58,583 nt of DNA from Sandaracinobacteroides sayramensis (GTDB taxonomy: Bacteria > Pseudomonadota > Alphaproteobacteria > Sphingomonadales > Sphingomonadaceae): the NCBI RefSeq assembly GCF_022014495.1, contig NZ_JAKLSQ010000010.1:128248-186830 (forward strand), in the 5' to 3' direction. The position numbers were made by a program, and so were the translations under genes. Every line of letters starts with the position of its first letter. Within the stretch, counting starts at the first letter, position 1. A model generated the notes under the pieces. The model had not been told where the DNA came from and searched no databases. It saw only the letters and a program-made list of their open reading frames with translations. This document shows, piece by piece, positions 1 through 58,583 of the stretch.

Positions 1-2
1 GT

Positions 3-449
3 TCAGCCGATGAAGCTGACGAGGATGCTGAAGAGGGCGGCAAGGCCCACCAGCAGCAGCAGGAAGGCGATCAGCAGCACCCAGGAACGCGGGTAGAGAT
101 CGTCCGGGCGCAGAATGCCTTCGGCAAGGAAGCCGTCGCGCTGGCGCCGGAGATTGGCGTTGAAGCGGTAATCGGCGGCGATTCCAAGCGCGAGGACCAG
201 CACGCCGAGCGTCACCAGCGAAAGGCCGAAAAGGGCGGGGGCGGTTTCCGGCACATTCGGGCCGAGCAGATGGTCGCGGCCCAGCGAGCGGAAGAAGGAG
301 AAGATGGTGAAGCCGAAGCCGATCAGCGAAAGCGAGGTCCGCATCGAGGACATCAGCGTGCGGTCGGACGAGAGGCGCGTGCGCTGGAAGCTGGCGGTCG
401 TCCGCATCGAGGACATGCGCGTGTTCTGGTCCAGATCCTCATAGGCCAT
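3..449 (-). CDS. DUF202 family membrane protein
   Basis: A 148-residue small membrane protein of the DUF202 (YidH-like) family, whose molecular role is unknown. The family signature is the DRTLMSSMRTSLSL stretch (residues 29-42) leading into the first of three hydrophobic segments (about 38-54, 72-92 and 122-146). I start at the ATG at 449 (MAYEDLD) because GGAGGAAA lies 6-8 nt upstream; an in-frame ATG at 467 would put the Shine-Dalgarno inside the gene. The N-terminal region carries a small internal repeat (MSSMRT twice, residues 12-17 and 33-38). It is divergent from a DUF1622 membrane protein gene. Confidence 0.8.
   Translation of the reverse strand: MAYEDLDQNTRMSSMRTTASFQRTRLSSDRTLMSSMRTSLSLIGFGFTIFSFFRSLGRDHLLGPNVPETAPALFGLSLVTLGVLVLALGIAADYRFNANLRRQRDGFLAEGILRPDDLYPRSWVLLIAFLLLLVGLAALFSILVSFIG
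337..416. repeat. 17-bp direct repeat inside the DUF202 gene
   Basis: GTCCGCATCGAGGACAT occurs exactly at 337-353 and 400-416. The 63-bp offset equals 21 codons, so the repeat is in frame and gives the duplicated MSSMRT in the protein N-terminus. Confidence 0.6.
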
Positions 450-601
450 GTCGGTTTCCTCCCCCATGCAGTTGCTGCTCAGGTGCCGCCTGCGGCACAG
501 GCCTCGACCCTATTGCAGGGCCTGGGGAGGGATTGCCCAGTTTCAAGCAATGCGGCTTTCTGCCTTCGCTATGTTCAGGCGGGCAGGGGGCGGAGGCGTA
601 A
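450..601. promoter_or_regulatory. Divergent intergenic region DUF202/DUF1622
   Basis: A 152-bp gap between divergent starts must hold both promoters. A perfect 6+6 bp dyad with a 2-nt centre, TGCCGC-CT-GCGGCA, lies at 484-497. GGAGG precedes the DUF1622 ATG by 5 nt. No clear -35/-10 pair was recognised. Confidence 0.3.
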
Positions 602-973
602 ATGGTAGAAGAGACATTCCAGGAAGTCGCGGGCTTCGTAGCCCTGGGCATCGAGGCGATCGTGGTGCTGTTGCTGGCCTATGCGGCGCTCGAGGCCGTG
701 GTTGGGACGGTGAAGGCGATCGCGACCCGGGGGATGGGGCAGGGCGTCCGCCGCGAAGTGTGGTTCCGCTTCGCGCTGTGGATCGTGCTGGCGCTGGAAT
801 TCGCCCTTGCAGCCGACATCATCCGCACCGCGATCGCGCCGAGCTGGGATTCCATCGGCATGCTGGCGGCCATCGCCGCCGTCCGCACATTCCTGAACTA
901 TTTCCTGGTGAAGGATATCGAATCCTATAGCGAGAAGCGCGGCGAGGGCCGTTCGGGGCTCGAGGGGCGTTGA
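602..973 (+). CDS. DUF1622 family membrane protein
   Basis: A 123-residue protein with three predicted membrane helices (about residues 12-34, 54-77 and 85-103). The layout, with a short acidic N-terminus and a VRREVWFRFALW motif before helix 2, is that of DUF1622 proteins, whose function is unknown. GGAGGCGTAA precedes the ATG. Its TGA overlaps the start region of the downstream porin gene, so the two are probably co-transcribed. Confidence 0.75.
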   Translation: MVEETFQEVAGFVALGIEAIVVLLLAYAALEAVVGTVKAIATRGMGQGVRREVWFRFALWIVLALEFALAADIIRTAIAPSWDSIGMLAAIAAVRTFLNYFLVKDIESYSEKRGEGRSGLEGR

Positions 974-975
974 GC

Positions 976-2256
976 ATGGTCGCTTCGGGCCGCCGGCTTT
1001 CGACATGCCTGGTGTCGCTGACTTGCCTCAGCCTGTCGGTGGCGGCCTTCGGGCAGGCGACCAAGTCCACGCAGACTCCCATGGGAACGGCCACGGGCGA
1101 GGCCGTCGCCACGCCGGCGTCCGCTGGCTATGCCGTTCCCGATCCGGTCCCCGACCTGAAGCCGGACGAGCCGGGCTTCTTCGAGGTGAAGCCCGGCCTG
1201 GTGGTGCTGCTGGACCATACGGGCTTCAGCCAGGACGAGGCGAGCCTGCAGCAGATGGGCGAGCAGAGGAACAAATGGGAGCTGCGGGCCGGCCGCCTGA
1301 TGCTGAACGGCTCGATCGGCGGCGGCTATCGGGTCGGGTTCCAGTTGAGCGGCGAATATAAGGGGTTCGATGGCGACCCCGACACGACGTGGCAATTGAC
1401 CGACATGAGTCTGAGCTTCCCGATCGGCAGCCGCACCAAATTGCAGGTGGGCAAGACGAAAGAGACCTTCGCCTATGAGATGGTGGGCGATGCCGCGAAC
1501 CTGCCGGGCGCGGAGCGCGTGCTTTCGCCCTTCTTCATATCCCGCAACACCGGGCTGAAGCTGACGCATGTCTGGGGACCGGCGAAGCGGGGGACGTTCA
1601 GCGCCGGCGTCTATAACGACGACTGGGACATAGGGGCGAAGGAACGGCGGGGCGTGGACGCGAGCGGCCGGATCACCGCCCTCCTCTGGGCGCCGGAGGA
1701 TGCGGGGCGCTATCTGCATCTGGGCCTTTCGGCCCGCCATGTCGCGGCCAAGGGCGAGATGCGGTATCGGGGGCGGCCCGGCAGCAATGTCTCCGACTAT
1801 TTCGTCGACACCGGCAAGTTCACGGCCGACGGGGCGCTGCACCTGGGGGTGGAGGGGCTGCTTTCCCTCAACGGTTTCGGGCTGCTGGGCGAATATGTCG
1901 TGGCCGACGTCGATGCGCCCGCCAGCGGCAACCCGCGCTTCACCGGCTGGTATCTGGCCGGCAACTGGATCCTGACCGGGGACCATCGGCCCTATGACCG
2001 CAATGTCGGCTATGCCCGCCGCGTCGTTCCCAAGGGACGCTGGGGGGCGCCGGAACTGGTGGTCCGCTATTCGGATGTGGATCTGCGCGACGGCCCGATC
2101 GACGGCGGCCGCTTCCGCCGCACCGATCTGGGGGTCAACTGGTGGGCGACGCACCGCTGGAAGCTGGGGCTGGCCTGGGGGCATGTCTGGCTCGACCGCA
2201 TGGGCGTGCGCGGCCAGACCGACACGATCCTCTCGCGCGTGCAATGGGTCTACTGA
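976..2256 (+). CDS. Phosphate-selective porin O/P-type outer-membrane protein
   Basis: A 426-residue outer-membrane beta-barrel of the OprO/OprP-like family. The N-terminus is a Sec signal (residues 1 to about 27, ending AAFGQA). The rest alternates short amphipathic strands with Gly/Asp/Asn turns, and the protein ends in the aromatic residue Tyr (RVQWVY), typical of BAM substrates. The ATG at 976 is taken as start; an in-frame TTG at 970 overlaps the upstream stop. The gene overlaps the DUF1622 gene on one side and the FGE-like gene on the other (TGATG). Within catabolic regions such porins often admit anionic substrates rather than phosphate; the substrate cannot be read from sequence. Confidence 0.75.
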   Translation: MVASGRRLSTCLVSLTCLSLSVAAFGQATKSTQTPMGTATGEAVATPASAGYAVPDPVPDLKPDEPGFFEVKPGLVVLLDHTGFSQDEASLQQMGEQRNKWELRAGRLMLNGSIGGGYRVGFQLSGEYKGFDGDPDTTWQLTDMSLSFPIGSRTKLQVGKTKETFAYEMVGDAANLPGAERVLSPFFISRNTGLKLTHVWGPAKRGTFSAGVYNDDWDIGAKERRGVDASGRITALLWAPEDAGRYLHLGLSARHVAAKGEMRYRGRPGSNVSDYFVDTGKFTADGALHLGVEGLLSLNGFGLLGEYVVADVDAPASGNPRFTGWYLAGNWILTGDHRPYDRNVGYARRVVPKGRWGAPELVVRYSDVDLRDGPIDGGRFRRTDLGVNWWATHRWKLGLAWGHVWLDRMGVRGQTDTILSRVQWVY

Positions 2257-3221
2257 TGACGGCCCTCCAGTCCGTGACCGATGGCATGGTCTGGATTCCC
2301 GGAGGGACGTTCCGCATGGGCTCTGACGTGCATTATCGCGAGGAAGCGCCCGCGCATGATGTGGTGGTATCCGGTTTCTGGATCGACCTCGCGCCCACCA
2401 CCAACCGCCAGTTCGCCCGTTTCGTGGCGGAGACCGGATATGTGACGGTGTCCGAACAGGTGCCCGATCCCCGCGATTATCCCGGCGCGCTTCCCGAGAT
2501 GCTGGTGGCGGCGAGCCTGGTGTTCACGCCGACCGAAGGGCCGGTCCGCCTGGACGACTGGAGCCAGTGGTGGGCGTGGACGCCGGGCGCCGACTGGCGC
2601 CATCCGACCGGCCCGGGAAGCGGCATCGAGGAACTGCTGGATCATCCGGTCGTGCATGTCGCCTGGGCGGATGTGGAGGCTTATGCCGGCTGGGCCGGCA
2701 AGGAGCTGCCGACCGAGGCGGAATGGGAATATGCCGCCTGGGGTGGCAACAGCGGCCTGGAATTCGCCTGGGGCCGGGAGCTGGAGCCGGAGGGCCGGCA
2801 TATGGCCAATGTCTGGCAAGGCGAGTTTCCGCATGGAAACACCGCCGAGGACGGTTTCGTGCGCACATCTCCGGTCGGGCATTATCCGGCCAACGGCTTC
2901 GGCCTGCACGACATGATCGGCAATGTCTGGGAGTGGACCGCCGACTGGTATGCCGACCGGCATCTGCTGTTTCCCAAGAGGGCCTGCTGTGCGCCCGTCG
3001 ATCCGCGCGGCGCCATGCTGGAGGCCAGCTATGACCCGGCGGCGCCGTCGGTGCCGATTCCGCGCAAGGTGTTGAAGGGGGGCTCGCATCTGTGCGCGCC
3101 CAGCTATTGCCGCCGTTATCGCCCGGCCGCCCGCCACGCGCAGAGCATCGATTCCGGCATGAGTCATGTCGGCTTCCGCTGCGTCGTGCATGCGCCCGGC
3201 CCGGAAGAGCGGGCTCAATAG
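2256..3221 (+). CDS. Formylglycine-generating enzyme (FGE/SUMF1) family protein
   Basis: A 321-residue single-domain FGE-sulfatase protein. The family enzyme oxidises a Cys to formylglycine in type I sulfatases. Family features are the N-terminal MVWIPGGTFRMGS, the central LPTEAEWEYAAWGG (151-164), IGNVWEWTADWY, and the C-terminal GGSHLC...SYCRRYR with Cys280 and Cys285. These two match the spacing of the catalytic Cys pair of human SUMF1 (336/341), so it looks like a true copper-type FGE rather than an EgtB-like relative. The ATG overlaps the porin stop (TGATG); an ATG at 2244 is an alternative. No sulfatase is encoded in the window. The 3' end overlaps the convergent Crp/Fnr gene by 7 bp. 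Confidence 0.82.
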   Translation: MTALQSVTDGMVWIPGGTFRMGSDVHYREEAPAHDVVVSGFWIDLAPTTNRQFARFVAETGYVTVSEQVPDPRDYPGALPEMLVAASLVFTPTEGPVRLDDWSQWWAWTPGADWRHPTGPGSGIEELLDHPVVHVAWADVEAYAGWAGKELPTEAEWEYAAWGGNSGLEFAWGRELEPEGRHMANVWQGEFPHGNTAEDGFVRTSPVGHYPANGFGLHDMIGNVWEWTADWYADRHLLFPKRACCAPVDPRGAMLEASYDPAAPSVPIPRKVLKGGSHLCAPSYCRRYRPAARHAQSIDSGMSHVGFRCVVHAPGPEERAQ

Positions 3222-3946
3222 TCGGCGTGCACGATCGCGCGAAGCGCGGCGGGATTCTTCAGGATGATGCTGCGGTAGCCGATTTCCAGCAGCCCCTGCT
3301 CCACCAGCCGGTTCAGGATGGAATTGAAGGTGTTGCGGGACATCACCGACATGGCGGCGAGATCTGTCTGGCTGATGCGGATTTCGGCCTCCAGATCCTC
3401 CGGCGGATCGCGGTAACGGCAATCCGCCAGCCGCAGCAGCACGGCGATGGCGCGCACCTCGCTGGATTGGCGGGTGAGGTCGGCGAAGCCCGAGGCCGCC
3501 ACATTCACCAGTTCGTCGGCCATCACCAGGATATGCCGCCACCATTGCGGATTTTCCCTCAGGATGCGTTCCATGGAAGCGCGGGTCGCCATGCCCCACA
3601 GCACGTCGGTCCGCGCCTGAAGCGACAGATACCGGGGCTGGCCCAGCAGCGTCTTGTAGCCGGACCAGAAGCCGGTATAGGCGAGATGCATCGAGCGCGT
3701 TTCCGGATGCCCTTCGGCAAAGCCTATCTCGACGCAGCCGCTGGCGATGCCCACGAGGCCGGGGTTCCTGTCGTCGGCATGGGCGAACTCCAGCCCGGCC
3801 GGCGCCCTGCGGAAGACCATGATGGAAAAGACAGCGTCCTGGAATTCCTCCGGCATGCGGGAAAGCCAGCCGGTTTCCGACAGAAGTTCGCGCCCTTCCG
3901 CGGAAAGCTTCGACAGCCCCTGCAGTAGCTGGCTTCGCCCCACCAT
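3215..3946 (-). CDS. Crp/Fnr family transcriptional regulator
   Basis: A 243-residue regulator with an N-terminal cyclic-nucleotide-type effector domain (about 25-145) and a C-terminal winged helix (about 170-243). The recognition region is ISQTDLAAMSVMSRNTFNSIL. It has no N-terminal Cys cluster, so it is not an oxygen-sensing FNR. It faces the porin/FGE pair and may regulate it, but nothing in the sequence proves this. No convincing Shine-Dalgarno precedes the ATG. Confidence 0.8.
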   Translation of the reverse strand: MVGRSQLLQGLSKLSAEGRELLSETGWLSRMPEEFQDAVFSIMVFRRAPAGLEFAHADDRNPGLVGIASGCVEIGFAEGHPETRSMHLAYTGFWSGYKTLLGQPRYLSLQARTDVLWGMATRASMERILRENPQWWRHILVMADELVNVAASGFADLTRQSSEVRAIAVLLRLADCRYRDPPEDLEAEIRISQTDLAAMSVMSRNTFNSILNRLVEQGLLEIGYRSIILKNPAALRAIVHADY

Positions 3947-3949
3947 GAC

Positions 3950-3964
3950 TTCAGATAGGCTGAA
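3950..3964. promoter_or_regulatory. Candidate autoregulatory dyad TTCAG-N5-CTGAA
   Basis: A perfect 5+5 bp inverted repeat starts 4 bp upstream of the Crp/Fnr gene start codon. Its size fits a dimeric Crp/Fnr site and its position would block translation or transcription start. It is not the canonical FNR or CRP box. Confidence 0.3.
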
Positions 3965-4023
3965 TCCGGTGGAAGTGACAATGGGCTTCTGCGGGGCTTC
4001 GGCGGCCCCGACCGAAAAGTTAA

Positions 4024-4869
4024 TCAGGCCTGCAGTCTGCGGTTGAGGATTCCGCCGGCGACCACGTTCACCAGCAGGTAGAGAAGCACCGTGCCCAGAA
4101 CCGCGGGCCTGTCGGTGGGGACGGCAGCCGCGGCGGCCAGCGGCAGCGCCACGCCGGGGTGGCGAAGCGCCGTTGCGGTCGCCAGCGCCGCGCGATTGCC
4201 CTTGCCCGGCCCGCCCAGCAGATAGCCGGACGCCAGTCCGACGATCACCATGGCGAAAATGGCGAGGAGAGTGCCGTCTCCGACGGCGGTGCGCATCGCC
4301 TTCCAGGAGCCGAGCAGCAGCGCCAGCGCCGACACTAGCAGCAGGCCCTTGCCCAGCGCGGCGGCCGGCGGGCGCAGCTTGTCGGCGACGGCCGGGAAGC
4401 GCTCGGCGATGAACAGGCCGACGGCCAGCGGCGCGGCGATGGTGAGGATGAGAGTCCGCAGGACGGGCAGCATCTCGAAGGGGAAGGGCATGCCCAGCAG
4501 ATATTCGTCGAGCGTCAGCAGGATGGGCGCGGCGATCAGCGAGACTGCCGTCGCCAGCACGAACAGGCCCATCACATAGCTGTCGCCGCCGCCCTGCTGC
4601 TGCGCCTTGCCCGGATAGACGGGCGGCATGGGGGAGACCGCCAGCGCCAGCAGGGTGAAGACCACGGCCGGTTTCAGCGGAAACAGCGCAACCATCAGAA
4701 GCACGAACAGCGGCAGGATGAGGAACATCGACAGCATCGCCTTGCCGGCCAGCGCCGGCTGGCGAAGGAAGGCCGTCGCTTCCTTCAGCGATGTGCCCAT
4801 GCCGAACGACAGCACCACCAGCATGATGCTGGAGAGCAGCGCCAGCTTGATGAGCGTCAGCATGTCCAT
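4024..4869 (-). CDS. BASS family (bile acid:Na+ symporter-like) carrier
   Basis: A 281-residue, almost wholly hydrophobic protein with about nine membrane segments. The conserved region LALAVSPMPPVYPGKA (around residues 75-90) and the later ALRHPGVALPLA segment match bile acid/sodium symporter-like transporters. Many bacterial members carry organic anions other than bile acids, so the substrate is open. It sits downstream of two exported proteins on the same strand with a 28-bp gap, so it may be the last gene of that unit. Confidence 0.72.
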   Translation of the reverse strand: MDMLTLIKLALLSSIMLVVLSFGMGTSLKEATAFLRQPALAGKAMLSMFLILPLFVLLMVALFPLKPAVVFTLLALAVSPMPPVYPGKAQQQGGGDSYVMGLFVLATAVSLIAAPILLTLDEYLLGMPFPFEMLPVLRTLILTIAAPLAVGLFIAERFPAVADKLRPPAAALGKGLLLVSALALLLGSWKAMRTAVGDGTLLAIFAMVIVGLASGYLLGGPGKGNRAALATATALRHPGVALPLAAAAAVPTDRPAVLGTVLLYLLVNVVAGGILNRRLQA

Positions 4870-4897
4870 CTCGGCTCCTCCCCCTTGCGGCCAGACC

Positions 4898-5407
4898 TTA
4901 TTGCGGTGGGGCGACCACCTGATAGCCGTTGGGAACGGGCTGGTAAAAGGTGCCGTTGCAGTTCAGATACTGCTGCCCGCCGATATTGGCCGGCTGGCAG
5001 CCGGAGGGCTGGTCCTTCACCACTTCGCCGATCACCGCCGTCACCACCGAAACGCCCGCCGTCACCGCGGCCGTCTTGCCGATGAATTCCAGCACTTCAT
5101 TGTCATCGTCGTCCCAGTCGCGCGGGCCGTTGTAATGGCCGTTGTCATAATGGCCGTGGCCGGGGTTCCCCACCACGACCACGTCGCGCTGCTGCCGGCC
5201 GCCCGCCGCCTTGCCGGCCTTGTAGGCCTGCTGGTTGCTGACCTGGTGCTGCGGCCGCGTGTTGACGCTGCTGCGGCTTTGCGCCTTCACCTTGCCCGCT
5301 TGCGCCGGGCCGGCCTGGGAGGGGCGGGCCTCCACGGAGGTGCCCAGAGACATCGTCAGAGACATCGTCAGCGCCAGCGCGCCGGCCATCGTTGCGAGAA
5401 GCTTCAT
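4898..5407 (-). CDS. Exported hypothetical protein with Asp-rich linker
   Basis: A 169-residue secreted protein not recognised at family level. It has a Sec signal (residues 1 to about 28), then a low-complexity basic/Gln-rich stretch, an Asp run (DWDDDDNEV), one short hydrophobic segment (about 112-128) and a C-terminal module with two Cys (SGCQPANIGG and LNCNGTFY) that could form a disulfide. The ATG at 5407 has GAAAGGAC upstream. The stop of the upstream DUF2092 gene lies only 11 nt away, which indicates co-transcription. Confidence 0.7.
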   Translation of the reverse strand: MKLLATMAGALALTMSLTMSLGTSVEARPSQAGPAQAGKVKAQSRSSVNTRPQHQVSNQQAYKAGKAAGGRQQRDVVVVGNPGHGHYDNGHYNGPRDWDDDDNEVLEFIGKTAAVTAGVSVVTAVIGEVVKDQPSGCQPANIGGQQYLNCNGTFYQPVPNGYQVVAPPQ

Positions 5408-5418
5408 GCTGCGTCCTT

Positions 5419-6183
5419 TCACTTTTCGGCTGCGGCATCGGCGCCGAAGGTGACGCGCTGATCCCTGGACGAAGGGTGGAAGCTGAAGCTGCCGGACGGA
5501 AGCTCCGGGTTCAGGTTCCAGGTGAAGCGGGTCACGAACTGCGGCTGCTCGGGCACGTCGAGATTGGTGATCACCATCTTGGCGGGGAGCGGCTGCTCGC
5601 CCTTCACGATCCAGATCTGAAAATCGATTCCGGGTTGGCGGAAGGCATATTGCGTGACCGGCGTGTTGCCGAGCGTGGTGTCGCCGACCTTGAAGCCGGA
5701 AGACGGCTGCTCGACCGTGGCGGTGGGCGAGCCCCAGCGGAAAAGATCCTGCAGCGGGAAATCCAGCCCCCAATTGTCACGGGCGCGGGTCAGCACGTCG
5801 GCGACCGATCCGCTGACGGAAAATGTGGTGTATTTCGAGCTGTTGGGGGCCACCAGCCAGAGCTGCTTGCCGTTGTAGAAGATCTTCCACTGGTTGCGGT
5901 CGGTGGCGATCTCGGCCTGCAGCTGGTCGGGGTGCTTCACCCGATAGGTGGTGACGGTGCCGAACTGCAGTTTCTGGCCATTCTCGTAGACCCGCTCGAA
6001 CGTCGCGTCCGACTTCACCTCGAAGCTCTTGAGGGTGCGCATATAGGCGCCCATGCGGTTCAGCGCTTCGGCCGCCTCGGGATCGAGCGCGGCGCCGGCC
6101 TGCGGCGCGGGCGTCTGGGCGGCGGCGGGCGCGGTGACGGCAGGCGTGGCGGCGAGAATGGCGGCAAGGATCATCGTTCGCAT
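5419..6183 (-). CDS. DUF2092 family periplasmic protein
   Basis: A 254-residue exported protein with a Sec signal (residues 1-22, ending APAAAQ). The body resembles DUF2092 proteins, which have a LolA/LppX-like fold: a half-barrel with alternating strands such as KSFEVKSDATFERVYENGQKLQF. That fold usually binds lipids in the periplasm; this specific role is inference. The start at 6183 has GAGGGGGT about 8 nt upstream. It forms a unit with the Asp-rich exported protein and perhaps the BASS carrier. It is divergent from an unknown membrane protein. Confidence 0.68.
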   Translation of the reverse strand: MRTMILAAILAATPAVTAPAAAQTPAPQAGAALDPEAAEALNRMGAYMRTLKSFEVKSDATFERVYENGQKLQFGTVTTYRVKHPDQLQAEIATDRNQWKIFYNGKQLWLVAPNSSKYTTFSVSGSVADVLTRARDNWGLDFPLQDLFRWGSPTATVEQPSSGFKVGDTTLGNTPVTQYAFRQPGIDFQIWIVKGEQPLPAKMVITNLDVPEQPQFVTRFTWNLNPELPSGSFSFHPSSRDQRVTFGADAAAEK

Positions 6184-6251
6184 CTGGAATACCCCCTCGG
6201 TTTCCCCGGCATCCGACACCTGCGTCGATTGCCCATATGGTTTGGTCGCAC

Positions 6252-6311
6252 ATTCGCCGGCGGCGAATTGTCCAATTTCATGCGATCGTGGCGGGAAATC
6301 CGGCTTTCCCG
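6252..6311. promoter_or_regulatory. Two dyads in the divergent region upstream of DUF2092
   Basis: ATTCGCCG-G-CGGCGAAT (6252-6268) has perfect 8-bp arms and a 1-nt centre. CGGGAAA-N6-TTTCCCG (6292-6311) has perfect 7-bp arms. Both lie in the 228-bp gap between divergent genes and are plausible operators; no regulator is assigned. Confidence 0.35.
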
Positions 6312-6411
6312 GGTGCCGTGCGCCCGATGCAGCAGGGCGTTTGCCCAGTTCTGGACAGTCGCCCTGGCCGCAGCCTCTAATGTTCCTGGGAATTCGCCGG
6401 GAGGGCCTTGC

Positions 6412-7587
6412 ATGGACGCGGAAAGCCGATCGAAGGATGGCCTGCTGGCCAGGGCCGCCGGCTTCGGTCTCGGCCGGGTGCAGGCGGGTGTTCTGGCGGC
6501 GCTCGCGGTGGCGGTCGCCGTCGGCCCCATCCTGCTGCTGGCGGACAGGGGGGCCGGCGTCGAGGTCAGGCTGGAACGGGACTACAGCCTGTTCGCCCGG
6601 CTTCTGGTCGCCTTGCCGCTGCTGATCCTGGCGGCGCCGCAGATCCAGGGCGTCATCGACAAGGCGCTGGCGCACAGCCTCAGCCTGCCCATCTTGTCGG
6701 ACGAGCAGCATATGGCCTGCGCCCGCTGGATCGCCACCTTGCACCTGCTTCGAAAGAGCCGGGCCATCGAGCTGCTGATCCTGCTGGCCGCGGCGCTGAC
6801 CAGCATCCTCAATCCGGTCCTGCCCGCCAGGCTCATCGGGCTGGAGGGGTGGGGGTTCGCCAGCGACGGGGCGCTGAAGCCGGCCGGCCTCTGGTACACG
6901 ATCGTGGCGATGACGCTGCTGCGCTTCGCGATCCTGATGTGGTGCTGGCGGATCGCCTTGTGGACTATGTTCCTCGCCAGCTTCGCCGTGCTGAGGCTGA
7001 AGCCGAACCCGGCGCATGCGGACGGCGCGGCGGGGCTGGCCTATCTGGGGTTCGTGCAGCAGCGGCTGGCCGTGGTGCTGTTCGTCGGCAGCGCGCTGCT
7101 GGCCGGAATCGTCGCCAACCGGATCGCGCATCTGGGGGAATCGCTGCCCGAGCAGTTCCCGACGCTGGTGGCCTTCGCCCTGCTGGGGCCCGCGGTGCTG
7201 CTGACCCCCTTGCTGCTGATCACGCCGACCCTGCTCCGGGCGAAGCGCGACGGCATCTTCGATTACGGACGGATCGCGCAGGACATGGCCGATGCCTTCG
7301 AGCGCAACTGGGTCCGGCGCGCGCGCCCGGAAGATGCGGAGCTGCTGGAAAGCCCCAGCCCTTCGGCGATGGCCGATTTCGCCGCCGTCCATGGCACGGT
7401 GCAATCGATGGGCATATTGCCGATCGGCAAATGGGCGATCGCCTCCATGATCCTGGCGGCGGTGGCGCCGCTCAGCCTGCTCGTGCTGCTGCAGATGCCG
7501 CTGGAAAGCATCCTGAGATCGGCGCTTTCCGAAGTGCCGCCGTTCGACCTTGTGGTGGCGGCGCAGGATGAGGTGAAGGCGCGCTGA
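6412..7587 (+). CDS. Multi-pass membrane protein of unknown function
   Basis: A 391-residue protein with about six hydrophobic segments (near residues 28-45, 63-80, 122-140, 160-190, 220-240, 255-285) and a final one near 340-365. It has no recognised catalytic motif. The start is the ATG at 6412, preceded by GGGAGGGCC. Its 3' end lies 12 bp from the convergent thiolase-like gene with no hairpin between. I do not recognise the family. Confidence 0.65.
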   Translation: MDAESRSKDGLLARAAGFGLGRVQAGVLAALAVAVAVGPILLLADRGAGVEVRLERDYSLFARLLVALPLLILAAPQIQGVIDKALAHSLSLPILSDEQHMACARWIATLHLLRKSRAIELLILLAAALTSILNPVLPARLIGLEGWGFASDGALKPAGLWYTIVAMTLLRFAILMWCWRIALWTMFLASFAVLRLKPNPAHADGAAGLAYLGFVQQRLAVVLFVGSALLAGIVANRIAHLGESLPEQFPTLVAFALLGPAVLLTPLLLITPTLLRAKRDGIFDYGRIAQDMADAFERNWVRRARPEDAELLESPSPSAMADFAAVHGTVQSMGILPIGKWAIASMILAAVAPLSLLVLLQMPLESILRSALSEVPPFDLVVAAQDEVKAR

Positions 7588-7599
7588 TCCGCACCGGCC

Positions 7600-8790
7600 T
7601 CAATCGGCTCGCGCGAATAGGAAAGCGGTGGCCTTGCTGAGGCCGTTGGAGATGGTGGCGAGCGAATGCTGCGCGCCTTCCACCTGCCGCTCCCCGGCCC
7701 GGCCGCTTACTTGCAGCACCGCCTCGGCTATCTGGGTCATGCCGTGCAGCCGGCCTTCGCCCAGCGCGCCGCCGCCGGTGTTGACGGGCAGGCTTCCGCT
7801 CAACGCGCCATGGCCGTCGCGGAGGAAGGCAAGCCCCTCTCCGTCCTTGCAGAAGCCCATGGATTCCAGCCAGGTGACGACCAGCATGCTGAAGCCGTCG
7901 TAAAGCTGGGCGCTGCCGACCTCGGCGGGGGAGAGGCCGGTGGTTTCCCACAACCGCTTCGCCACCTGCCGTCCGCCTTCCAGCATATGTTCCAGCGTCA
8001 TCGGAATGGCGCTGCCGCCATTGTGCGTGGAGGCGGCGAAGCCGGTGAGGAGCGCGGGTTTCCGGCGCAGGTCGCGGGCGCGTTCAGTGGTGGTGAGGAG
8101 CAGGGCGCAACTGCCGTCCACCGGCAGGTCGCAGTCCAGCATGGACACCGGGTCGGCGATCATGCGTGTGCTGAGATAGTCTTCGGCGCTGAGCGGCTTG
8201 TCGCGGCACCAGGCGTTCGGGTTGCGCCGGGCGTTGTCGCGGTTGTCGACGATGTAGCGGGCGAAATCGGCGCGGCTATATCCATGAAGCTCGAAATAGC
8301 GCCGCATCACCGTGGCAACCCAGGCGGGCGGCATGCTGAAGCCATAGGGGGCGAGGAACTGGTCGGGGCCGGTCGCAAAGGCGCTGTCGAAGTTCACATA
8401 GCGCCCGTCGGGCACGTGCAGGGCGCGGTAGACGAGGACATGCCGGCACAGGCCCGCTGCGATCGCCAGCGCGCCGTCGATCAGGCTTTGCGTCACCATG
8501 GCGTTGGTGCTGCCCGTCCAGGCGATCTGCGGCGCCACGCCCAGAAGCTCGGCAAGATAGTGCGGCGTCACCACGTCGACGCCTTCGTCGACGCCCTTCC
8601 GGCCACCATATCGCGGCATGCTGGGGGAGGTGGCGATGCCGTCCACCTCGCGCTGGTCGAGACCGGCATCGGTGAGCGCGGCCTTGCAAGCCTCCAGCGT
8701 CAGCGAGGCGAGCGTTCGGCCGCTGCGCCGGCCGATGGCGCTGTAGCCTACGCCGGCCACCGCGATTCGGTTCCGATGTTCCCAGATCAT
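7600..8790 (-). CDS. SCP2/Ltp-type thiolase-like protein (candidate aldolase)
   Basis: A 396-residue thiolase-superfamily protein. The nucleophilic Cys of true thiolases is absent: the corresponding stretch reads WTGSTNAMVTQS (91-102). The usual HDCF motif is LYDGF (Tyr297). Such proteins paired with DUF35 partners include the steroid side-chain retro-aldolases (Ltp2/ChsH2 type), where a Tyr at this position is catalytic, so an aldolase or acyl-handling role is more likely than thiolysis. The second Tyr of Ltp2 is apparently replaced: the stretch reads GEGRLHG, Arg347. Its ATG overlaps the TGA of the DUF35 gene (ATGA), which argues for a complex. It is last in the CoA-transferase/DUF35/thiolase-like operon. 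Confidence 0.75.
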   Translation of the reverse strand: MIWEHRNRIAVAGVGYSAIGRRSGRTLASLTLEACKAALTDAGLDQREVDGIATSPSMPRYGGRKGVDEGVDVVTPHYLAELLGVAPQIAWTGSTNAMVTQSLIDGALAIAAGLCRHVLVYRALHVPDGRYVNFDSAFATGPDQFLAPYGFSMPPAWVATVMRRYFELHGYSRADFARYIVDNRDNARRNPNAWCRDKPLSAEDYLSTRMIADPVSMLDCDLPVDGSCALLLTTTERARDLRRKPALLTGFAASTHNGGSAIPMTLEHMLEGGRQVAKRLWETTGLSPAEVGSAQLYDGFSMLVVTWLESMGFCKDGEGLAFLRDGHGALSGSLPVNTGGGALGEGRLHGMTQIAEAVLQVSGRAGERQVEGAQHSLATISNGLSKATAFLFARAD

Positions 8791-9221
8791 TGGCCGGTCG
8801 CCGGCTTGAACTGGACGAGGACGTGGCCCTCTCCGATGGGTTCGAAGACCGGAGTTAGCGGCATTCCCAGCCGCAGCGCGCTTTCCCCGGTGCCGAGGAT
8901 GTTGGCGGCGATGAGGAGGCCTTGCTGCGCCTCGGCTTCCGCCAGCCCCAGAATGAGCGGGAGCATGGTTTTGAAGCCCGGAGCGGGCGCATCGTGCAGA
9001 ACGGTCCAGGAATAGAGGCGGAGGCCGCCGGGCAGCGGCTGGAAGCCCAGTTCCTCGCTGCCGCAGGCCATGCAGGCGATGGCCGGCGGATGCTGCCAGC
9101 GCTCGCAGTATCGGCACTTCTGGATGCGCAGTTCACCGGCTTTCGCGCCCTCCCAGAAGCCGGCGCTGATCGCGTCCGGCCATGGCAGGGGGCGCAGCGG
9201 AATCTCGTCGGCCACGGCCAT
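8787..9221 (-). CDS. DUF35 OB-fold protein with zinc ribbon
   Basis: A 144-residue acyl-CoA-binding partner protein. An N-terminal helix is followed by a rubredoxin-like zinc ribbon with Cys36, Cys39, Cys50 and Cys53 (CRYC...CMAC) and then a C-terminal OB-fold (about 65-140). Such proteins commonly bind thiolase-like enzymes and channel CoA esters. It overlaps the thiolase-like gene by 4 bp and starts 5 bp before the end of the fused CoA-transferase gene, so the three genes are translationally linked. Confidence 0.8.
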   Translation of the reverse strand: MAVADEIPLRPLPWPDAISAGFWEGAKAGELRIQKCRYCERWQHPPAIACMACGSEELGFQPLPGGLRLYSWTVLHDAPAPGFKTMLPLILGLAEAEAQQGLLIAANILGTGESALRLGMPLTPVFEPIGEGHVLVQFKPATGQ

Positions 9222-9225
9222 CCCT

Positions 9226-11616
9226 TCAGGCCGAAACCGCAGAGGCAATGCGCCCTTCGACGTCCGCCGCCTGTATGGCGATGCGGCGCTCCAGCAGTTG
9301 CTCGATCTCGTCCGGCGTGTAGCCGATCTCGGCCAGGATGGCCCGGCTGTGATGGCCGAGGCGCGGCGCCGATCCGGCGGCGTGGCCGGGCGTTTTCGAA
9401 AGGCGGTTGAACAATCCGAATTCCCGGACATGGCCATACATGGAATTGCGTGTCTCGATCGCGCGGTTGCTTTCCACCATCCAGTCCTCGAACAGCGCGT
9501 CGTCGACCCATTGCTCTTCCCGCGCGATCTCGCAGGCAGCCCCTGCGGCGTCCAGCAGGCGGAAGGCATCCTGCGATGAAAGGGCGGCGAAAAATGGCGT
9601 GAGGATTTCGCGCAGTTCGCGGTCATGGGCGCTGCGCTCCTTCGGCCCGCTGAAGCGGCTGTCGCCGGCAAGCTCTTCGCGGCCGATTGCCCGCATGAGG
9701 GCGGCGAAGCGGTCGTCCTGCCGGCAACAGATGCACAGCCAGCCGTCGGCCGTGCGGTAGATGCGGTCGAGGGCGTTGAAGCCCTGTTGTTCGCGGTCGA
9801 GCCGCAGACCGTAGACGGGCTTCATCCCGGCATCGAGGAAATGCTCGGAGGTCGTCCACAGGCTGGAGTGGAGCTGCGGGCATTCGATATATTCGCCATA
9901 TCCGCGCTCGGCCCGGTTCTCCAGCGCCATCAGCAGCGCGGCGGCGCCGAGGAAACCGTTGTTGTAATCCTCGTTGCCGAAAACCGAGCGGTTCGGGCTG
10001 TTGCCCTCGCCCCCGCCCTCATAGAGCAGCCCGGTCCAGCCGCTGACCAGCGGGGCGAAGCTTTTGAGGAGCGATTTCGGGCCTTTGGAGCCATAGCCTG
10101 GAAGATAGGCGTAGATGAGATCGGGGTTGACGGCGGCGAGCGCCTCATAGCCGATGCCGAGCTTGTCGGCCTTTCCGGGGCGCAGATTGTGGGTGACGAT
10201 GTCGGCGGTGGCGACGAGCCGGTGGGCGACGGCAAGCCCCTCGGGCGTCTTCAGGTCGAGCACGATGTTGCGCTTGCCGCGCTGGCAGGCGTCGAACACG
10301 TCGGGCAACGGGCGCATCTGGTCCCCCGATGGGGTTTCGACCTTGATGACATCGGCGCCGAGGTCGTTCAGCAGGCGCCCGCCGAAGCCGACGGCGAAGA
10401 AGGAGGAGAAGTCGACCACGCGCACGCCTTCGAGCGCCCGCCGGATCGGGCGGGTCGCGGGAAATGCCGGCTTCGCCGGGCGGGCGGCGAGCGCTGGCAG
10501 CCGCTGGTTGTGCTGGCCGACGAGCGGCGCGGGGGCAGGTGTGGAGACCTGCGTTCGGGAAAAGCGCACGGCGGGTGCGGCCTGATGGATGGTGCCGAAA
10601 TCCGGGTCGGCGAGCGCAATCCGCATCTTCACGAACTCGACCTGATCATCCAGCAGGATTTCCGCCGGTTCCAGCACGGGGAGGGCAGCGACGTCCGCCG
10701 CGTGGAAGAGCCGGATCCATTCGTCGCGCGGCTTCGTGCGGAACACATCGAAGATCTCGACGCGGCTGCATTGATATTCGTCGTCGTCGAGCGGCACCGC
10801 CATTTCCGGCCCCTGCACCGCGCGGACCCGCACGCCGAAGCCGAGGATGTCCATCGCCGGCTTGAAGCCGCCCGAGCCGGTGTGGATTTGCAGGAACTTG
10901 CCGTCGCCGCATTCGAACATGGTGGTGACCAGCCGCACACGGCCGAAACGGTCCGGCGAGCCGGAATCGCCCTTTTTGATGTAGGAGATGCCGTCTTCCT
11001 GCCACCAGTGGTTCATCGGGCTTTGCGCCAGCATCGCGTCCAGAAGCGAGGCTTCGACAAGCTGCCCCTCGCCGATCGAGCGGCGGGCGCGTAGGGCGGA
11101 CAGAATGCCGATCACCGCCAGGAAGGCCTGCCCGTAATGCAGGGCGGGGTGGCCCAGATACATGGGGCCGTCGCGGTGGGAACTGCCCTTGTCGATCATC
11201 GTTCCCAGCAGGGCGGCGGCGAGGGATTCGCCATAGGGGCGCGCGGCAAAAGGCGTTTCCCGGTTGTAGGCCAGCAGGTTGCAGACGATCAGTTGCGGGA
11301 AGCGCTTTTCGAGGCTGGCCGCATCCAGGCCGAGCGCGCACGCCTCCTCTTCCCCGAAGGCGTGCAGGAATACATCCGCGCCGCGCAGGAGGTCGAACAG
11401 GCTTGCCAGTTGTTCCTCGTCGGCGAAATCCAGTTCCACGCTGATCTTGCCGCGATCCCAGCCCTTTCTGGACAGGTCGTGGGCGAAAAAGCTTCCGCCG
11501 AGCGGTTCGACCTTGATGACTTCGGCGCCATGGTCGGCGAGCAGCATGCCGGCGATGGCGCCGGGCATGACGAACGCCGCTTCGACGACGACAAGATGCT
11601 CCAGCGGACCGGACAT
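9226..11616 (-). CDS. Fused double-domain CaiB/BaiF CoA-transferase, copy 1
   Basis: A 796-residue fusion of two class III CoA-transferase domains (about 1-370 and 393-796); family members are usually near 400 residues and work as interlocked dimers. In the N-terminal half the position of the catalytic Asp is His160 (ALHYGQAF); the C-terminal half keeps Asp550 (FGNEDYNNG). One half therefore appears to supply the active Asp. The expected reaction is transfer of CoA to a carboxylic acid, or epimerisation/isomerisation of a CoA ester. GGGGAGAG lies upstream of the ATG. It heads the operon with DUF35 and thiolase-like genes. A close paralogue lies at 49843-52245. Confidence 0.85.
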   Translation of the reverse strand: MSGPLEHLVVVEAAFVMPGAIAGMLLADHGAEVIKVEPLGGSFFAHDLSRKGWDRGKISVELDFADEEQLASLFDLLRGADVFLHAFGEEEACALGLDAASLEKRFPQLIVCNLLAYNRETPFAARPYGESLAAALLGTMIDKGSSHRDGPMYLGHPALHYGQAFLAVIGILSALRARRSIGEGQLVEASLLDAMLAQSPMNHWWQEDGISYIKKGDSGSPDRFGRVRLVTTMFECGDGKFLQIHTGSGGFKPAMDILGFGVRVRAVQGPEMAVPLDDDEYQCSRVEIFDVFRTKPRDEWIRLFHAADVAALPVLEPAEILLDDQVEFVKMRIALADPDFGTIHQAAPAVRFSRTQVSTPAPAPLVGQHNQRLPALAARPAKPAFPATRPIRRALEGVRVVDFSSFFAVGFGGRLLNDLGADVIKVETPSGDQMRPLPDVFDACQRGKRNIVLDLKTPEGLAVAHRLVATADIVTHNLRPGKADKLGIGYEALAAVNPDLIYAYLPGYGSKGPKSLLKSFAPLVSGWTGLLYEGGGEGNSPNRSVFGNEDYNNGFLGAAALLMALENRAERGYGEYIECPQLHSSLWTTSEHFLDAGMKPVYGLRLDREQQGFNALDRIYRTADGWLCICCRQDDRFAALMRAIGREELAGDSRFSGPKERSAHDRELREILTPFFAALSSQDAFRLLDAAGAACEIAREEQWVDDALFEDWMVESNRAIETRNSMYGHVREFGLFNRLSKTPGHAAGSAPRLGHHSRAILAEIGYTPDEIEQLLERRIAIQAADVEGRIASAVSA

Positions 11617-11769
11617 CGCACTCTCCCCATGATTCGGCTTGTTGCGGGGAATATGCCTGCCGGTTTCCGTGGTGGCAATTAAAATTAGTCATATGTAAAT
11701 TTTTTACGAGGCTGGCATCTGGTCTCTGTGACGGACTTCGTTCATCAGGTGCGCGAGGGGACCGAATGG
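11617..11769. promoter_or_regulatory. Divergent promoter region CoA-transferase/TetR
   Basis: A 153-bp gap between divergent genes with a conspicuously AT-rich patch (about 11676-11707) containing CATATG flanked by AAAATTA and TAAATTTT, a near-symmetrical arrangement. This is the likely promoter/operator area for the TetR regulator and the CoA-transferase operon. The Shine-Dalgarno for the TetR gene is GAGGGG, 9 nt before the ATG at 11770. Confidence 0.35.
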
Positions 11770-12465
11770 ATGCGTGTCAGGAGCAAATCGAAGGACGGCT
11801 ATGCGAGCGCGGCGATGGCGGAGCGCCGGCGGCGTATCTTCGAAACGACGCGCGAGCTGATGTCAGAACAGGGGGTCGACGGCTTCAGCGTCAACGAGGT
11901 GTGCCGCCGCGCCGGGGTCGCGCGGCAGACGATCTACCAGCGCTATGGCACGCGCGACGATCTGATGGCGGCGGCCATGCTGGACCTTTTCGAGCGTTCG
12001 GAAAGCCTGATCCCCTATCACCATCCGCCGGGATCGCTGGAGCGGCTGATCGAGCGGATGGTGGGGATCGGCACGCGCAACCTGGGCATGCGGGGCTATA
12101 TCGCAGCCCTTACCGCTTTCTATTTCAACCCCGCTTCCAGCCGGGAATTGCGCGCGGCGATGCATGCCATCACCAGCCTGTCGCAAAGGCCCTATGTGGA
12201 AAAGCTTGCCGATTCAGGGCTTTTGCAGCCCTGGATGACAGTGGAGCAATTGCTGACCGATCTGGACGCGCAGCGGATGATCGTGGTCAGCCAATGGGTA
12301 AACGGGCAATTGCCCGACGAGCGGATGATCGATGCGATGGTGAAGACGCTCCTCACCTATCTGCTTGGCTGTGTGCGGCCTACGGCCCAGCAGGATATCA
12401 GCCACACCCTGCTTTGCGTGCACGAGCAGGGGGCCGCCGCCTTCTTGCGATCGTCGAGTGTTTGA
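11770..12465 (+). CDS. TetR/AcrR family transcriptional regulator
   Basis: A 231-residue TetR-type repressor. The helix-turn-helix is at about residues 30-55 (VNEVCRRAGVARQTIYQRYGTRDDL). The remainder is an alpha-helical ligand domain. ATG 11770 is preferred over a GTG at 11728 because only the former has a Shine-Dalgarno. It is divergent from the fused CoA-transferase operon and co-directional with the CitE-like gene 97 bp downstream, so it probably controls one or both. A CoA ester ligand is plausible but not shown. Confidence 0.85.
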   Translation: MRVRSKSKDGYASAAMAERRRRIFETTRELMSEQGVDGFSVNEVCRRAGVARQTIYQRYGTRDDLMAAAMLDLFERSESLIPYHHPPGSLERLIERMVGIGTRNLGMRGYIAALTAFYFNPASSRELRAAMHAITSLSQRPYVEKLADSGLLQPWMTVEQLLTDLDAQRMIVVSQWVNGQLPDERMIDAMVKTLLTYLLGCVRPTAQQDISHTLLCVHEQGAAAFLRSSSV

Positions 12466-12562
12466 GGTGCGATCGAAGGATTTCGAGGCCGGCGCTCTTG
12501 CCTTTGCCGCAGGCCTCGATAGCAGGGGCGAATATTTCACTTCCGGGCAAGAAGGACATGTT

Positions 12563-13414
12563 ATGACGGATTTCCGCCCGCGCCGCTCGGTGCTTTATCT
12601 TCCCGCCGCCAATGCGCGCGCGATCGAAAAGGCGAGGGGGCTTGCCGCCGATGCGGTGATCCTGGACCTGGAGGATGCCGTGGCGCCTGAGGCCAAGGAC
12701 AGCGCCCGCGAGGCCGCCGTGGCGGCGATCGCCGCCGGCGGCTGGGGCCGGCGGGAAATGCTGGTGCGGGTGAACAGCCTTGCGACCGCCTGGTCGGAGG
12801 CGGATTTCGCAGCGGTCGCGGCTTCGGGCGCCGATGGCGTGGTGGTGCCCAAGGTGGATGGGCCGGAAGATGCGGCGAAGGCGGTGGCGCTGGCCGGCGG
12901 CAAGCCGGTGTGGGCGATGATCGAGACGCCGCGCGCGGTGCTGCTGGCGGAAGCGGTGGCGACGACGCCGGGCGTGGCGGCGCTGGTGGCGGGTTTCGCC
13001 GATCTGGCGAAGGATCTGCGGGCGAAGCCCGGCCCGGACCGGCTGCCGCTGATCTTCTCCGCCAGCCGCATCCTGCTGGCGGCGCGGATGGCGGGGATTC
13101 CGGCCTTCGACGGCGTCTACACCGACATTCGCGATCCCGCCGGGCTGGAGGCCGAGGCGCGGCAGGGGCTGGAACTGGGCTTCGACGGCAAGACCTGCAT
13201 CCACCCCGACCAGATCGAGGCGGTGAACCGCATCTTCTCGCCAAGCGAGGCGGAAGTGGAGGACGCGCGTGGGCTGATCGCCGCGCATGAGGCCGCCGCC
13301 GCCGAGGGCAAGGGGGTCGCCACCTTCAAGGGCAAGCTGGTGGAGGTGCTGCACGTCGCCGAGGCGCGGCGGACGCTGAGCGTTTCCGAGGCGATCGCCG
13401 AACTCAGGGGCTGA
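12563..13414 (+). CDS. HpcH/HpaI (CitE-like) lyase, candidate citramalyl/malyl-CoA lyase
   Basis: A 283-residue TIM-barrel protein of the CitE/Mcl family. It shows RRSVLYLPAANARAIEKA at the N-terminus, VILDLEDAV (metal/acid site, about 33-41), MIETPRA (about 120) and CIHPDQI near residue 213. The length fits single-chain citramalyl-CoA or malyl-CoA lyases (CLYBL/Ccl size). The family cleaves 3-hydroxy-3-carboxyacyl-CoA to acetyl-CoA or acetate plus a 2-oxoacid. The Mct and Meh genes in the same window make citramalyl-CoA the most interesting candidate substrate; that is inference. GAAGGA precedes the ATG. The 3' end overlaps the convergent cofC by 11 bp. Confidence 0.78.
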   Translation: MTDFRPRRSVLYLPAANARAIEKARGLAADAVILDLEDAVAPEAKDSAREAAVAAIAAGGWGRREMLVRVNSLATAWSEADFAAVAASGADGVVVPKVDGPEDAAKAVALAGGKPVWAMIETPRAVLLAEAVATTPGVAALVAGFADLAKDLRAKPGPDRLPLIFSASRILLAARMAGIPAFDGVYTDIRDPAGLEAEARQGLELGFDGKTCIHPDQIEAVNRIFSPSEAEVEDARGLIAAHEAAAAEGKGVATFKGKLVEVLHVAEARRTLSVSEAIAELRG

Positions 13415-13985
13415 CGGGCTTTCGGAACAGCGGGCTGCCAAGCGACGCGGCGCGCCGGATGTCGTCCGGCGTGTCGATGTCGAGCGCGAAGCCGGAGCGT
13501 TTGATGACCAGCGGCTCGCCGGGGTTGCTGGCGCGGTGGCGGGCGAAGCTGTCGGCGCCGAACTGGAAGTCGAACGGCGTATGCGCCGGGATGGCGACGG
13601 CGTTGGTGCCGAGGCCGTGCCGGTCCGGCGCGATTGCCCAGTTGCCGGCGTCGGCGGTGATGGCGGCCACATCGGCTTCGCTCAGAAGCGGCAGGTCGGC
13701 GTGGACGACGAGGACCGGGGCTTGCGCGAGCGAACGGTGGGCGGCCGCCAGTTCCGGGTTGAGACCGCGCCCGTGGTCGGCGATCCATTCGCCTTGCCAG
13801 AAGGCCGGGGGTTGCTGACACAGCAACAGGATGCGGCCGATAGCGGGGCTTTGCTCCAGCACGCGCAGCACATGCGCCAGAAGCTGCTCGCTGAGGCTGG
13901 TGCGTTCGTCCGCCGCCAAATCCTCGGCCAGCCGGCTCTTGCGGTCTCCGGCCGGTTTCAGCGGGACGAGCGCCGTCCAGTTCAA
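13404..13985 (-). CDS. cofC: CofC: 2-phospholactate (or 3-PG/PEP) guanylyltransferase
   Basis: A 193-residue nucleotidyltransferase of the CofC/FbiD family. It makes the GDP-activated three-carbon acid (2-phospholactate, 3-phosphoglycerate or PEP, depending on organism) that CofD attaches to FO in coenzyme F420 synthesis. Visible features are the N-terminal VPLKPAGDRKSRL loop, VHADLPLL (acidic metal-binding motif, around residue 95) and HGLGTNAVAI. No ATG fits: the start is TTG at 13985, overlapping the cofD stop (TTGA), which suggests coupled translation. It is the last gene of cofE-cofD-cofC. Confidence 0.85.
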   Translation of the reverse strand: MNWTALVPLKPAGDRKSRLAEDLAADERTSLSEQLLAHVLRVLEQSPAIGRILLLCQQPPAFWQGEWIADHGRGLNPELAAAHRSLAQAPVLVVHADLPLLSEADVAAITADAGNWAIAPDRHGLGTNAVAIPAHTPFDFQFGADSFARHRASNPGEPLVIKRSGFALDIDTPDDIRRAASLGSPLFRKPVSP

Positions 13986-14911
13986 GGCGCGACCGAAGCG
14001 GCGAGCGCGAGGGCGGCGCGGGCGACCCGCACCCGGTCGTCCAGCGTCTGCATCAGCGTGTCCGTCCGCGCGTACGGCATGTGGATGTCGGCCGGCGGGT
14101 CGCGGTCGTCCAGAAGCAGGGCGTCCGCTATTCCCTGATAATGGCGGGCGATGGCCGCGGCGTTCACCTCCAGCCCCAATTCCCGCATCAGCTTGGCGGT
14201 CGGGCCTTTCACCGCCTGGCCGCCGGGAATGGGGGAAACGGCGACTATGGGGGCCGACGCCTGCCGGAGCGCCTCGCGGATGGCAGGGATAGCCAGTAAC
14301 GGATCGACGCTGAGGAAAGGGTTGGATGGCGCGATCAGGATGGCGTCGGTTTCCGGGGAGAGCAGGGCTTCCACCACGCAGGGGGCTGGTCTGGCGGTGG
14401 CGGCGCCGGCGAATTCCACGCTGCGCACGACGGGCTGGCAGCGGCGTTCGACGAAGTAGCGCTGGAAATCCAGCCGGCCTTCGTCGGTGACGAGTTGCGT
14501 TGCGACTATGTCGTCGCTCATCGGCAGGATGCGGGCGCCGATGCCCCATTTGCGGGCGAAATCGGCGGTGATGGCGGACAGCGACTCTCCGGCGGCGAGC
14601 CTTGCCGTTCGGAGGACGTGCAGCGCGAGGTCGCCGTCTCCCAGCGCGAACCAGTCTTCGCCGCCCAGCGAGCGCAGCGCCTCCATGAAGGCCCAGCTTT
14701 CGCCCTCCCGCCCCCAGCCCTGCGCGGCGTTGGCCTTGCCGGACAGCGTGTAGAGCAGCGTGTCTATATCGGGCGAGATGGCGAGGCCGAAGTGGCGGAA
14801 GTCGTCGGCGCTGTTGACGATGGCGGTGACGTCGGCCGCGGGAAGGGCGTGGATCAGGCCGAGGACGAGCTTGGCGCCGCCGACGCCGCCGGTGAGGACG
14901 ACGCTCTTCAT
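13982..14911 (-). CDS. cofD: CofD: 2-phospho-L-lactate transferase family
   Basis: A 309-residue CofD/FbiA-type enzyme, which transfers the phospho-three-carbon acid moiety from its GDP ester to FO to form F420-0 or dehydro-F420-0. Hallmarks are the N-terminal TGGVGGAKLVLGL loop, NSADDFRHFGLAISPDIDT (about 33-51), LPMSDD and APSNPFLSVDPLL (about 200). Start and stop overlap cofE and cofC by 4 bp each. The length is normal. No FO synthase (CofG/CofH or FbiC) is in the window, so FO must be made elsewhere or salvaged. Confidence 0.93.
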   Translation of the reverse strand: MKSVVLTGGVGGAKLVLGLIHALPAADVTAIVNSADDFRHFGLAISPDIDTLLYTLSGKANAAQGWGREGESWAFMEALRSLGGEDWFALGDGDLALHVLRTARLAAGESLSAITADFARKWGIGARILPMSDDIVATQLVTDEGRLDFQRYFVERRCQPVVRSVEFAGAATARPAPCVVEALLSPETDAILIAPSNPFLSVDPLLAIPAIREALRQASAPIVAVSPIPGGQAVKGPTAKLMRELGLEVNAAAIARHYQGIADALLLDDRDPPADIHMPYARTDTLMQTLDDRVRVARAALALAASVAP

Positions 14912-15660
14912 CGGAACAGATCCTCGGAGAGCGGGCGGATGAGGTCGGCGGCGGGGCGCGCGGGCACCGACCAGTGGAAGCCGCGCACCAGCACCGCCGG
15001 GATACCTTCCGCGCCTTCGCCCATGGCGAGGCCGGCGGCGCTGGCGATCATGTCGCCCAGCGCCATCTGCGTTACTTCCAGCGGCCGGCCGTCGCGGTCC
15101 GGCTCTCCGCGCCGGTCGAGGAGGCTGGGGAAGCCGCTGGCGCCGACCGCGACATTGGTGGTGCCGTAGCGCCAGGGCCGGCCGAAACTGTCGGAGACGA
15201 CGACGGCGGGCGGTTCGGGCCAGCGGGCGCCAAGCGCTTCGCGCAGGGCTTCGGCCGAGCGGTCCGGGTCGAGCGGCAGCAACAGGGCCAGGTCGCCTTC
15301 CTGGCCGAGGTTGGAGCGGTCGATCCCGGCGTTCGCCATCACATGCCCCGTGCGGTGGCGGGTGATGAGCACATGCGGCGCGGCGCGGACGATGCCGACG
15401 CTTTCGTCCAGCACCAGTTGCACCAGCCGTGCGTCCTTTCGCACCTTTTCCGCCAGCTCGACGGCTTCGGCGGTTGGCTGCACGGTGGCGAGGTCGGCGA
15501 AGCGGCCTTCCGCCTTGGAGACGATCTTGGAGGTGACGACCAGCACATCGTCGGGCCGGGCGTCCGGCACGGTGGCGGCAAGGGCGTCGGAAAGCGTCGC
15601 GCCCAGCGCGCAGCCGGGCAGGATTTCGCCGATGCCGCCGAGCGGGTGGATTCGGATCAT
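14908..15660 (-). CDS. cofE: CofE: coenzyme F420-0:L-glutamate ligase
   Basis: A 250-residue CofE-type ligase that adds glutamates to F420-0. Motifs are the N-terminal HPLGGIGEILPG, VVTSKIVSKAEGR (about 44-56), ITRHRTGHVMANAGIDRSN (about 102-120) and SDSFGRPWRYGTTNVAVG (about 160-177). It is the stand-alone form, without the C-terminal FMN-reductase domain of actinobacterial FbiB. It is first in the cof operon and divergent from the FadJ-type gene. A TGCA-N6-TGCA dyad lies 58 bp upstream of its ATG. Confidence 0.93.
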   Translation of the reverse strand: MIRIHPLGGIGEILPGCALGATLSDALAATVPDARPDDVLVVTSKIVSKAEGRFADLATVQPTAEAVELAEKVRKDARLVQLVLDESVGIVRAAPHVLITRHRTGHVMANAGIDRSNLGQEGDLALLLPLDPDRSAEALREALGARWPEPPAVVVSDSFGRPWRYGTTNVAVGASGFPSLLDRRGEPDRDGRPLEVTQMALGDMIASAAGLAMGEGAEGIPAVLVRGFHWSVPARPAADLIRPLSEDLFR

Positions 15661-15717
15661 GCCGCCCCTATGGCAGCTTGCAGGCCGCCCCTCAACCGCG
15701 CGACGCTGGCCTAAAAG

Positions 15718-15731
15718 TGCAGTTGAGTGCA
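15718..15731. promoter_or_regulatory. Candidate operator TGCA-N6-TGCA between cofE and the FadJ gene
   Basis: TGCAGTTGAGTGCA lies in the 198-bp divergent region, 58 bp before cofE and about 128 bp before the FadJ start. It shares the TGCA-N6-TGCA frame with 22040-22053 and 49671-49684, although its inner bases are not symmetrical and no TTGAC -35 stands beside it. Confidence 0.35.
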
Positions 15732-15858
15732 AAAACTGTTGTCGCTTTTCCGGGCGGGTGATAAGCGGACGGCGAAGACTTGGGAGAGCTCGTGCCGCAG
15801 GACCATGGGGCGGACGGGCGGCAATCGCAATCAGCCGAATGGCGCCGAGGAGGATAGC

Positions 15859-17952
15859 TTGAACGCAACCGGAAACCCCGCAGTAACCTCGGTCGTGACC
15901 TGGGCGAACGAGGGCGGCATTGCCGTCGTCACCGTCAACTCGCCGCCGGTGAACGCGCTTTCGGCGGCCGTGCGCGGCGGGCTGAAGCAGGCGTTCGAAG
16001 CGGCGGCGGCCGATCCGGCGGTGGAGGCCGTGGTGCTGATCTGCGAAGGGCAGACCTTCATGGCCGGCGCCGACATCAGCGAATTCGGAAAGCCGCCGGT
16101 TTCGCCCAGCTTCCGCGAAGTGCAGGACGTGATGGAAGCGACCGGCAAGCCGGTGGTGATGGCGATCCATGGAACGGCGCTGGGCGGCGGGCTGGAGATC
16201 GCGCTGGTCGGCAACTATCGCATCGCCGTGCCGTCCGCGAAGCTGGGGCTGCCGGAAGTGAAGCTGGGGCTGCTGCCCGGTGCCGGCGGCACGCAGCGGC
16301 TGCCGCGCGTGGTGGGGGTGGAAAAAGCGCTGGCGCTGATCACCAGCGGCGACCAGGTGCCGGCGAAGGAAGCGCTGAAGATCGGGCTGCTGGACGCGCT
16401 GGCCGAGGAGGGCCATCTGAAGCGCGACGCGCTGGCCTTCGCGCGCGCGGTGCTGGCCGAAAAGCGGCCGCTGAAGCGGGTGGGCGATCTGGGCGACAAG
16501 CTGGCCGAAGTGCGCGGCAAGCCCGAGGTTTTCGCGGAGTTCCGCAAGGCGAACGCCCGCAAGTTCCGGGGCTTTGAGGCGCCGGAAGCGATCATCCGCT
16601 GCATCGAGGCGGCGGTTGACCTGCCGCTGGAAGAAGGGCTGGTTTTCGAGCGGGCGCGGTTCGAGGAACTGAAGGTCGGCTCGCAATCGGCGGCGCAGCG
16701 GCATTATTTCTTTGCCGAGCGGCAGGCCGCGAAGGTGCCGGACGTGCCCGCCGACACGCCGCTGCGCGACATTCAGACGGTGGGCGTGCTGGGCGCGGGC
16801 ACCATGGGCACCGGCATCGCCATGTCGTTCCTGAACGGCGGGTTCCGCGTGCGGCTGCTGGAAACCAGCGAGGCGGCGCTGGAGCACGGCACCGGAATCA
16901 TTCGCAAGACCTATGAAGGCAATGTGGCGCGCGGGCGCATGTCTGATAAGGATTTCGACGGGCGGCTGGCGCAACTGACGCCCACGCTCGATTACGCCGA
17001 TCTCGCCGACTGCGACCTGATCGTGGAAGCGGTGTTCGAGCAGATGGACATCAAGAAGCAGGTGTTCGCGAAGCTGGACGCGGTGGCGAAGCCCGGCGCC
17101 ATCCTCGCCACCAACACCTCCTATCTGGACGTGAACGAGATCGCCGCCGCCACGAAGCGGCCGCAGGATGTGATCGGCCTGCACTTCTTCTCGCCCGCGC
17201 ATATCATGCGGCTGCTGGAAGTGGTGCGGGGCAGCGAGACGGCGAAGGATGTGATCGCCACGTCGATGAAGCTGGCGCGCCGGATCGGCAAGGTGCCGGT
17301 GCTGGTGGGTGTGTGCCACGGCTTCGTCGGCAACCGAATCCACCTGCAACGGCAGACGCAGGCCGAGCGGATCGTGCTGGAAGGCGCCACGCCCTGGCAG
17401 GTGGACGCCGTGCTGGAAGGCTTCGGCCTGCCCATGGGGCCGTTCCGCATGCGCGACATGGCGGGGAACGACGTGGGCTGGAACCGCGAGACTTCGTCGT
17501 CGGCGACGGTGCGGGAAATCCTGAACGAGATGGGCCGGCACGGGCAGAAGAGCGGCGCCGGCTATTATGATTACGATGCCGGCCGCAAGCCGACCCCTTC
17601 GGAGATTTCGCTGAAGGTGATCCGCGATTTCGCCGCCGCCAGGGGCATCGCCCAGCGCGAGATTCCCGACGAGGAGATTTTCGAGCGCTGCCTCTATGTG
17701 ATGGTGAACGAGGGCGCGAAGATCCTGGAAGAGGGCATCGCCAGCCGGGCTTCTGACATCGATGTGGTGTGGGTGACCGGCTATGGCTGGCCTGTCTATC
17801 GCGGCGGGCCGATGTTCTGGGGCGAACTTGTGGGGCTCGACCGGATTTCCGCCCGCCTTTCCGAACTGGCCGCTCTCCATGGCGACAGCTTCCAGCCCGC
17901 CGCCCTGCTTCAGCGCCTTGCCGCCGAAGGCAAGGGTTTCGCCCAGGCCTAG
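15859..17952 (+). CDS. Bifunctional enoyl-CoA hydratase/3-hydroxyacyl-CoA dehydrogenase (FadJ-type)
   Basis: A 697-residue fusion. The N-terminal crotonase domain (about 10-200) has the oxyanion loop TFMAGADISEF, GTALGGGLEIAL and candidate catalytic Glu113 and Glu133. The middle Rossmann domain starts with GAGTMGTG (about 312-319), and the 3-hydroxyacyl-CoA dehydrogenase part has LHFFSPAHIM with its catalytic His and a final helical repeat. It hydrates trans-2-enoyl-CoA and oxidises the resulting L-3-hydroxyacyl-CoA with NAD. The start is TTG at 15859, with AGGAGG 5 nt upstream. An acyl-CoA dehydrogenase gene follows 44 bp later. Confidence 0.88.
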   Translation: MNATGNPAVTSVVTWANEGGIAVVTVNSPPVNALSAAVRGGLKQAFEAAAADPAVEAVVLICEGQTFMAGADISEFGKPPVSPSFREVQDVMEATGKPVVMAIHGTALGGGLEIALVGNYRIAVPSAKLGLPEVKLGLLPGAGGTQRLPRVVGVEKALALITSGDQVPAKEALKIGLLDALAEEGHLKRDALAFARAVLAEKRPLKRVGDLGDKLAEVRGKPEVFAEFRKANARKFRGFEAPEAIIRCIEAAVDLPLEEGLVFERARFEELKVGSQSAAQRHYFFAERQAAKVPDVPADTPLRDIQTVGVLGAGTMGTGIAMSFLNGGFRVRLLETSEAALEHGTGIIRKTYEGNVARGRMSDKDFDGRLAQLTPTLDYADLADCDLIVEAVFEQMDIKKQVFAKLDAVAKPGAILATNTSYLDVNEIAAATKRPQDVIGLHFFSPAHIMRLLEVVRGSETAKDVIATSMKLARRIGKVPVLVGVCHGFVGNRIHLQRQTQAERIVLEGATPWQVDAVLEGFGLPMGPFRMRDMAGNDVGWNRETSSSATVREILNEMGRHGQKSGAGYYDYDAGRKPTPSEISLKVIRDFAAARGIAQREIPDEEIFERCLYVMVNEGAKILEEGIASRASDIDVVWVTGYGWPVYRGGPMFWGELVGLDRISARLSELAALHGDSFQPAALLQRLAAEGKGFAQA

Positions 17953-17996
17953 GGGGTTTCGCCGCCGCCCGACCAAATCCTTTTCCCGGAGCCGAC

Positions 17997-19157
17997 ATGA
18001 GCGACGAAGACCAGAATTATCCCGAAATCCGCGAATCCATCCGCCGGCTGTGCGCGGATTTCCCGGGCACCTACTGGCAGGCGCTGGACCGCGACCGCGC
18101 CTATCCCACGGAATTCGTGCAGACGCTGACGCGCGAGGGTTTCCTGTCCGTGCTGATCCCCGAGGAGTTCGGCGGATCGGGGCTGGGCATTAGCGCGGCG
18201 GCGGCGATCCTGGAGGAAATCCACCGCTCCGGCTGTAATGGCGGCGCCTGCCACGCGCAGATGTACACCATGGGCACGGTGCTGAAACATGGTTCTGCCG
18301 AACAGAAGGCGCGTTACCTGCCGGGCATCGCCACCGGCGAAATCCGCCTGCAGGCCTTTGGCGTGACCGAGCCGACCAGCGGTACGGACACCACCCGCAT
18401 CAGCACCTTCGCCCGGCGTGAAGGCGACAAATATATCGTCAACGGCCAGAAGATCTGGATCAGCCGTGCCGAACATTCGGACCTGATGGTGCTGCTGGTG
18501 CGGACGACGCCGCGCGACCAGGTGAGCAAGGCGACGCAGGGTATGAGCGTGCTGCTGGTGGACATGCGCGAGGCGGTGGGCAATGGCCTGACGATCCGGC
18601 CGATCCGCACCATGCTGAACCATGCCACGACCGAACTGTTCTTCGACGATCTAGAAGTGCCCGCCGAGAATCTGATCGGCGAGGAAGGCAATGGCTTCAA
18701 ATATATCATCGACGGGATGAACGCCGAGCGGGTGCTGATCGCCTCGGAATCGATCGGCGACGGTCGCTTCTTCATCGACCGCGCCACGGCTTACGCGCGC
18801 GACCGTTCGGTGTTCGGCCGCGCCATCGGGCAGAATCAGGGCGTGCAGTTCCCGATCGCCCGGGCTTATGTGCAGGTGTCCGCTGCTGCTGAAATGGTGA
18901 ACAAGGCGGCGCATATGCTCGAAGCCGGTAAGCCGGCTGGCACTGAAGCCAATATGGCGAAGATGCTGGCGTCGGAAGCGGCCTGGTATGCCGCCGACAT
19001 GTGTTTGCAGACGCATGGGGGCTTCGGTTTCGCAGAGGAATATGATGTGGAGCGCAAGTTCCGGGAATCGCGCCTGTATCAGGTGGCGCCGATCTCCACG
19101 AACCTGATCCTGAGCCATGTGGCGACGCATGTACTGGGGCTGCCGAAAAGCTTCTGA
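17997..19157 (+). CDS. Acyl-CoA dehydrogenase
   Basis: A 386-residue flavoprotein of the acyl-CoA dehydrogenase family with the usual N-helical domain, FGVTEPTSGTDTTRI beta-barrel segment (about 121-135), WISRAEHSD flavin contact and C-terminal helices (THGGFGFAEEYDVERKFRESR). The C-terminal position usually held by YEGT is YQVA, so the catalytic base is probably elsewhere, as in isovaleryl- or long-chain-type enzymes; I could not assign it. It follows the FadJ gene and likely feeds it. Confidence 0.85.
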   Translation: MSDEDQNYPEIRESIRRLCADFPGTYWQALDRDRAYPTEFVQTLTREGFLSVLIPEEFGGSGLGISAAAAILEEIHRSGCNGGACHAQMYTMGTVLKHGSAEQKARYLPGIATGEIRLQAFGVTEPTSGTDTTRISTFARREGDKYIVNGQKIWISRAEHSDLMVLLVRTTPRDQVSKATQGMSVLLVDMREAVGNGLTIRPIRTMLNHATTELFFDDLEVPAENLIGEEGNGFKYIIDGMNAERVLIASESIGDGRFFIDRATAYARDRSVFGRAIGQNQGVQFPIARAYVQVSAAAEMVNKAAHMLEAGKPAGTEANMAKMLASEAAWYAADMCLQTHGGFGFAEEYDVERKFRESRLYQVAPISTNLILSHVATHVLGLPKSF

Positions 19158-19206
19158 CGGGCTGGCGGGGGCTTTCGCCGAAGGCGCATATCGCTTTCAC
19201 CGCTCG

Positions 19207-19293
19207 CCCCGGGCTTGACCCGGGGTTGGGCCTCTTCCGCTACCGTATCGCCAACGGAAAAGCGTTGTCCCGGGTCAAGCCCGGGATAACGCT
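19207..19293. repeat. Inverted pair of CCCGGG-type hairpin repeats
   Basis: A 19-bp unit CCCCGGGCTTGACCCGGGG (19207-19225) recurs in inverse orientation at 19268-19286. The second copy extends to a strong hairpin at 19261-19293, with 14-bp arms AGCGTT..CCCGGG, a 5-nt loop and one G/A difference. It lies between convergent genes and could act as a bidirectional terminator or be a dispersed genomic repeat of this lineage. Confidence 0.6.
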
Positions 19294-19324
19294 TTGGTTG
19301 TGCGTAACTGGAAAACAAAGGGGT

Positions 19325-19370
19325 GCAGGGGATGTGATCCCCTGCCGGGGTGCAGGGGCGGAGCCCCTGC
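19325..19370. repeat. Two adjacent GCAGGGG hairpins between convergent genes
   Basis: GCAGGGGAT-GTG-ATCCCCTGC (19325-19345, perfect 9-bp arms) is followed by GCAGGGGC-GGA-GCCCCTGC (19352-19370, perfect 8-bp arms). Neither has a U-tract. They lie 12 bp from the end of the methylsuccinyl-CoA dehydrogenase gene and probably help terminate or protect both convergent transcripts. Confidence 0.55.
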
Positions 19371-19382
19371 GTTGGCGAAGCC

Positions 19383-21077
19383 TCAGTTCCCCTCGTCCAA
19401 TAGCCGCCGGGCGATCACCTGCGCCTGAATCTCGCCCGCGCCTTCGAAGATGTTCAGGATACGGGCGTCTGCCAGCAGGCGGCTGACCGGATATTCGGTG
19501 GCGAAGCCGTTGCCGCCGTGGATCTGCAGGGCGTTGTCGGCGGCGGCCCAGGCGACGCGGGCGGCGACCAGCTTCGCCATTCCGGCTTCCAGATCGCAGC
19601 GCTTGTCCTCGTCCTTGCGGCGGGCGGCGAAATAGGTGAGCTGGCGGGCGCCCATGATCTCGGCCGCCATCATCGCCAGCTTGTTGGCGACGCGGGGGAA
19701 TTCGAAGATCGGGCGGGCGAACTGCCGGCGGTCGAGCGCGTAGGAGAGGCCGACGTCGAGCGCCGCCTGCGCCACGCCGACGGCGCGGGCGGCGGTCTGT
19801 ATTCGGGCGCTTTCGAAGGTGGCCATCAACTGCTTGAAGCCCTGGCCTTCGACGCCGCCCAGCAGGTTGGCGGCGGGAACGGCGAAGGAGTCGAAGCCGA
19901 TCTCATATTCCTTCATGCCGCGATAGCCGATCACCTCGATCTCGCCGCCGGTCATGCCTTCGGCGGGGAAGGGCGTGTCCACCGTGCCGCGCGGCTTGGG
20001 GGCGATCAGCATGGAGAGGCCGCGATGGTCCGTGGTGTCGGGGTTGGTGCGGACGAGGAGCGTCATCACGTCGGCGCGCGCGGCGTGGGTGATCCAGGTC
20101 TTGTTGCCGGAGACAAGATATCGCGCGCCGTCGCGCGTGGCGCGGGTGCGCAGCGCGCCGAGGTCGGAGCCGGTGTCGGGCTCGGTGAAGACGGCGGTGG
20201 GGAGAATGGCGCCGCTGGCGATCTCCGGGATCCATTGCCGCTTCTGCTCGGGCGTGCCGCCGCCCAGGATCAGTTCGGCGGCGATTTCCGAGCGGGTGGC
20301 GAGCGAGCCGACGCCGATCCAGCCGCGCGAAAGCTCTTCCGAAACGACGCACATCGCCGTCTTGCCCATGCCGAGGCCGCCGAAGGCTTCGGGGATGGTC
20401 ATGCCGAACACGCCCATTTCGGAAAGCTCGTCGACGAGGTCGATGGGGATCAGCTCGTCCGCCAGATGCCATTGGTGGGCGTGGGGGCGGACCTTTTCGT
20501 TCGAAAAGGCGAAGAATTGTTCGCGCACGAGGGTGAGCGTCTCGTCGAGGCCGCTGTCTTCCAGCGTGGCGCGGCCCTGCGCGTCCGCCAGATGCCGGGC
20601 GATGGCGGTTTTCACCGCCTGCATGCCGCCGAGCCGGATCAGTTCGCCGAGCGCCGAGGATTGCAGATGCGCGAGCGCGACGGGGTCGTCGGAAAGCTGG
20701 TGCGGGCGGATGGTCTCGCCCTGGTTCATCGGGATTCCGCCCCGAAGCTGGGCAGCATATTCCGCGAACAGCAGTTGCGCCAGCAGCGCCTCGATTTCGG
20801 TGAGGCGGCCGGCGGTTTCCAGTTCGCGCACCCAGTCCGCCACTTCGCGGAGCAGCTCGGCGTAGCTCGCCACCCAGCCGAAGCCATGCACCAGATGCTG
20901 CTCGGCGTCGGCGCGGTTGCGGTCGATCCGGCCGTCGGCGGTGGAGAGGCGGGCGCGGAGTTCGGAACGGACCGCCGCCGACCAGGCCTGCGCCGCGCTG
21001 GCGGCTTCGGCCAGGCGGGCGGGAAGGCCGGGGAGAATCAGCTGATCGTCCTGCACTTGCGCCGCTGCCGTTGCCAT
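19383..21077 (-). CDS. mcd: Methylsuccinyl-CoA dehydrogenase-like (Mcd) enzyme
   Basis: A 564-residue acyl-CoA dehydrogenase with an N-terminal extension of about 170 residues, too long for ordinary family members but typical of (2S)-methylsuccinyl-CoA dehydrogenase of the ethylmalonyl-CoA pathway. The linker GGIPMNQGETIRP (113-125) resembles that family. The dehydrogenase core (about 175-564) has FTEPDTGSDLGAL, GNKTWITHA, HGGNGFATEYPV and C-terminal FEGAGEIQ. The expected reaction is methylsuccinyl-CoA to mesaconyl-(C1)-CoA with electron transfer to ETF. It is last in the minus-strand operon with an enoyl-CoA hydratase, CoA-transferase, thiolase and others. Substrate identity is from memory of the family and needs phylogeny. 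Confidence 0.72.
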   Translation of the reverse strand: MATAAAQVQDDQLILPGLPARLAEAASAAQAWSAAVRSELRARLSTADGRIDRNRADAEQHLVHGFGWVASYAELLREVADWVRELETAGRLTEIEALLAQLLFAEYAAQLRGGIPMNQGETIRPHQLSDDPVALAHLQSSALGELIRLGGMQAVKTAIARHLADAQGRATLEDSGLDETLTLVREQFFAFSNEKVRPHAHQWHLADELIPIDLVDELSEMGVFGMTIPEAFGGLGMGKTAMCVVSEELSRGWIGVGSLATRSEIAAELILGGGTPEQKRQWIPEIASGAILPTAVFTEPDTGSDLGALRTRATRDGARYLVSGNKTWITHAARADVMTLLVRTNPDTTDHRGLSMLIAPKPRGTVDTPFPAEGMTGGEIEVIGYRGMKEYEIGFDSFAVPAANLLGGVEGQGFKQLMATFESARIQTAARAVGVAQAALDVGLSYALDRRQFARPIFEFPRVANKLAMMAAEIMGARQLTYFAARRKDEDKRCDLEAGMAKLVAARVAWAAADNALQIHGGNGFATEYPVSRLLADARILNIFEGAGEIQAQVIARRLLDEGN

Positions 21078-21078
21078 C

Positions 21079-21966
21079 TCAGCCTTCCCCCGCTTGCTTC
21101 TTGTTCGCGGCGGCCATGGCTTTCGCGTCCAGGCCGCCGACCAGATGCCCGGTGGTCAACTGGTTATGGGCATGGGCCAGATGGTGCATGTGGAACACGC
21201 CGTCCATCGCCGTGCGCTTGCCGCGCAGGTCTTCGACGAGATTGACCGCCTGCTTGGTCAGCGCCAGGCCGAAACGCTCGTGCGCGGCGATCTGGCCGGC
21301 GATGCGGGCGACTTCGGCGCGAAGCTCGGCGCGCGGGACGACGCGGTTCACCATGCCATATTGATAGGCCCGCTCGGCCGGCATGCGCTCGCCGAGGTAG
21401 AGCAGTTCGCGGGCGACGCGCGGCGGCAGCTCGAAGGCGTGGGCGAAATATTCGACGCCCGGCGAGGCCATGCGGACGACCGGATCCTGGAAGAAGGCGT
21501 CGTCGGACGCGATGATGAGGTCGCAGACCCAGGCCAGCATCAGCCCGCCGGCGATGCAGCCGCCCTGCACCATGGCGATGGTGGGCTTGGGGATCGCCTG
21601 CCAGCGGCGGCAGAGGCCGAGATAGCCGTCCTGCTCCAGCACATATTGCCGCTCGGCGCCGCCCTTGTTGCTGTGATCCCACCAGAGATCCTTGCGCTCG
21701 CGTTCGAACTGGCTGTCCTTCTCGGGGGTGCCGATGTCGTGGCCGGCGGAGAAATGCTTGCCCTCGCCGCCCAGCACGATCACCTTCACCTCGTCGTCGT
21801 CGACCGCGCGGCGGAAGGCGTCGTCCAGCTGGTTCAGAAGGCGATAGTTCTGCGCGTTGGAATATTGCGGGCGATTGAGCATCACCCAGGCAATTTTGTC
21901 CTCCACGCGGTAGGTTACATATTCCGGCGTTTCGGGCGCATCGGTTTGGGTGGCTTCGGTGGCCAT
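21079..21966 (-). CDS. Enoyl-CoA hydratase/isomerase family protein
   Basis: A 295-residue crotonase-fold protein. It has an FSAGHDIG oxyanion-hole segment (about 72-79), a long insert with DLWWDHSNKGG, then VQGGCIAGGLMLAWVCDLIIA (second oxyanion loop) and DPVVRMASPGVEYFAHAFELPPR. The insert and C-terminal His-rich helix (FHMHHLAHAHNQ) set it apart from plain enoyl-CoA hydratases, so hydratase, hydrolase or isomerase activity are all possible. One base separates its stop from the ATG of the following gene on the minus strand (mcd). Confidence 0.8.
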   Translation of the reverse strand: MATEATQTDAPETPEYVTYRVEDKIAWVMLNRPQYSNAQNYRLLNQLDDAFRRAVDDDEVKVIVLGGEGKHFSAGHDIGTPEKDSQFERERKDLWWDHSNKGGAERQYVLEQDGYLGLCRRWQAIPKPTIAMVQGGCIAGGLMLAWVCDLIIASDDAFFQDPVVRMASPGVEYFAHAFELPPRVARELLYLGERMPAERAYQYGMVNRVVPRAELRAEVARIAGQIAAHERFGLALTKQAVNLVEDLRGKRTAMDGVFHMHHLAHAHNQLTTGHLVGGLDAKAMAAANKKQAGEG

Positions 21967-22033
21967 GGCTTCAAGTCTCCCTCGAACGAATCGCGGGCGG
22001 TAGCCGGTTGTCCGTCCTTGGCCGCCCTATTTT

Positions 22034-23284
22034 CTAATCTGCACTATTGTGCAAATTTGCTTTCGGGTCAACCAGGGCTCCGCTTTCGACCAGCGTGGAA
22101 AGCTCGGCTTCGTCGAGGTTCAGCCATTCCCGAAGCAGTTCCGGGCCTTGCTCGCCGACGCGCGGCGGCTCGTAACGGTAGCTGACGGGTGTCCTCGACA
22201 ATTTGCCGGGGAAGGCGACGCTCGGGATTTCGGTGCCGTCGGCGCGCCGGAACTGGTGGACGGTGTTACGAGCCTCCACGAAGGGGTCGGCGAAGACCTC
22301 GTCGATATTGTTCACAGGGCCGCCGGGCACGCCGCAGACGGCCATCCGCTCCAGAAGCGGGCCGCCTTCGCGGTTCTGCACCAGTTCCTGGACCCTGGCT
22401 TCGATTTCCTCGCGGTTGATGAGCCGCGCGCGGCTGGTGGCGAAGCGGGGGTCGGTGCCGAGTTCCGGCACGCCCAGTTCGGTGCACAGCGCCCGGAACT
22501 GGCCATCGTTGCCGACGGCGATGACGATGGTGCCGTCCGCCACTTCGAACGTCTTGTAGGGAACCACCGTCGGGTGGCGGTTGCCGAGCCGTCCCGGCAC
22601 GATGCCGCCGACCAGCCAGCTCATCCCCTGGTTGGCGAGCATGGCGATCTGCGTGTCCAGCAGCGACAGGTCGATCTGCTGGCCTTCGCCGGTGCGCTCG
22701 GCGTGGCGCAGCGCCATCAGGATGGAAACGGTGGCGTACATGCCGGTGGACAGGTCGGCCATGGCCACTCCGGCGCGCAGGGGCTGGCCGCCTTCCTCGC
22801 CGGTGATGCTCATGAAGCCGCCCATGGCCTGCGCCACGAAATCATAGCCGCCGCGCGCGGCATAGGGGCCGGTCTGGCCGAAGCCGGTGACCGAGCAATA
22901 GACGAGGCGCGGGTTGATCGCCTTCAGCGTTTCATAGTCGAGGCCATATTTCTTCAGGCCGCCGACCTTGAAATTCTCCACCAATATGTCGGCCTCGGCC
23001 GCGAGGCGGCGGATGACCGCCGCGCCTTCGGGGTTCGAGAGATCGATCGCCGCCGAGCGCTTGTTGCGGTTGCAGGCGAGATAATAGGCGCTCGTCCCGA
23101 TCTCGTCCCCGCCGTCCACCTGCAGATAGGGCGGCCCCCAGGCGCGGGTGTCGTCGCCCTTGCCGGGCACTTCCACCTTCAGCACATCGGCGCCGAAGTC
23201 GGCGAGGATCTGGGTGCACCATGGCCCGGCCAGCACGCGGGAAAGGTCGAGAACGCGAATACCGTCGAGCGCACCCATGCTCAT
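22034..23284 (-). CDS. CaiB/BaiF family CoA-transferase
   Basis: A 416-residue class III CoA-transferase of normal length. It shows the N-terminal LDGIRVLDLSRVLAGPW, NRNKRSAAIDL (about 72-82), the catalytic Asp177 in VAMADLSTG and ERTGEGQQIDLSLLD. It transfers CoA between a donor acyl-CoA and a carboxylic acid; the identity of both is unknown. Its ATG overlaps the stop of the cytochrome c gene (ATGA), and it lies among beta-oxidation genes, so it may activate the pathway acid or a short intermediate. Confidence 0.86.
   Translation of the reverse strand: MSMGALDGIRVLDLSRVLAGPWCTQILADFGADVLKVEVPGKGDDTRAWGPPYLQVDGGDEIGTSAYYLACNRNKRSAAIDLSNPEGAAVIRRLAAEADILVENFKVGGLKKYGLDYETLKAINPRLVYCSVTGFGQTGPYAARGGYDFVAQAMGGFMSITGEEGGQPLRAGVAMADLSTGMYATVSILMALRHAERTGEGQQIDLSLLDTQIAMLANQGMSWLVGGIVPGRLGNRHPTVVPYKTFEVADGTIVIAVGNDGQFRALCTELGVPELGTDPRFATSRARLINREEIEARVQELVQNREGGPLLERMAVCGVPGGPVNNIDEVFADPFVEARNTVHQFRRADGTEIPSVAFPGKLSRTPVSYRYEPPRVGEQGPELLREWLNLDEAELSTLVESGALVDPKANLHNSAD
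22040..22071 (-). promoter_or_regulatory. Putative promoter with TGCAC-N4-GTGCA operator before the hydratase gene
   Basis: Reading the minus strand: TTGACC (-35, 22066-22071), 17 nt, then AATAGT (-10, 22043-22048) centred in TGCACAATAGTGCA (22040-22053). The same geometry occurs at 49671-49702. It overlaps the last codons of the CoA-transferase gene and would drive the hydratase and mcd, 74 bp upstream of the hydratase ATG. Confidence 0.45.
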
Positions 23285-23673
23285 TTCGTCGGAGCTTTCA
23301 TATAGGCGATGAGATTGGCGCGATCCTCGGGCTTGGGAACGCCGACGAACGCCATGCGGTTGCCGGGAATCTGCTTCATCGGCTTTTCGAGGAAGGCGTC
23401 GAGCGTCGCCGGATCCCAGGTGAGGCCGGCCTTCTTCATCGCCGGGGAATAGTTGAAGCCGGGAACGGTCGCCGATTTGCGGCCGACGATTCCGTTCAGC
23501 GACGGGCCGATCTTGTTCACGCCGGGCTTCATGTCGTGACAGGCCACGCAGCGGTTATAGACCGCCTTGCCCTTCAACGGGTCGCCGGCCGTCTGCGCCG
23601 ATGCGGCACCCGCCAGCGCCAGGGACGCCACGCCCAGCAGCTTCAGGCCAGCGGGCACGAAGCGGATATTCAT
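23281..23673 (-). CDS. Class I c-type cytochrome (cytochrome c2-like)
   Basis: A 130-residue periplasmic monohaem cytochrome. It has a Sec signal (residues 1-27, ending ASAQ), the haem motif CVACH (Cys42, Cys45, His46), GPSLNGIVGRKS and the axial Met107 in GNRMAF. The start at 23673 has GAGAGGAAA upstream. It is unusual in lying between a thiolase and a CoA-transferase gene, with a 4-bp overlap to the latter. It could accept electrons from the periplasmic PQQ dehydrogenases of this window. Confidence 0.87.
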   Translation of the reverse strand: MNIRFVPAGLKLLGVASLALAGAASAQTAGDPLKGKAVYNRCVACHDMKPGVNKIGPSLNGIVGRKSATVPGFNYSPAMKKAGLTWDPATLDAFLEKPMKQIPGNRMAFVGVPKPEDRANLIAYMKAPTK

Positions 23674-23730
23674 TGCTTTCCTCTCCTCTTCCATGCCCCG
23701 CTTATTGGTCCGTGCCGATGAACACAGGCT

Positions 23731-24939
23731 TCACGCCCGCTCGAACACGGCGGCCAGCCCCTGGCCGCCGCCAATGCACATGGTTTCAAGGCCATAGCGG
23801 CCGCCGCGCCGATGCAGCTCGCGCGTGAGATTGGCGAGAATCCGCCCGCCGGTGGCGCCGATCGGGTGGCCCAGCGAAATGCCCGAGCCGTTCACGTTCA
23901 GAATGTCGTGGCGGCCGTCGTCGTCCGACCAGCCCCAGCCCTTCAGCACCGCCAGCACCTGCGGCGCGAAGGCCTCGTTCAGCTCGACGAGGTCGATGTC
24001 GTTCCAGCCGAGGCCGTAGCGGGCGAAGAGCTTCTCCACCGCCGGCACCGGGCCGATTCCCATGCGCGACGGCTCGCAGCCGGCGGCGGCCCAGCTGTGC
24101 AGCCAGGCGGTGGGCTGAAGGCCCAGTTCTTCGAGCTTGTCCTCGGCGACGACGAAGCAGGCGGCCGCCGCGTCATTCTGCTGGCTGGCGTTGCCGGCGG
24201 TGACCACGCCGCCCTTTTCGAGCGGCTTCAGCGCCGCCAGCGATTCCGCCGTGGCGTCGGCGCGGATGCCTTCGTCCCTGGCGAACAGCAGCGGGTCGCC
24301 CCGGCGCTGCGGCACGGCGACGGGCACCAGCTCGTCGTCGAACTTGCCGGCGGCCCAGGCGGCGGCGGCGCGCTGGTGGCTGCGGGCGGCGTAGGCGTCG
24401 CTCGCCTCGCGGCTGATGTTCCAGTCGGTCGCCAGATTGTTCGCGGTTTCGATCATGCCGGTGATGACGCCGAAGCGCGAAACCGGCTGCGACATGACGC
24501 GGCCGCGCGTCAGCCGGTCGTGCAGCGTCGTCGAGCCGGAGCGGGCGCCGGCCCTGTGGTCGATCGAATAATATTCGACGTTCGACATGCTTTCGACGCC
24601 GCCGGCGACCACCAGATCGGCGGCGCCCGTCTGCACCTGCATCGCCGCGTCGATGATCGCCTGCAGGCCGGAGCCGCAGCGGCGGTCGAGCTGCATGCCG
24701 GGAATGCCGATCGGGAATCCGGCCGCCAGCGCCGACCAGCGGCCGATGCAGGGCGCCTCGCCATTGCCATAGCCCTGGGCGAAGACGACATCGTCGATCC
24801 GCTCCGGATCGACTCCGGTGCGCTCGACCAGGGCCTTCAGCACCACGGCGCCGAGATCGCCGGCCTGCAGCGGGGCGAGCGAGCCCTGGAACTTGCCGAC
24901 GGCGGTGCGGATGGGCGAAACGATAGCGGCGCGGCGCAT
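23731..24939 (-). CDS. Acetyl-CoA C-acyltransferase (thiolase)
   Basis: A 402-residue canonical degradative thiolase with the nucleophile Cys88 (LDRRCGSGLQAI), NEAFAPQ, GHPIGATGGR with catalytic His358, and the second Cys388 in CIGGGQG. It cleaves 3-oxoacyl-CoA with CoA to release acetyl-CoA or propionyl-CoA. All catalytic residues are present, in contrast to the two thiolase-like proteins paired with DUF35 elsewhere in the window. It is 17 bp downstream of an acyl-CoA dehydrogenase gene, in one operon. Confidence 0.9.
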   Translation of the reverse strand: MRRAAIVSPIRTAVGKFQGSLAPLQAGDLGAVVLKALVERTGVDPERIDDVVFAQGYGNGEAPCIGRWSALAAGFPIGIPGMQLDRRCGSGLQAIIDAAMQVQTGAADLVVAGGVESMSNVEYYSIDHRAGARSGSTTLHDRLTRGRVMSQPVSRFGVITGMIETANNLATDWNISREASDAYAARSHQRAAAAWAAGKFDDELVPVAVPQRRGDPLLFARDEGIRADATAESLAALKPLEKGGVVTAGNASQQNDAAAACFVVAEDKLEELGLQPTAWLHSWAAAGCEPSRMGIGPVPAVEKLFARYGLGWNDIDLVELNEAFAPQVLAVLKGWGWSDDDGRHDILNVNGSGISLGHPIGATGGRILANLTRELHRRGGRYGLETMCIGGGQGLAAVFERA

Positions 24940-24956
24940 CTGGTCTGTCTCCCGGT

Positions 24957-26105
24957 TCAGGCTTGGGCGCGGCGGATCATCTGCTTGGCGATGATCGTCT
25001 GCTGGATCTGGGTGGTGCCTTCGTAGATGCGCAGCAGCCGCACATCGCGGTAGAAGCGCTCCACCTTATATTCGGCCATGTAGCCGGCGCCGCCGTAGAT
25101 CTGCACGGCGCGGTCGGCGATGCGGCCGACGGCTTCCGAAGCGTGCAGCTTCAGCGCCGAGCATTCGAGGCTGACGGACTCGCCGGCATCGTAGCGGGCG
25201 GCGACCGACTTCAGCAGCGCCTCGATGGTGAGGAGGTCCACCTGGCTGTCGGCCAGCATCGCCTGCACCAGCTGGAAACTGGCGATCGTCTGGCCGAACT
25301 GCTTGCGGTCTACAGCATAGGCGAGGCTCATCTCGACGAGGCGGCGGGCCATGCCGAGCGAGACGGCGGCGATGTGGATGCGGCCGCGGTCCAGCACCTT
25401 CATCGCCGTCTTGAAACCGCGTCCGGGGACGCCGCCGATGATGTTGGCGGCGGGCACCACCACATCGTCCAGGATGACGTCGCAGGTGATGGAGCCTTTC
25501 TGCCCCATCTTCTTGTCGTTCTTGCCGAAGCTGATGCCCGGTGTATCGGCGGGGACGATGAAGGCGGAGATGCCGTTGGCGCCCGCCACATCGGCTTCGC
25601 TGCGGGCCATCAGCGTGAAGAAGGTGGCGCGCGGGGCGTTGGTGATGTAGCGCTTGGTGCCGGTGATGCGGTAATTGTCGCCGTCCTTCACGGCGCGGGT
25701 GCGCAGCGAGGCGGCGTCCGAGCCGGATTCGGGCTCGGTCAGGCCGAAGCTGGCGATGGCTTCGCCCGCCGCGATCTTCGGCAGCCATTCGTTCTTCTGC
25801 GCCTCGGTGCCGTCGATGACGATGCCCTGGCTGCCGATGCCGACGGTGGTGCCGATCAGCGAACGATAGACGACGGAAGCGCGGGTCAGCTCGCTGATGA
25901 TCGCGGCTTCTTCCGCCATGGTGCAGCCGATGCCGCCATAGCTTTCCGGGACCGACAGGCCGAACAGGCCCATTTCCCGGATTTCATTGACGATCTCGGC
26001 CGGGATGGCGTCGTCTTCCTCGACCCTGTCCTCGGCTGGAATCAGCCTTTCGTCGACGAAGCGGCGAACGCTTTCCACGAACAGTCCAAAGGTCTCGGCG
26101 TCCAT
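24957..26105 (-). CDS. Acyl-CoA dehydrogenase (short/medium-chain type)
   Basis: A 382-residue acyl-CoA dehydrogenase with SFGLTEPESGSDAASL, GTKRYITNAP, YGGAGYMAEYKVERFYRD and the catalytic Glu362 in IYEGTTQIQ. It oxidises an acyl-CoA to the 2-enoyl-CoA and reduces ETF. It is the first gene after a 141-bp gap with a recognisable promoter (TTGACG-17-TTACAG), so it probably opens the operon running to mcd. Confidence 0.87.
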   Translation of the reverse strand: MDAETFGLFVESVRRFVDERLIPAEDRVEEDDAIPAEIVNEIREMGLFGLSVPESYGGIGCTMAEEAAIISELTRASVVYRSLIGTTVGIGSQGIVIDGTEAQKNEWLPKIAAGEAIASFGLTEPESGSDAASLRTRAVKDGDNYRITGTKRYITNAPRATFFTLMARSEADVAGANGISAFIVPADTPGISFGKNDKKMGQKGSITCDVILDDVVVPAANIIGGVPGRGFKTAMKVLDRGRIHIAAVSLGMARRLVEMSLAYAVDRKQFGQTIASFQLVQAMLADSQVDLLTIEALLKSVAARYDAGESVSLECSALKLHASEAVGRIADRAVQIYGGAGYMAEYKVERFYRDVRLLRIYEGTTQIQQTIIAKQMIRRAQA

Positions 26106-26150
26106 CCCATTCTCCCCAGGCCGGTTGTCAGGCCCGGCCTTCTAGCGAAG

Positions 26151-26190
26151 GCCCTGCTGTGCCGACAGTCCTCTCAATCGACAGCAGGGC
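26151..26190 (-). promoter_or_regulatory. Long inverted repeat in the leader of the acyl-CoA dehydrogenase operon
   Basis: GCCCTGCTGT (26151-26160) and ACAGCAGGGC (26181-26190) are perfect 10-bp arms around a 20-nt loop, 46 bp upstream of the ATG and just downstream of the putative -10. It may be an operator, an mRNA leader hairpin or a terminator for the upstream operon; it has no U-tract. Confidence 0.4.
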
Positions 26191-26218
26191 TGTAACCCGC
26201 GCCTTCCCATGGCGTCAA
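26190..26218 (-). promoter_or_regulatory. Putative promoter TTGACG-17-TTACAG
   Basis: On the minus strand, TTGACG (26213-26218) is 17 nt from TTACAG (26190-26195). It lies in the only sizeable gap of the 31.7-19.4 kb minus-strand block and would start transcription of the operon from the 24957-26105 acyl-CoA dehydrogenase to mcd. Confidence 0.4.
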
Positions 26219-26230
26219 TAAAAATGCACC

Positions 26231-26262
26231 TATGGGTAATATTCGCTTATGGATAATATTCG
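26231..26262. repeat. Tandem 17-bp duplication covering the meh stop codon
   Basis: TATGGGTAATATTCG (26231-26245) and TATGGATAATATTCG (26248-26262) are offset by 17 bp with one mismatch. On the coding strand both copies read Glu-Tyr-Tyr-Pro-stop (TAA in the gene, TAG in the extra copy), so the end of meh has been duplicated outside the reading frame. Confidence 0.6.
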
Positions 26263-27071
26263 AAGGTGGCGGCCATGGCGGTGGCGCCATCCGCGCGGAT
26301 GGCCTCCACGCCTTCCGCCGATTTGCGCAGGCGCACGGGCTGGCCGGCGAAGATCGGTGCCTGCGCGCGGAAGGTGAAGCGGCTGAGCCGGCCGGCCTCG
26401 CGGGCGAGGCCGAACAGCCGGGCCGCCGTGAACGGCCCGTGCACCACCAGGCCGGGATATTGTTCCTCGCCGGTGGCGTAGGGCAGGTCGTAATGGATGC
26501 GGTGGCTGTTGAAGGTGACGGCCGAGAAGCGGAAGAGGTGGACCGCGTTCGGTTGCCAGAGGATGTCGGCATCGCGGCCGATGCCTTCGGCCGCGATGAC
26601 GGGCGGGGTGGTGGCGCCGGCCTCGCGGTAGACGATGGTCTGGCGCTCGACGATGCGGTTCATGCCCTGCTGGGCGATCGCATGCTCCACCTCGACGAGG
26701 ATCAGTTCGCCGCTGCGGCCGGATTTGTGCGTGACATCGAGGATGCGCGACTGGCGAGTCGCCTCCTCGCCGGGAATGAGGTCGGCTTCGAAGCGCAGCT
26801 CTCCGGCGGCGAACATGCGGCGCGGCAGGCTGACGGGCGGCAGGAAGCCGCCGCGCTTCGGGTGGCCGTCCGGGCCGATGCCGTCATCTTCGGCCACCGG
26901 CAGGAAACAGCCCCAATGGCCGAGCGAAGGGAAGTGCGACTGCACGTCGAGCGGCTCGCCGATGGCGGCGGCGAAGCGGCGGAGCGCTTCCGGGTCCAGA
27001 CGTTCGCTGCGGCTTTCGCTGCGGCCGGTCCAGCTTTGCCAATGGGCGATGTCGTCCGCGGCCAATGTCAT
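26247..27071 (-). CDS. meh: Mesaconyl-C4-CoA/3-methylfumaryl-CoA hydratase-like (Meh), MaoC/HTD2 fold
   Basis: A 274-residue hotdog-fold protein of the FAS1-like dehydratase/HTD2 type. It begins with a WQSWTGRSESRSERLDP segment and has the C-terminal hydratase half with FRFSAVTFNSHRIHYDLPYA (about 190-210), where the Asn-His pair is the usual hydratase motif, and VVHGPFTAARLFG. Proteins of this type hydrate mesaconyl-C4-CoA or 3-methylfumaryl-CoA to citramalyl-CoA. Its ATG overlaps the stop of mct (ATGA), the same pairing as in the second cycle of the 3-hydroxypropionate bicycle. Exact substrate is inferred from this partner. Confidence 0.72.
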   Translation of the reverse strand: MTLAADDIAHWQSWTGRSESRSERLDPEALRRFAAAIGEPLDVQSHFPSLGHWGCFLPVAEDDGIGPDGHPKRGGFLPPVSLPRRMFAAGELRFEADLIPGEEATRQSRILDVTHKSGRSGELILVEVEHAIAQQGMNRIVERQTIVYREAGATTPPVIAAEGIGRDADILWQPNAVHLFRFSAVTFNSHRIHYDLPYATGEEQYPGLVVHGPFTAARLFGLAREAGRLSRFTFRAQAPIFAGQPVRLRKSAEGVEAIRADGATAMAATFEYYP

Positions 27072-28279
27072 TTCACGATTCCTTCGTCGTGCAGCCGGCC
27101 GATGGCGCCGCTGTCGAGACCCAGAAGCTCGGCCAGAACCTCGTCCGTGTGCTGGCCGAGGCGCGGGGCGGGCTTCAGGTCGGTGCGGTTTTCGCCGAAC
27201 AGGGTGCCGGCCGGGCCGGAAGCCGGGTAGGTGAGGCCGCTGGGGTGTGTCAGTGTCTGGAACTGCGGGTTGTCGCGGAACAGGCGCGGGTCGTTTTCCA
27301 CCGCTTCCTTCAGGCTCCGGTAGCGGCCCCAGGTCACGCCGCCGGCGTCGAACAGCGGGCCGAGATCGGCGGCTGTGCGGGTGGCGAAGGCCGCTTCGAA
27401 CAGCGGGAACAGGCGGGCGCGGTGCGAGAAGCGGGCGCCTTCGTCGCGGGCGAAATCGACGCCCAGTTCGGCTTCGAGGCCCTTCACGCCTTCGCCGATT
27501 CCCAGCACCTCTATCACCCCGCTCCACTGGCGCGGGGTGATGGCGACGACGATCAGGCGGTTGCCGTCCGCCAGCAGAAAGTCGCGGCCGAAGGCGCCGT
27601 AGAGATCGTTGCCGATGCGCGGGCGGTCGCCCAGGAACATGGCCTCCGCCACCTGCCCCAGATGCCCGAGCGAGGTGGAGGCGAGGTCGGAGAGCGGCAC
27701 GCGCACTTCCGCGCCTTCGCCGCTGCGCTGCCGGCGCAGGATCGCCGAAACCAGAGCGAAGGCGGCATAGGCGCCGCCCAGCAGATCCCAGGCGGGGAGC
27801 ACATGGTTCACCGGGCGCGGATCGTCGGCCGGGCCGGTCATCATCGGCACGCCGACGGCGGCGTTCACCGTATAGTCGACGGCGGGTGAGCCGTCGGCCC
27901 AGCCCATGATGCGGCAGGAAATGAGGTCGGCCCGGCGCCCGGCCAGCGACTTGTGCGCGAGCCAGCCCTTCACCGGCTGGTTGGTGAGGAAGAGGCCGGC
28001 CTGCTCGCCCGGCGCGGTGATGATCGCGACGGCCAGTTCCCGGCCTTCCGGTTTGGAAAGGTCTATCGCAACCGACTTCTTGCCCTTGTTCAACCCTTCC
28101 CAATAGAGGCTGTCGTTGCTGTCCGGCGCCAGCGGCCAGCGGCGGTAATCCGGGCCGCCGGCGATGGCATCGAAACGGATCACCTCCGCCCCCATTTGCG
28201 CCAGATGCAGGCCGGCCGACGGCCCCGCCACGAAGGCGGCGCCTTCCACCACGCGAAAACCGCTCAACAATCCGTACAT
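27068..28279 (-). CDS. mct: Mesaconyl-CoA C1-C4 CoA-transferase-like (Mct)
   Basis: A 403-residue CaiB/BaiF protein of the 2-methylfumaryl-CoA isomerase subfamily. Distinctive stretches are the N-terminal LLSGFRVVEGAAFVAGPSAG, GLNKGKKSVAIDL, VDYTVNAAVGVPMMTGP (134-150), NHVLPAWDLLGG with catalytic Asp165, and YGAFGRDF. In Chloroflexus the homologue moves CoA within mesaconate from C1 to C4. It overlaps meh by 4 bp and the MDR reductase gene by 1 bp. It is clearly different from the general CoA-transferase at 22034-23284. Confidence 0.82.
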   Translation of the reverse strand: MYGLLSGFRVVEGAAFVAGPSAGLHLAQMGAEVIRFDAIAGGPDYRRWPLAPDSNDSLYWEGLNKGKKSVAIDLSKPEGRELAVAIITAPGEQAGLFLTNQPVKGWLAHKSLAGRRADLISCRIMGWADGSPAVDYTVNAAVGVPMMTGPADDPRPVNHVLPAWDLLGGAYAAFALVSAILRRQRSGEGAEVRVPLSDLASTSLGHLGQVAEAMFLGDRPRIGNDLYGAFGRDFLLADGNRLIVVAITPRQWSGVIEVLGIGEGVKGLEAELGVDFARDEGARFSHRARLFPLFEAAFATRTAADLGPLFDAGGVTWGRYRSLKEAVENDPRLFRDNPQFQTLTHPSGLTYPASGPAGTLFGENRTDLKPAPRLGQHTDEVLAELLGLDSGAIGRLHDEGIVK

Positions 28280-29289
28280 CAGAGCCTCACCAGCGAACGG
28301 CCGAGATTCTCGCCCTTGAACAGGCCGTGGAAGGCGTCGAGCGCGTGGCCGATTCCTTCCTGCACGCTGTTCACTTCCTTCAGCAGCCCGGCCTTGTGCC
28401 AGGCGGTCATGTCGGCGACCAGATGCGGTTCGAGATCGAGATGGTCCGACATGATGAAGCCCTTCAGCGTCAGCTTCTTCACCATGATCTGGGTGAGGTT
28501 GCGCGGCACTGTCGGCTTGTCGGTGACATTATATTGCGAGATCATGCCGCAGATGGCGAAACGCGCGTGCGGGTTGGCGACGGCGAGCGCCGCTTGCAGA
28601 TGGTCGCCGCCGACATTGTCGAAATAAAGGTCGATACCGTCCGCGCCGAGCGCCTTCACCTCGCGGGCCAGCGCCTTCGTCAGGCTGGGTTCCTCGCGAT
28701 AGTCGATGACGCCGTCGAGGCCGAGGGTGTCGCGCAGGAACGCCGCCTTGCGGGCGCCACCGGCCGAGCCGATGACCTTATGGCCCTTCAGCCTGGCGAT
28801 CTGTGCCACCAGCGAACCGACGCCGCCGGCCGCCGCCGAAACGAACACCACGTCACCCGGCTTCAGGCCGCCGATGCGCAGCAGGCCGGCATAGGCTGTG
28901 AGGCCGGTGGAGCCGGCATAGCCGAGCCAGGCTTCGGACGGCAGGTCGCCCCTGGGGCGCTTGCGCAGCGCCGAGGCGGGGGCGGTGAAGGCTTCGCGCC
29001 AGCCGAGGCGGGAGAAGACCAGATCGCCGGGGGCGAAATCCGGGTCATTCGAGGATTCCACTTCGCCGATCGCCGGCCCTTCCATGGCGGCGTCGAGGCG
29101 GAAGGGGGGGACATAGCTTTTGGCGTCGCTCATGCGGCCGCGCATCGCCGGGTCCACCGCCATCCATTTGTTGCGGACGCGGACTTCGCCCGGGCCGGGT
29201 TCCGGCACGTCTACCAGCATTTCGGCAAAGTCTTCCGCAACCGGCTCGCCCACCGGGCGCCGCTTCAGATGGATTTCCCGCGACTGCAT
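28279..29289 (-). CDS. Zinc-free MDR family NADP-dependent oxidoreductase
   Basis: A 336-residue medium-chain reductase of the leukotriene B4 dehydrogenase/CurA-like group. It has the N-terminal NKWMAVDPAMRGRMSD, the nucleotide loop SAAAGGVGSLVAQIARLKG (about 151-169), FDNVGGDHLQ and CGMISQYN. It lacks the Cys/His zinc ligands of alcohol dehydrogenases. The group reduces activated C=C bonds of enones or 2-enoyl esters with NADPH. The start at 29289 has GAGGGGAGAG upstream. Its TGA overlaps the mct ATG (TGATG). Confidence 0.84.
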   Translation of the reverse strand: MQSREIHLKRRPVGEPVAEDFAEMLVDVPEPGPGEVRVRNKWMAVDPAMRGRMSDAKSYVPPFRLDAAMEGPAIGEVESSNDPDFAPGDLVFSRLGWREAFTAPASALRKRPRGDLPSEAWLGYAGSTGLTAYAGLLRIGGLKPGDVVFVSAAAGGVGSLVAQIARLKGHKVIGSAGGARKAAFLRDTLGLDGVIDYREEPSLTKALAREVKALGADGIDLYFDNVGGDHLQAALAVANPHARFAICGMISQYNVTDKPTVPRNLTQIMVKKLTLKGFIMSDHLDLEPHLVADMTAWHKAGLLKEVNSVQEGIGHALDAFHGLFKGENLGRSLVRL

Positions 29290-29315
29290 GTCTCTCCCCT
29301 CGATTGTCCGGCGGT

Positions 29316-30428
29316 TCAGAAGCCGCGCAGGCGGCCCCAACGCTCCCGGTGATAGGCGGCGTTGCCGAGCAACTGGTCGGCGACGCGCGCGCGTTTCAGA
29401 TAGAGGCCGGCGTCATGCTCGTGCGTCATGCCGATGCCGCCGTGCATTTGCACCATCTCGTTGGAAATGGCGTTCAGGATTTCCCCCGCCAGCGCCTTGG
29501 CGGCCGACGCCTTCGCCGGAAGGTCCGCGTCCTGCGCGTCGATTGCTGCAAGCGCCGATTCGACGGCGGAGCGCAGCAACTCAAGTTCCTGGAACATGCA
29601 GGCCGCGCGGTGCTGCAGCGCCTGGAAGGAGCCGATCAGCCGATCGAACTGCACGCGGACCTTCAGATATTCCAGCGTGGTTTCAAAAGCCTGTGTCGCG
29701 GAGCCCAGCATTTCGGCGGCAAGGCCGACGCGGGCGCAATCCAGCACATGCTCGAGGATTTGCGCAGCATTTTCCGGGCCTGCCAGCAGACCCTGCGCTT
29801 CGATCGCCACACCGTCCAGTTCGAGGATCGCCGGCGCGCGCGCGTCGATCTGCGCCAGCGCGCGGCGCGAAAGTCCGGGGCTGTCCGCCGGAAGCAGGAA
29901 CAGCGTGGTTCCCTTTTCGGTTTCCGCCGAAAGGATGAAGAGGTGCGCCAGCATGCCGTCCGGCACCGGGCCGACGCGGCCGGACAGCCGCCAGCCGTCA
30001 CTTTCGATGCTTGCCGTGATCGAGGGGGTGTTCGGAACCGGGAAGCCGCCATGGGGGGTCGCCAGCGCGGCGATCACCGAGCCGTCGGCGATTCCGGGAA
30101 GCCAGCGCGCCTGCTGCGCCTCGGTGCCGGCCTTCAGCGCGGTGGCCGCCACCAGCGCCGAACTCCAGAGCGCGGACGGCAGCAGCGTGCGGCCAAGCTG
30201 CTCCAGCAGCAGGCCGAGGCTGAGGGCGCCGAAATCGGAGCCGCCATGGCTTTCGGGGATGAGGATGCCAGTCCAGCCCATGGATGCCATTTCGGCGTAG
30301 ATGTCGGGGTTCTGGCCGACGCTTTCGCCATCATAGAGTTGGCGCAGGACGGTGACGGACGCGCGGTCGCGCGCCCATTCCACGCCCATGTTGCGCAGCA
30401 TGATCTGTTCTTCGCTCAGCACGGCCAT
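29316..30428 (-). CDS. Acyl-CoA dehydrogenase subunit-like protein (short partner)
   Basis: A 370-residue acyl-CoA dehydrogenase family member with weak central motifs: the usual TEP.SGSD stretch is ATPHGGFPVPN, so substrate or flavin contacts are partly lost. C-terminal MHGGIGMTHEHDAGLYLKRA is conserved. It lies 6 bp from a second, better conserved acyl-CoA dehydrogenase gene. This resembles the alpha2beta2 FadE pairs (ChsE1/ChsE2 type) of steroid and other bulky acyl-CoA degradation, where each chain contributes part of the site. The heteromer is inference. Confidence 0.8.
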   Translation of the reverse strand: MAVLSEEQIMLRNMGVEWARDRASVTVLRQLYDGESVGQNPDIYAEMASMGWTGILIPESHGGSDFGALSLGLLLEQLGRTLLPSALWSSALVAATALKAGTEAQQARWLPGIADGSVIAALATPHGGFPVPNTPSITASIESDGWRLSGRVGPVPDGMLAHLFILSAETEKGTTLFLLPADSPGLSRRALAQIDARAPAILELDGVAIEAQGLLAGPENAAQILEHVLDCARVGLAAEMLGSATQAFETTLEYLKVRVQFDRLIGSFQALQHRAACMFQELELLRSAVESALAAIDAQDADLPAKASAAKALAGEILNAISNEMVQMHGGIGMTHEHDAGLYLKRARVADQLLGNAAYHRERWGRLRGF

Positions 30429-30434
30429 CTGCGG

Positions 30435-31667
30435 TTATCCCTGATCCGGAAGGCCAAGCACGCGCTTGGACGTGATGTTGTTCTGCACTTCGTAGCTGCC
30501 GCCGTAGATGGAGAAGGCCTTGCTGTGCAGCCAGGCGCGGGTCGCTTCCAGTTCGGCGAACGCATAGCCTTCGCCTTCCCAGCCGAGGCCGCGCCAGCCC
30601 AGAAGCTCGATCAGCAGTTCCGAGCGTTCCTGCGCCACGCCGGAGCCGAGATTCTTGATCGCCGAAATGGGAATCGGGCCGGCCTGCTGCGCGGCGGCGT
30701 CCGCCGCATGGCGCTTCAGCGTGAGATTATAGGCTTCGCTGCGCAGCGCGTTGCGGATCAGCCGGCCGCGAAGGTCGGGATCGGCGATTCGGCCTTCGGC
30801 ATCGGCCCCCACATATTCGCGCGCCAGCGGCGCCAGGCTCGGCGCTTCGCCGCGCCCTTCCGTCAGGCCGCCGCGCTCGAAGGTGAGGAGGCGCTTGGCG
30901 ATGCTCCAGCCCTGGTTGACCTCGCCCACCAGATTGGCCTTGGGCACCTTCACGTCGCTCAGGAACACTTCCGAGAAATGGGTGGAGCCGCTGATGAGGA
31001 CGATCGGCCGGGCTTCGACGCCGGGCGACTTCATGTCGATCAGCAGGAAGCTGATTCCGCCCTGCTTGCGGCTGTTGTCCGTGCGGACGAGGCAGAAGCA
31101 CCAGTCGGCCTGGTCGCCGCCCGACGTCCAGATCTTCTGGCCGTTCACCAGGAAATGGTCGCCCAGATCCTCGGCGCGGGTTTTCAGCGAGGCGAGGTCG
31201 GAGCCGGCGCCCGGCTCGGAGAAGCCCTGGCACCAGCGGCGTTCGTGCGAGGCGATGAAGGGCAGATGCTGCAGCTTCTGCTCCTCCGTGCCATATTCCA
31301 TCAGCGTCGGCCCCAGCATCATCGTGCCGTTGGAGCGCATCGGGTTGAACGCGCCCGCCGCCGCCAGTTCCAGGCGAATGATATCTGCCTGCTCGGCCGT
31401 CAGGCCGGCGCCGCCATATCGCCTCGGCCAATGCGGCATTCCCAAGCCGGCGGCCGCAACGCGCTCGCGCCAGAGCTCAAAATCCGCGTCTGCCGCGGCC
31501 GCATCGGCGTCATTCTGGAAAATGAGTGGATTGCACCCCTTGAGCTGCGGCGGAAAGTTCGCCGCGATCCACTCGGCCGCCTGCGCGCGAAAGGCAGTGG
31601 GGTCGTCCGACCATATTTGCTCGCGCTGCTCAACAGTTTTTGCGTGCGCCAAAAACCAGCCCCTCAT
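30435..31667 (-). CDS. Acyl-CoA dehydrogenase (long partner)
   Basis: A 410-residue acyl-CoA dehydrogenase with MPHWPRRYGGAGLT (about 77-90), QGFSEPGAGSDLASL, NGQKIWTSGGDQADW (flavin/adenine contact) and C-terminal IYGGSYEVQNNITSKRVLGLP. It is first gene of the minus-strand operon with the short partner, MDR reductase, mct and meh. The start is uncertain: ATG 31667 is used, with AAAGGG directly before it, and an in-frame ATG at 31727 lacks a Shine-Dalgarno. Confidence 0.82.
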   Translation of the reverse strand: MRGWFLAHAKTVEQREQIWSDDPTAFRAQAAEWIAANFPPQLKGCNPLIFQNDADAAAADADFELWRERVAAAGLGMPHWPRRYGGAGLTAEQADIIRLELAAAGAFNPMRSNGTMMLGPTLMEYGTEEQKLQHLPFIASHERRWCQGFSEPGAGSDLASLKTRAEDLGDHFLVNGQKIWTSGGDQADWCFCLVRTDNSRKQGGISFLLIDMKSPGVEARPIVLISGSTHFSEVFLSDVKVPKANLVGEVNQGWSIAKRLLTFERGGLTEGRGEAPSLAPLAREYVGADAEGRIADPDLRGRLIRNALRSEAYNLTLKRHAADAAAQQAGPIPISAIKNLGSGVAQERSELLIELLGWRGLGWEGEGYAFAELEATRAWLHSKAFSIYGGSYEVQNNITSKRVLGLPDQG

Positions 31668-31992
31668 CCCTTTGCATTTTTCAAGCCGATTCCGCCGATT
31701 CCAGCGAATAGCTTCCAAACTACCCATATGAGAAACGCCGGGATTGGGCCAGCAATATTTGCACATGGGGATAGTTTTGGCAGGTTAAGTGATTGGCGCG
31801 GACGCAGGGAGGCGGGGTTTCCGGATGGGAGGAAGGCGCAACGGACGTTGGCCTCTCAACTGTGGCTTTCTTGCACCAGCATGTAACATTGCAGCGATCG
31901 GTCGATTGACAGCCAAGCTTGGCCTCATATAAATTTGCCCACAAGAGCAATATTAACGCTTGAAAAGCGCCTAACATTCCGGGGAGAGAAAT
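31668..31992. other. 325-bp divergent intergenic region
   Basis: This holds the leaders of the acyl-CoA dehydrogenase operon (left) and the TonB receptor gene (right). On the right is a good sigma-70-like promoter (31906-31933) and a small CGCTT-GAA-AAGCG hairpin in the transcript leader (31957-31969). The left half has TTTGCACATGGGG at about 31759 but no clear promoter. No small gene with a ribosome site was found. Confidence 0.5.
31906..31933 (+). promoter_or_regulatory. Promoter of the TonB receptor gene with palindromic spacer
   Basis: TTGACA (31906-31911), a 16-nt spacer and TATAAA (31928-31933), about 60 bp before the ATG. The spacer begins with the perfect 12-bp palindrome GCCAAGCTTGGC (31912-31923), a natural place for a repressor to sit between -35 and -10. 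Confidence 0.6.
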
Positions 31993-34932
31993 ATGAGAGC
32001 CTGTCGGCTTTTCGTCGCGCTGCTTGGTGCCTCTGTGCTGTATCCTGCCGTTGCGCTGGCACAGGATGCCGCTTCGCAAGGCGATCAGGTGCCTGCTGAA
32101 ACGGACGAGACGGCACTGGGTGGCGGCGACATCGTCGTGACCGGCTCGCGCATCGTGCGCGACGGCTATACCGCGCCGACGCCGGTGACGGTCGCGCGGA
32201 TGGACGATCTGATGCGCTCGACGCCCAGCAGCGCGCCCGATGCGTTGAACCGCCTGCCGCAATTCTCGCAATCGTCGAGCCCGTCGCGTTCCACGCAGAA
32301 TTTCGCCAACACCGCCTCCATCGGCAACATCCTGAACCTGCGCGGCCTGGGCGGGAACCGGACGCTGATCCTGCTGGACGGCGTGCGCACGCCGCCGACC
32401 ACCTTCACCGGCGCCGTCGACGTGAACATCATGCCCAACCTGCTGCTGGAGCGGGTGGACATCGTGACCGGCGGCGCCTCCGCCGCTTATGGTTCCGATG
32501 CCGTGGCCGGCGTGGTGAACTTCGTGCTCAACCGCAAGTTCGAGGGCATCACCGGCCTTGCGCAGACCGGCATCTCCCAGCGCGGGGACAATGCCAACTA
32601 CCGGATCGGCGCGGCCGGCGGATTCCGCTTCGGCCCGGAAAAGGCCGGCCATATCCTGCTGAGCGCCGAGCATTCGAACAACGACGGCATGCTGCGCAAC
32701 GAGCGCGAAATCGGGCGGGGCGGACATATCTTCGCCGGCTCGACGCGGAACTGCGTGCCGCCGACCGGCCAGCCGGCGAGCGTCTGCAACCCGGGGGGAA
32801 GCGCCAATCCCTACAAGGTCTATCCTGACGGCCGCCTGACCGTTGCCGCCGACGACGGGCTGATCCTCGGCTATTCGGGCGGGGGCGACTTCGCCTATCT
32901 CAACCATCGCTTCACGCGCGAGGGCGGGCTGGTTCCGTTCAACCCGGGCACCCCCACCGGATCGCCCATCTTCAGTTCCGGCGGCGACGGCTATGCCATT
33001 CCGAACGACGTGACCACCATCGCGCCGCTGAAGACCACGCAGTTGTTCGGCCGGGTCAGCTATGATTTCTCCCCGTCGATTACCGCCTATGCGCAGGGGA
33101 ACTGGAGCCGGAGCGAGCTGAACTACACGTCGCTCGCGAACAGCTGGACCGGCACGACCAACGCCCCGCTCTACAAGGACAACCCCTTCCTGCCTTCGGC
33201 GGTGAACGATGCCATGGCCGATGGCAGCTTCATCACCGTCGGCATGTACAATGGCGGCGGCGCCAAGCCCCATACCGAGGAGCGCACGGATTTCTGGATG
33301 GCGACCGGGGGGCTCGAAGGCTCGTTCGGAAGCGACTGGAAATGGAATGTCGCCTATACCCATGGCGATTCCAGGCACCGGATGGACCAGTCCGGCGTTT
33401 ACGACTGGCAGAAGGCCTATGCCGCGATCGACGCGGTGCGCGACGGGTCCGGCCAGATCGTCTGCCGCCCGACGCTTGACCCGGATCCCGCCATCCGCGC
33501 GAGGTTCGCCGACTGCCGGCCGCTGAACATCATAGGCCAGAACGGCATATTGGAGACGCCGGACGGCTATGCCTATGCCACCGGCACTTCCAGCTATCGC
33601 GCGAACATCCGGCAGGATTCGGCGATCGCTTCGCTTCAGGGTTCGCTGTTCGAATTGCCGGCCGGGCCGGTGGACATCGCGGTCGGCGGCGAATGGCGGC
33701 GGCAGAAACTCAGCCTGACCAGCAACGCCAACCCGGCGCTTCTGGACACGGAAGCCGAGCGCAACGCCTGGTTCGCCGGGCTTCGCGGGGTTTCGTCGAG
33801 CGCGCTGTTCTTCTGGCTGACGAACGTCGGCGAGGCGGAAGGCAGCGTGAATGTGAAGGAAGCCTTCGCCGAAGTGAATGTGCCGGTGCTGAAGGATGTT
33901 CCCTTCTTCCAGTCGCTGGAACTGAACGCCGCCGGCCGGATCACCGACTACAGCACCAGCGGCACGGTGAAGACCTGGAAGCTGGGCGGCACCTGGCGGC
34001 CGGTTTCCGACCTGCTGCTGCGCGGCACGGTTTCCCGCGACATTCGCGCGCCGACCCTTTTCGACCTGTTCGCCGGCGACCAGAGCTCGATCGGGCTGGT
34101 CTACGATCCCGTCACCGACACGCAGGGCAATGTGAACCAGGTGCAGGGCGGCAACCCGCTGCTGAAACCGGAAGTCGCCAAGACCTGGACGGTGGGCGGC
34201 GCCTTCACGCCCTCGTTCGCGCCGGGGCTCAGCCTTTCGGTCGACTATTACCGGATCAAGATCGACGGGGCCATCGGCACGCTCGGCGCCGGGCAGATCG
34301 TGAACAACTGCCAGGCGAGCGGCGGCACAGCGCCGGAGTGCGCGCTGATCACCCGGCCGAGCCCCACGAGCTTCCCCAGCCTGATCCGCCTGGCCCCCGC
34401 CAATATCGCGGCGCTGGAAACCAGCGGCATCGACATCGACGCCTCCTATCGCACGGAGCTGGGCGGCGGCACGCTTTCGACGCGGCTCTATCTCGCCTGG
34501 CTGGAGCGCTATCGCACGCAGCAGTTCAGTGGCGCTCCGGTCTATGAATTCTCCGGCTACAGCTCCAGCGGCAACCAGCCGATCGGCCGGCCGAAATGGC
34601 GCGGGACGCTGAACGTCGGTTGGGAAAAGAGCGGCTTCGGCCTGTTCTGGACGCAGCAATATATCGGTGGCTCGGACATCGGCAGCCCCGAAGCCTTCAA
34701 CGACTTCAACGGAGCCCGCATCAAGTCCGTCTGGTATACGGACCTGACGCTGAGCAAGAAGATCCGGCACGGGGAGGCCGAGCTGGAAACATTCCTGACC
34801 ATCAACAACCTGTTCGACAAGGATCCGCCGCTGGTGCCGGGCACCATTCCGGGGCTGAACCTGCCGACGATCATCTCGCTTTACGACACGGTGGGCCGTT
34901 CGTTCACCGCCGGCGTGAGGTTCCGGTTCTGA
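31993..34932 (+). CDS. TonB-dependent outer-membrane receptor
   Basis: A 979-residue receptor. It has a signal peptide (1-24, ending ALAQ), a TonB-box-like segment IVVTGSRI (about 47-54), a plug domain with LNLRGLGGNRTLILLDG (about 115-131) and GGASAAYGSDAVAGVVNF, and a C-terminal barrel ending in Phe (GVRFRF). The short N-terminus lacks an anti-sigma signalling extension. The family imports large or scarce substrates with TonB/ExbBD energy. GGGGAGAG precedes the ATG. The downstream carboxylesterase start overlaps its stop (TGATG), so receptor and esterase act on the same substrate, probably an ester. Confidence 0.92.
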   Translation: MRACRLFVALLGASVLYPAVALAQDAASQGDQVPAETDETALGGGDIVVTGSRIVRDGYTAPTPVTVARMDDLMRSTPSSAPDALNRLPQFSQSSSPSRSTQNFANTASIGNILNLRGLGGNRTLILLDGVRTPPTTFTGAVDVNIMPNLLLERVDIVTGGASAAYGSDAVAGVVNFVLNRKFEGITGLAQTGISQRGDNANYRIGAAGGFRFGPEKAGHILLSAEHSNNDGMLRNEREIGRGGHIFAGSTRNCVPPTGQPASVCNPGGSANPYKVYPDGRLTVAADDGLILGYSGGGDFAYLNHRFTREGGLVPFNPGTPTGSPIFSSGGDGYAIPNDVTTIAPLKTTQLFGRVSYDFSPSITAYAQGNWSRSELNYTSLANSWTGTTNAPLYKDNPFLPSAVNDAMADGSFITVGMYNGGGAKPHTEERTDFWMATGGLEGSFGSDWKWNVAYTHGDSRHRMDQSGVYDWQKAYAAIDAVRDGSGQIVCRPTLDPDPAIRARFADCRPLNIIGQNGILETPDGYAYATGTSSYRANIRQDSAIASLQGSLFELPAGPVDIAVGGEWRRQKLSLTSNANPALLDTEAERNAWFAGLRGVSSSALFFWLTNVGEAEGSVNVKEAFAEVNVPVLKDVPFFQSLELNAAGRITDYSTSGTVKTWKLGGTWRPVSDLLLRGTVSRDIRAPTLFDLFAGDQSSIGLVYDPVTDTQGNVNQVQGGNPLLKPEVAKTWTVGGAFTPSFAPGLSLSVDYYRIKIDGAIGTLGAGQIVNNCQASGGTAPECALITRPSPTSFPSLIRLAPANIAALETSGIDIDASYRTELGGGTLSTRLYLAWLERYRTQQFSGAPVYEFSGYSSSGNQPIGRPKWRGTLNVGWEKSGFGLFWTQQYIGGSDIGSPEAFNDFNGARIKSVWYTDLTLSKKIRHGEAELETFLTINNLFDKDPPLVPGTIPGLNLPTIISLYDTVGRSFTAGVRFRF

Positions 34933-36446
34933 TGGCGCGGCGGCACGCAGCGGCGGTGGCGCTGGCGGGCTTGCTGCTCGCAGGCGCAGGGCCGGTGGTC
35001 GAGACCGATCTTGGCCCCGTTCGGGGCGAAGCGGCGAAAGGGGCGGCGCTGTTTCGCGGCATCCCCTTCGCCGCGCCGCCGGTCGGCGACCTCCGCTGGC
35101 GGCCGGCACAGCCGGCCAAGGCTTGGAAGCCGGTGCGCGACGCGACGCGGTTCGGGCCGGATTGCCCGCAGCCGACGAGGCCCGGCGACAAGGCCGCGCC
35201 GCAGGATGAGAATTGCCTGACGGTCAACGTCTTCACCCCCGACCCCAAGGCGAAGAAGCTGCCGGTTCTGGTCTCGATCCATGGCGGCGCCTTCTTCGTC
35301 GGCTCCGGGCGGGACATGATGGAGACGGCGGATGGCGCCCCGCCGCCGCTGGTGCGCGAAGGCGTGGTGCTGGTTTCGCCCAATTATCGCATCGGGCGGC
35401 TGGGCTTCTTCGCGCATCCGGCGCTTTCGGCTGAGGCGAATGGCGCGACGCCGGCGAACTTCTGGCTTTCCGACCAGATCGCCGCGCTGCAATGGGTGCA
35501 GCGCAACATCGCCCGCTTCGGCGGCGACCCGGACAATGTGACGATCGTCGGCTGCTCGGCCGGCGGTTCCAGCGTCAACAGCCTTGTCGTCGGCCCGGCT
35601 TCGCGCGGGCTGTTCGACAAAGCCAGCGTGCGGTCCGGCGGCGGGTTGTTCAACGCCACCCGGCCGCTTGCCGTCGCCGAGACGCAGGGGCTGGAATTCG
35701 CCGCCCGCACCGGGGTGGAAGGCAGGGACGCGGCAGCGCTGGGCCGCTTGCGCGGCCTTTCCGTCGCCCAGGTGCTGGCAGGCGATTCCGGGCCGCCGAA
35801 TTTCGGGGCGGTGGTCGATGGCGTGCTTCTGCCGGATGAGATTCCCGCGCTTTATGCCAGGGGGGCCGCGGCCGGCACGCCGATGCTGATCGGTTCGACC
35901 AGCGACGAGGCGAGCATCTTCGGGCTGATGGGCTTCGACAAGAAGACGCTGAAGGATCGCTTCGGGGTCGACGTCGACGCGCTCCGTCCGGCCTATGAAG
36001 TGAATGGCCCGCTGGACGATGCGGAACTGCTGCGGCAGGTGCAGACGGATTTCATCTTCACCTCCGCGACCGTGGCTGTGGCCAATATGGCCGCGCGCTC
36101 GGGCGGCCCGGCCTGGTCCTATAATTTCGACTGGACGCCCGAGGGCAGCACCGCGAAGGGCGCGCCGCATTGCGCCGACATGGCCTATCTCTTCGGAGTG
36201 GCGAAGGAGGACAAGCAGGGCGAGGCGGAGATGAACCGGCTGATGATGGGGCAGTTCATGAACTTCGTGCGCAGCGGCACGCCCAATGGCCCGGGGCTGG
36301 TGGACTGGCCGCGCCATGCGGGTGCCGCGCCGCCGACGCTGGTGGTGGGCAAGGGGACGAAGGCGGTTCCGGGGTTCCGGGCCACGCAGTTGCAGCCCTA
36401 TTTCCAGATGGTGCCCGCCGAGTGGAAAACCGGATCGGCGGAGTAA
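34932..36446 (+). CDS. Type-B carboxylesterase
   Basis: A 504-residue secreted alpha/beta hydrolase with a signal peptide (1-20). The catalytic triad is visible: Ser209 in GCSAGG, Glu326 in STSDEAS and His413 in GAPHCADM. Conserved DENCLTVNVF and IHGGAFFVGSG (oxyanion hole) are typical of type-B carboxylesterases. The nucleophile motif has Cys where Glu is common (GESAGG), which is tolerated in the family. It is translationally coupled to the TonB receptor gene. It hydrolyses a carboxylic ester in the periplasm or at the cell surface; substrate unknown. Confidence 0.88.
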   Translation: MARRHAAAVALAGLLLAGAGPVVETDLGPVRGEAAKGAALFRGIPFAAPPVGDLRWRPAQPAKAWKPVRDATRFGPDCPQPTRPGDKAAPQDENCLTVNVFTPDPKAKKLPVLVSIHGGAFFVGSGRDMMETADGAPPPLVREGVVLVSPNYRIGRLGFFAHPALSAEANGATPANFWLSDQIAALQWVQRNIARFGGDPDNVTIVGCSAGGSSVNSLVVGPASRGLFDKASVRSGGGLFNATRPLAVAETQGLEFAARTGVEGRDAAALGRLRGLSVAQVLAGDSGPPNFGAVVDGVLLPDEIPALYARGAAAGTPMLIGSTSDEASIFGLMGFDKKTLKDRFGVDVDALRPAYEVNGPLDDAELLRQVQTDFIFTSATVAVANMAARSGGPAWSYNFDWTPEGSTAKGAPHCADMAYLFGVAKEDKQGEAEMNRLMMGQFMNFVRSGTPNGPGLVDWPRHAGAAPPTLVVGKGTKAVPGFRATQLQPYFQMVPAEWKTGSAE

Positions 36447-36466
36447 GCCGTTTCGGCCATGAATGA

Positions 36467-36493
36467 AGGGCCTGGCTTTGCCAGGCCCTTTTT
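36467..36493 (+). terminator. Rho-independent terminator after the esterase gene
   Basis: AGGGCCTGGC-TTT-GCCAGGCCCT forms a perfect 10-bp stem followed by TTTT (36490-36493). It ends the receptor/esterase transcript 20 bp after the stop and also separates it from the convergent P450 operon. Confidence 0.85.
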
Positions 36494-36496
36494 CGT

Positions 36497-37852
36497 TCAC
36501 CAGGCCTTGGCCTCGGCAACCATGCGGCGCATCGGGCTGAGGGTGAGCGACAGGATGGCGGCGCTCAGCGGCAGGCCTATCATCAGGCAGGCGAGGATCG
36601 CGGAGCCGACCTTCTGCGGATCGCCGAACCAATGGTCCGTCAGCAGCGCCACGCCGAGCGGGCCCAGAATCTGCGCGCCCATGCCGATCACCAGCAGCAT
36701 CACCGCCGACGCCTTGCCGCGCAGGTCTCCGGGCACCACCGACTGCACGGCGGCGACCGCGAGGCCGACATAGGTGGAGATCACGAACAGCAGCAGGCCG
36801 ATCAGCACGACGCCGAGGCGCGGGTCGGAGACGTTGAAGATGGCAAAGGCGATGGGCAGGCCGACGATCGCGGAAATGGCGGTGTAGCGCATGTGGATGT
36901 CGTGCACGCCGCGCGCGAAGAGCTTGTCGGCGATGAGGCCGTGCAGCGGGATGCCGGCGCAGGTGCCGACCAGCAGCGCCGTGCCGAGCCACAGGCCGAT
37001 CTGGCTTTCGCTCCAGCCGTGCGCGCGCGACAGCCAGGCCGGCGCCCAGGTGATGATGGAAAGCGCCGTCACGCCATAGACCAGAACGCCCAGATGGTGG
37101 CCGATGTAGAAGCGCAGGTTGCGGCGGACGAACTGGAAATAGTCGCCGAAGCCGGCTTCGCCGGCCTTGCGCTGGGGCGGGATGCGGCGCGCGGGTTCCG
37201 GGATCAGGAAGATGAGGAAGGCGGCCAGCATGCCGGGGGCGCCGACCACCAGGAAGATCAGGTGCCAGCCGCGCATCTCGCCCACCAGCGGCAGCGTGTA
37301 GTCGGCGTGGGGGTCGAACAGCGCCGTCAGCGCGCCGCCAATCAGCAGCGCCAGGCCCTGGCCGACCTTGATGCCCATGGCGGAAACGGAAATCGGCGTC
37401 GCCAGCTTCTCGCGCGGGAAGAGGTCGGCGATCATCGAGTGCGAGCCGGGCACCAGCACCGCCTCGCCAGCGCCGACCAGCGCGCGGGCGCCGAAGAGGC
37501 TGGCATAGCCGCGGGAAAAGCCGGTCATCAGCGTGGCGAAGCTCCACACCATGACGCCCCAGAAGATCACCAGCCGGCGTTCGAAGCGGTCGATCATCCA
37601 GCCGGCCGGAAGCCCGGCGACGGCGTAGAAGAAGGCGAAGGCAAGGCCATAGAGCAGGCCCAGCTGCACGTCCGAGACGCCGAGGTCCGCCTTCACCGGG
37701 CCGACCAGCAAGGTCAGCAGGTTGCGGTCGAGAACGGAAAGGACGGTGAAGAAGAACAGCACCACCACCGCCGTCCAGCCGACGCGCGCGGGCGGATAGG
37801 GGGTTTCCGCGGGCGGCGACGGGCTGGCTTCGGCCGTGGCGGGGGCCGTCAT
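36497..37852 (-). CDS. MFS transporter (operon end)
   Basis: A 451-residue major facilitator superfamily protein with about 12 membrane helices. The signature between helices 2 and 3 is AGWMIDRFERRLVIFWG, and a second copy between helices 8 and 9 reads GLIADKLFARGVHD. The N-terminal VLSVLDRNLLTLLVGPVKADLG resembles the spinster-like group common in sphingomonad catabolic islands. Its ATG overlaps the aldehyde dehydrogenase stop (ATGA). It could carry substrate or intermediates over the inner membrane. Confidence 0.85.
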   Translation of the reverse strand: MTAPATAEASPSPPAETPYPPARVGWTAVVVLFFFTVLSVLDRNLLTLLVGPVKADLGVSDVQLGLLYGLAFAFFYAVAGLPAGWMIDRFERRLVIFWGVMVWSFATLMTGFSRGYASLFGARALVGAGEAVLVPGSHSMIADLFPREKLATPISVSAMGIKVGQGLALLIGGALTALFDPHADYTLPLVGEMRGWHLIFLVVGAPGMLAAFLIFLIPEPARRIPPQRKAGEAGFGDYFQFVRRNLRFYIGHHLGVLVYGVTALSIITWAPAWLSRAHGWSESQIGLWLGTALLVGTCAGIPLHGLIADKLFARGVHDIHMRYTAISAIVGLPIAFAIFNVSDPRLGVVLIGLLLFVISTYVGLAVAAVQSVVPGDLRGKASAVMLLVIGMGAQILGPLGVALLTDHWFGDPQKVGSAILACLMIGLPLSAAILSLTLSPMRRMVAEAKAW

Positions 37853-39312
37853 GCCGTGCGGACCCAGACGCCCTTGGTTTCCAGATAGGCCTCGATATGC
37901 TCCAGGCCGCCTTCCTTGCCATAGCCGCTCATGCGGTAGCCGCCGAACGGCATGGCCGGATCCATCGCCATATAATGGTTGATCCAGACCGAGCCGGCGC
38001 GCAGCCGGCGGATCGCCTGATGCGCCTTGGTGACGTTGGAGGTCCAGACGCCGGCCGCGAGGCCGAAGCGGCTGTCGTTGGCGCGGTCGATCACTTCGTC
38101 CAGCGTGTCGAAGGGGAGGGCGGAGACGACCGGGCCGAAGATCTCTTCGCGGGCGATGCGCATGTCGTCGCGCACGCCGGCGAAAAGCGTCGGCGTGACG
38201 AAGTTCCCCGAGGCATAGGCGGCGTCGGACAGGCGCTCGCCGCCGGAGACGATGCGGGCGCCTTCCTGCCGGCCGATGTCGAAATAGGAGGTGACGCGGT
38301 CGAGCTGCTTCGCCGAGACGATCGGGCCGAGCTGGGTTTCCGGATCGATGCCGGCGCCGATGCGGAGCTGGCGGCCATGGTGCGCCACCCGCTCGACGAA
38401 CTCGTCGTGGATGGAGCGTTCGACATAAAGCCGGGTGCCCGCCGCGCAGACCTGGCCGCTGTTGGCGAAGACCGCCATCGCCGAGCCTTGCGCCGCGAGA
38501 TCGAGGTCGGCGTCGGCGAAGACGATATTGGGGGACTTGCCGCCCAGTTCCATCGTCACCCGCTTCACATTGCCGGCCGACGCCTGGATGATCTTCTGCC
38601 CGGTTTCGAGCGAGCCGGTGAAGCTGACCTTGTCCACGTCCATATGCGCGGACAGCGCGCCGCCGACATCGCCGAAGCCGGTGACGACATTGACGACGCC
38701 GGCCGGGATTCCGGCCTCCAGACAGAGCGCGGCGAAATGCAGCGGGGTGAGCGAGCCTTCCTCGGACGGCTTCAGCACCACGGTGCTGCCGGTGGCGAGG
38801 GCCGGCGCGATCTTCCAGGCGGCGCTGAACAGCGGGCCGTTCCAGGGGATGATCGCCGCGACCACGCCGACGGGTTCCTTCAGCGTGTAGCTCAACAGGT
38901 CCAGCGGATGGCTGTTGGGGGCGGTGGCGCCGCGGATGGAGGTGGCGAGGCCGGCGAAGTGGCGAAGCCCGCGCGAGACGATGCCAATGACGCGGCGGGA
39001 ATCGACGATGGGCCGGCCCATTTCCAGCGTGTCCATGACGGCCAGTTCCTCGGCGTCGCGGTCTACCAAGTCGGCGAGGCGCAGGATCAGCCGCTGCCGC
39101 TCGGCCGGGCGCAGCTTGCTCCAGGGGCCGGTGAACGCCTTGCGGGCGGCGGCGACCGCCAGATCGACGTCGGCCGGCGCGGCCCTGGCGATGTGGGCGA
39201 GAACCTGCCCGTTGGCGGGATCGAGCGTCGGGAAGGTCTCGCCCGAAAGCGCGTCCACCCAGTTCTCGCCGATCAGCAGGCGCTTGCGTTCGACTTGAAG
39301 CGGCTTCGACAT
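37849..39312 (-). CDS. NAD(P)-dependent aldehyde dehydrogenase
   Basis: A 487-residue aldehyde dehydrogenase. It has the catalytic Cys289 in NSGQVCAAGTR, Glu255 in ELGGKSPN, PWNGP (157-160), KPSEEG and the C-terminal PFGGYRMSGYGKEGG. It oxidises an aldehyde to the acid. In the P450 operon it is the natural follow-up to terminal hydroxylation and alcohol oxidation. It lies between two MFS transporter genes. Confidence 0.9.
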   Translation of the reverse strand: MSKPLQVERKRLLIGENWVDALSGETFPTLDPANGQVLAHIARAAPADVDLAVAAARKAFTGPWSKLRPAERQRLILRLADLVDRDAEELAVMDTLEMGRPIVDSRRVIGIVSRGLRHFAGLATSIRGATAPNSHPLDLLSYTLKEPVGVVAAIIPWNGPLFSAAWKIAPALATGSTVVLKPSEEGSLTPLHFAALCLEAGIPAGVVNVVTGFGDVGGALSAHMDVDKVSFTGSLETGQKIIQASAGNVKRVTMELGGKSPNIVFADADLDLAAQGSAMAVFANSGQVCAAGTRLYVERSIHDEFVERVAHHGRQLRIGAGIDPETQLGPIVSAKQLDRVTSYFDIGRQEGARIVSGGERLSDAAYASGNFVTPTLFAGVRDDMRIAREEIFGPVVSALPFDTLDEVIDRANDSRFGLAAGVWTSNVTKAHQAIRRLRAGSVWINHYMAMDPAMPFGGYRMSGYGKEGGLEHIEAYLETKGVWVRTA

Positions 39313-39324
39313 ATGCAGTCTCCC

Positions 39325-40683
39325 TCAGCCCGCCGCCGCCTCGTCCATCCGCCGCTTGAGGCCGGCACGGCCCCAGGCGAACAGCAGGACGGCCGGGATG
39401 AGCACGAACAGCACGGTGATGATCAGCGAATGGCCGACGCGCATCTCGTCGCCCAGCACCTTGTCGGTGATCAGGCCGACGAGCGCCGGGCCTCCGGCCA
39501 TGGCGATGAGACCGGTCAGCAGCACATAGATGGCGGAGACGCGGCCGCGCAGCGCCTGCGGCGACACCACCTGGGTGACGGCGGGCCCCATGCTGGCCGC
39601 CGACATGACGCAGGCGGTGAACAGGCCATAAAGGATGATGGTGACCATCGGGTCGCTCACCAGGAAGGCGGAAATGCCGAGCGGCACCGCCAGACCGACC
39701 GTCAGCATGCACCAGAAGAGCTGGGCGTCGCGGCGGCCGGACTTGAAGAGCTTGTCGACGATGAGGCCGTGCAGCGGCAGGGTCGCGGCGGCGAGGATCT
39801 GGGTGGTCCCCAGCGTCACGCCGATCCGCGCCGGCTGCCAGCCATGCACGCGGGCGAGGAAGGTGGGGGTCCAGAGCTGGAAGCCGATGGTGACGGCATA
39901 GGTCATGCCGAAGCCGAGCAGGATGGCGGTGAACAGGCGGGCGTTGGAACGAACGAAGCCGATCGCTTCGCCATAGCCCGGCACCTGCCCCGCGACCTGT
40001 CCCTCGGCCTGTCCGGCTACTGGGGCTTTCGCCCGGCGCTTGGGCTCCTTGAACACGAAGACGAGGAAGGCGAGCGCGATTCCGGGAAGGCCGGTCAGAA
40101 TGAAGATCTGCTGCCAGGGCTCCAGCGTGCCCAGGATCGGCCATGTGGTCGGGCCGGCTTTCATGATGGCGGCGACCAGCGGGCCGCCGAGCAGGAAGAC
40201 GATGCCCGCCCCCATCACGCCGCCCATCACGAACACCGACATCGCCAGCGACACCTTGTGCGGCGGGAAGCTGTCGCCGATGATCGAATAGGCGCCGGTG
40301 CCAAAGCCGGATTCGCCCGCGCCCACCCCGGCGCGGGCGAAGAAGAGGGTGGTGAAGCTGTTGGCGAGGCCGCAGAGCGCCGCCGAGATGCTCCACACGG
40401 TGATCGAGATGTAGAGCACCCAGCGCCGGCTCCAGCGGTCGAGCGCGAGGCCGACCGGGATGGCGCAGATGGCGAAAAGCAACGCGAAGGCCGGGCCTTG
40501 CAGCAGGCTGATCTGGAAGTCGGAGAGGCCGAGGTCTTTCTTGATCGGGTCGACCATCAGCGCGATGATGTACCGATCCGTCAGCGACAGGATATAAAGC
40601 ACGAACAGGATGGCGACGGTGAGCCATCCTGTCGCGGGCTTCGGATAATCGAGTTCGGTCGCGTCCTCGGCCTGCTTCAACAT
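39325..40683 (-). CDS. MFS transporter (after ferredoxin gene)
   Basis: A 452-residue major facilitator with about 12 helices. It begins SLTDRYIIALMVDPIKKDLGLSD, close in layout to the other MFS protein of the operon, with loop motifs LALDRWSRRWVLY and GLIVDKLFKSGRRD. An Ala/Gly/Gln-rich loop (about 210-225) splits the halves. The ATG overlaps the ferredoxin stop (TGATG). The two transporters are likely old paralogues with different substrates or directions. Confidence 0.86.
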   Translation of the reverse strand: MLKQAEDATELDYPKPATGWLTVAILFVLYILSLTDRYIIALMVDPIKKDLGLSDFQISLLQGPAFALLFAICAIPVGLALDRWSRRWVLYISITVWSISAALCGLANSFTTLFFARAGVGAGESGFGTGAYSIIGDSFPPHKVSLAMSVFVMGGVMGAGIVFLLGGPLVAAIMKAGPTTWPILGTLEPWQQIFILTGLPGIALAFLVFVFKEPKRRAKAPVAGQAEGQVAGQVPGYGEAIGFVRSNARLFTAILLGFGMTYAVTIGFQLWTPTFLARVHGWQPARIGVTLGTTQILAAATLPLHGLIVDKLFKSGRRDAQLFWCMLTVGLAVPLGISAFLVSDPMVTIILYGLFTACVMSAASMGPAVTQVVSPQALRGRVSAIYVLLTGLIAMAGGPALVGLITDKVLGDEMRVGHSLIITVLFVLIPAVLLFAWGRAGLKRRMDEAAAG

Positions 40684-41003
40684 CAAATCTGGCTTTCCGG
40701 CAGGGTTACAACAAGCCCGTCCAGCTCGGGGGCGAGCAGGATCTGGCACGAAAGGCGGCTGGTTTCGTCCGGGTCGAGTGCCATTTCCAGCATCGCTTCC
40801 TCATGCTCGCCGCGGGGCGGGAGCCGGTCGAACCATTCGGGGGCGACATGCACATGGCAGGTGGCGCAGGAACAGGCGCCGCCGCAGTCGCCCAATATGC
40901 CGTCCACCTGGGCGGTGACGGCCCCCGCCATCAGCGAGGAGCCGTTTTCGATCTCCACCTCGCGCGAGCCGCCACGGTGGTCGATGAAGGTGACGCGCGG
41001 CAT
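40683..41003 (-). CDS. [2Fe-2S] ferredoxin, adrenodoxin/putidaredoxin type
   Basis: A 106-residue ferredoxin with cluster ligands Cys40, Cys46, Cys49 and Cys86 in the C-x5-C-x2-C...C spacing of vertebrate-type ferredoxins (GDCGGACSCATCH). An extra Cys44 lies inside the loop. It carries electrons to class I cytochromes P450. It is adjacent to a 3Fe-4S ferredoxin and a P450 gene; no ferredoxin reductase gene is in the window. Confidence 0.92.
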   Translation of the reverse strand: MPRVTFIDHRGGSREVEIENGSSLMAGAVTAQVDGILGDCGGACSCATCHVHVAPEWFDRLPPRGEHEEAMLEMALDPDETSRLSCQILLAPELDGLVVTLPESQI

Positions 41004-41005
41004 CT

Positions 41006-41203
41006 TCAGCCTTCGTCCTTCACTTGCAGCGCCCGTTCCGGGCAGGCGCGAACGCCGCGGCGGGCTAGCTGTTCCTGGCCTTCGGGCACGTCGATGTCGT
41101 CGGGCAGCACATAGCCGCCCTCGTCGAGCTGGAAGATGTCGGGCGCGAGCGACCAGCAGCGGGCGTTGCCCTGGCAGGCGCCGGGTTTCACATGGATTCG
41201 CAT
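41006..41203 (-). CDS. Small [3Fe-4S]-type ferredoxin
   Basis: A 65-residue ferredoxin with Cys10, Cys16 and Cys54 (CQGNARC...CPERAL). Only three Cys ligands are present, as in the [3Fe-4S] ferredoxins linked to bacterial P450s. The start at 41203 (MRIHV) has GAGGAGGGA upstream. It lies 10 bp after the P450 gene and 2 bp before the [2Fe-2S] ferredoxin gene. Confidence 0.88.
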   Translation of the reverse strand: MRIHVKPGACQGNARCWSLAPDIFQLDEGGYVLPDDIDVPEGQEQLARRGVRACPERALQVKDEG

Positions 41204-41213
41204 CTGTCCCTCC

Positions 41214-42434
41214 TCAGTTCCAGGCCAGCACCAGGTTTTCGACACCGAAAACATAGCCGCCATAGGTAACCGGCACCGAACCTTCCTTCAGGCGGAAGGT
41301 GGGGATGCGTGCGAAGAACTCCTCAAGCCCGATGATCAGCTCGCGGCGCGCGAGGTGCGAGCCGAGGCAGCGGTGCGGGCCGAAGGCGAAGGCGGAATGG
41401 CGGTTGTTCTCCCGCGCGATGTCCACCGTGTCCGGGTCGGCGAACTCCGCCGGGTCGCGGTTGGAAAGCTGCGTCGGGCAGGAAACCAGATCGCCGGCAC
41501 GGAAGGGAACGCCCTTATAGTCATGGTCCTTCACCACCTGCCGGACCGGCTGGATGGTGGGATAGGCGCGGAAGAACTCCTCGACCGCCGACTTGATGAG
41601 TTCCGGGTCTTCCCGCAGGCGGCGCTGGTCTTCCGGCACGCGGGCGAGATGGTAGAAGCTGAAGCCCAGAGCGGCTGCCACCGTGTCGAGCCCGGCCAGG
41701 AACAGCAGGACGGCGACACCCAGAATCTCGCGGTCGGTGAGGGAGCGGCCCTCCACCTTTGCCTGCAGCAGGAAGCCGACGAAATCGTCCTTGGGTTCCA
41801 GGCGGCGCAGGTCGATCAGGCTCTGCACGAAGTTCACCACCGTGCGCATCGCCCGCTTGCGGGCTTCGAAATCGCCATGGAACTGGTCGTTGGCCCAGCC
41901 CAGGAATTCGTCGCGACGGTCGTCCGACACGCCGAGGAACTGCAGGAAGACGCCGACCGCGAAGGGGAAGGCGAATTCGTCCATCACCTCGCAATAGCCG
42001 CGATCCTTGAAGTCCTCGATCAGGCGCACGGCGCGTTCGCGGGCGCCGACTTCCATGTCCTGCACCCGGCGGGGGGAGAGGAGGGGGTTCAGCAGCGCGC
42101 GGAAGGCGGTGTGGTGTGGCGGGTCGATCTCCAGCGGCACCATCGGCAGCGGCTCGCCCATCGCCTTTTCGAACAATTGCCGGTCGGACGAGAATATCTC
42201 GGTGTTCTGCAGCACGGCGCGCTGGTCCTCGGCGGTGGCGACCACCCAGGTTCCGCGACCGTCCACCGCGTTCATCGGCGCGTAGAAGATCGGCGGGAAA
42301 TCGCGGTGCACGAAGCTGAGCGCCGCCTGCGGATTGCCGGCGGGTGTGCGCTCCATCTCCGGGCCGCTGAAAAGGCTGAAATCGCGTATCAGTTCCGGCG
42401 GGACGTGGCCGGGAACGCGCGTGTCAACATTCAT
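41214..42434 (-). CDS. Cytochrome P450, bacterial class I
   Basis: A 406-residue soluble P450. I-helix oxygen motif AGLDT (247-251), ExxR as EFFR (286-289), haem loop FAFGPHRCLG with the thiolate Cys356, and LEIDPPHHTAFR (101-112) are all present. The size and I-helix resemble CYP101/CYP111-like bacterial enzymes that hydroxylate terpenoids or other small hydrophobic molecules; the family number cannot be fixed here. ATG 42434 is listed; a GTG two codons upstream (42440) has the better spacing to GGAGG. It heads the ferredoxin-MFS-aldehyde dehydrogenase-MFS operon. Confidence 0.92.
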   Translation of the reverse strand: MNVDTRVPGHVPPELIRDFSLFSGPEMERTPAGNPQAALSFVHRDFPPIFYAPMNAVDGRGTWVVATAEDQRAVLQNTEIFSSDRQLFEKAMGEPLPMVPLEIDPPHHTAFRALLNPLLSPRRVQDMEVGARERAVRLIEDFKDRGYCEVMDEFAFPFAVGVFLQFLGVSDDRRDEFLGWANDQFHGDFEARKRAMRTVVNFVQSLIDLRRLEPKDDFVGFLLQAKVEGRSLTDREILGVAVLLFLAGLDTVAAALGFSFYHLARVPEDQRRLREDPELIKSAVEEFFRAYPTIQPVRQVVKDHDYKGVPFRAGDLVSCPTQLSNRDPAEFADPDTVDIARENNRHSAFAFGPHRCLGSHLARRELIIGLEEFFARIPTFRLKEGSVPVTYGGYVFGVENLVLAWN

Positions 42435-42491
42435 GTTCACTTGTGCCTCCCTCTCCTCAGCCACCGATTCATTTCGGTTGGCGTCCGCGCC

Positions 42492-42532
42492 ATTATGATA
42501 TAACGGTTGTTATACAACAATTGTTTTTTGCA
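42492..42532 (-). promoter_or_regulatory. P450 operon promoter with overlapping operator
   Basis: On the minus strand TTGTTG (-35, 42515-42520), 17 nt, CATAAT (-10, 42492-42497). The -35 is covered by the perfect palindrome AACAATTGTT (42516-42525), part of ACAACA-N2-TGTTTTTTGCA (42514-42532), which recurs at 44610-44628. The spacer holds TATAAC-N4-GTTATA (42499-42514). This is a strongly structured regulated promoter. Confidence 0.55.
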
Positions 42533-42592
42533 CTTCGGTGCTTTTTTATGCGCGATTCCGCCGACTCGCACAACCCCTCGCGCGCGCGCCGA

Positions 42593-44536
42593 TCATAGCA
42601 ATTTGGCGAGTTCCCGGCCCTGTTGCGTGGCGTGGACGACGCGGCGCGGGGCATAGGCGTCGCCCAGGATGTGCAGTTCCGGCACCTGCTCGTCGAGCGC
42701 CGAGAACAGCGATGAATCCGAAACCCCGCCACAGGCAAGGACGACACTGTCGAACGGGCCATGGCTTGCTTCCAGCCCCGAATAGACATGGCGGGTGCGA
42801 AGCCGCTCCGCTTCTATTTCCAGCAATTGCTGCATCAGCACCATCTCGACTCCGGCTTCCGAAAGGCGGCCGAGCCAGGTGCCGGCGGAGTAGCGGCTGA
42901 CGAGCGGCGCCGGGCTGTGGGTGGCGATGAACATGCTGACCTGATGGCCGTCGCGGGCGATCCGGTCGGCGGTGGCGAGCGGCGCGACATGATCGTCCTC
43001 CACCACGATCGCCACGCGCTTTCCAAGAGACGCGCGGCCGGCGGCGACTTCGCGGAAATCGACGACATGGGGCAGGTCGGCGCCCGGCACCTGCGGCCGG
43101 CGGGCGGTGGAACCGGTGGCGATGGCGACGATGTCTGCCCCCGCGGCCATCACGGCCTCGGGCGTTGCCCGTTGGGCGGTGACGACCCGCACGCCCGCGC
43201 GATCCAGCCGCCGTTCCTGCCAGCCGAGGTAGGAGAGGAAGATGTCCTGCGAGGGGAGGTTGGCGGCGAGCCGCATCTGGCCGCCCAGTTCCGGCCCGGC
43301 TTCCCACAGCTCGACCTGGTGGCCGCGCTCGGCCGCGGTGGCGGCGAGTTCCATGCCGGCCGGGCCGCCGCCGACCACCAGCAGCCTTCTGGCGCTTGCG
43401 GCTTTCGCCGGCGGCCGGCGCTCGTCGGCGCCGAGCGCCGGGTTCACCGTGCAGGCGAAGGGCAGGTTTTCCGCCAGCGGCCGGCTGATGCATTCGTTGC
43501 AGGCGATGCAGGGGCGTATGTCTTCGGGGCGGCCGGCGGTCGCCTTGGCGACCCATTGCGAATCCGCCAGATGCGCGCGGCCCACCGCCACCACGTCGCA
43601 ATGCCCGGCCGCCAGAATCGCCTCGGCGGTGGCCGGATCGGCGATGCGGCCGGCGTGGAAGATCGGCAGCTTCAGCGCCCGGCGGAAGCGGCCGGCCGTT
43701 TCCGCCCATTGGCCGGGGGCGAAATGGTGCGTCTGGATATAGCTGGGGAAGCCCCAGCCGGTGCCCATCACCAGCCCCAGATAATCGGCGAGGCCGGTCG
43801 ATTCGACCCATTGGGCGATGGCGAGCCCGCCCGCCTCGTTATAGCCGCCGAGCTCGGCTTCGGCCATGTTCAGCCTGACCCCGACCGTCAGTCGGTCGCC
43901 GACGCCCTCGCGGATCGCCAGCAGTATCTCGTGCAGGAAGGCCATGCGGCGTTCGAAGGAGCCACCATAGCTGTCCGTGCGCTGGTTGGTGATCGGCGAG
44001 AGGAACCATTCGATCAGATCGTCGTGATTGGCGTGCAGTTCGATGCAGTCCAGCCCGGCGGCCAGCGCCTGCTCGGCCGAGAAGCGGTATTCGGCGACGA
44101 ACTTCGCGATTTCCCGGCGGGTGAGGGCGTGCGGCACCTGGTGGATGACGGGGCCGCTGAGGATTTGCGAGGGGCCGTGCGGCATTCCGCCCTGGATGAT
44201 GATCTGTGTGCCGACACAGGCGCCCTCGCCATGCGCCCGCTCCGCCAGCCGGCCCATGCGCTCGACGAAGAGCGGGTTGCGGAACACGCCTTGCCGGCGG
44301 GCGCCGATGCCCTGTGGGTCGAAGCCGGGCGGCAGATGGTTTTCGAGGAAGCCGTTGAGGGCGATCAGCAGGCCGGTGCCGCCGGCCGCCAGCGACTGCC
44401 AATAGGCGATGTAGCGGTCGGCCTCGGCTTCCGAGCCGAGCAGATTGCCGAGACCGGCGGCGTGCGGCGGCGCGGCCACGCGATTTCTCATCGCCATCCC
44501 GCCGACGCGGATTGGCTGCAGCAGATGCGGGAACAT
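42593..44536 (-). CDS. Old Yellow Enzyme / 2,4-dienoyl-CoA reductase-type Fe-S flavoprotein
   Basis: A 647-residue enzyme with an N-terminal FMN-binding TIM barrel (1 to about 340; HANHDDLIEWFLSPITNQRTD, SYGGSFERR), a 4Fe-4S motif CIACNECISRPLAENLPFAC (around 340-360), then an FAD/NAD(P) domain starting VVGGGPAGMELA (about 387). This three-cofactor layout is that of FadH-type 2,4-dienoyl-CoA reductases and related enone or trimethylamine-type dehydrogenases. It would reduce a conjugated C=C of a pathway intermediate. It is divergent from a TetR gene and shares an operator motif with the P450 promoter. Confidence 0.85.
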   Translation of the reverse strand: MFPHLLQPIRVGGMAMRNRVAAPPHAAGLGNLLGSEAEADRYIAYWQSLAAGGTGLLIALNGFLENHLPPGFDPQGIGARRQGVFRNPLFVERMGRLAERAHGEGACVGTQIIIQGGMPHGPSQILSGPVIHQVPHALTRREIAKFVAEYRFSAEQALAAGLDCIELHANHDDLIEWFLSPITNQRTDSYGGSFERRMAFLHEILLAIREGVGDRLTVGVRLNMAEAELGGYNEAGGLAIAQWVESTGLADYLGLVMGTGWGFPSYIQTHHFAPGQWAETAGRFRRALKLPIFHAGRIADPATAEAILAAGHCDVVAVGRAHLADSQWVAKATAGRPEDIRPCIACNECISRPLAENLPFACTVNPALGADERRPPAKAASARRLLVVGGGPAGMELAATAAERGHQVELWEAGPELGGQMRLAANLPSQDIFLSYLGWQERRLDRAGVRVVTAQRATPEAVMAAGADIVAIATGSTARRPQVPGADLPHVVDFREVAAGRASLGKRVAIVVEDDHVAPLATADRIARDGHQVSMFIATHSPAPLVSRYSAGTWLGRLSEAGVEMVLMQQLLEIEAERLRTRHVYSGLEASHGPFDSVVLACGGVSDSSLFSALDEQVPELHILGDAYAPRRVVHATQQGRELAKLL

Positions 44537-44587
44537 CGGCTCCTCCCCTTAATACAGGCCGTCGTTGCGGCGGATTGTTCCCCTGTC

Positions 44588-44628
44588 CATAATCGACTAG
44601 GATCATTTACAACAGATGTTTTTTGCAT
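44588..44628 (-). promoter_or_regulatory. Putative reductase-gene promoter with the shared TetR-type operator
   Basis: ACAACA-GA-TGTTTTTTGCA (44610-44628) matches the 42514-42532 copy at 17 of 17 fixed bases. On the minus strand CTGTTG (44611-44616), 17 nt, TTATGG (44588-44593) gives the same promoter geometry as the P450 operon. The site lies between the reductase gene and the divergent TetR gene. Confidence 0.45.
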
Positions 44629-44647
44629 TGGGGGATATTTTTACGAC

Positions 44648-45238
44648 ATGCCGCCCGCGATAGACAGCGACGCCCGCCGGGCCGCGGTGGTGGCCGCCGC
44701 CGCCGAACTGATCGACGAGGGCGGGCTGGGCGCGGTGACCTTCCGCAGCCTGGCGGCGCGTCTGAAATGCAGCACCACGGTGATCAGCCACTATTTCCGC
44801 GACAAGGAGGAGATCCTGCGCGAAACCTATGGCTACAGCGTGGAGGCCGCGATCGGGCTTCGGGAGAAAGTGCTGGGCCGAAGCGACGCGCCCTTGCCGC
44901 AAGCGCTGGAGGAAACGCTGCCGCTCGGGGTGGAGCAGCGGCGGATCTGGCGTGTGTGGCTGTGTTTCTGGACGGCGGCGCTGTTCGACCCGAACATGGC
45001 CGAAGTGCACAAGCAGGGCCTCGCCGGAACCCGCCTGCGGCTGGAGAACTGGTATCTGGCGCAGGGGTGGGGCGGGGCGAAAGCCAAGCTCGCGTCCGAA
45101 CGGATGGGCGAGGCGCTTTACGGCATCGCCATGCAGGCGCTGTTCGACCCGGGCTACTGGACGGCCGGGCGCCAGCGCCAGGCCTGGCGCCGGGCGCTGG
45201 AAAACGCTCAGTCCCTGGAAGCGCCGTCCGGGAAATAG
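44648..45238 (+). CDS. TetR/AcrR family regulator (likely controls reductase and P450 operons)
   Basis: A 196-residue TetR-type protein. The helix-turn-helix is at about 27-52 (VTFRSLAARLKCSTTVISHYFRDKEEI). The C-terminal domain is helical with several Trp residues. It is divergent from the OYE-type reductase gene, with the repeated dyad ACAACA-N2-TGTTTTTTGCA in between. Its 3' end overlaps the convergent flavin reductase gene by 31 bp. Confidence 0.86.
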   Translation: MPPAIDSDARRAAVVAAAAELIDEGGLGAVTFRSLAARLKCSTTVISHYFRDKEEILRETYGYSVEAAIGLREKVLGRSDAPLPQALEETLPLGVEQRRIWRVWLCFWTAALFDPNMAEVHKQGLAGTRLRLENWYLAQGWGGAKAKLASERMGEALYGIAMQALFDPGYWTAGRQRQAWRRALENAQSLEAPSGK

Positions 45239-45846
45239 AGGGGGCGTTCCATCTGGAACTGGTCCGAGGTGCGGGCATACCAGCCGCTGCCATGGGTGCG
45301 GCCGATCAGCTTCATCGCCGGCGTGTCGAGATAGAGCTTGTCCGGGTTGGTGACGAAGGCGTCGGCGATGTGGGTGACGAGGATTTCGGCGATCACCACC
45401 GTCTGATGCGTGCCGATGTCGAGCGCGACCAGCTTGCGGCATTCGAAGCTGACCGGGCTGGTGGCGATGCGCGGCGGCGCGACTTTCGTGGAAGGCGCGG
45501 TCTGGAGGCCGGCATAGTCCACTTCGCTGACTTCGGGCGGCGCGTCGACGCTGCAGCGGTTCATGGCCTCGGCGTCGGCCTCGCACACCAGATTCACCAC
45601 GAATTCGCCGGTGGCGACGATGTTGGAAGCGGTGTTCTTCAGCCGCCGGCCGCGCGGGTCCTTCAGGAGGCCGAGCGCGATCAGCGGCGGTTCCGTGCCG
45701 ACGGCGTTGAAGAAGCTGTAGGGGGCGGCGTTCACGACTCCGGCTTCCGAGACGCTGGTGATCCAGGCGATGGGGCGCGGGGTGATGGTGGAATTCACCA
45801 CCTTGTAGCGCGCCGCCATCGACAGGGCGGACATGTCCAGTTCCAT
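45208..45846 (-). CDS. Flavin reductase family (FMN-binding split barrel) protein
   Basis: A 212-residue flavoprotein of the flavin reductase-like/DIM6 group. It shows RPIAWITSVSEAGVVNAAPYSFFNAVG (about 24-50) and ASNIVATGEFVVNLV, with His and Asp-rich strands later (IADAFV). It would supply reduced FMN to a partner oxygenase or act as an oxidoreductase. This matters for the LLM-family protein in the window, which could use FMN rather than F420. It lies 5 bp after the enoyl-CoA hydratase gene, same operon. Confidence 0.84.
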   Translation of the reverse strand: MELDMSALSMAARYKVVNSTITPRPIAWITSVSEAGVVNAAPYSFFNAVGTEPPLIALGLLKDPRGRRLKNTASNIVATGEFVVNLVCEADAEAMNRCSVDAPPEVSEVDYAGLQTAPSTKVAPPRIATSPVSFECRKLVALDIGTHQTVVIAEILVTHIADAFVTNPDKLYLDTPAMKLIGRTHGSGWYARTSDQFQMERPLYFPDGASRD

Positions 45847-45851
45847 ATGCG

Positions 45852-46649
45852 TCAGCCCTGTTTGGCGGCGCGGGCGGCTGCCGCCCGGGCGATGAAGGCC
45901 TCCCGCGCGCGGGTCGGCTCGTCGCCGGCCTGGCAGGTGTGGCAATAGACCAGTTCCAGCGCGTGCGCGGCCGGCAGGTCGGAGGTTTCGGCGATGTCGA
46001 GCAGCCGGCGGGTCAGTTCGATCGCGTGGCGGTTGCCGCTGCCCATGGTGGAGCCGAAATGGATCGCCTGTTCCAGCGCCGTGCCGGGTTCCACCGCCCG
46101 CGCGATCAGCCCGAGCGACAGCGCCTCGCCGCAATCGAGCGAGCGGCCGGAATAAAGGATCTCGGAGGCGCGGGCGCGGCCGATGCGGCGGTTCAGGAAC
46201 CAGGCGGCGCCACCGTCCGGCACCAGCCCGTAATCGACGAAGGGCGCGCCGAAGGTGGCATCGTTGGCGGCGAAGATCATGTCGCAGGCCATCGCCAGCG
46301 CGAAGGAGATGCCATAGGCGCCGCCTTCCACCGCCGCCACGCTGGGGACGGGGAGGGCGCGCAGGCGGCGGACGATGCGCTGGCCGGCTTCGAGACGGGC
46401 GGCGAGGCGCAGGGCGCCGTCTCCGCGCACGGGTGGATTTTTCACATCCCCGCCATTGCCGAACCAGCCGCCGGCGCCGGTGATGACCAGCAGGCGGGCG
46501 GGCGTGTCGCCCTCAAGTTCGTCGAGCGCGGCCGAGAACAGATCCCACATCTCGAAGGAAACGGTGTTGCGGGCTTCGCGACGGTTGATGGTGAGGACGG
46601 TGATTCCATCCTCGCGCTTTTCGACGATGAGCGGCGGCCGTTCCGTCAT
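45852..46649 (-). CDS. Enoyl-CoA hydratase/isomerase family protein
   Basis: A 265-residue crotonase. The first oxyanion segment is WFGNGGDVKNPP (about 62-73), the second VEGGAYGISFALAMACDMIFA (about 107-127), then FGAPFVDYGLVPDGGAAWFL, with Asp rather than Glu at one catalytic position. Isomerase or hydratase activity cannot be told apart. It is followed 5 bp later by the flavin reductase gene. A GTGCAA-N6-TTGCAC dyad lies 59 bp upstream. Confidence 0.84.
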   Translation of the reverse strand: MTERPPLIVEKREDGITVLTINRREARNTVSFEMWDLFSAALDELEGDTPARLLVITGAGGWFGNGGDVKNPPVRGDGALRLAARLEAGQRIVRRLRALPVPSVAAVEGGAYGISFALAMACDMIFAANDATFGAPFVDYGLVPDGGAAWFLNRRIGRARASEILYSGRSLDCGEALSLGLIARAVEPGTALEQAIHFGSTMGSGNRHAIELTRRLLDIAETSDLPAAHALELVYCHTCQAGDEPTRAREAFIARAAAARAAKQG

Positions 46650-46707
46650 CTTCCTCCCCTTCCAGTTGCGGACAGTTTGGAATCACAAAGCCATCTTTGC
46701 CCGCCAA

Positions 46708-46725
46708 GTGCAATAAATTTTGCAC
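46708..46725. promoter_or_regulatory. Candidate operator GTGCAA-N6-TTGCAC
   Basis: A perfect 6+6 bp dyad with an AT-only 6-nt centre in the gap between a TetR gene and the hydratase/flavin reductase genes, upstream of the latter. It is related in sequence (TGCA half-sites) to the dyads at 22040 and 49671 but with wider spacing. Confidence 0.45.
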
Positions 46726-46752
46726 CTCTAGGCAAATTTTAGAGGGTGGCGT

Positions 46753-47493
46753 TCAGCCCTTTTCCGGCACGCGGATCGGGGTCGCGGTGGGCACCGGAAT
46801 CCGCTTCATCTGCGGCAGCGCGGCCATCCCCTCCTGGTGCAGGCGGAGCAGCAGAGTCTCGATCTCTTTCCGCGCCGTTCCGCGCGTGGCGCCGGCCATC
46901 AGCGTCAGATAGCATTCCAGCAGGCGCCGGACGGCGTCTTCGTCCGGAATCCGGCCGTGCGCCCAGTCGTTGATGGTGGCATATTCGAAGCGCACCACGT
47001 CGGCCGCGAGCTGGTCCACGTCCACCCAGGGCTGCAACTGCCGCTTCGCGTGCAGAACGCGGATATACTCCAGATTCTGGTGCAGGGCCATCACATGCAT
47101 GATCGACCAGATGTCCACATCGCCTTGCGGGCTGAAGTAGAGCGACATGATCGCGCGGATATAGTTGCGGATCTTCTTGTTGCGATTGAGCACCACCATC
47201 ATGCGCTCGACGTTGCGCATCAAGGTTCCGGGCGGGTTCTCGAAGGGGATGTGCTGGACGAAATCCTCGAAATATTCGCGGATCGCCATGGCGACCATCT
47301 GCTCGCGGGTCTGGAACGCATTGTAGAGCGTGCGCTTGGCGACACCGGCCCTGCGGCCGATCTCGTTCATCGAAAGTGCAAGCAGCCCTTCCTCGGCGAT
47401 CGTGCGCCGAGTTTCTTCCAGAATACGCTTACGCCGTTCCCGGATCGCAGGGCTTGAATAAGTCTGCGCCCGTTCAACACCCTCTTTCGCCAA
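46753..47493 (-). CDS. TetR family transcriptional regulator
   Basis: A 246-residue TetR-type protein. The helix-turn-helix is at about 40-65 (MNEIGRRAGVAKRTLYNAFQTREQM). The effector domain is helical. It lies 56 bp after the PQQ dehydrogenase gene and 103 bp before the hydratase gene, all on the minus strand, so it can be expressed with the dehydrogenase. It is a candidate for binding the TGCA dyads at 46708 and 49671. Its helix-turn-helix resembles that of the regulator at 11770. Confidence 0.85.
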   Translation of the reverse strand: MAKEGVERAQTYSSPAIRERRKRILEETRRTIAEEGLLALSMNEIGRRAGVAKRTLYNAFQTREQMVAMAIREYFEDFVQHIPFENPPGTLMRNVERMMVVLNRNKKIRNYIRAIMSLYFSPQGDVDIWSIMHVMALHQNLEYIRVLHAKRQLQPWVDVDQLAADVVRFEYATINDWAHGRIPDEDAVRRLLECYLTLMAGATRGTARKEIETLLLRLHQEGMAALPQMKRIPVPTATPIRVPEKG

Positions 47494-47549
47494 GCGAAAC
47501 TAGCTCCTTTATCTGCCGTTACGAAGCGTGCCCGCTGTTGATCTGTCCG

Positions 47550-49640
47550 TCAACCACCTGAAGACTTTGCCTTGGCCGAAGATGCGGCCGGCAGGCCTTC
47601 CCGCGCCTTCTGGCGGACGAAATGTCGCAGGCCTTCCACATCCTCGTCCTTGAAGTCGCCATAGGCCGGCATGCCGCGGTTCATCAACAGGCCGTCGCGG
47701 ACCACGGCGGCGAATGTCTCGGAATCGAGGGCGACGCCGGACTTGCGCAGGTCGGGCGCCGCGCCGCCGGCCACCAGGCCGACGCCGTGGCAGACCACGC
47801 AGGCCTGGTTGTAGATGGAGGCGCCGCGCCTGGCCTTCTCCACATCCACCACGAAGTCCGGATCGTCGAGCACGGGGGTTTCCTCGTCCTCCACCTTGGG
47901 GAGCTCGGCCTTGCCGTCGAGTGCGAAGGTGAGGACGCGCCGGCGCTGCTGGTGATAGTCCCAGGTGGGGTTGGTGGCGAAGCTGGAGCGATAGCCGGTC
48001 AGCACCGTCACATATTGCCGGCCGCCGACTTCGTAGCTGATGGCGTTGCCGAGGATGCCGTTCTGGGCGTCGAAGGTCCAGAGTTCGCGGCCGTCGGCGG
48101 CGGAATAGGCGACGAAGCGGCCGTCGTTCAGGCCCTGGAACACCAGCCCGCCGCCGGTGGCGATGGCGCCGCCGTTCACGAGCCCCGGCTGCGGAATTTC
48201 CCACGCCGGCCTGTTGCCCTTCACGTCCCAGGCAACCAGCGACGACTTGGCCGGCGGCGGTGGCGGCGAGGTGGAGGGCGAGGCGCCGATCCCGGTGTTG
48301 ATGAACATGCCGGGGCGATACTGCCAGTCCTTCAGATTGGCCGGGTCGGCGAAGTAGCGCGCGGCTTCCATCGTCGGGATATAGGCGAGTCCGGTCTTCG
48401 GGCTGTAGGCCATGGACTGCACGCCATGGGCGCCGGCCGCGTGCGGGAACATCAGGAAGGACTTGCCGTCGGGGAAGCGCGCTTCCGGCACTTCCACCGG
48501 CCGCCCGGTCTTCATGTCGATGCGTTCGGCCCAGTTCTGCTTCGCGAAGGGCGCGGCCGACAGCAGCTTCCCATTCTCCCGGTCGAGGACATAGAAGAAG
48601 CCGTTCTTCGGCGCGTGGATCAGCACCGGACGCAGCTTGTTGCCGATCTTGATGTCGGTCAGCTGGATGTCCATGGCGTTGTTGAAGTCCCAGGTGTTGC
48701 CCGGGTCCGTCTGATAGTGCCACTTATATTCGCCGGTGTCGGCGTCCAGCGCGACGATCGAGGACAGAAACAGATTATCTCCGCCGCCGGGGCTGCGGAT
48801 GCGCTGGTTCCAGGGCCAGCCGTTGCCGGTGCCGAGGTAGATGCGGTTGTAGCGCGCATCATAGGCCATGGCGTTGTAGACGGTGCCGCCGCCGCCGAAC
48901 TTCCACCACTCCCCGGTCCAGGTCTTGGCGGCCATTTCCATGGCCTTGTTCTCGAAGCCGTCGGCCGGATTGCCGGGCACGATGTGGAAGCGCCAGGCCT
49001 TCTTGCCGGTCTTCACATTATAGGCGGTGACATAGCCGCGAATGGGCGCATAATCGGCGCCGCCGAAGCCGATGACGACATTGTCGCCGGCGACCCACGG
49101 CGGGCCGGTGATGTAGCCGGCGGGCGCCTCGTCCAGCGTCTCGACGCTCCAGAGCAGCTTGCCCTCTTTCGCGTCGACGGCGATCAGCCGGCCGTCCCTC
49201 GTGCCGGTGAACAGCACGCCGTCCTTGTAGGCGATGCCGCGGATGCCCCAGCCGGCGCGCATGCGGATCTTGGAAGCGGGCTGGCTGGCGACGTCCGGGT
49301 CATATTGCCACAGAAGCTTGCCGGTGACGGCGTCGACCGCGTGCAGCACGCTGTGGCCGACCCCGAAGTAGATCACGCCATCGACCGCCAGCGGGGCGGT
49401 GAAGCTGTCGAATGTGTCGAGGTCGAGCGACCAGGCGAGGCCAAGGCGGCCGATGTTGCGATCGTTGATCTGTTCCAGCGGGCTGAAGTGATCTTCGCTG
49501 GAATTGCCGCCGAACCAGGCCCAGTCGCGGCCGGAGCCCTGCGCGCTCGCCTTCGTCGACACCTGGCCGGCAGGCGCATCGCCGCCGCCCATGACCATGA
49601 CAGCGCCGGCCACCAGAAGTGCCTGCTTCAGCCCGTTCAT
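47550..49640 (-). CDS. PQQ-dependent quinohaemoprotein dehydrogenase, copy 1
   Basis: A 696-residue periplasmic enzyme: signal peptide (1 to about 26), an eight-bladed PQQ propeller (about 35-580) with repeated W-docking blades (GKLLW, GKKAWRF, GEYKWHYQ) and GNGWPWNQ/GGGDNLF near the active site, and a C-terminal cytochrome c domain with CVVCH (614-618) and axial Met657. It oxidises an alcohol or similar group and passes electrons to haem c. The two haem-binding Cys are the only Cys in the protein, so the vicinal Cys-Cys of most PQQ alcohol dehydrogenases is missing (RMRAGWGIRG there). It is divergent from the second fused CoA-transferase gene. Confidence 0.9.
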   Translation of the reverse strand: MNGLKQALLVAGAVMVMGGGDAPAGQVSTKASAQGSGRDWAWFGGNSSEDHFSPLEQINDRNIGRLGLAWSLDLDTFDSFTAPLAVDGVIYFGVGHSVLHAVDAVTGKLLWQYDPDVASQPASKIRMRAGWGIRGIAYKDGVLFTGTRDGRLIAVDAKEGKLLWSVETLDEAPAGYITGPPWVAGDNVVIGFGGADYAPIRGYVTAYNVKTGKKAWRFHIVPGNPADGFENKAMEMAAKTWTGEWWKFGGGGTVYNAMAYDARYNRIYLGTGNGWPWNQRIRSPGGGDNLFLSSIVALDADTGEYKWHYQTDPGNTWDFNNAMDIQLTDIKIGNKLRPVLIHAPKNGFFYVLDRENGKLLSAAPFAKQNWAERIDMKTGRPVEVPEARFPDGKSFLMFPHAAGAHGVQSMAYSPKTGLAYIPTMEAARYFADPANLKDWQYRPGMFINTGIGASPSTSPPPPPAKSSLVAWDVKGNRPAWEIPQPGLVNGGAIATGGGLVFQGLNDGRFVAYSAADGRELWTFDAQNGILGNAISYEVGGRQYVTVLTGYRSSFATNPTWDYHQQRRRVLTFALDGKAELPKVEDEETPVLDDPDFVVDVEKARRGASIYNQACVVCHGVGLVAGGAAPDLRKSGVALDSETFAAVVRDGLLMNRGMPAYGDFKDEDVEGLRHFVRQKAREGLPAASSAKAKSSGG

Positions 49641-49670
49641 CGAAACCCTCTCCCAAACCTCTCGATTTCC

Positions 49671-49702
49671 TGCACCATGGTGCAACTTCATTTGGGTGTC
49701 AA
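49671..49702 (-). promoter_or_regulatory. PQQ dehydrogenase promoter with TGCACCATGGTGCA palindrome
   Basis: On the minus strand TTGACA (-35, 49697-49702), 17 nt, CATGGT (-10, 49674-49679). The -10 is the centre of the perfect 14-bp palindrome TGCACCATGGTGCA (49671-49684). The distances between -35, -10 and dyad are identical to those at 22040-22071. Confidence 0.5.
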
Positions 49703-49722
49703 TCGCCCTGAACGGGCGGGCG

Positions 49723-49732
49723 TTGGCGCCAA
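49723..49732. promoter_or_regulatory. Palindrome TTGGCGCCAA in divergent region
   Basis: A perfect 10-bp palindrome 21 bp from the -35 of the PQQ dehydrogenase promoter, between that gene and the fused CoA-transferase gene. A second operator is possible; it is short and could be chance. Confidence 0.3.
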
Positions 49733-49782
49733 TTTGATCCTCTTGTGCAACTTTGCCTTGCTTTCCCGGCAGGGGTCGGGCA

Positions 49783-49811
49783 TTCGAATCCGGGTTGCAA
49801 TCCGCCATAAT
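49783..49811 (+). promoter_or_regulatory. Weak putative promoter of the CoA-transferase/LLM genes
   Basis: TTCGAA (49783-49788), 17 nt, CATAAT (49806-49811), ending 31 bp before the ATG at 49843. The -35 is poor; the -10 is fair. Confidence 0.3.
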
Positions 49812-49842
49812 CGGATGCGCTCGAACAGCTGTGGGAGGATCT

Positions 49843-52245
49843 ATGGCAGGGCCACTTGACCATCTTGTCGTCATCGACGTGTCGTTGGCGATGCCCGGGG
49901 CGATCGCCTCGATGTTGCTTGCCGACCATGGCGCCGATGTCACCAAGGTGGAGCCGCACGGCGGGGCTTTCTATGCCCATGACCTGACGCGCAAGAGCTG
50001 GGACCGCGGCAAGAGGAGCGTCGAGCTCGACATTTTCGACGCGGCCGACCTGCAGAAGCTGAAAGGGCTTCTGGCCGGCGCCGACCTGCTGATCCATTCG
50101 CTGGACGCCGAGGAGGCGAAGGCGCTGGGCCTGGACGAGGAGTCGCTTGCTGGCGCTTTCCCGGCGCTCGTCAGTGTTTCGCTCAGCGCCTATGGCCTCA
50201 ATACGCCGCTTTCGGGCCGGCCCTATGGGGAATCGCTGGCGGCGGCGCGGCTGGGCACGATGGTGGACAAGGGCAGCCAGTTGCGGCCCGGCCCGGTCTA
50301 TCTCGGCCATCCGGCGCTGCATTATGGGCAGGCTTTCCTGGCGGTGATCGGGGCGCTGGCGGCGTTGCAGGCGCGGCATATGATCGGCACCGGGCAGCTG
50401 GTGGACGCCTCGCTGCTGGATTCGATGGCGGCCCAGTCCCCCATGAACAACTGGTGGCAGGAGGACGGCGTCTCCTACATCAAGGCGGGCGACGCCGGCG
50501 CCATCGACCGTTTCGGCAGCGTGCGCCTGATGACGGCGATGTTCGAATGCGGCGACGGCCTGTTCCTGCAGATCCACACCGGCGGCGCCAGCGCCTTCAA
50601 GCGGGCGATGGACATATTGGGCTTCGCCGACCGCATTCGCGACGTCGGGCCGAACGAAATGTCCGTGCCGCTGGACGAGGACGAATATCAGGTGGCGCGG
50701 GTGGAGGTGTTCGAGGCCTTCAAGGCGAAGTCGCGCGACGAGTGGATCGCCCTGTTCCAGGCGGCCGATGTGGCGGCGCTGCCGGTGCTGGAGCCGGCGG
50801 AAGTGCTGCTGGACCCGCAGACGGAGTTCGTCGGCCAGCGGATCGAGCTGCCCGACGCGGATTTCGGCACCATCCACCAGTCCGCCCCGGCGATCCGCTT
50901 TGCGAAGGCGCAGCCGGCAACTCCGAAGCCGGCGCCGGCGGTGGGGGCCGACAATGCTCTGCTCGGCGAGCTGATCGCCCGCAAGGCGCGCGCGGCGGGC
51001 GAGGCGAAGCGCAGGCTGGCGCGGCCGCTCGAAGGTGTGCGGCTGGTGGATTTCTCCTCCTTCTTCGCGGTCGGCTATGGCGGGCGCCTGCTTTCCGATC
51101 TGGGCGCGGACGTCATCAAGGTGGAATCCCCCGGCGGCGACCAGATGCGGCCGCTGCCCGATCCCTTCAGCGCCTGCCAGCGCGGCAAGCGCGCCATCGT
51201 ACTGGACCTGAAGAAGCCCGAAGCGCTGGAAGCGGCGCTGCGGCTGGCCGACAGCGCCGACGTCATCACCCACAACCAGCGGCCCGGAAAGGCCGACAAG
51301 CTGGGGATCGGCTATGAGGCGCTGTCGAAGCGCAACCCGCGCCTCGTCTATGCCTATCTGCCCGGCTATGGTTCGAAGGGGCCGAAGTCTCTGCTGAAGA
51401 GCTTCGCGCCGCTGGTCAGCGGCTGGACCGGGCTGCTCTACGAAGGCGGCGGCGAGGGCAACCGGCCGACGCGCTCGGTGTTCGGCAACGAAGACTATAA
51501 CAATGGCTTCCTGGGCGCCGTCGGCATCCTGATGGCGCTGGAGCGGCGGGCGGTCACCGGCGAGGGCGATTATCTGGAGTGTCCGCAACTGCATTCCAGC
51601 CTTTGGACCACCTCGGAGCATTTCCTCGATGCCGATCGCAAGCCGGTCTACGGCCTGCGGCTGGACGCGGAGCAGGCCGGCTTCGACGCGCTGGACCGCA
51701 TCTACCAGACGGCTGATGGCTGGGTCTGCATCTGCTGCCGGTCCGATCAGCGGTTCGCGGCGCTGGCGCGCGCGGTCGGCATGCCCGGGCTGCTGACGGA
51801 CGCCGATTTCCAGAGCGCGAAGCTGCGGTCGGCGAACGACGCCAAGCTGCTGGCGGCGCTGAAGCCCTGGTTCGCGGCGCAGACGTCCGCCGAGGCGTTC
51901 GAGGCGCTGGACGCCGCGGGAGCCGCCGCCGAGATCGTGCGCGACACGAGCTGGGTGCGCGAATTCCTGCAGGAGGACTGGGCGCTGAAATCCAACCGCG
52001 TGGTCGAGAATTTCGACACCATGTATGGCCACACCCGCGAGCTGGGGGTGTTCACGCATCTGTCGAAGACGCCGGCTCTGGCCGTCGGCTCGGCGCCGCG
52101 GCTTGGGGAACATACCCGCGAGATTCTGTCCGAGGTGGGTTATTCCGCCGCGGAAATCGACGCCATGATCTCGGCGCGGATTGCCGCCGTGCCCGCCATT
52201 CCGACTGGCCGGATCGATGGCAATGTGCGCGTTTCGGCAGCTTGA
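49843..52245 (+). CDS. Fused double-domain CaiB/BaiF CoA-transferase, copy 2
   Basis: An 800-residue paralogue of the 9226-11616 protein with the same order of halves (about 1-370 and 395-800). His160 (ALHYGQAF) again replaces the catalytic Asp in the N-terminal half, and Asp551 (FGNEDYNNG) is kept in the C-terminal half. GGGAGGAT lies directly before the ATG at 49843. The next gene (LLM family) starts 9 bp after its stop. The two copies are similar over their full length, so they are whole-gene duplicates and not independent fusions. Confidence 0.86.
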   Translation: MAGPLDHLVVIDVSLAMPGAIASMLLADHGADVTKVEPHGGAFYAHDLTRKSWDRGKRSVELDIFDAADLQKLKGLLAGADLLIHSLDAEEAKALGLDEESLAGAFPALVSVSLSAYGLNTPLSGRPYGESLAAARLGTMVDKGSQLRPGPVYLGHPALHYGQAFLAVIGALAALQARHMIGTGQLVDASLLDSMAAQSPMNNWWQEDGVSYIKAGDAGAIDRFGSVRLMTAMFECGDGLFLQIHTGGASAFKRAMDILGFADRIRDVGPNEMSVPLDEDEYQVARVEVFEAFKAKSRDEWIALFQAADVAALPVLEPAEVLLDPQTEFVGQRIELPDADFGTIHQSAPAIRFAKAQPATPKPAPAVGADNALLGELIARKARAAGEAKRRLARPLEGVRLVDFSSFFAVGYGGRLLSDLGADVIKVESPGGDQMRPLPDPFSACQRGKRAIVLDLKKPEALEAALRLADSADVITHNQRPGKADKLGIGYEALSKRNPRLVYAYLPGYGSKGPKSLLKSFAPLVSGWTGLLYEGGGEGNRPTRSVFGNEDYNNGFLGAVGILMALERRAVTGEGDYLECPQLHSSLWTTSEHFLDADRKPVYGLRLDAEQAGFDALDRIYQTADGWVCICCRSDQRFAALARAVGMPGLLTDADFQSAKLRSANDAKLLAALKPWFAAQTSAEAFEALDAAGAAAEIVRDTSWVREFLQEDWALKSNRVVENFDTMYGHTRELGVFTHLSKTPALAVGSAPRLGEHTREILSEVGYSAAEIDAMISARIAAVPAIPTGRIDGNVRVSAA

Positions 52246-52254
52246 GGCACTGAC

Positions 52255-53259
52255 ATGCAATTGAACCTTCGCTACGACATGAACCGCCCCGAATGGGGGG
52301 CGTCGCATCCCGATCTCTACCGCGCCGCCATCGACCAGTCGGTCTGGGCGGACGGGCTGGGCTTCACCCAGGTGTTCCTGGCCGAGCATCATGGCGCCGA
52401 GGGCGGCTACTGCCCGTCCTCGATGGTGATGGCGGGCGCCGTGCTGGGGGCGACGCGCAACATCGTCGCGCATCTGTCGGCGCTGGTGGTGACCTTGCAC
52501 GATCCGCTGCGGCTGGCCGAGGATCTCGCCGTTCTCGACAATCTGTCGAACGGCCGCATCTGGTTCACCGCCGGCATGGGCTATCGTCCGCACGAGTTCG
52601 AGATGTTCGGGCTGGACATCGGCAAGCGGCTGGCGCTGATGAACACCGCGCTCGACACCTGCCGCAAGGCGTGGACTGGCGAGCCGTTCGAATATCAGGG
52701 TCGCACCGTGCGCGTCACGCCGGCGCCGGTCACGCCGGGCGGGCCGAAGATCTACATGGGCGGCTCCACCGACAAGTCGGCGATCCGCGCCGGCAAGAAC
52801 GGCTATCAATATTTCCCGGGCCATCCCGACCTGTTCAAAATCTATGAGGAAGAGCGGGCGAAGGCCGGCTTCCCGCCGCCGGAGCCGCAGATGAAGCCGG
52901 CGGCGAGCTTCCTCTATGTGTCCGACGATCCGGACCGCGACTGGCCGCTGGTCGCCCCGCATGTCGCCTATGCCACCAACACCTACGCCGAATGGGCGAA
53001 GGAGCGGGGCGTCGGCGACACGCGCTACAAGGCGGCCGAAACGGTCGAGGCGCTGAAGGCGATGCCGAACATCCAGGTGCTCGATCCCGATCAGTGCTTC
53101 CAGTATCTGAAGGAACTGGGCCGGGGCACGGCGGTGACCTTCCACGCGCTGCTGGGCGGGCTGGATCCGGAAATCTCCTGGCGCGGGTTGAAGCTGTTCG
53201 AAAAGGAGGTGCTTCCGCGCCTGCGGGCCGAAGGCCTGCTCGACCAGCCGGCGGCCTGA
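52255..53259 (+). CDS. LLM class oxidoreductase (F420- or FMN-dependent)
   Basis: A 334-residue bacterial luciferase-like TIM-barrel protein. It shows AEHHGAEGGYCPSS (about 42-55), the non-prolyl cis-type region, DNLSNGRIWFTAGMGYRPHEFEMFG (about 94-118) and PGGPKIYMGGSTDKS. The superfamily uses either reduced FMN plus oxygen or the deazaflavin F420. The cofCDE genes in the same window favour F420, while the flavin reductase at 45208-45846 allows FMN. It is probably co-transcribed with the fused CoA-transferase gene and acts on a CoA ester or its product. Confidence 0.85.
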   Translation: MQLNLRYDMNRPEWGASHPDLYRAAIDQSVWADGLGFTQVFLAEHHGAEGGYCPSSMVMAGAVLGATRNIVAHLSALVVTLHDPLRLAEDLAVLDNLSNGRIWFTAGMGYRPHEFEMFGLDIGKRLALMNTALDTCRKAWTGEPFEYQGRTVRVTPAPVTPGGPKIYMGGSTDKSAIRAGKNGYQYFPGHPDLFKIYEEERAKAGFPPPEPQMKPAASFLYVSDDPDRDWPLVAPHVAYATNTYAEWAKERGVGDTRYKAAETVEALKAMPNIQVLDPDQCFQYLKELGRGTAVTFHALLGGLDPEISWRGLKLFEKEVLPRLRAEGLLDQPAA

Positions 53260-53270
53260 GGAGGGAAGAG

Positions 53271-53900
53271 ATGGAAGTGAACAACCGCCGCGCGGCCCTG
53301 ACGGCATTGATGGCCATTCCCGCCGGCCTTGTCGCCGCCAGCGCTTCGGCGCGGCCGGCGCAGCCGGTGAGCGGTGACCTGGCAACGCGGGTCGACGTTC
53401 TGGAATCGCGCCAGCGCATCAGCGACAATCTTTTCGCCTACGCCCGCGCGACCGACCGGCTGGACGAGGCGCTGCTGCGCTCGCTGTTCTGGCCGGAGGC
53501 CACGCACAGGCATGGGCGGTTCGACGGGAAGTCGCACGATTTCATTGGCTTTTCGACGAAGATCGTCGGCGGGCTGAAATACGCCTGCCACCATGTCTCG
53601 AACGTCAGCGTGGAAGTGAAGGGCGACCGGGCGTTCAGCGAATGCTATTATTTCGCCCAGCACCGCCGCGCCGCGACCGAGACGGCGGGCGAGCAGGACA
53701 TCTTCTTCCAGGGCCGCTACCTCGATTTCCACGAGCGGCGCGGCGGGGAGTGGAAGATCATCCGCCGGCGCGGGCTTTCCGACTATACTTCGCCGCTGGT
53801 GCCGGCGCCGACGCCTTTCGCCGATTGGGCCGCGGGCCACAGCGAGCGCTTCCCGGACGATGAATATTACCGCATGCAGGCGGAGTTCCGCGCGCGCTGA
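53271..53900 (+). CDS. SnoaL-like/NTF2-fold exported protein
   Basis: A 209-residue protein with an N-terminal export signal (RR pair at 6-7, then ALTALMAIPAGLVAASASA) that could use Tat. The rest is a cone-shaped SnoaL_4-type domain with RISDNLFAYARATDRLDEALL, HVSNVSVEVKGDRAFSECYY and FFQGRYLDFHERR. Relatives include dehydratases, isomerases and aromatic-ring helper proteins, so the reaction cannot be named. GAGGAGGGAAGAG precedes the ATG, 11 bp after the LLM gene: third gene of that operon. Confidence 0.75.
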   Translation: MEVNNRRAALTALMAIPAGLVAASASARPAQPVSGDLATRVDVLESRQRISDNLFAYARATDRLDEALLRSLFWPEATHRHGRFDGKSHDFIGFSTKIVGGLKYACHHVSNVSVEVKGDRAFSECYYFAQHRRAATETAGEQDIFFQGRYLDFHERRGGEWKIIRRRGLSDYTSPLVPAPTPFADWAAGHSERFPDDEYYRMQAEFRAR

Positions 53901-53924
53901 GGGTTGTAGCGGCCGCTTTGCCTT

Positions 53925-54968
53925 TCAGAGCGGCCAGTTGGCCGGTGGCAGGCCCGCTATCGAAGTGCGTGCGCGAAGGATCGTGCCGGCGCCACGGCAT
54001 ACGACATGCAGATCCCGGAGGCCGCGCCCGCCCCAGCCGAGGTTGGTGGGCATGTCGATCGTGCGGGCGTCGGGGTCGGCCGCGATATCGACGAGGCGGC
54101 CGTCCGGGGTGATCGCCACGATTCGGTTGGCAAAGGGCAGGGTGACCCAGAGATTCCCGGCCTGGTCGAAGGCGATGCCGTCGCAATAGCCGAGGTCCGT
54201 GCGGTCTTTGGTCGGGATGGCGCGAATGTCCGCCACCATCTGGTTCTCGACCACTTTTCCCAGCAGCGGGCCGTAATTCTCCCGCTCGCCCAGCCGCCCG
54301 TCCGGCAGGCGGCGGAAGCGGACGATGCGGCCTTCGGCGGTGAGCGCGGCGTAGAGATGGCGGTCTCCGGCGTCGAGGCAGAGGCCGTTCACGCCGCGAA
54401 GCTCGCGCGCGACGATGGAGGCAGCGCCTTCGGGCGGCAGATGGTAGATGAAGCCGGCCGGGTCGGTGGTGCCGATGTTGGCGGCAGGCCCCCAGCTGCT
54501 GTGGCTGCAATAGACATGGCCGTCGCGCGCCACCGTGGGGCAGTTGGAGGCCAGCAGGCGCCGGCCCTCCAGTTCCTCCACCAGCGTTTCCACCTGCCCG
54601 CTTCCGGGCTCCACCCGCTGCAGCGGGCCGGGGCCGTCGTTCAGCAGGCCCATATTGGCCACCAGCACTCGCCCGGCCGGATCGGCGGCGATGCCGGTGG
54701 GGGCAAGGGGCGTGCCGATGTGGCGAACCTTGCCGTCGGTTTCGCGAACCGCCAGCACGGCTTCCTTGGTCGAGAAGAAAATCCGGCCATCGGGGGCGGT
54801 GGCGATGCCTTCCGCGCCGGCGATTCCGCTCTGGATGGTCTCAAAGGCGGAAAGGGGCAGGGGGGAAGGTGGCGATTTCGATCCGGCCGCCGCCCCGGAG
54901 GCTATTCCCCCCGATGCCATTCCAAGGCCGGCCAGCGCCGCGCCGCGCAGGAATTCGCGCCGCTCCAT
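53925..54968 (-). CDS. SMP-30/gluconolactonase-like protein with Tat signal
   Basis: A 347-residue exported six-bladed propeller. The N-terminus MERREFLRGAALAGLG is a Tat signal. The body has GIAGAEGIATAPDGRIFFS (metal-binding Glu of the family), ANMGLLNDGPGP, GVNGLCLDAGDRHLYAA and CDGIAFDQAGNLWVT with the conserved D-G-AFD motif. Family members are Ca/Zn-dependent lactonases, so it could open a lactone made by the pathway in the periplasm. It lies 10 bp after the DUF35 gene on the minus strand and converges with the SnoaL-like gene. Confidence 0.78.
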   Translation of the reverse strand: MERREFLRGAALAGLGMASGGIASGAAAGSKSPPSPLPLSAFETIQSGIAGAEGIATAPDGRIFFSTKEAVLAVRETDGKVRHIGTPLAPTGIAADPAGRVLVANMGLLNDGPGPLQRVEPGSGQVETLVEELEGRRLLASNCPTVARDGHVYCSHSSWGPAANIGTTDPAGFIYHLPPEGAASIVARELRGVNGLCLDAGDRHLYAALTAEGRIVRFRRLPDGRLGERENYGPLLGKVVENQMVADIRAIPTKDRTDLGYCDGIAFDQAGNLWVTLPFANRIVAITPDGRLVDIAADPDARTIDMPTNLGWGGRGLRDLHVVCRGAGTILRARTSIAGLPPANWPL

Positions 54969-54978
54969 CGCTCCGGCC

Positions 54979-55395
54979 TCAGCCGGCCGGCCGGAAGCCG
55001 GCGATGTGGTGATCGCCGACCGGAAGCGCCACGAATTCCAGACGCATGCCGCAGGCGGGCTCGACGCCGTCCGCCTCGACCAGGACGCCCGGCACGCGGA
55101 CGCCGGGGGCATCGTCCGGCTCGAACAGCACCACGGTGAAGGGCACTTCCGCCGAATGGTCGCCCGGCAGCAGGCTGCGGATGATGGTGGTGAAGCTGTA
55201 GGCCGCGCCCGCATGCGAAGCCTTCTTCCAGCCGACGACCGCATCCGGCCGGCCGGGGATGACTTCGGGCGGATACCAGAGCCAGTTCCCGCTTTCGGGG
55301 TCGATGGAGATGCGCAGTTCGCCGGCGGCTAGGCCTTCGTAGAAGCCCTGCATCGCCGGATTGTCGAGATGCACCGCATAATTGGGAATGCCCAT
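54979..55395 (-). CDS. DUF35-like OB-fold protein lacking the zinc ribbon
   Basis: A 138-residue protein resembling DUF35 partners: an N-terminal helix NPAMQGFYEGLAAGELRIS aligned with FWEGAKAGELRIQ of the protein at 8787-9221, then a C-terminal OB-fold. All four zinc-ribbon Cys are absent (IDPESGNWLWYPPEV in their place). It lies 3 bp after the second thiolase-like gene, so the partnership is kept without zinc. Confidence 0.72.
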   Translation of the reverse strand: MGIPNYAVHLDNPAMQGFYEGLAAGELRISIDPESGNWLWYPPEVIPGRPDAVVGWKKASHAGAAYSFTTIIRSLLPGDHSAEVPFTVVLFEPDDAPGVRVPGVLVEADGVEPACGMRLEFVALPVGDHHIAGFRPAG

Positions 55396-55398
55396 GGC

Positions 55399-56535
55399 TC
55401 AGGCCCTCGCGAGAATGGTGGTGGAGTGGGAATTGCCACCGAGGCCGGCAACCGCGCAGAGACGGGCGTTCGGCACCTGGCGGGCGCCTTCGCCGCCCCG
55501 CAACTGGCGGACGCCTTCGATCAGCAGGTTGATGCCAGGCACATAGCCGCCCGACATATGGCCGCCGCTGGTGTTGACCGGCTTGCGGCCGCCCGGCGCC
55601 GCGTCGCCGCGATGGTAGAAGCGCGCGCCCTCACCGCGCTCGCACAGACCGAGCATTTCCGTCTGCACGATGGCCGAGATGCTGAAGCCGTCGTAGACCT
55701 GCGCCAGATCGATGTCGTCCGGCGACACCTGCGCCTGTTCATAGGCGCGGCGCGCGGATTCGGCGCCCGGCACTTCGTAGATGTTGGGCTTCTGCGTGAA
55801 GACGATTCCGTGCGGCCAGTTGTTCATGGCCATCGACACCGCCGCCACTTCGACGACCGGGTGCGGCATGTCGCGCGCGCGTTCCACCGCGCTGACGATA
55901 TAGGCGCCGGCGCCGTCGGTGGTGAGGCAGCAGTCGGCGGCGCGCAGCGGCGTGGAGATCATCGGCGAGCGGCGATAGCCTTCCAGATCCATCGGCTCGC
56001 GGCGCTGCGCGGAAGGTGTCAGTTCGGCCCAGCGGCGATAGGTGATGGAAACCGAGGCCAGCTCCTCTTCGCTCAGCCCATGGTCGTGGGCGTAGCGATT
56101 GGCCATGGCGGCGAAATAGGCCGGCTGGCCGAAATAGCCCACGGGCATTTCGAAGGCGGCCTTCTGTGGCTCGCGCGCGTGATAGGAATAGACGCCGCCG
56201 GGCCGGGTGGACTGGATTCCGTAGAACACCAGCACATGCTTCGCGAGGCCGGCGCGGATCGCCATTTCCGCCAGCAGCAGCGCCTGGCCGGCGGGCGCGG
56301 CGCCGCCGGCCACATCGGTGCAGGCGCTGAACAGCCGTTCCTTCACCCCCAGCGCGTAGCCGACATCGTCGGAGGCCGGGACATTGCGGTTACCGATGAA
56401 GCCGTCGATGTCGGCGGGGGTGAGCCCGGCGTCGGCGATCGCCTTCAGGCCGGCTTCCGCGACCATGTGGAGAAGAGGCTGGGCGCCCTTGCGCAGGAAG
56501 GCGGTTTCGCCGACCCCGGTGATTGCTACCTTCAT
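55399..56535 (-). CDS. SCP2/Ltp-type thiolase-like protein, copy 2 (candidate aldolase)
   Basis: A 378-residue thiolase-superfamily protein. The usual nucleophile loop is SACTDVAGGAAPAG (70-83) without the C-x-S-G thiolase signature. The HDCF motif is VYDGF (Tyr281), and NTSGGHMSGGY keeps a second Tyr (Tyr331) in the place of the second catalytic Tyr of Ltp2-like retro-aldolases. It therefore fits an aldolase better than the first copy. It is paired with a zinc-less DUF35 protein and preceded by a PQQ dehydrogenase gene 41 bp upstream on the same strand. Confidence 0.76.
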   Translation of the reverse strand: MKVAITGVGETAFLRKGAQPLLHMVAEAGLKAIADAGLTPADIDGFIGNRNVPASDDVGYALGVKERLFSACTDVAGGAAPAGQALLLAEMAIRAGLAKHVLVFYGIQSTRPGGVYSYHAREPQKAAFEMPVGYFGQPAYFAAMANRYAHDHGLSEEELASVSITYRRWAELTPSAQRREPMDLEGYRRSPMISTPLRAADCCLTTDGAGAYIVSAVERARDMPHPVVEVAAVSMAMNNWPHGIVFTQKPNIYEVPGAESARRAYEQAQVSPDDIDLAQVYDGFSISAIVQTEMLGLCERGEGARFYHRGDAAPGGRKPVNTSGGHMSGGYVPGINLLIEGVRQLRGGEGARQVPNARLCAVAGLGGNSHSTTILARA

Positions 56536-56576
56536 TTCCACTCCTTCATTGCCCCGATTCACTGGCCTTCGGCGCT

Positions 56577-58583
56577 TCACTGGCCTTCGGCATGCCGGAT
56601 CTCGGTTGGAACCGGAGGAGCGGCGGCCACTTCCCGCGCCCTCGAGCGCAGATAATGCTGCAGGCCCTTCAGCTCCGCATCGGTCAATTCCTCGAAACGC
56701 GGCATGCCACGCGATTGCAACGGCCCTTCGCGCAGCACGGCCGAGAAGGATTCGAGATCGGCGGCAACGCCCGAGCGCAACAGATCGGGGGCCGCGCCGC
56801 CCGAAAGCGCGTTGGGGCCATGGCAGATGGAGCAGCGCTGGGCATAGACCGTCTTGCCGATATCCGCACTGGCCCGGTCGATCCGGAAATCGGGGAGGTC
56901 GAGGATCGGCATGTCGACATCTTCGGCCGGTGGCAGGCTGGCCTTGCCATCCAGCGTGAAGGTCAGCAGCCGCCAGCGCTGGGTGAGGTAATTCCACTCG
57001 CGCGGCAGGCCCACCGCGCCCGCGAAGCGGGCGCCGGCGACGACGCTGACATATTGCCGGCCGTTGGCCAGATAGGTGATCGGCTGCGCCTGCACCGCGG
57101 TCTGCGCGTCGAAGCTCCAGAGCGTCTTGCCGCTGTCCGCGGCCAGCGCCACGAACTCGCCCGTGGTGCGGCCCTGCATCACCAGATTGCCGGCCGTCGC
57201 CATGGTGCCGCCGCCGCCGCGCATCGTGGGATAGTTGAGGCGCCAGGCTTCCTTCTGCGTGACGGGGTTCCAGGCCAGCAGCGCGCTGGTCGGCGCCCGT
57301 GGCTGCAGATCGGGCGGAGGCGCCCCGACGCCGGGCGAAAGCCGCTGGCCGCCCAGATGGCGCCACTTGTCGAGCGGGCCGGCGGGATCGGTGAAGACGC
57401 GGCCCTGGTCCATCACCGGTATGTAGACGAGGCCGGTCTTCGGGCTGAACGACATGGCCTCGATGCTGTGCGCGCCAAAAGGCGAGGGGTAGATGATGGA
57501 AGCCGTTCCGGGCCGGAAGCGCGCATTCTCCGTCTCGACCGGCCGGCCGCTGGCGATGTCGATCCGCTCGGCCCAGCTCACCGGCACGATCTTCTCGGCC
57601 GAGAGGAGCTTTCCGGTCTCGCGGTCGATCACATAGAGGAAGCCGTTCTTCGGCGCCGTGATCATCACCGGGCGCTTCCTGCCGTCTATCTCTAGATCGG
57701 TGAGCGCCATGTCCATGACGGCGTTATAGTCCCAGGTCTCGCCGGGATTGGTCTGATAATGCCAGACATATTCGCCGGTATCGGCGTCCAGCGCAACGAT
57801 CGAGGAGAGGAACAGATTGTCCCCGCCCTCGGGGCTGCGGATGCGCTGGTTCCAGGGGGAGCCGTTGCCGGTGCCGATGTAGATGCGGCGGAACTGCGGA
57901 TCCCAGGCCATGGCGTGCCACGCCGTGCCGCCGCCGCCGAACTTCCACCATTCGCCGGTCCAGGTCCTGGCGGCCATTTCCATGGCTTCGTTCTCGAAGC
58001 CGTCGGCCGGGTTGCCGGGCACGGTGTGGAAGCGCCAGAGCTGCTTGCCGGTCTTCTGGTCGTAGGCGGTGACATAGCCGCGAATGGGGGCGAAGTCGGC
58101 GCCGCCATGGCCGATGATCACCTTGCCGTCGAAAACCCAGGGCGGGCCGCTGATATAGCGTTCGTCGTTGGGCGCGATCGTCATCGACGACCATCTGGCT
58201 TTTCCCGTCTTCGCGTCGATGGCGATCAGCCGGCCGTCTATGGTGCCGACGAAGAGCAGGCCGTCGGAATAGGCGAGGCCGCGGCTGCCCCAGGCGGCCC
58301 TCAGCTTTTGCCCGGCGCTTTTCCAGCTTTCCGGGTCATGCGTCCAAAGCAGTTTGCCGGTCGCCGCCTCGAACGCCTGCACGACGCTGTAGCCGGCCGC
58401 CATGTAGAGGATGCCATCGACCGCCACGGGGGCGGTCAGGCTGCTGCCCCCCAGATCGATGTCGTGATACCAGGCCAGGCCCAGCTTCGACACATTGCCG
58501 TCGTGGATTTCGGTGAGCGGGCTGAAGTGGTTTTCGCCGTCGCCGCCATAGGTCGGCCAATCGGCGCCGCTGGAACCAGCGGC
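56577..58583 (-). CDS. PQQ-dependent quinohaemoprotein dehydrogenase, copy 2 (5' end outside window)
   Basis: At least 668 residues; the frame stays open to the window edge (visible N-terminal part begins AAGSSGADWPTYGGDGENH), so the signal peptide and start are missing. It is the same architecture as 47550-49640: PQQ propeller with GNGSPWNQ and EGGDNLF, then a cytochrome c domain with CSICH and an axial Met in SRGMPRFE. The vicinal Cys pair is again absent (KLRAAWGSRG). It is close to copy 1 along the whole propeller. Two periplasmic dehydrogenases may oxidise different alcohol positions or stereoisomers. Confidence 0.88.
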   Translation of the reverse strand, partial: AAGSSGADWPTYGGDGENHFSPLTEIHDGNVSKLGLAWYHDIDLGGSSLTAPVAVDGILYMAAGYSVVQAFEAATGKLLWTHDPESWKSAGQKLRAAWGSRGLAYSDGLLFVGTIDGRLIAIDAKTGKARWSSMTIAPNDERYISGPPWVFDGKVIIGHGGADFAPIRGYVTAYDQKTGKQLWRFHTVPGNPADGFENEAMEMAARTWTGEWWKFGGGGTAWHAMAWDPQFRRIYIGTGNGSPWNQRIRSPEGGDNLFLSSIVALDADTGEYVWHYQTNPGETWDYNAVMDMALTDLEIDGRKRPVMITAPKNGFLYVIDRETGKLLSAEKIVPVSWAERIDIASGRPVETENARFRPGTASIIYPSPFGAHSIEAMSFSPKTGLVYIPVMDQGRVFTDPAGPLDKWRHLGGQRLSPGVGAPPPDLQPRAPTSALLAWNPVTQKEAWRLNYPTMRGGGGTMATAGNLVMQGRTTGEFVALAADSGKTLWSFDAQTAVQAQPITYLANGRQYVSVVAGARFAGAVGLPREWNYLTQRWRLLTFTLDGKASLPPAEDVDMPILDLPDFRIDRASADIGKTVYAQRCSICHGPNALSGGAAPDLLRSGVAADLESFSAVLREGPLQSRGMPRFEELTDAELKGLQHYLRSRAREVAAAPPVPTEIRHAEGQ

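Follow-up and report, generated by a model that had tools for sequence, protein, structure and literature searches.

Three genes for the assembly of coenzyme F420 lie in a 58,583-nucleotide stretch of the genome of Sandaracinobacteroides sayramensis (hereafter the window), and they raise the question of what the cofactor does in such a bacterium. The original prediction, made from the letters alone, correctly recognized a sphingomonad host and tied F420 to a catabolic region. Excerpts of PMC8498797 (2021) describe as open what F420 does outside archaea and actinobacteria, with no F420-dependent enzymes studied there and experiments called for, and excerpts of PMC13318209 mention coenzyme F420 in Novosphingobium strains only as one of several predicted cofactor pathways. 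By title and abstract, the open-access literature, subscription papers left aside, contained nothing on F420 in sphingomonad catabolism. With a probability of about 0.66, we think that F420 is made and reduced here as a dedicated, probably coregulated part of an acyl-CoA catabolic pathway and is used by the luciferase-like (LLM) enzymes g074 and/or g058. This suggests that F420 is a working part of the degradation of some organic compound in these bacteria. Its role beyond archaea and actinobacteria becomes a gene-level question in aerobic bacteria, for which the conserved island offers two candidate enzymes, a possible operator, and genes suited to clean knock-outs.

The interval 13404–15660 is filled exactly by three reading frames, each called by a score above the curated NCBIfam equivalog cutoff:

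14908–15660, minus strand: cofE, coenzyme F420-0:L-glutamate ligase, 250 aa (TIGR01916, 242.5 bits; cutoff 180.65)
13982–14911, minus strand: cofD, 2-phospho-L-lactate transferase, 309 aa (TIGR01819, 303.6 bits; cutoff 257.45)
13404–13985, minus strand: cofC, 2-phospho-L-lactate (or PEP) guanylyltransferase, 193 aa (TIGR03552, 130.9 bits; cutoff 105)

The proposed identities and gene order thus hold, and the start-to-stop overlaps are both 4 bp long (ATGA at cofE/cofD and TTGA at cofD/cofC). cofC starts with TTG, its frame being open from 14009, and the CofD match is the only one in the genome. CofE matches only positions 13–243 of the 449-residue FbiB-type model NF009810; its 250 residues do not include the C-terminal FbiB (dehydro-F420 reductase) domain, so it does not class as a PEP/FbiB-type fusion. 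In an alignment with Mtb FbiD (6bwg) and a 3PG-type CofC (7p97), the window CofC has a glycine (motif FGADSF) at the position of FbiD Gly163, counted by hand with residue roles from excerpts of PMC8764529, and no Ser or Thr of the 3PG type was found there. Of the eight substrate contacts listed for FbiD, seven have a matching residue in CofC, and the eighth falls outside that alignment. The Mycetohabitans 3PG-F420 pathway (excerpts of PMC8764529) likewise comes from a Gram-negative host with cof genes but has a 3PG-type CofC with Ser where the window has Gly; because of this difference we predict classical F420. The window CofC looks, from its residues, like a 2-phospholactate/PEP-type and not a 3PG-type enzyme, and the 3PG-F420 variant, suggested earlier as something to check, is unlikely.

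No FO synthase was found inside the window, as had been noted, though a fused one (CofGH/FbiC; C2:195544–197937) sits 8.7 kb past its end on the same contig, scoring 1098.6 bits against NF006687 (cutoff 1018). Directly after fbiC comes npdG for the NADPH:F420 reductase (TIGR01915, 224.3 bits; cutoff 149.8). A genome devoid of FO synthase had been named as grounds for abandoning the idea; the genome search instead recovered both FbiC and NpdG, and the predicted F420 pathway is complete, with CofC, CofD, CofE, and FbiC plus the reductase. FbiC would make FO, CofC and CofD would join it to a linker derived from 2-phospholactate or PEP, CofE would add glutamates, and NpdG would reduce F420 with NADPH. 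Split-barrel reductases of PF04075 gave no match in the genome, and 14 control genomes were equally silent.

The F420 genes are patchy, in line with the original prediction: CofD occurs in 56 of 397 family genomes and in one of six within the genus, FbiC in 56 of the 397, and both together in 55. Judged by gene trees, the set is chimeric and assembled from two lineages, fbiC and npdG being of the island's usual lineage and cofEDC, 51.6 kb from fbiC, of a different one (CofD lineage B). The usual place of cofEDC behind npdG is empty in this genome, and tblastn of CofC, CofD, and CofE from the genome G204 against stretches of the window's contig, in search of a lineage-A remnant behind npdG, returned the window copies only. 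All trees were quick, with groups named after the trees had been inspected. In the first one-clade tests (CofD, FbiC, CofE, NpdG, and CofC) the named groups also cut through their own kin, and for this reason we relied on later lineage tests, CofC and NpdG being placed by the first tests only. Bacterial F420 biosynthesis as known from Actinobacteria, Paracoccus, and Oligotropha (excerpts of PMC8498797) has the same enzyme families, a fused FO synthase, and an NpdG/Fno reductase, whereas here cofEDC stands apart from fbiC–npdG and differs from it in lineage, both lie within a catabolic island, and CofE is without the FbiB domain. The sphingomonad host is borne out by Sphingobium fontiphilum (L160) and Sphingomonas sp. 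Root710 (L162), whose FbiC segments recur unchanged in genomes of the window's family.

Pfam families across the window bear out the proposed CoA-ester degradation region:

11728–12465, plus strand: g026, TetR-family regulator (PF00440)
12563–13414, plus strand: g027, CitE-like HpcH/HpaI lyase (PF03328; under the TIGR01588 cutoff), convergent with cofC with an 11-bp overlap
15805–17952, plus strand: g031, enoyl-CoA hydratase/3-hydroxyacyl-CoA dehydrogenase (PF00378, PF02737, PF00725), divergent from cofE
19383–31439, minus strand: g033–g043, conserved catabolic block (by Pfam, g036 left out), with counterparts in G204 and other islands
40683–42440, minus strand: g049 and g050, ferredoxin-like as read from the sequence, and g051, cytochrome P450 (PF00067)
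45208–45846: g053, flavin reductase-like
46753–47370, minus strand: g055, TetR-like regulator, 35–37% identical to g026 and 63% to its G204 counterpart
49843–52245, plus strand: g057, double CoA-transferase family III protein (PF02515), upstream of g058
52255–53259, plus strand: g058, LLM oxidoreductase (PF00296), candidate F420-linked enzyme
53271–53900, plus strand: g059, SnoaL-like protein (PF13577), adjoining g058

The block g033–g043 holds acyl-CoA dehydrogenases (including the pair g042/g043), an enoyl-CoA hydratase, CoA-transferases, a thiolase, a MaoC-like protein, and a zinc-type reductase, and the island also has PQQ dehydrogenases, g056 among them. The short form of g055 has no Pfam match at 1e-5; its start is probably further upstream, up to 47493. 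The nine best matches of g042 in other genomes (54–61% identity) are all in CofD-positive ones and the tenth (G015, 50%) is not, while the g042 family at E ≤ 1e-80 shows no enrichment for CofD-positive genomes (11 of 58, P = 0.25). An alicyclic or branched compound is a possible substrate; it would pass through a P450 or PQQ dehydrogenase, an aldehyde dehydrogenase, CoA activation, and β-oxidation-like steps. Tomatine was considered as a clue, plasmid-borne fbiC being found in Sphingobium strains named Tom-, and was dropped: no substrate could be derived from PMC10653915, on tomatine-degrading tomato-root Sphingobium, the excerpts of whose main text mention neither F420, FO synthase, nor luciferase.

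The user of F420 would be one of the island's LLMs: g074, which lies beyond the window, and/or g058, which lies in it. Of the two, g074 is more like known F420 enzymes: it belongs by score to TIGR03619 (F420_Rv2161c; 207.6 bits, cutoff 166.9), and its closest solved relative is the F420-dependent Mer. By contrast, g058 reaches 87.2 bits against that model and passes none of the F420 models matched. It appears FMN-like by profile, sequence, and fold, its nearest solved relatives being FMN luciferases and PuwE. Predicted folds do not decide the cofactor of either protein because F420 and FMN relatives both match, and the attempt to choose in this way was given up. A possible reading, if a less probable one, is that g058 is an FMN-dependent Baeyer–Villiger-like monooxygenase, with the flavin reductase-like g053 feeding it, its co-occurrence with F420 genes arising only from the same kinds of pathway; 3,6-diketocamphane monooxygenase is among its fold matches, and an SMP-30-like protein, possibly a lactonase, lies two genes away. 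What speaks against this is the distribution. Homologs of g058 (E ≤ 1e-50) occur in 19 of the 397 family genomes and all 19 are CofD-positive (hypergeometric P = 2e-17 with the own genome excluded and 2e-8 by genus; like the other co-occurrence counts, uncorrected for shared descent and genome size). Eleven of these 19 have only relatives of 33–44% identity, and 10 of the 11 are not among the ten genomes whose dehydrogenases come closest to g042. LLMs in general are also present in F420-negative congeners, nine of them in four genomes. Through this co-occurrence g058 may still be F420-linked.

None of the LLMs is shared by every such island, as far as homology searches tell: g058 at E ≤ 1e-50 has no match in G204, G308, or G209, and g074 at E ≤ 1e-60 is confined to its own genome, G204, and G308. 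Among 75 partly overlapping locus groups, 28 have an LLM no more than 1.5 kb from F420 genes with g074 as the better query, and another 2 with g058.

Coregulation, the other part of our preferred reading, is suggested by a palindrome, TGCA-N6-TGCA, with two sites in the window:

15718–15731, no strand: divergent promoter region of cofE and g031, candidate shared operator
49671–49684, no strand: region separating the PQQ dehydrogenase gene g056 from the divergent g057–g058–g059

The motif has five intergenic sites in comparison with a shuffle mean of 0.15, and its five promoter regions include those of fbiC, cofE, and LLM operons. Among 14-bp palindromes, we counted 11 pairs, and 15 shuffles gave a mean of 2.5 and a maximum of 8; pairs of 16- and 18-bp palindromes were not above the shuffles. 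L089 and L220 also have an exact copy beside g056, but the gene on the divergent side is there a g059 homolog without g057–g058. No exact copy was found in 17 of 22 related stretches, and in G204, L088, and G137 the stretch with the fbiC promoter has no copy even when one mismatch is allowed. Being in a divergent promoter, the site by cofE may serve g031 alone.

A wider interpretation, which we regard as rather doubtful, is that of a transferable sphingomonad island in which F420 synthesis and reduction would form a coregulated module swapping halves between lineages. The acquired cofEDC would then have the candidate operator in common with fbiC and two LLM operons, the island-type fbiC–npdG would work here with the cofEDC of another lineage, and g058 would found a branch of F420-dependent LLMs with an FMN-like profile.

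F420 could instead be a general redox cofactor for detoxification or stress, as in mycobacteria, its island position being an accident of transfer between accessory regions. The patchiness of the genes within the family fits this, as do the plasmid-borne FO synthases (59 records), and six of the eight LLMs in the genome are on other contigs. Moreover, G016, G160, and G192 have island genes without F420 genes in the same 15–20 kb, their F420 genes being elsewhere. We nevertheless find the explanation unlikely, since several genomes have F420 genes inside related islands, in varying order and of different lineages (Novosphingobium sp. SG707, Sphingomonas sp. 67-36, G319, G361, G089, and G209, with fbiC–npdG in the related island of G137). 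In G204, a 100-kb stretch holds best matches of at least 45% identity for 40 genes from the window's contig (median 72%, not all one-to-one), and fbiC–npdG occupies a central position in the syntenic block. In G319, G361, G089, and G209, no more than 230 bp separates F420 genes from homologs of the P450 (58–60% identity). The embedding, the palindrome common to F420 and catabolic promoters on this contig, and the co-occurrence of g058 relatives with CofD all lend weight to the catabolic link first proposed. It is highly improbable that the cell makes no F420 and that cofEDC is a remnant, nonfunctional or redundant, for despite its distance from an fbiC of another lineage and the mere traces of F420 reported for two other alphaproteobacteria (excerpts of PMC8498797), its frames are intact, its scores exceed the curated cutoffs, it provides the sole CofD, its CofC keeps seven of the FbiD contact residues, and CofD coexists with FbiC in 55 of the 397 genomes.

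Dedicated catabolic use of F420, as we favor here, has a parallel in the picrate and nitroaromatic clusters of Rhodococcus and Nocardioides, which combine an NpdG-type F420 reductase with F420-using enzymes. Those clusters are not known to include F420 biosynthesis genes, and they differ from the present island in that its chemistry is of CoA esters. A comparable F420 operon is found on plasmid 2 of Aromatoleum aromaticum EbN1 (NC_006824), with fbiC–npdG–cofE–cofD–cofC and an enoyl-CoA hydratase behind cofC. It differs in being one compact cluster with insertion sequences on both flanks; the 18 kb examined have no annotated LLM, and a gene of the pyridoxamine 5′-phosphate oxidase family precedes fbiC.

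Three minus-strand open reading frames fill positions 13404–15660 of the window, all above the NCBIfam equivalog cut-offs, which bears out the original prediction of a cofE-cofD-cofC set; cofE/cofD and cofD/cofC overlap by 4 bp each, and CofE lacks the FbiB reductase domain in its profile match. Absence of FO synthase from the whole genome (3.82 Mb, 99.96% complete) would have counted against the prediction; a fused one, with NpdG adjoining, was found on the same 422-kb contig (C2, of which the window is bases 128248–186830), 8.7 kb beyond the window end and 51.6 kb from cofE. Genes g001–g089 are named from a simple gene finder run on the window together with some 60 kb of its flanks on the contig, cofC to cofE being g028–g030.

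Window 13404–13985, minus: cofC, passes the NCBIfam equivalog cut-off
Window 13982–14911, minus: cofD, passes the NCBIfam equivalog cut-off
Window 14908–15660, minus: cofE (g030), passes the NCBIfam equivalog cut-off
Window 52255–53259: g058, luciferase-like oxidoreductase (LLM)
C2:195544–197937: fbiC, fused FO synthase, passes the CofGH equivalog model
Overlapping the end of fbiC: npdG (g071), passes the NpdG model
C2:202223–203197: g074, LLM

Aligned with FbiD of Mycobacterium tuberculosis (6bwg), CofC keeps the glycine at Gly163, where the 3-phosphoglycerate-type CofC (7p97) differs from FbiD, and matches Leu92, Asp116, Thr148, Ser166, Asp188 and Asp190 (positions counted by hand); FbiD Lys17 falls outside the alignment. 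With residue roles as given in PMC8764529, the F420 type is predicted to be classical.

The genes are scattered across the family. CofD occurs in one of six genomes of the genus and in 56 of 397 Sphingomonadaceae genomes (54 above cut-off), FbiC likewise in 56 (E ≤ 1e-150; 53 above cut-off), and 55 have both, with CofD alone in G345 and FbiC alone in G278. In four genomes (G022, G207, G154 and G380) CofD gave two matches and FbiC was likewise encoded twice. Among 40 fetched CofD loci a common order was fbiC-npdG-cofE-cofD-cofC, partly with an adjoining LLM. The cofactor itself is already known, as is its presence in some Alphaproteobacteria (PMC8498797), and the enzyme set is ordinary; the setting is unusual and informative. 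Among the literature matches listed, we found no sphingomonad catabolic island with its own F420 supply, mixed ancestry and a shared palindrome.

The island carries two double CoA-transferases (g025 and g057), hydratases, thiolase-like proteins (one with a zf-ChsH2 partner), P450, PQQ dehydrogenases, aldehyde dehydrogenases, transporters and a TonB receptor (g044), and six acyl-CoA dehydrogenase-family proteins lie on the contig (g032, g033, g038, g042, g043 and g067). Given an SMP-30-like protein, the P450, the PQQ dehydrogenases and the thiolase-like/ChsH2-type proteins, our guess is a ring or branched substrate skeleton, e.g., a terpenoid. At C2:192291–195309 an acyl-CoA dehydrogenase, an SDR and an APH-like kinase stand side by side (g067–g069), apparently akin to the kinase/dehydrogenase sets that break down 4-hydroxyacyl-CoA.

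Related islands recur with F420 genes. Of the genes on the window's contig, 40 had a best match of 45% or more within 100 kb of G204 (median 72%, the pairing not one-to-one throughout), and in Novosphingobium sp. SG707 (L088) and Sphingomonas sp. 67-36 (L089) island parts surround fbiC-npdG-cofE-cofD-cofC. G319, G361 and G089 have the run fbiC-npdG(-cofE)-P450-g050-g043-g042 and onward, with a g058-type LLM divergent, and G209 has cofD-cofC-P450-g050-g043-g042 and onward; the fetched island stretches of G016, G160 and G192 held no F420 genes. In the window a CitE-like lyase gene abuts cofC, and L187, L056 and L190 also have such a gene no more than 1.5 kb from F420 genes. On the Sphingobium sp. 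TomMM7A megaplasmid (AP027312.1, 14893–32199), a citryl-CoA lyase gene and an acyl-CoA gene block come after fbiC; the latter is plasmid-borne in other Tom strains too.

The window's F420 set is of mixed ancestry. In G204, L088 and L089, which carry the usual island type of these genes (lineage A), cofEDC follows npdG directly, with only 30–56% identity to the window copies; at that place the window's genome has a 216-bp gap, and queries with lineage-A CofC, CofD and CofE picked up nothing but the window copies in the stretches of its contig that were fetched. Behind npdG, at C2:198617–198832, inspection by eye shows a near-perfect long hairpin, CATGTCGCGCGCA...TGCGCGCGACATG, with no obvious T run. 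In trees whose tested groups were defined in hindsight, nine lineage-A CofD rows formed a clade (97, starred), and forcing the window CofD into it cost 100.9 log units (p-AU 8e-5). The nine lineage-A CofE rows fell apart in the free tree yet fitted better when held together (p 0.81), and adding the window CofE cost 109.9 (p 9e-5). The window FbiC sat in a 12-row clade (99, starred) with lineage-A genomes, its forced placement in the other, 35-row clade costing 138.8 (p 1e-6); NpdG was nearest to lineage A, and CofC to the other lineage (B), without a starred set. By these trees, the histories of fbiC-npdG and cofEDC differ. Similar splits (window-clade FbiC with lineage-B CofD) occur in G171, G217, G207 and G330, and the reverse in G177, G340 and G289.

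Two LLMs are candidate users of the cofactor. The product of g074 passes the F420-LLM subfamily cut-off, its nearest solved structure is Mer, and its relatives (E ≤ 1e-60) occur in three of 397 genomes (its own, G204 and G308), all CofD-positive. That of g058 resembles FMN-type enzymes in profile, sequence and predicted fold; its relatives (E ≤ 1e-50) occur in 19 of the 397 genomes, all among the 56 CofD-positive ones (P = 2e-17 without its own genome; counted by genus, all 12 of the other genera, P = 2e-8; both uncorrected for descent). As controls, relatives of the acyl-CoA dehydrogenase g042 (E ≤ 1e-80) were CofD-positive in 11 of 58 cases (P = 0.25, uncorrected for descent), although its nine best outside matches (54–61%) were all CofD-positive and the tenth negative, and four F420-negative congeners had nine LLMs between them. 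At E ≤ 1e-50, G204, G308 and G209 gave no g058 match, so islands with F420 genes but without g058 exist. Contig C17 of the window's genome has four more luciferase-like genes within 22 kb (94776–116526).

We consider it about two-thirds probable, judging from sequence, that F420 is made as a dedicated part of the acyl-CoA catabolic island and used by an island LLM (g074 and/or g058), an estimate we reduced slightly since the F420 islands do not all have any one LLM in common. FbiC would make FO, CofC and CofD would add the linker and CofE the glutamates, NpdG would load F420 with hydride from NADPH, and the LLM would act with it on an intermediate of the pathway.

Both cofE and fbiC have similar palindromes in their divergent promoter regions. 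TGCA-N6-TGCA, a motif found and tested on the same data, occurs seven times in 117.5 kb, five of them within 11.2 kb of intergenic sequence:

Between cofE and g031 (ECH-HCDH gene)
Between g056 (PQQ dehydrogenase) and g057 (g058 operon)
Upstream of g064 (TonB-receptor-like in our reading)
Between g069 and fbiC
Between g071 and g072 (g074 operon)

Dinucleotide shuffles of the intergenic stretches (300) gave a mean of 0.15 sites and at most two, versus the five observed, and among 16 spacings tried the next best after 6 had two intergenic sites. Exact copies were absent from 17 of 22 related stretches and present in five, none of the eight sites falling in parts that match genes on the window's contig: G204 (before g072 and before g064), L089 (beside g056 and before fbiC), L220 (beside g056), L206 (before g034 and before g069) and L207 (behind cofC, at the position also found in its close relative G204). 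Divergent from g056, L089 and L220 have a homolog of the SnoaL-like g059, and g057-g058 are missing there. Even with one mismatch allowed, no copy turned up in the stretches holding the fbiC promoter in G204, L088 and G137. Instead, fbiC is immediately preceded by a TetR-type gene in G204 (L067:14239–14994) and L088 (9231–9947), for which the stretches fetched from the window's contig gave no counterpart. We regard the palindrome as a probable operator; a TetR-type protein, either g026 or g055, would be its regulator. Parts of the contig are doubled (window 7600–11616 and 49843–56535), which would fit a merger of two island forms: double CoA-transferases, LLM/SnoaL pairs, related TetR-like regulators and Thiolase_C_1 proteins all come in twos. 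Beside each Thiolase_C_1 gene is a small partner gene, whose product is zf-ChsH2 in one case and has no Pfam match in the other.
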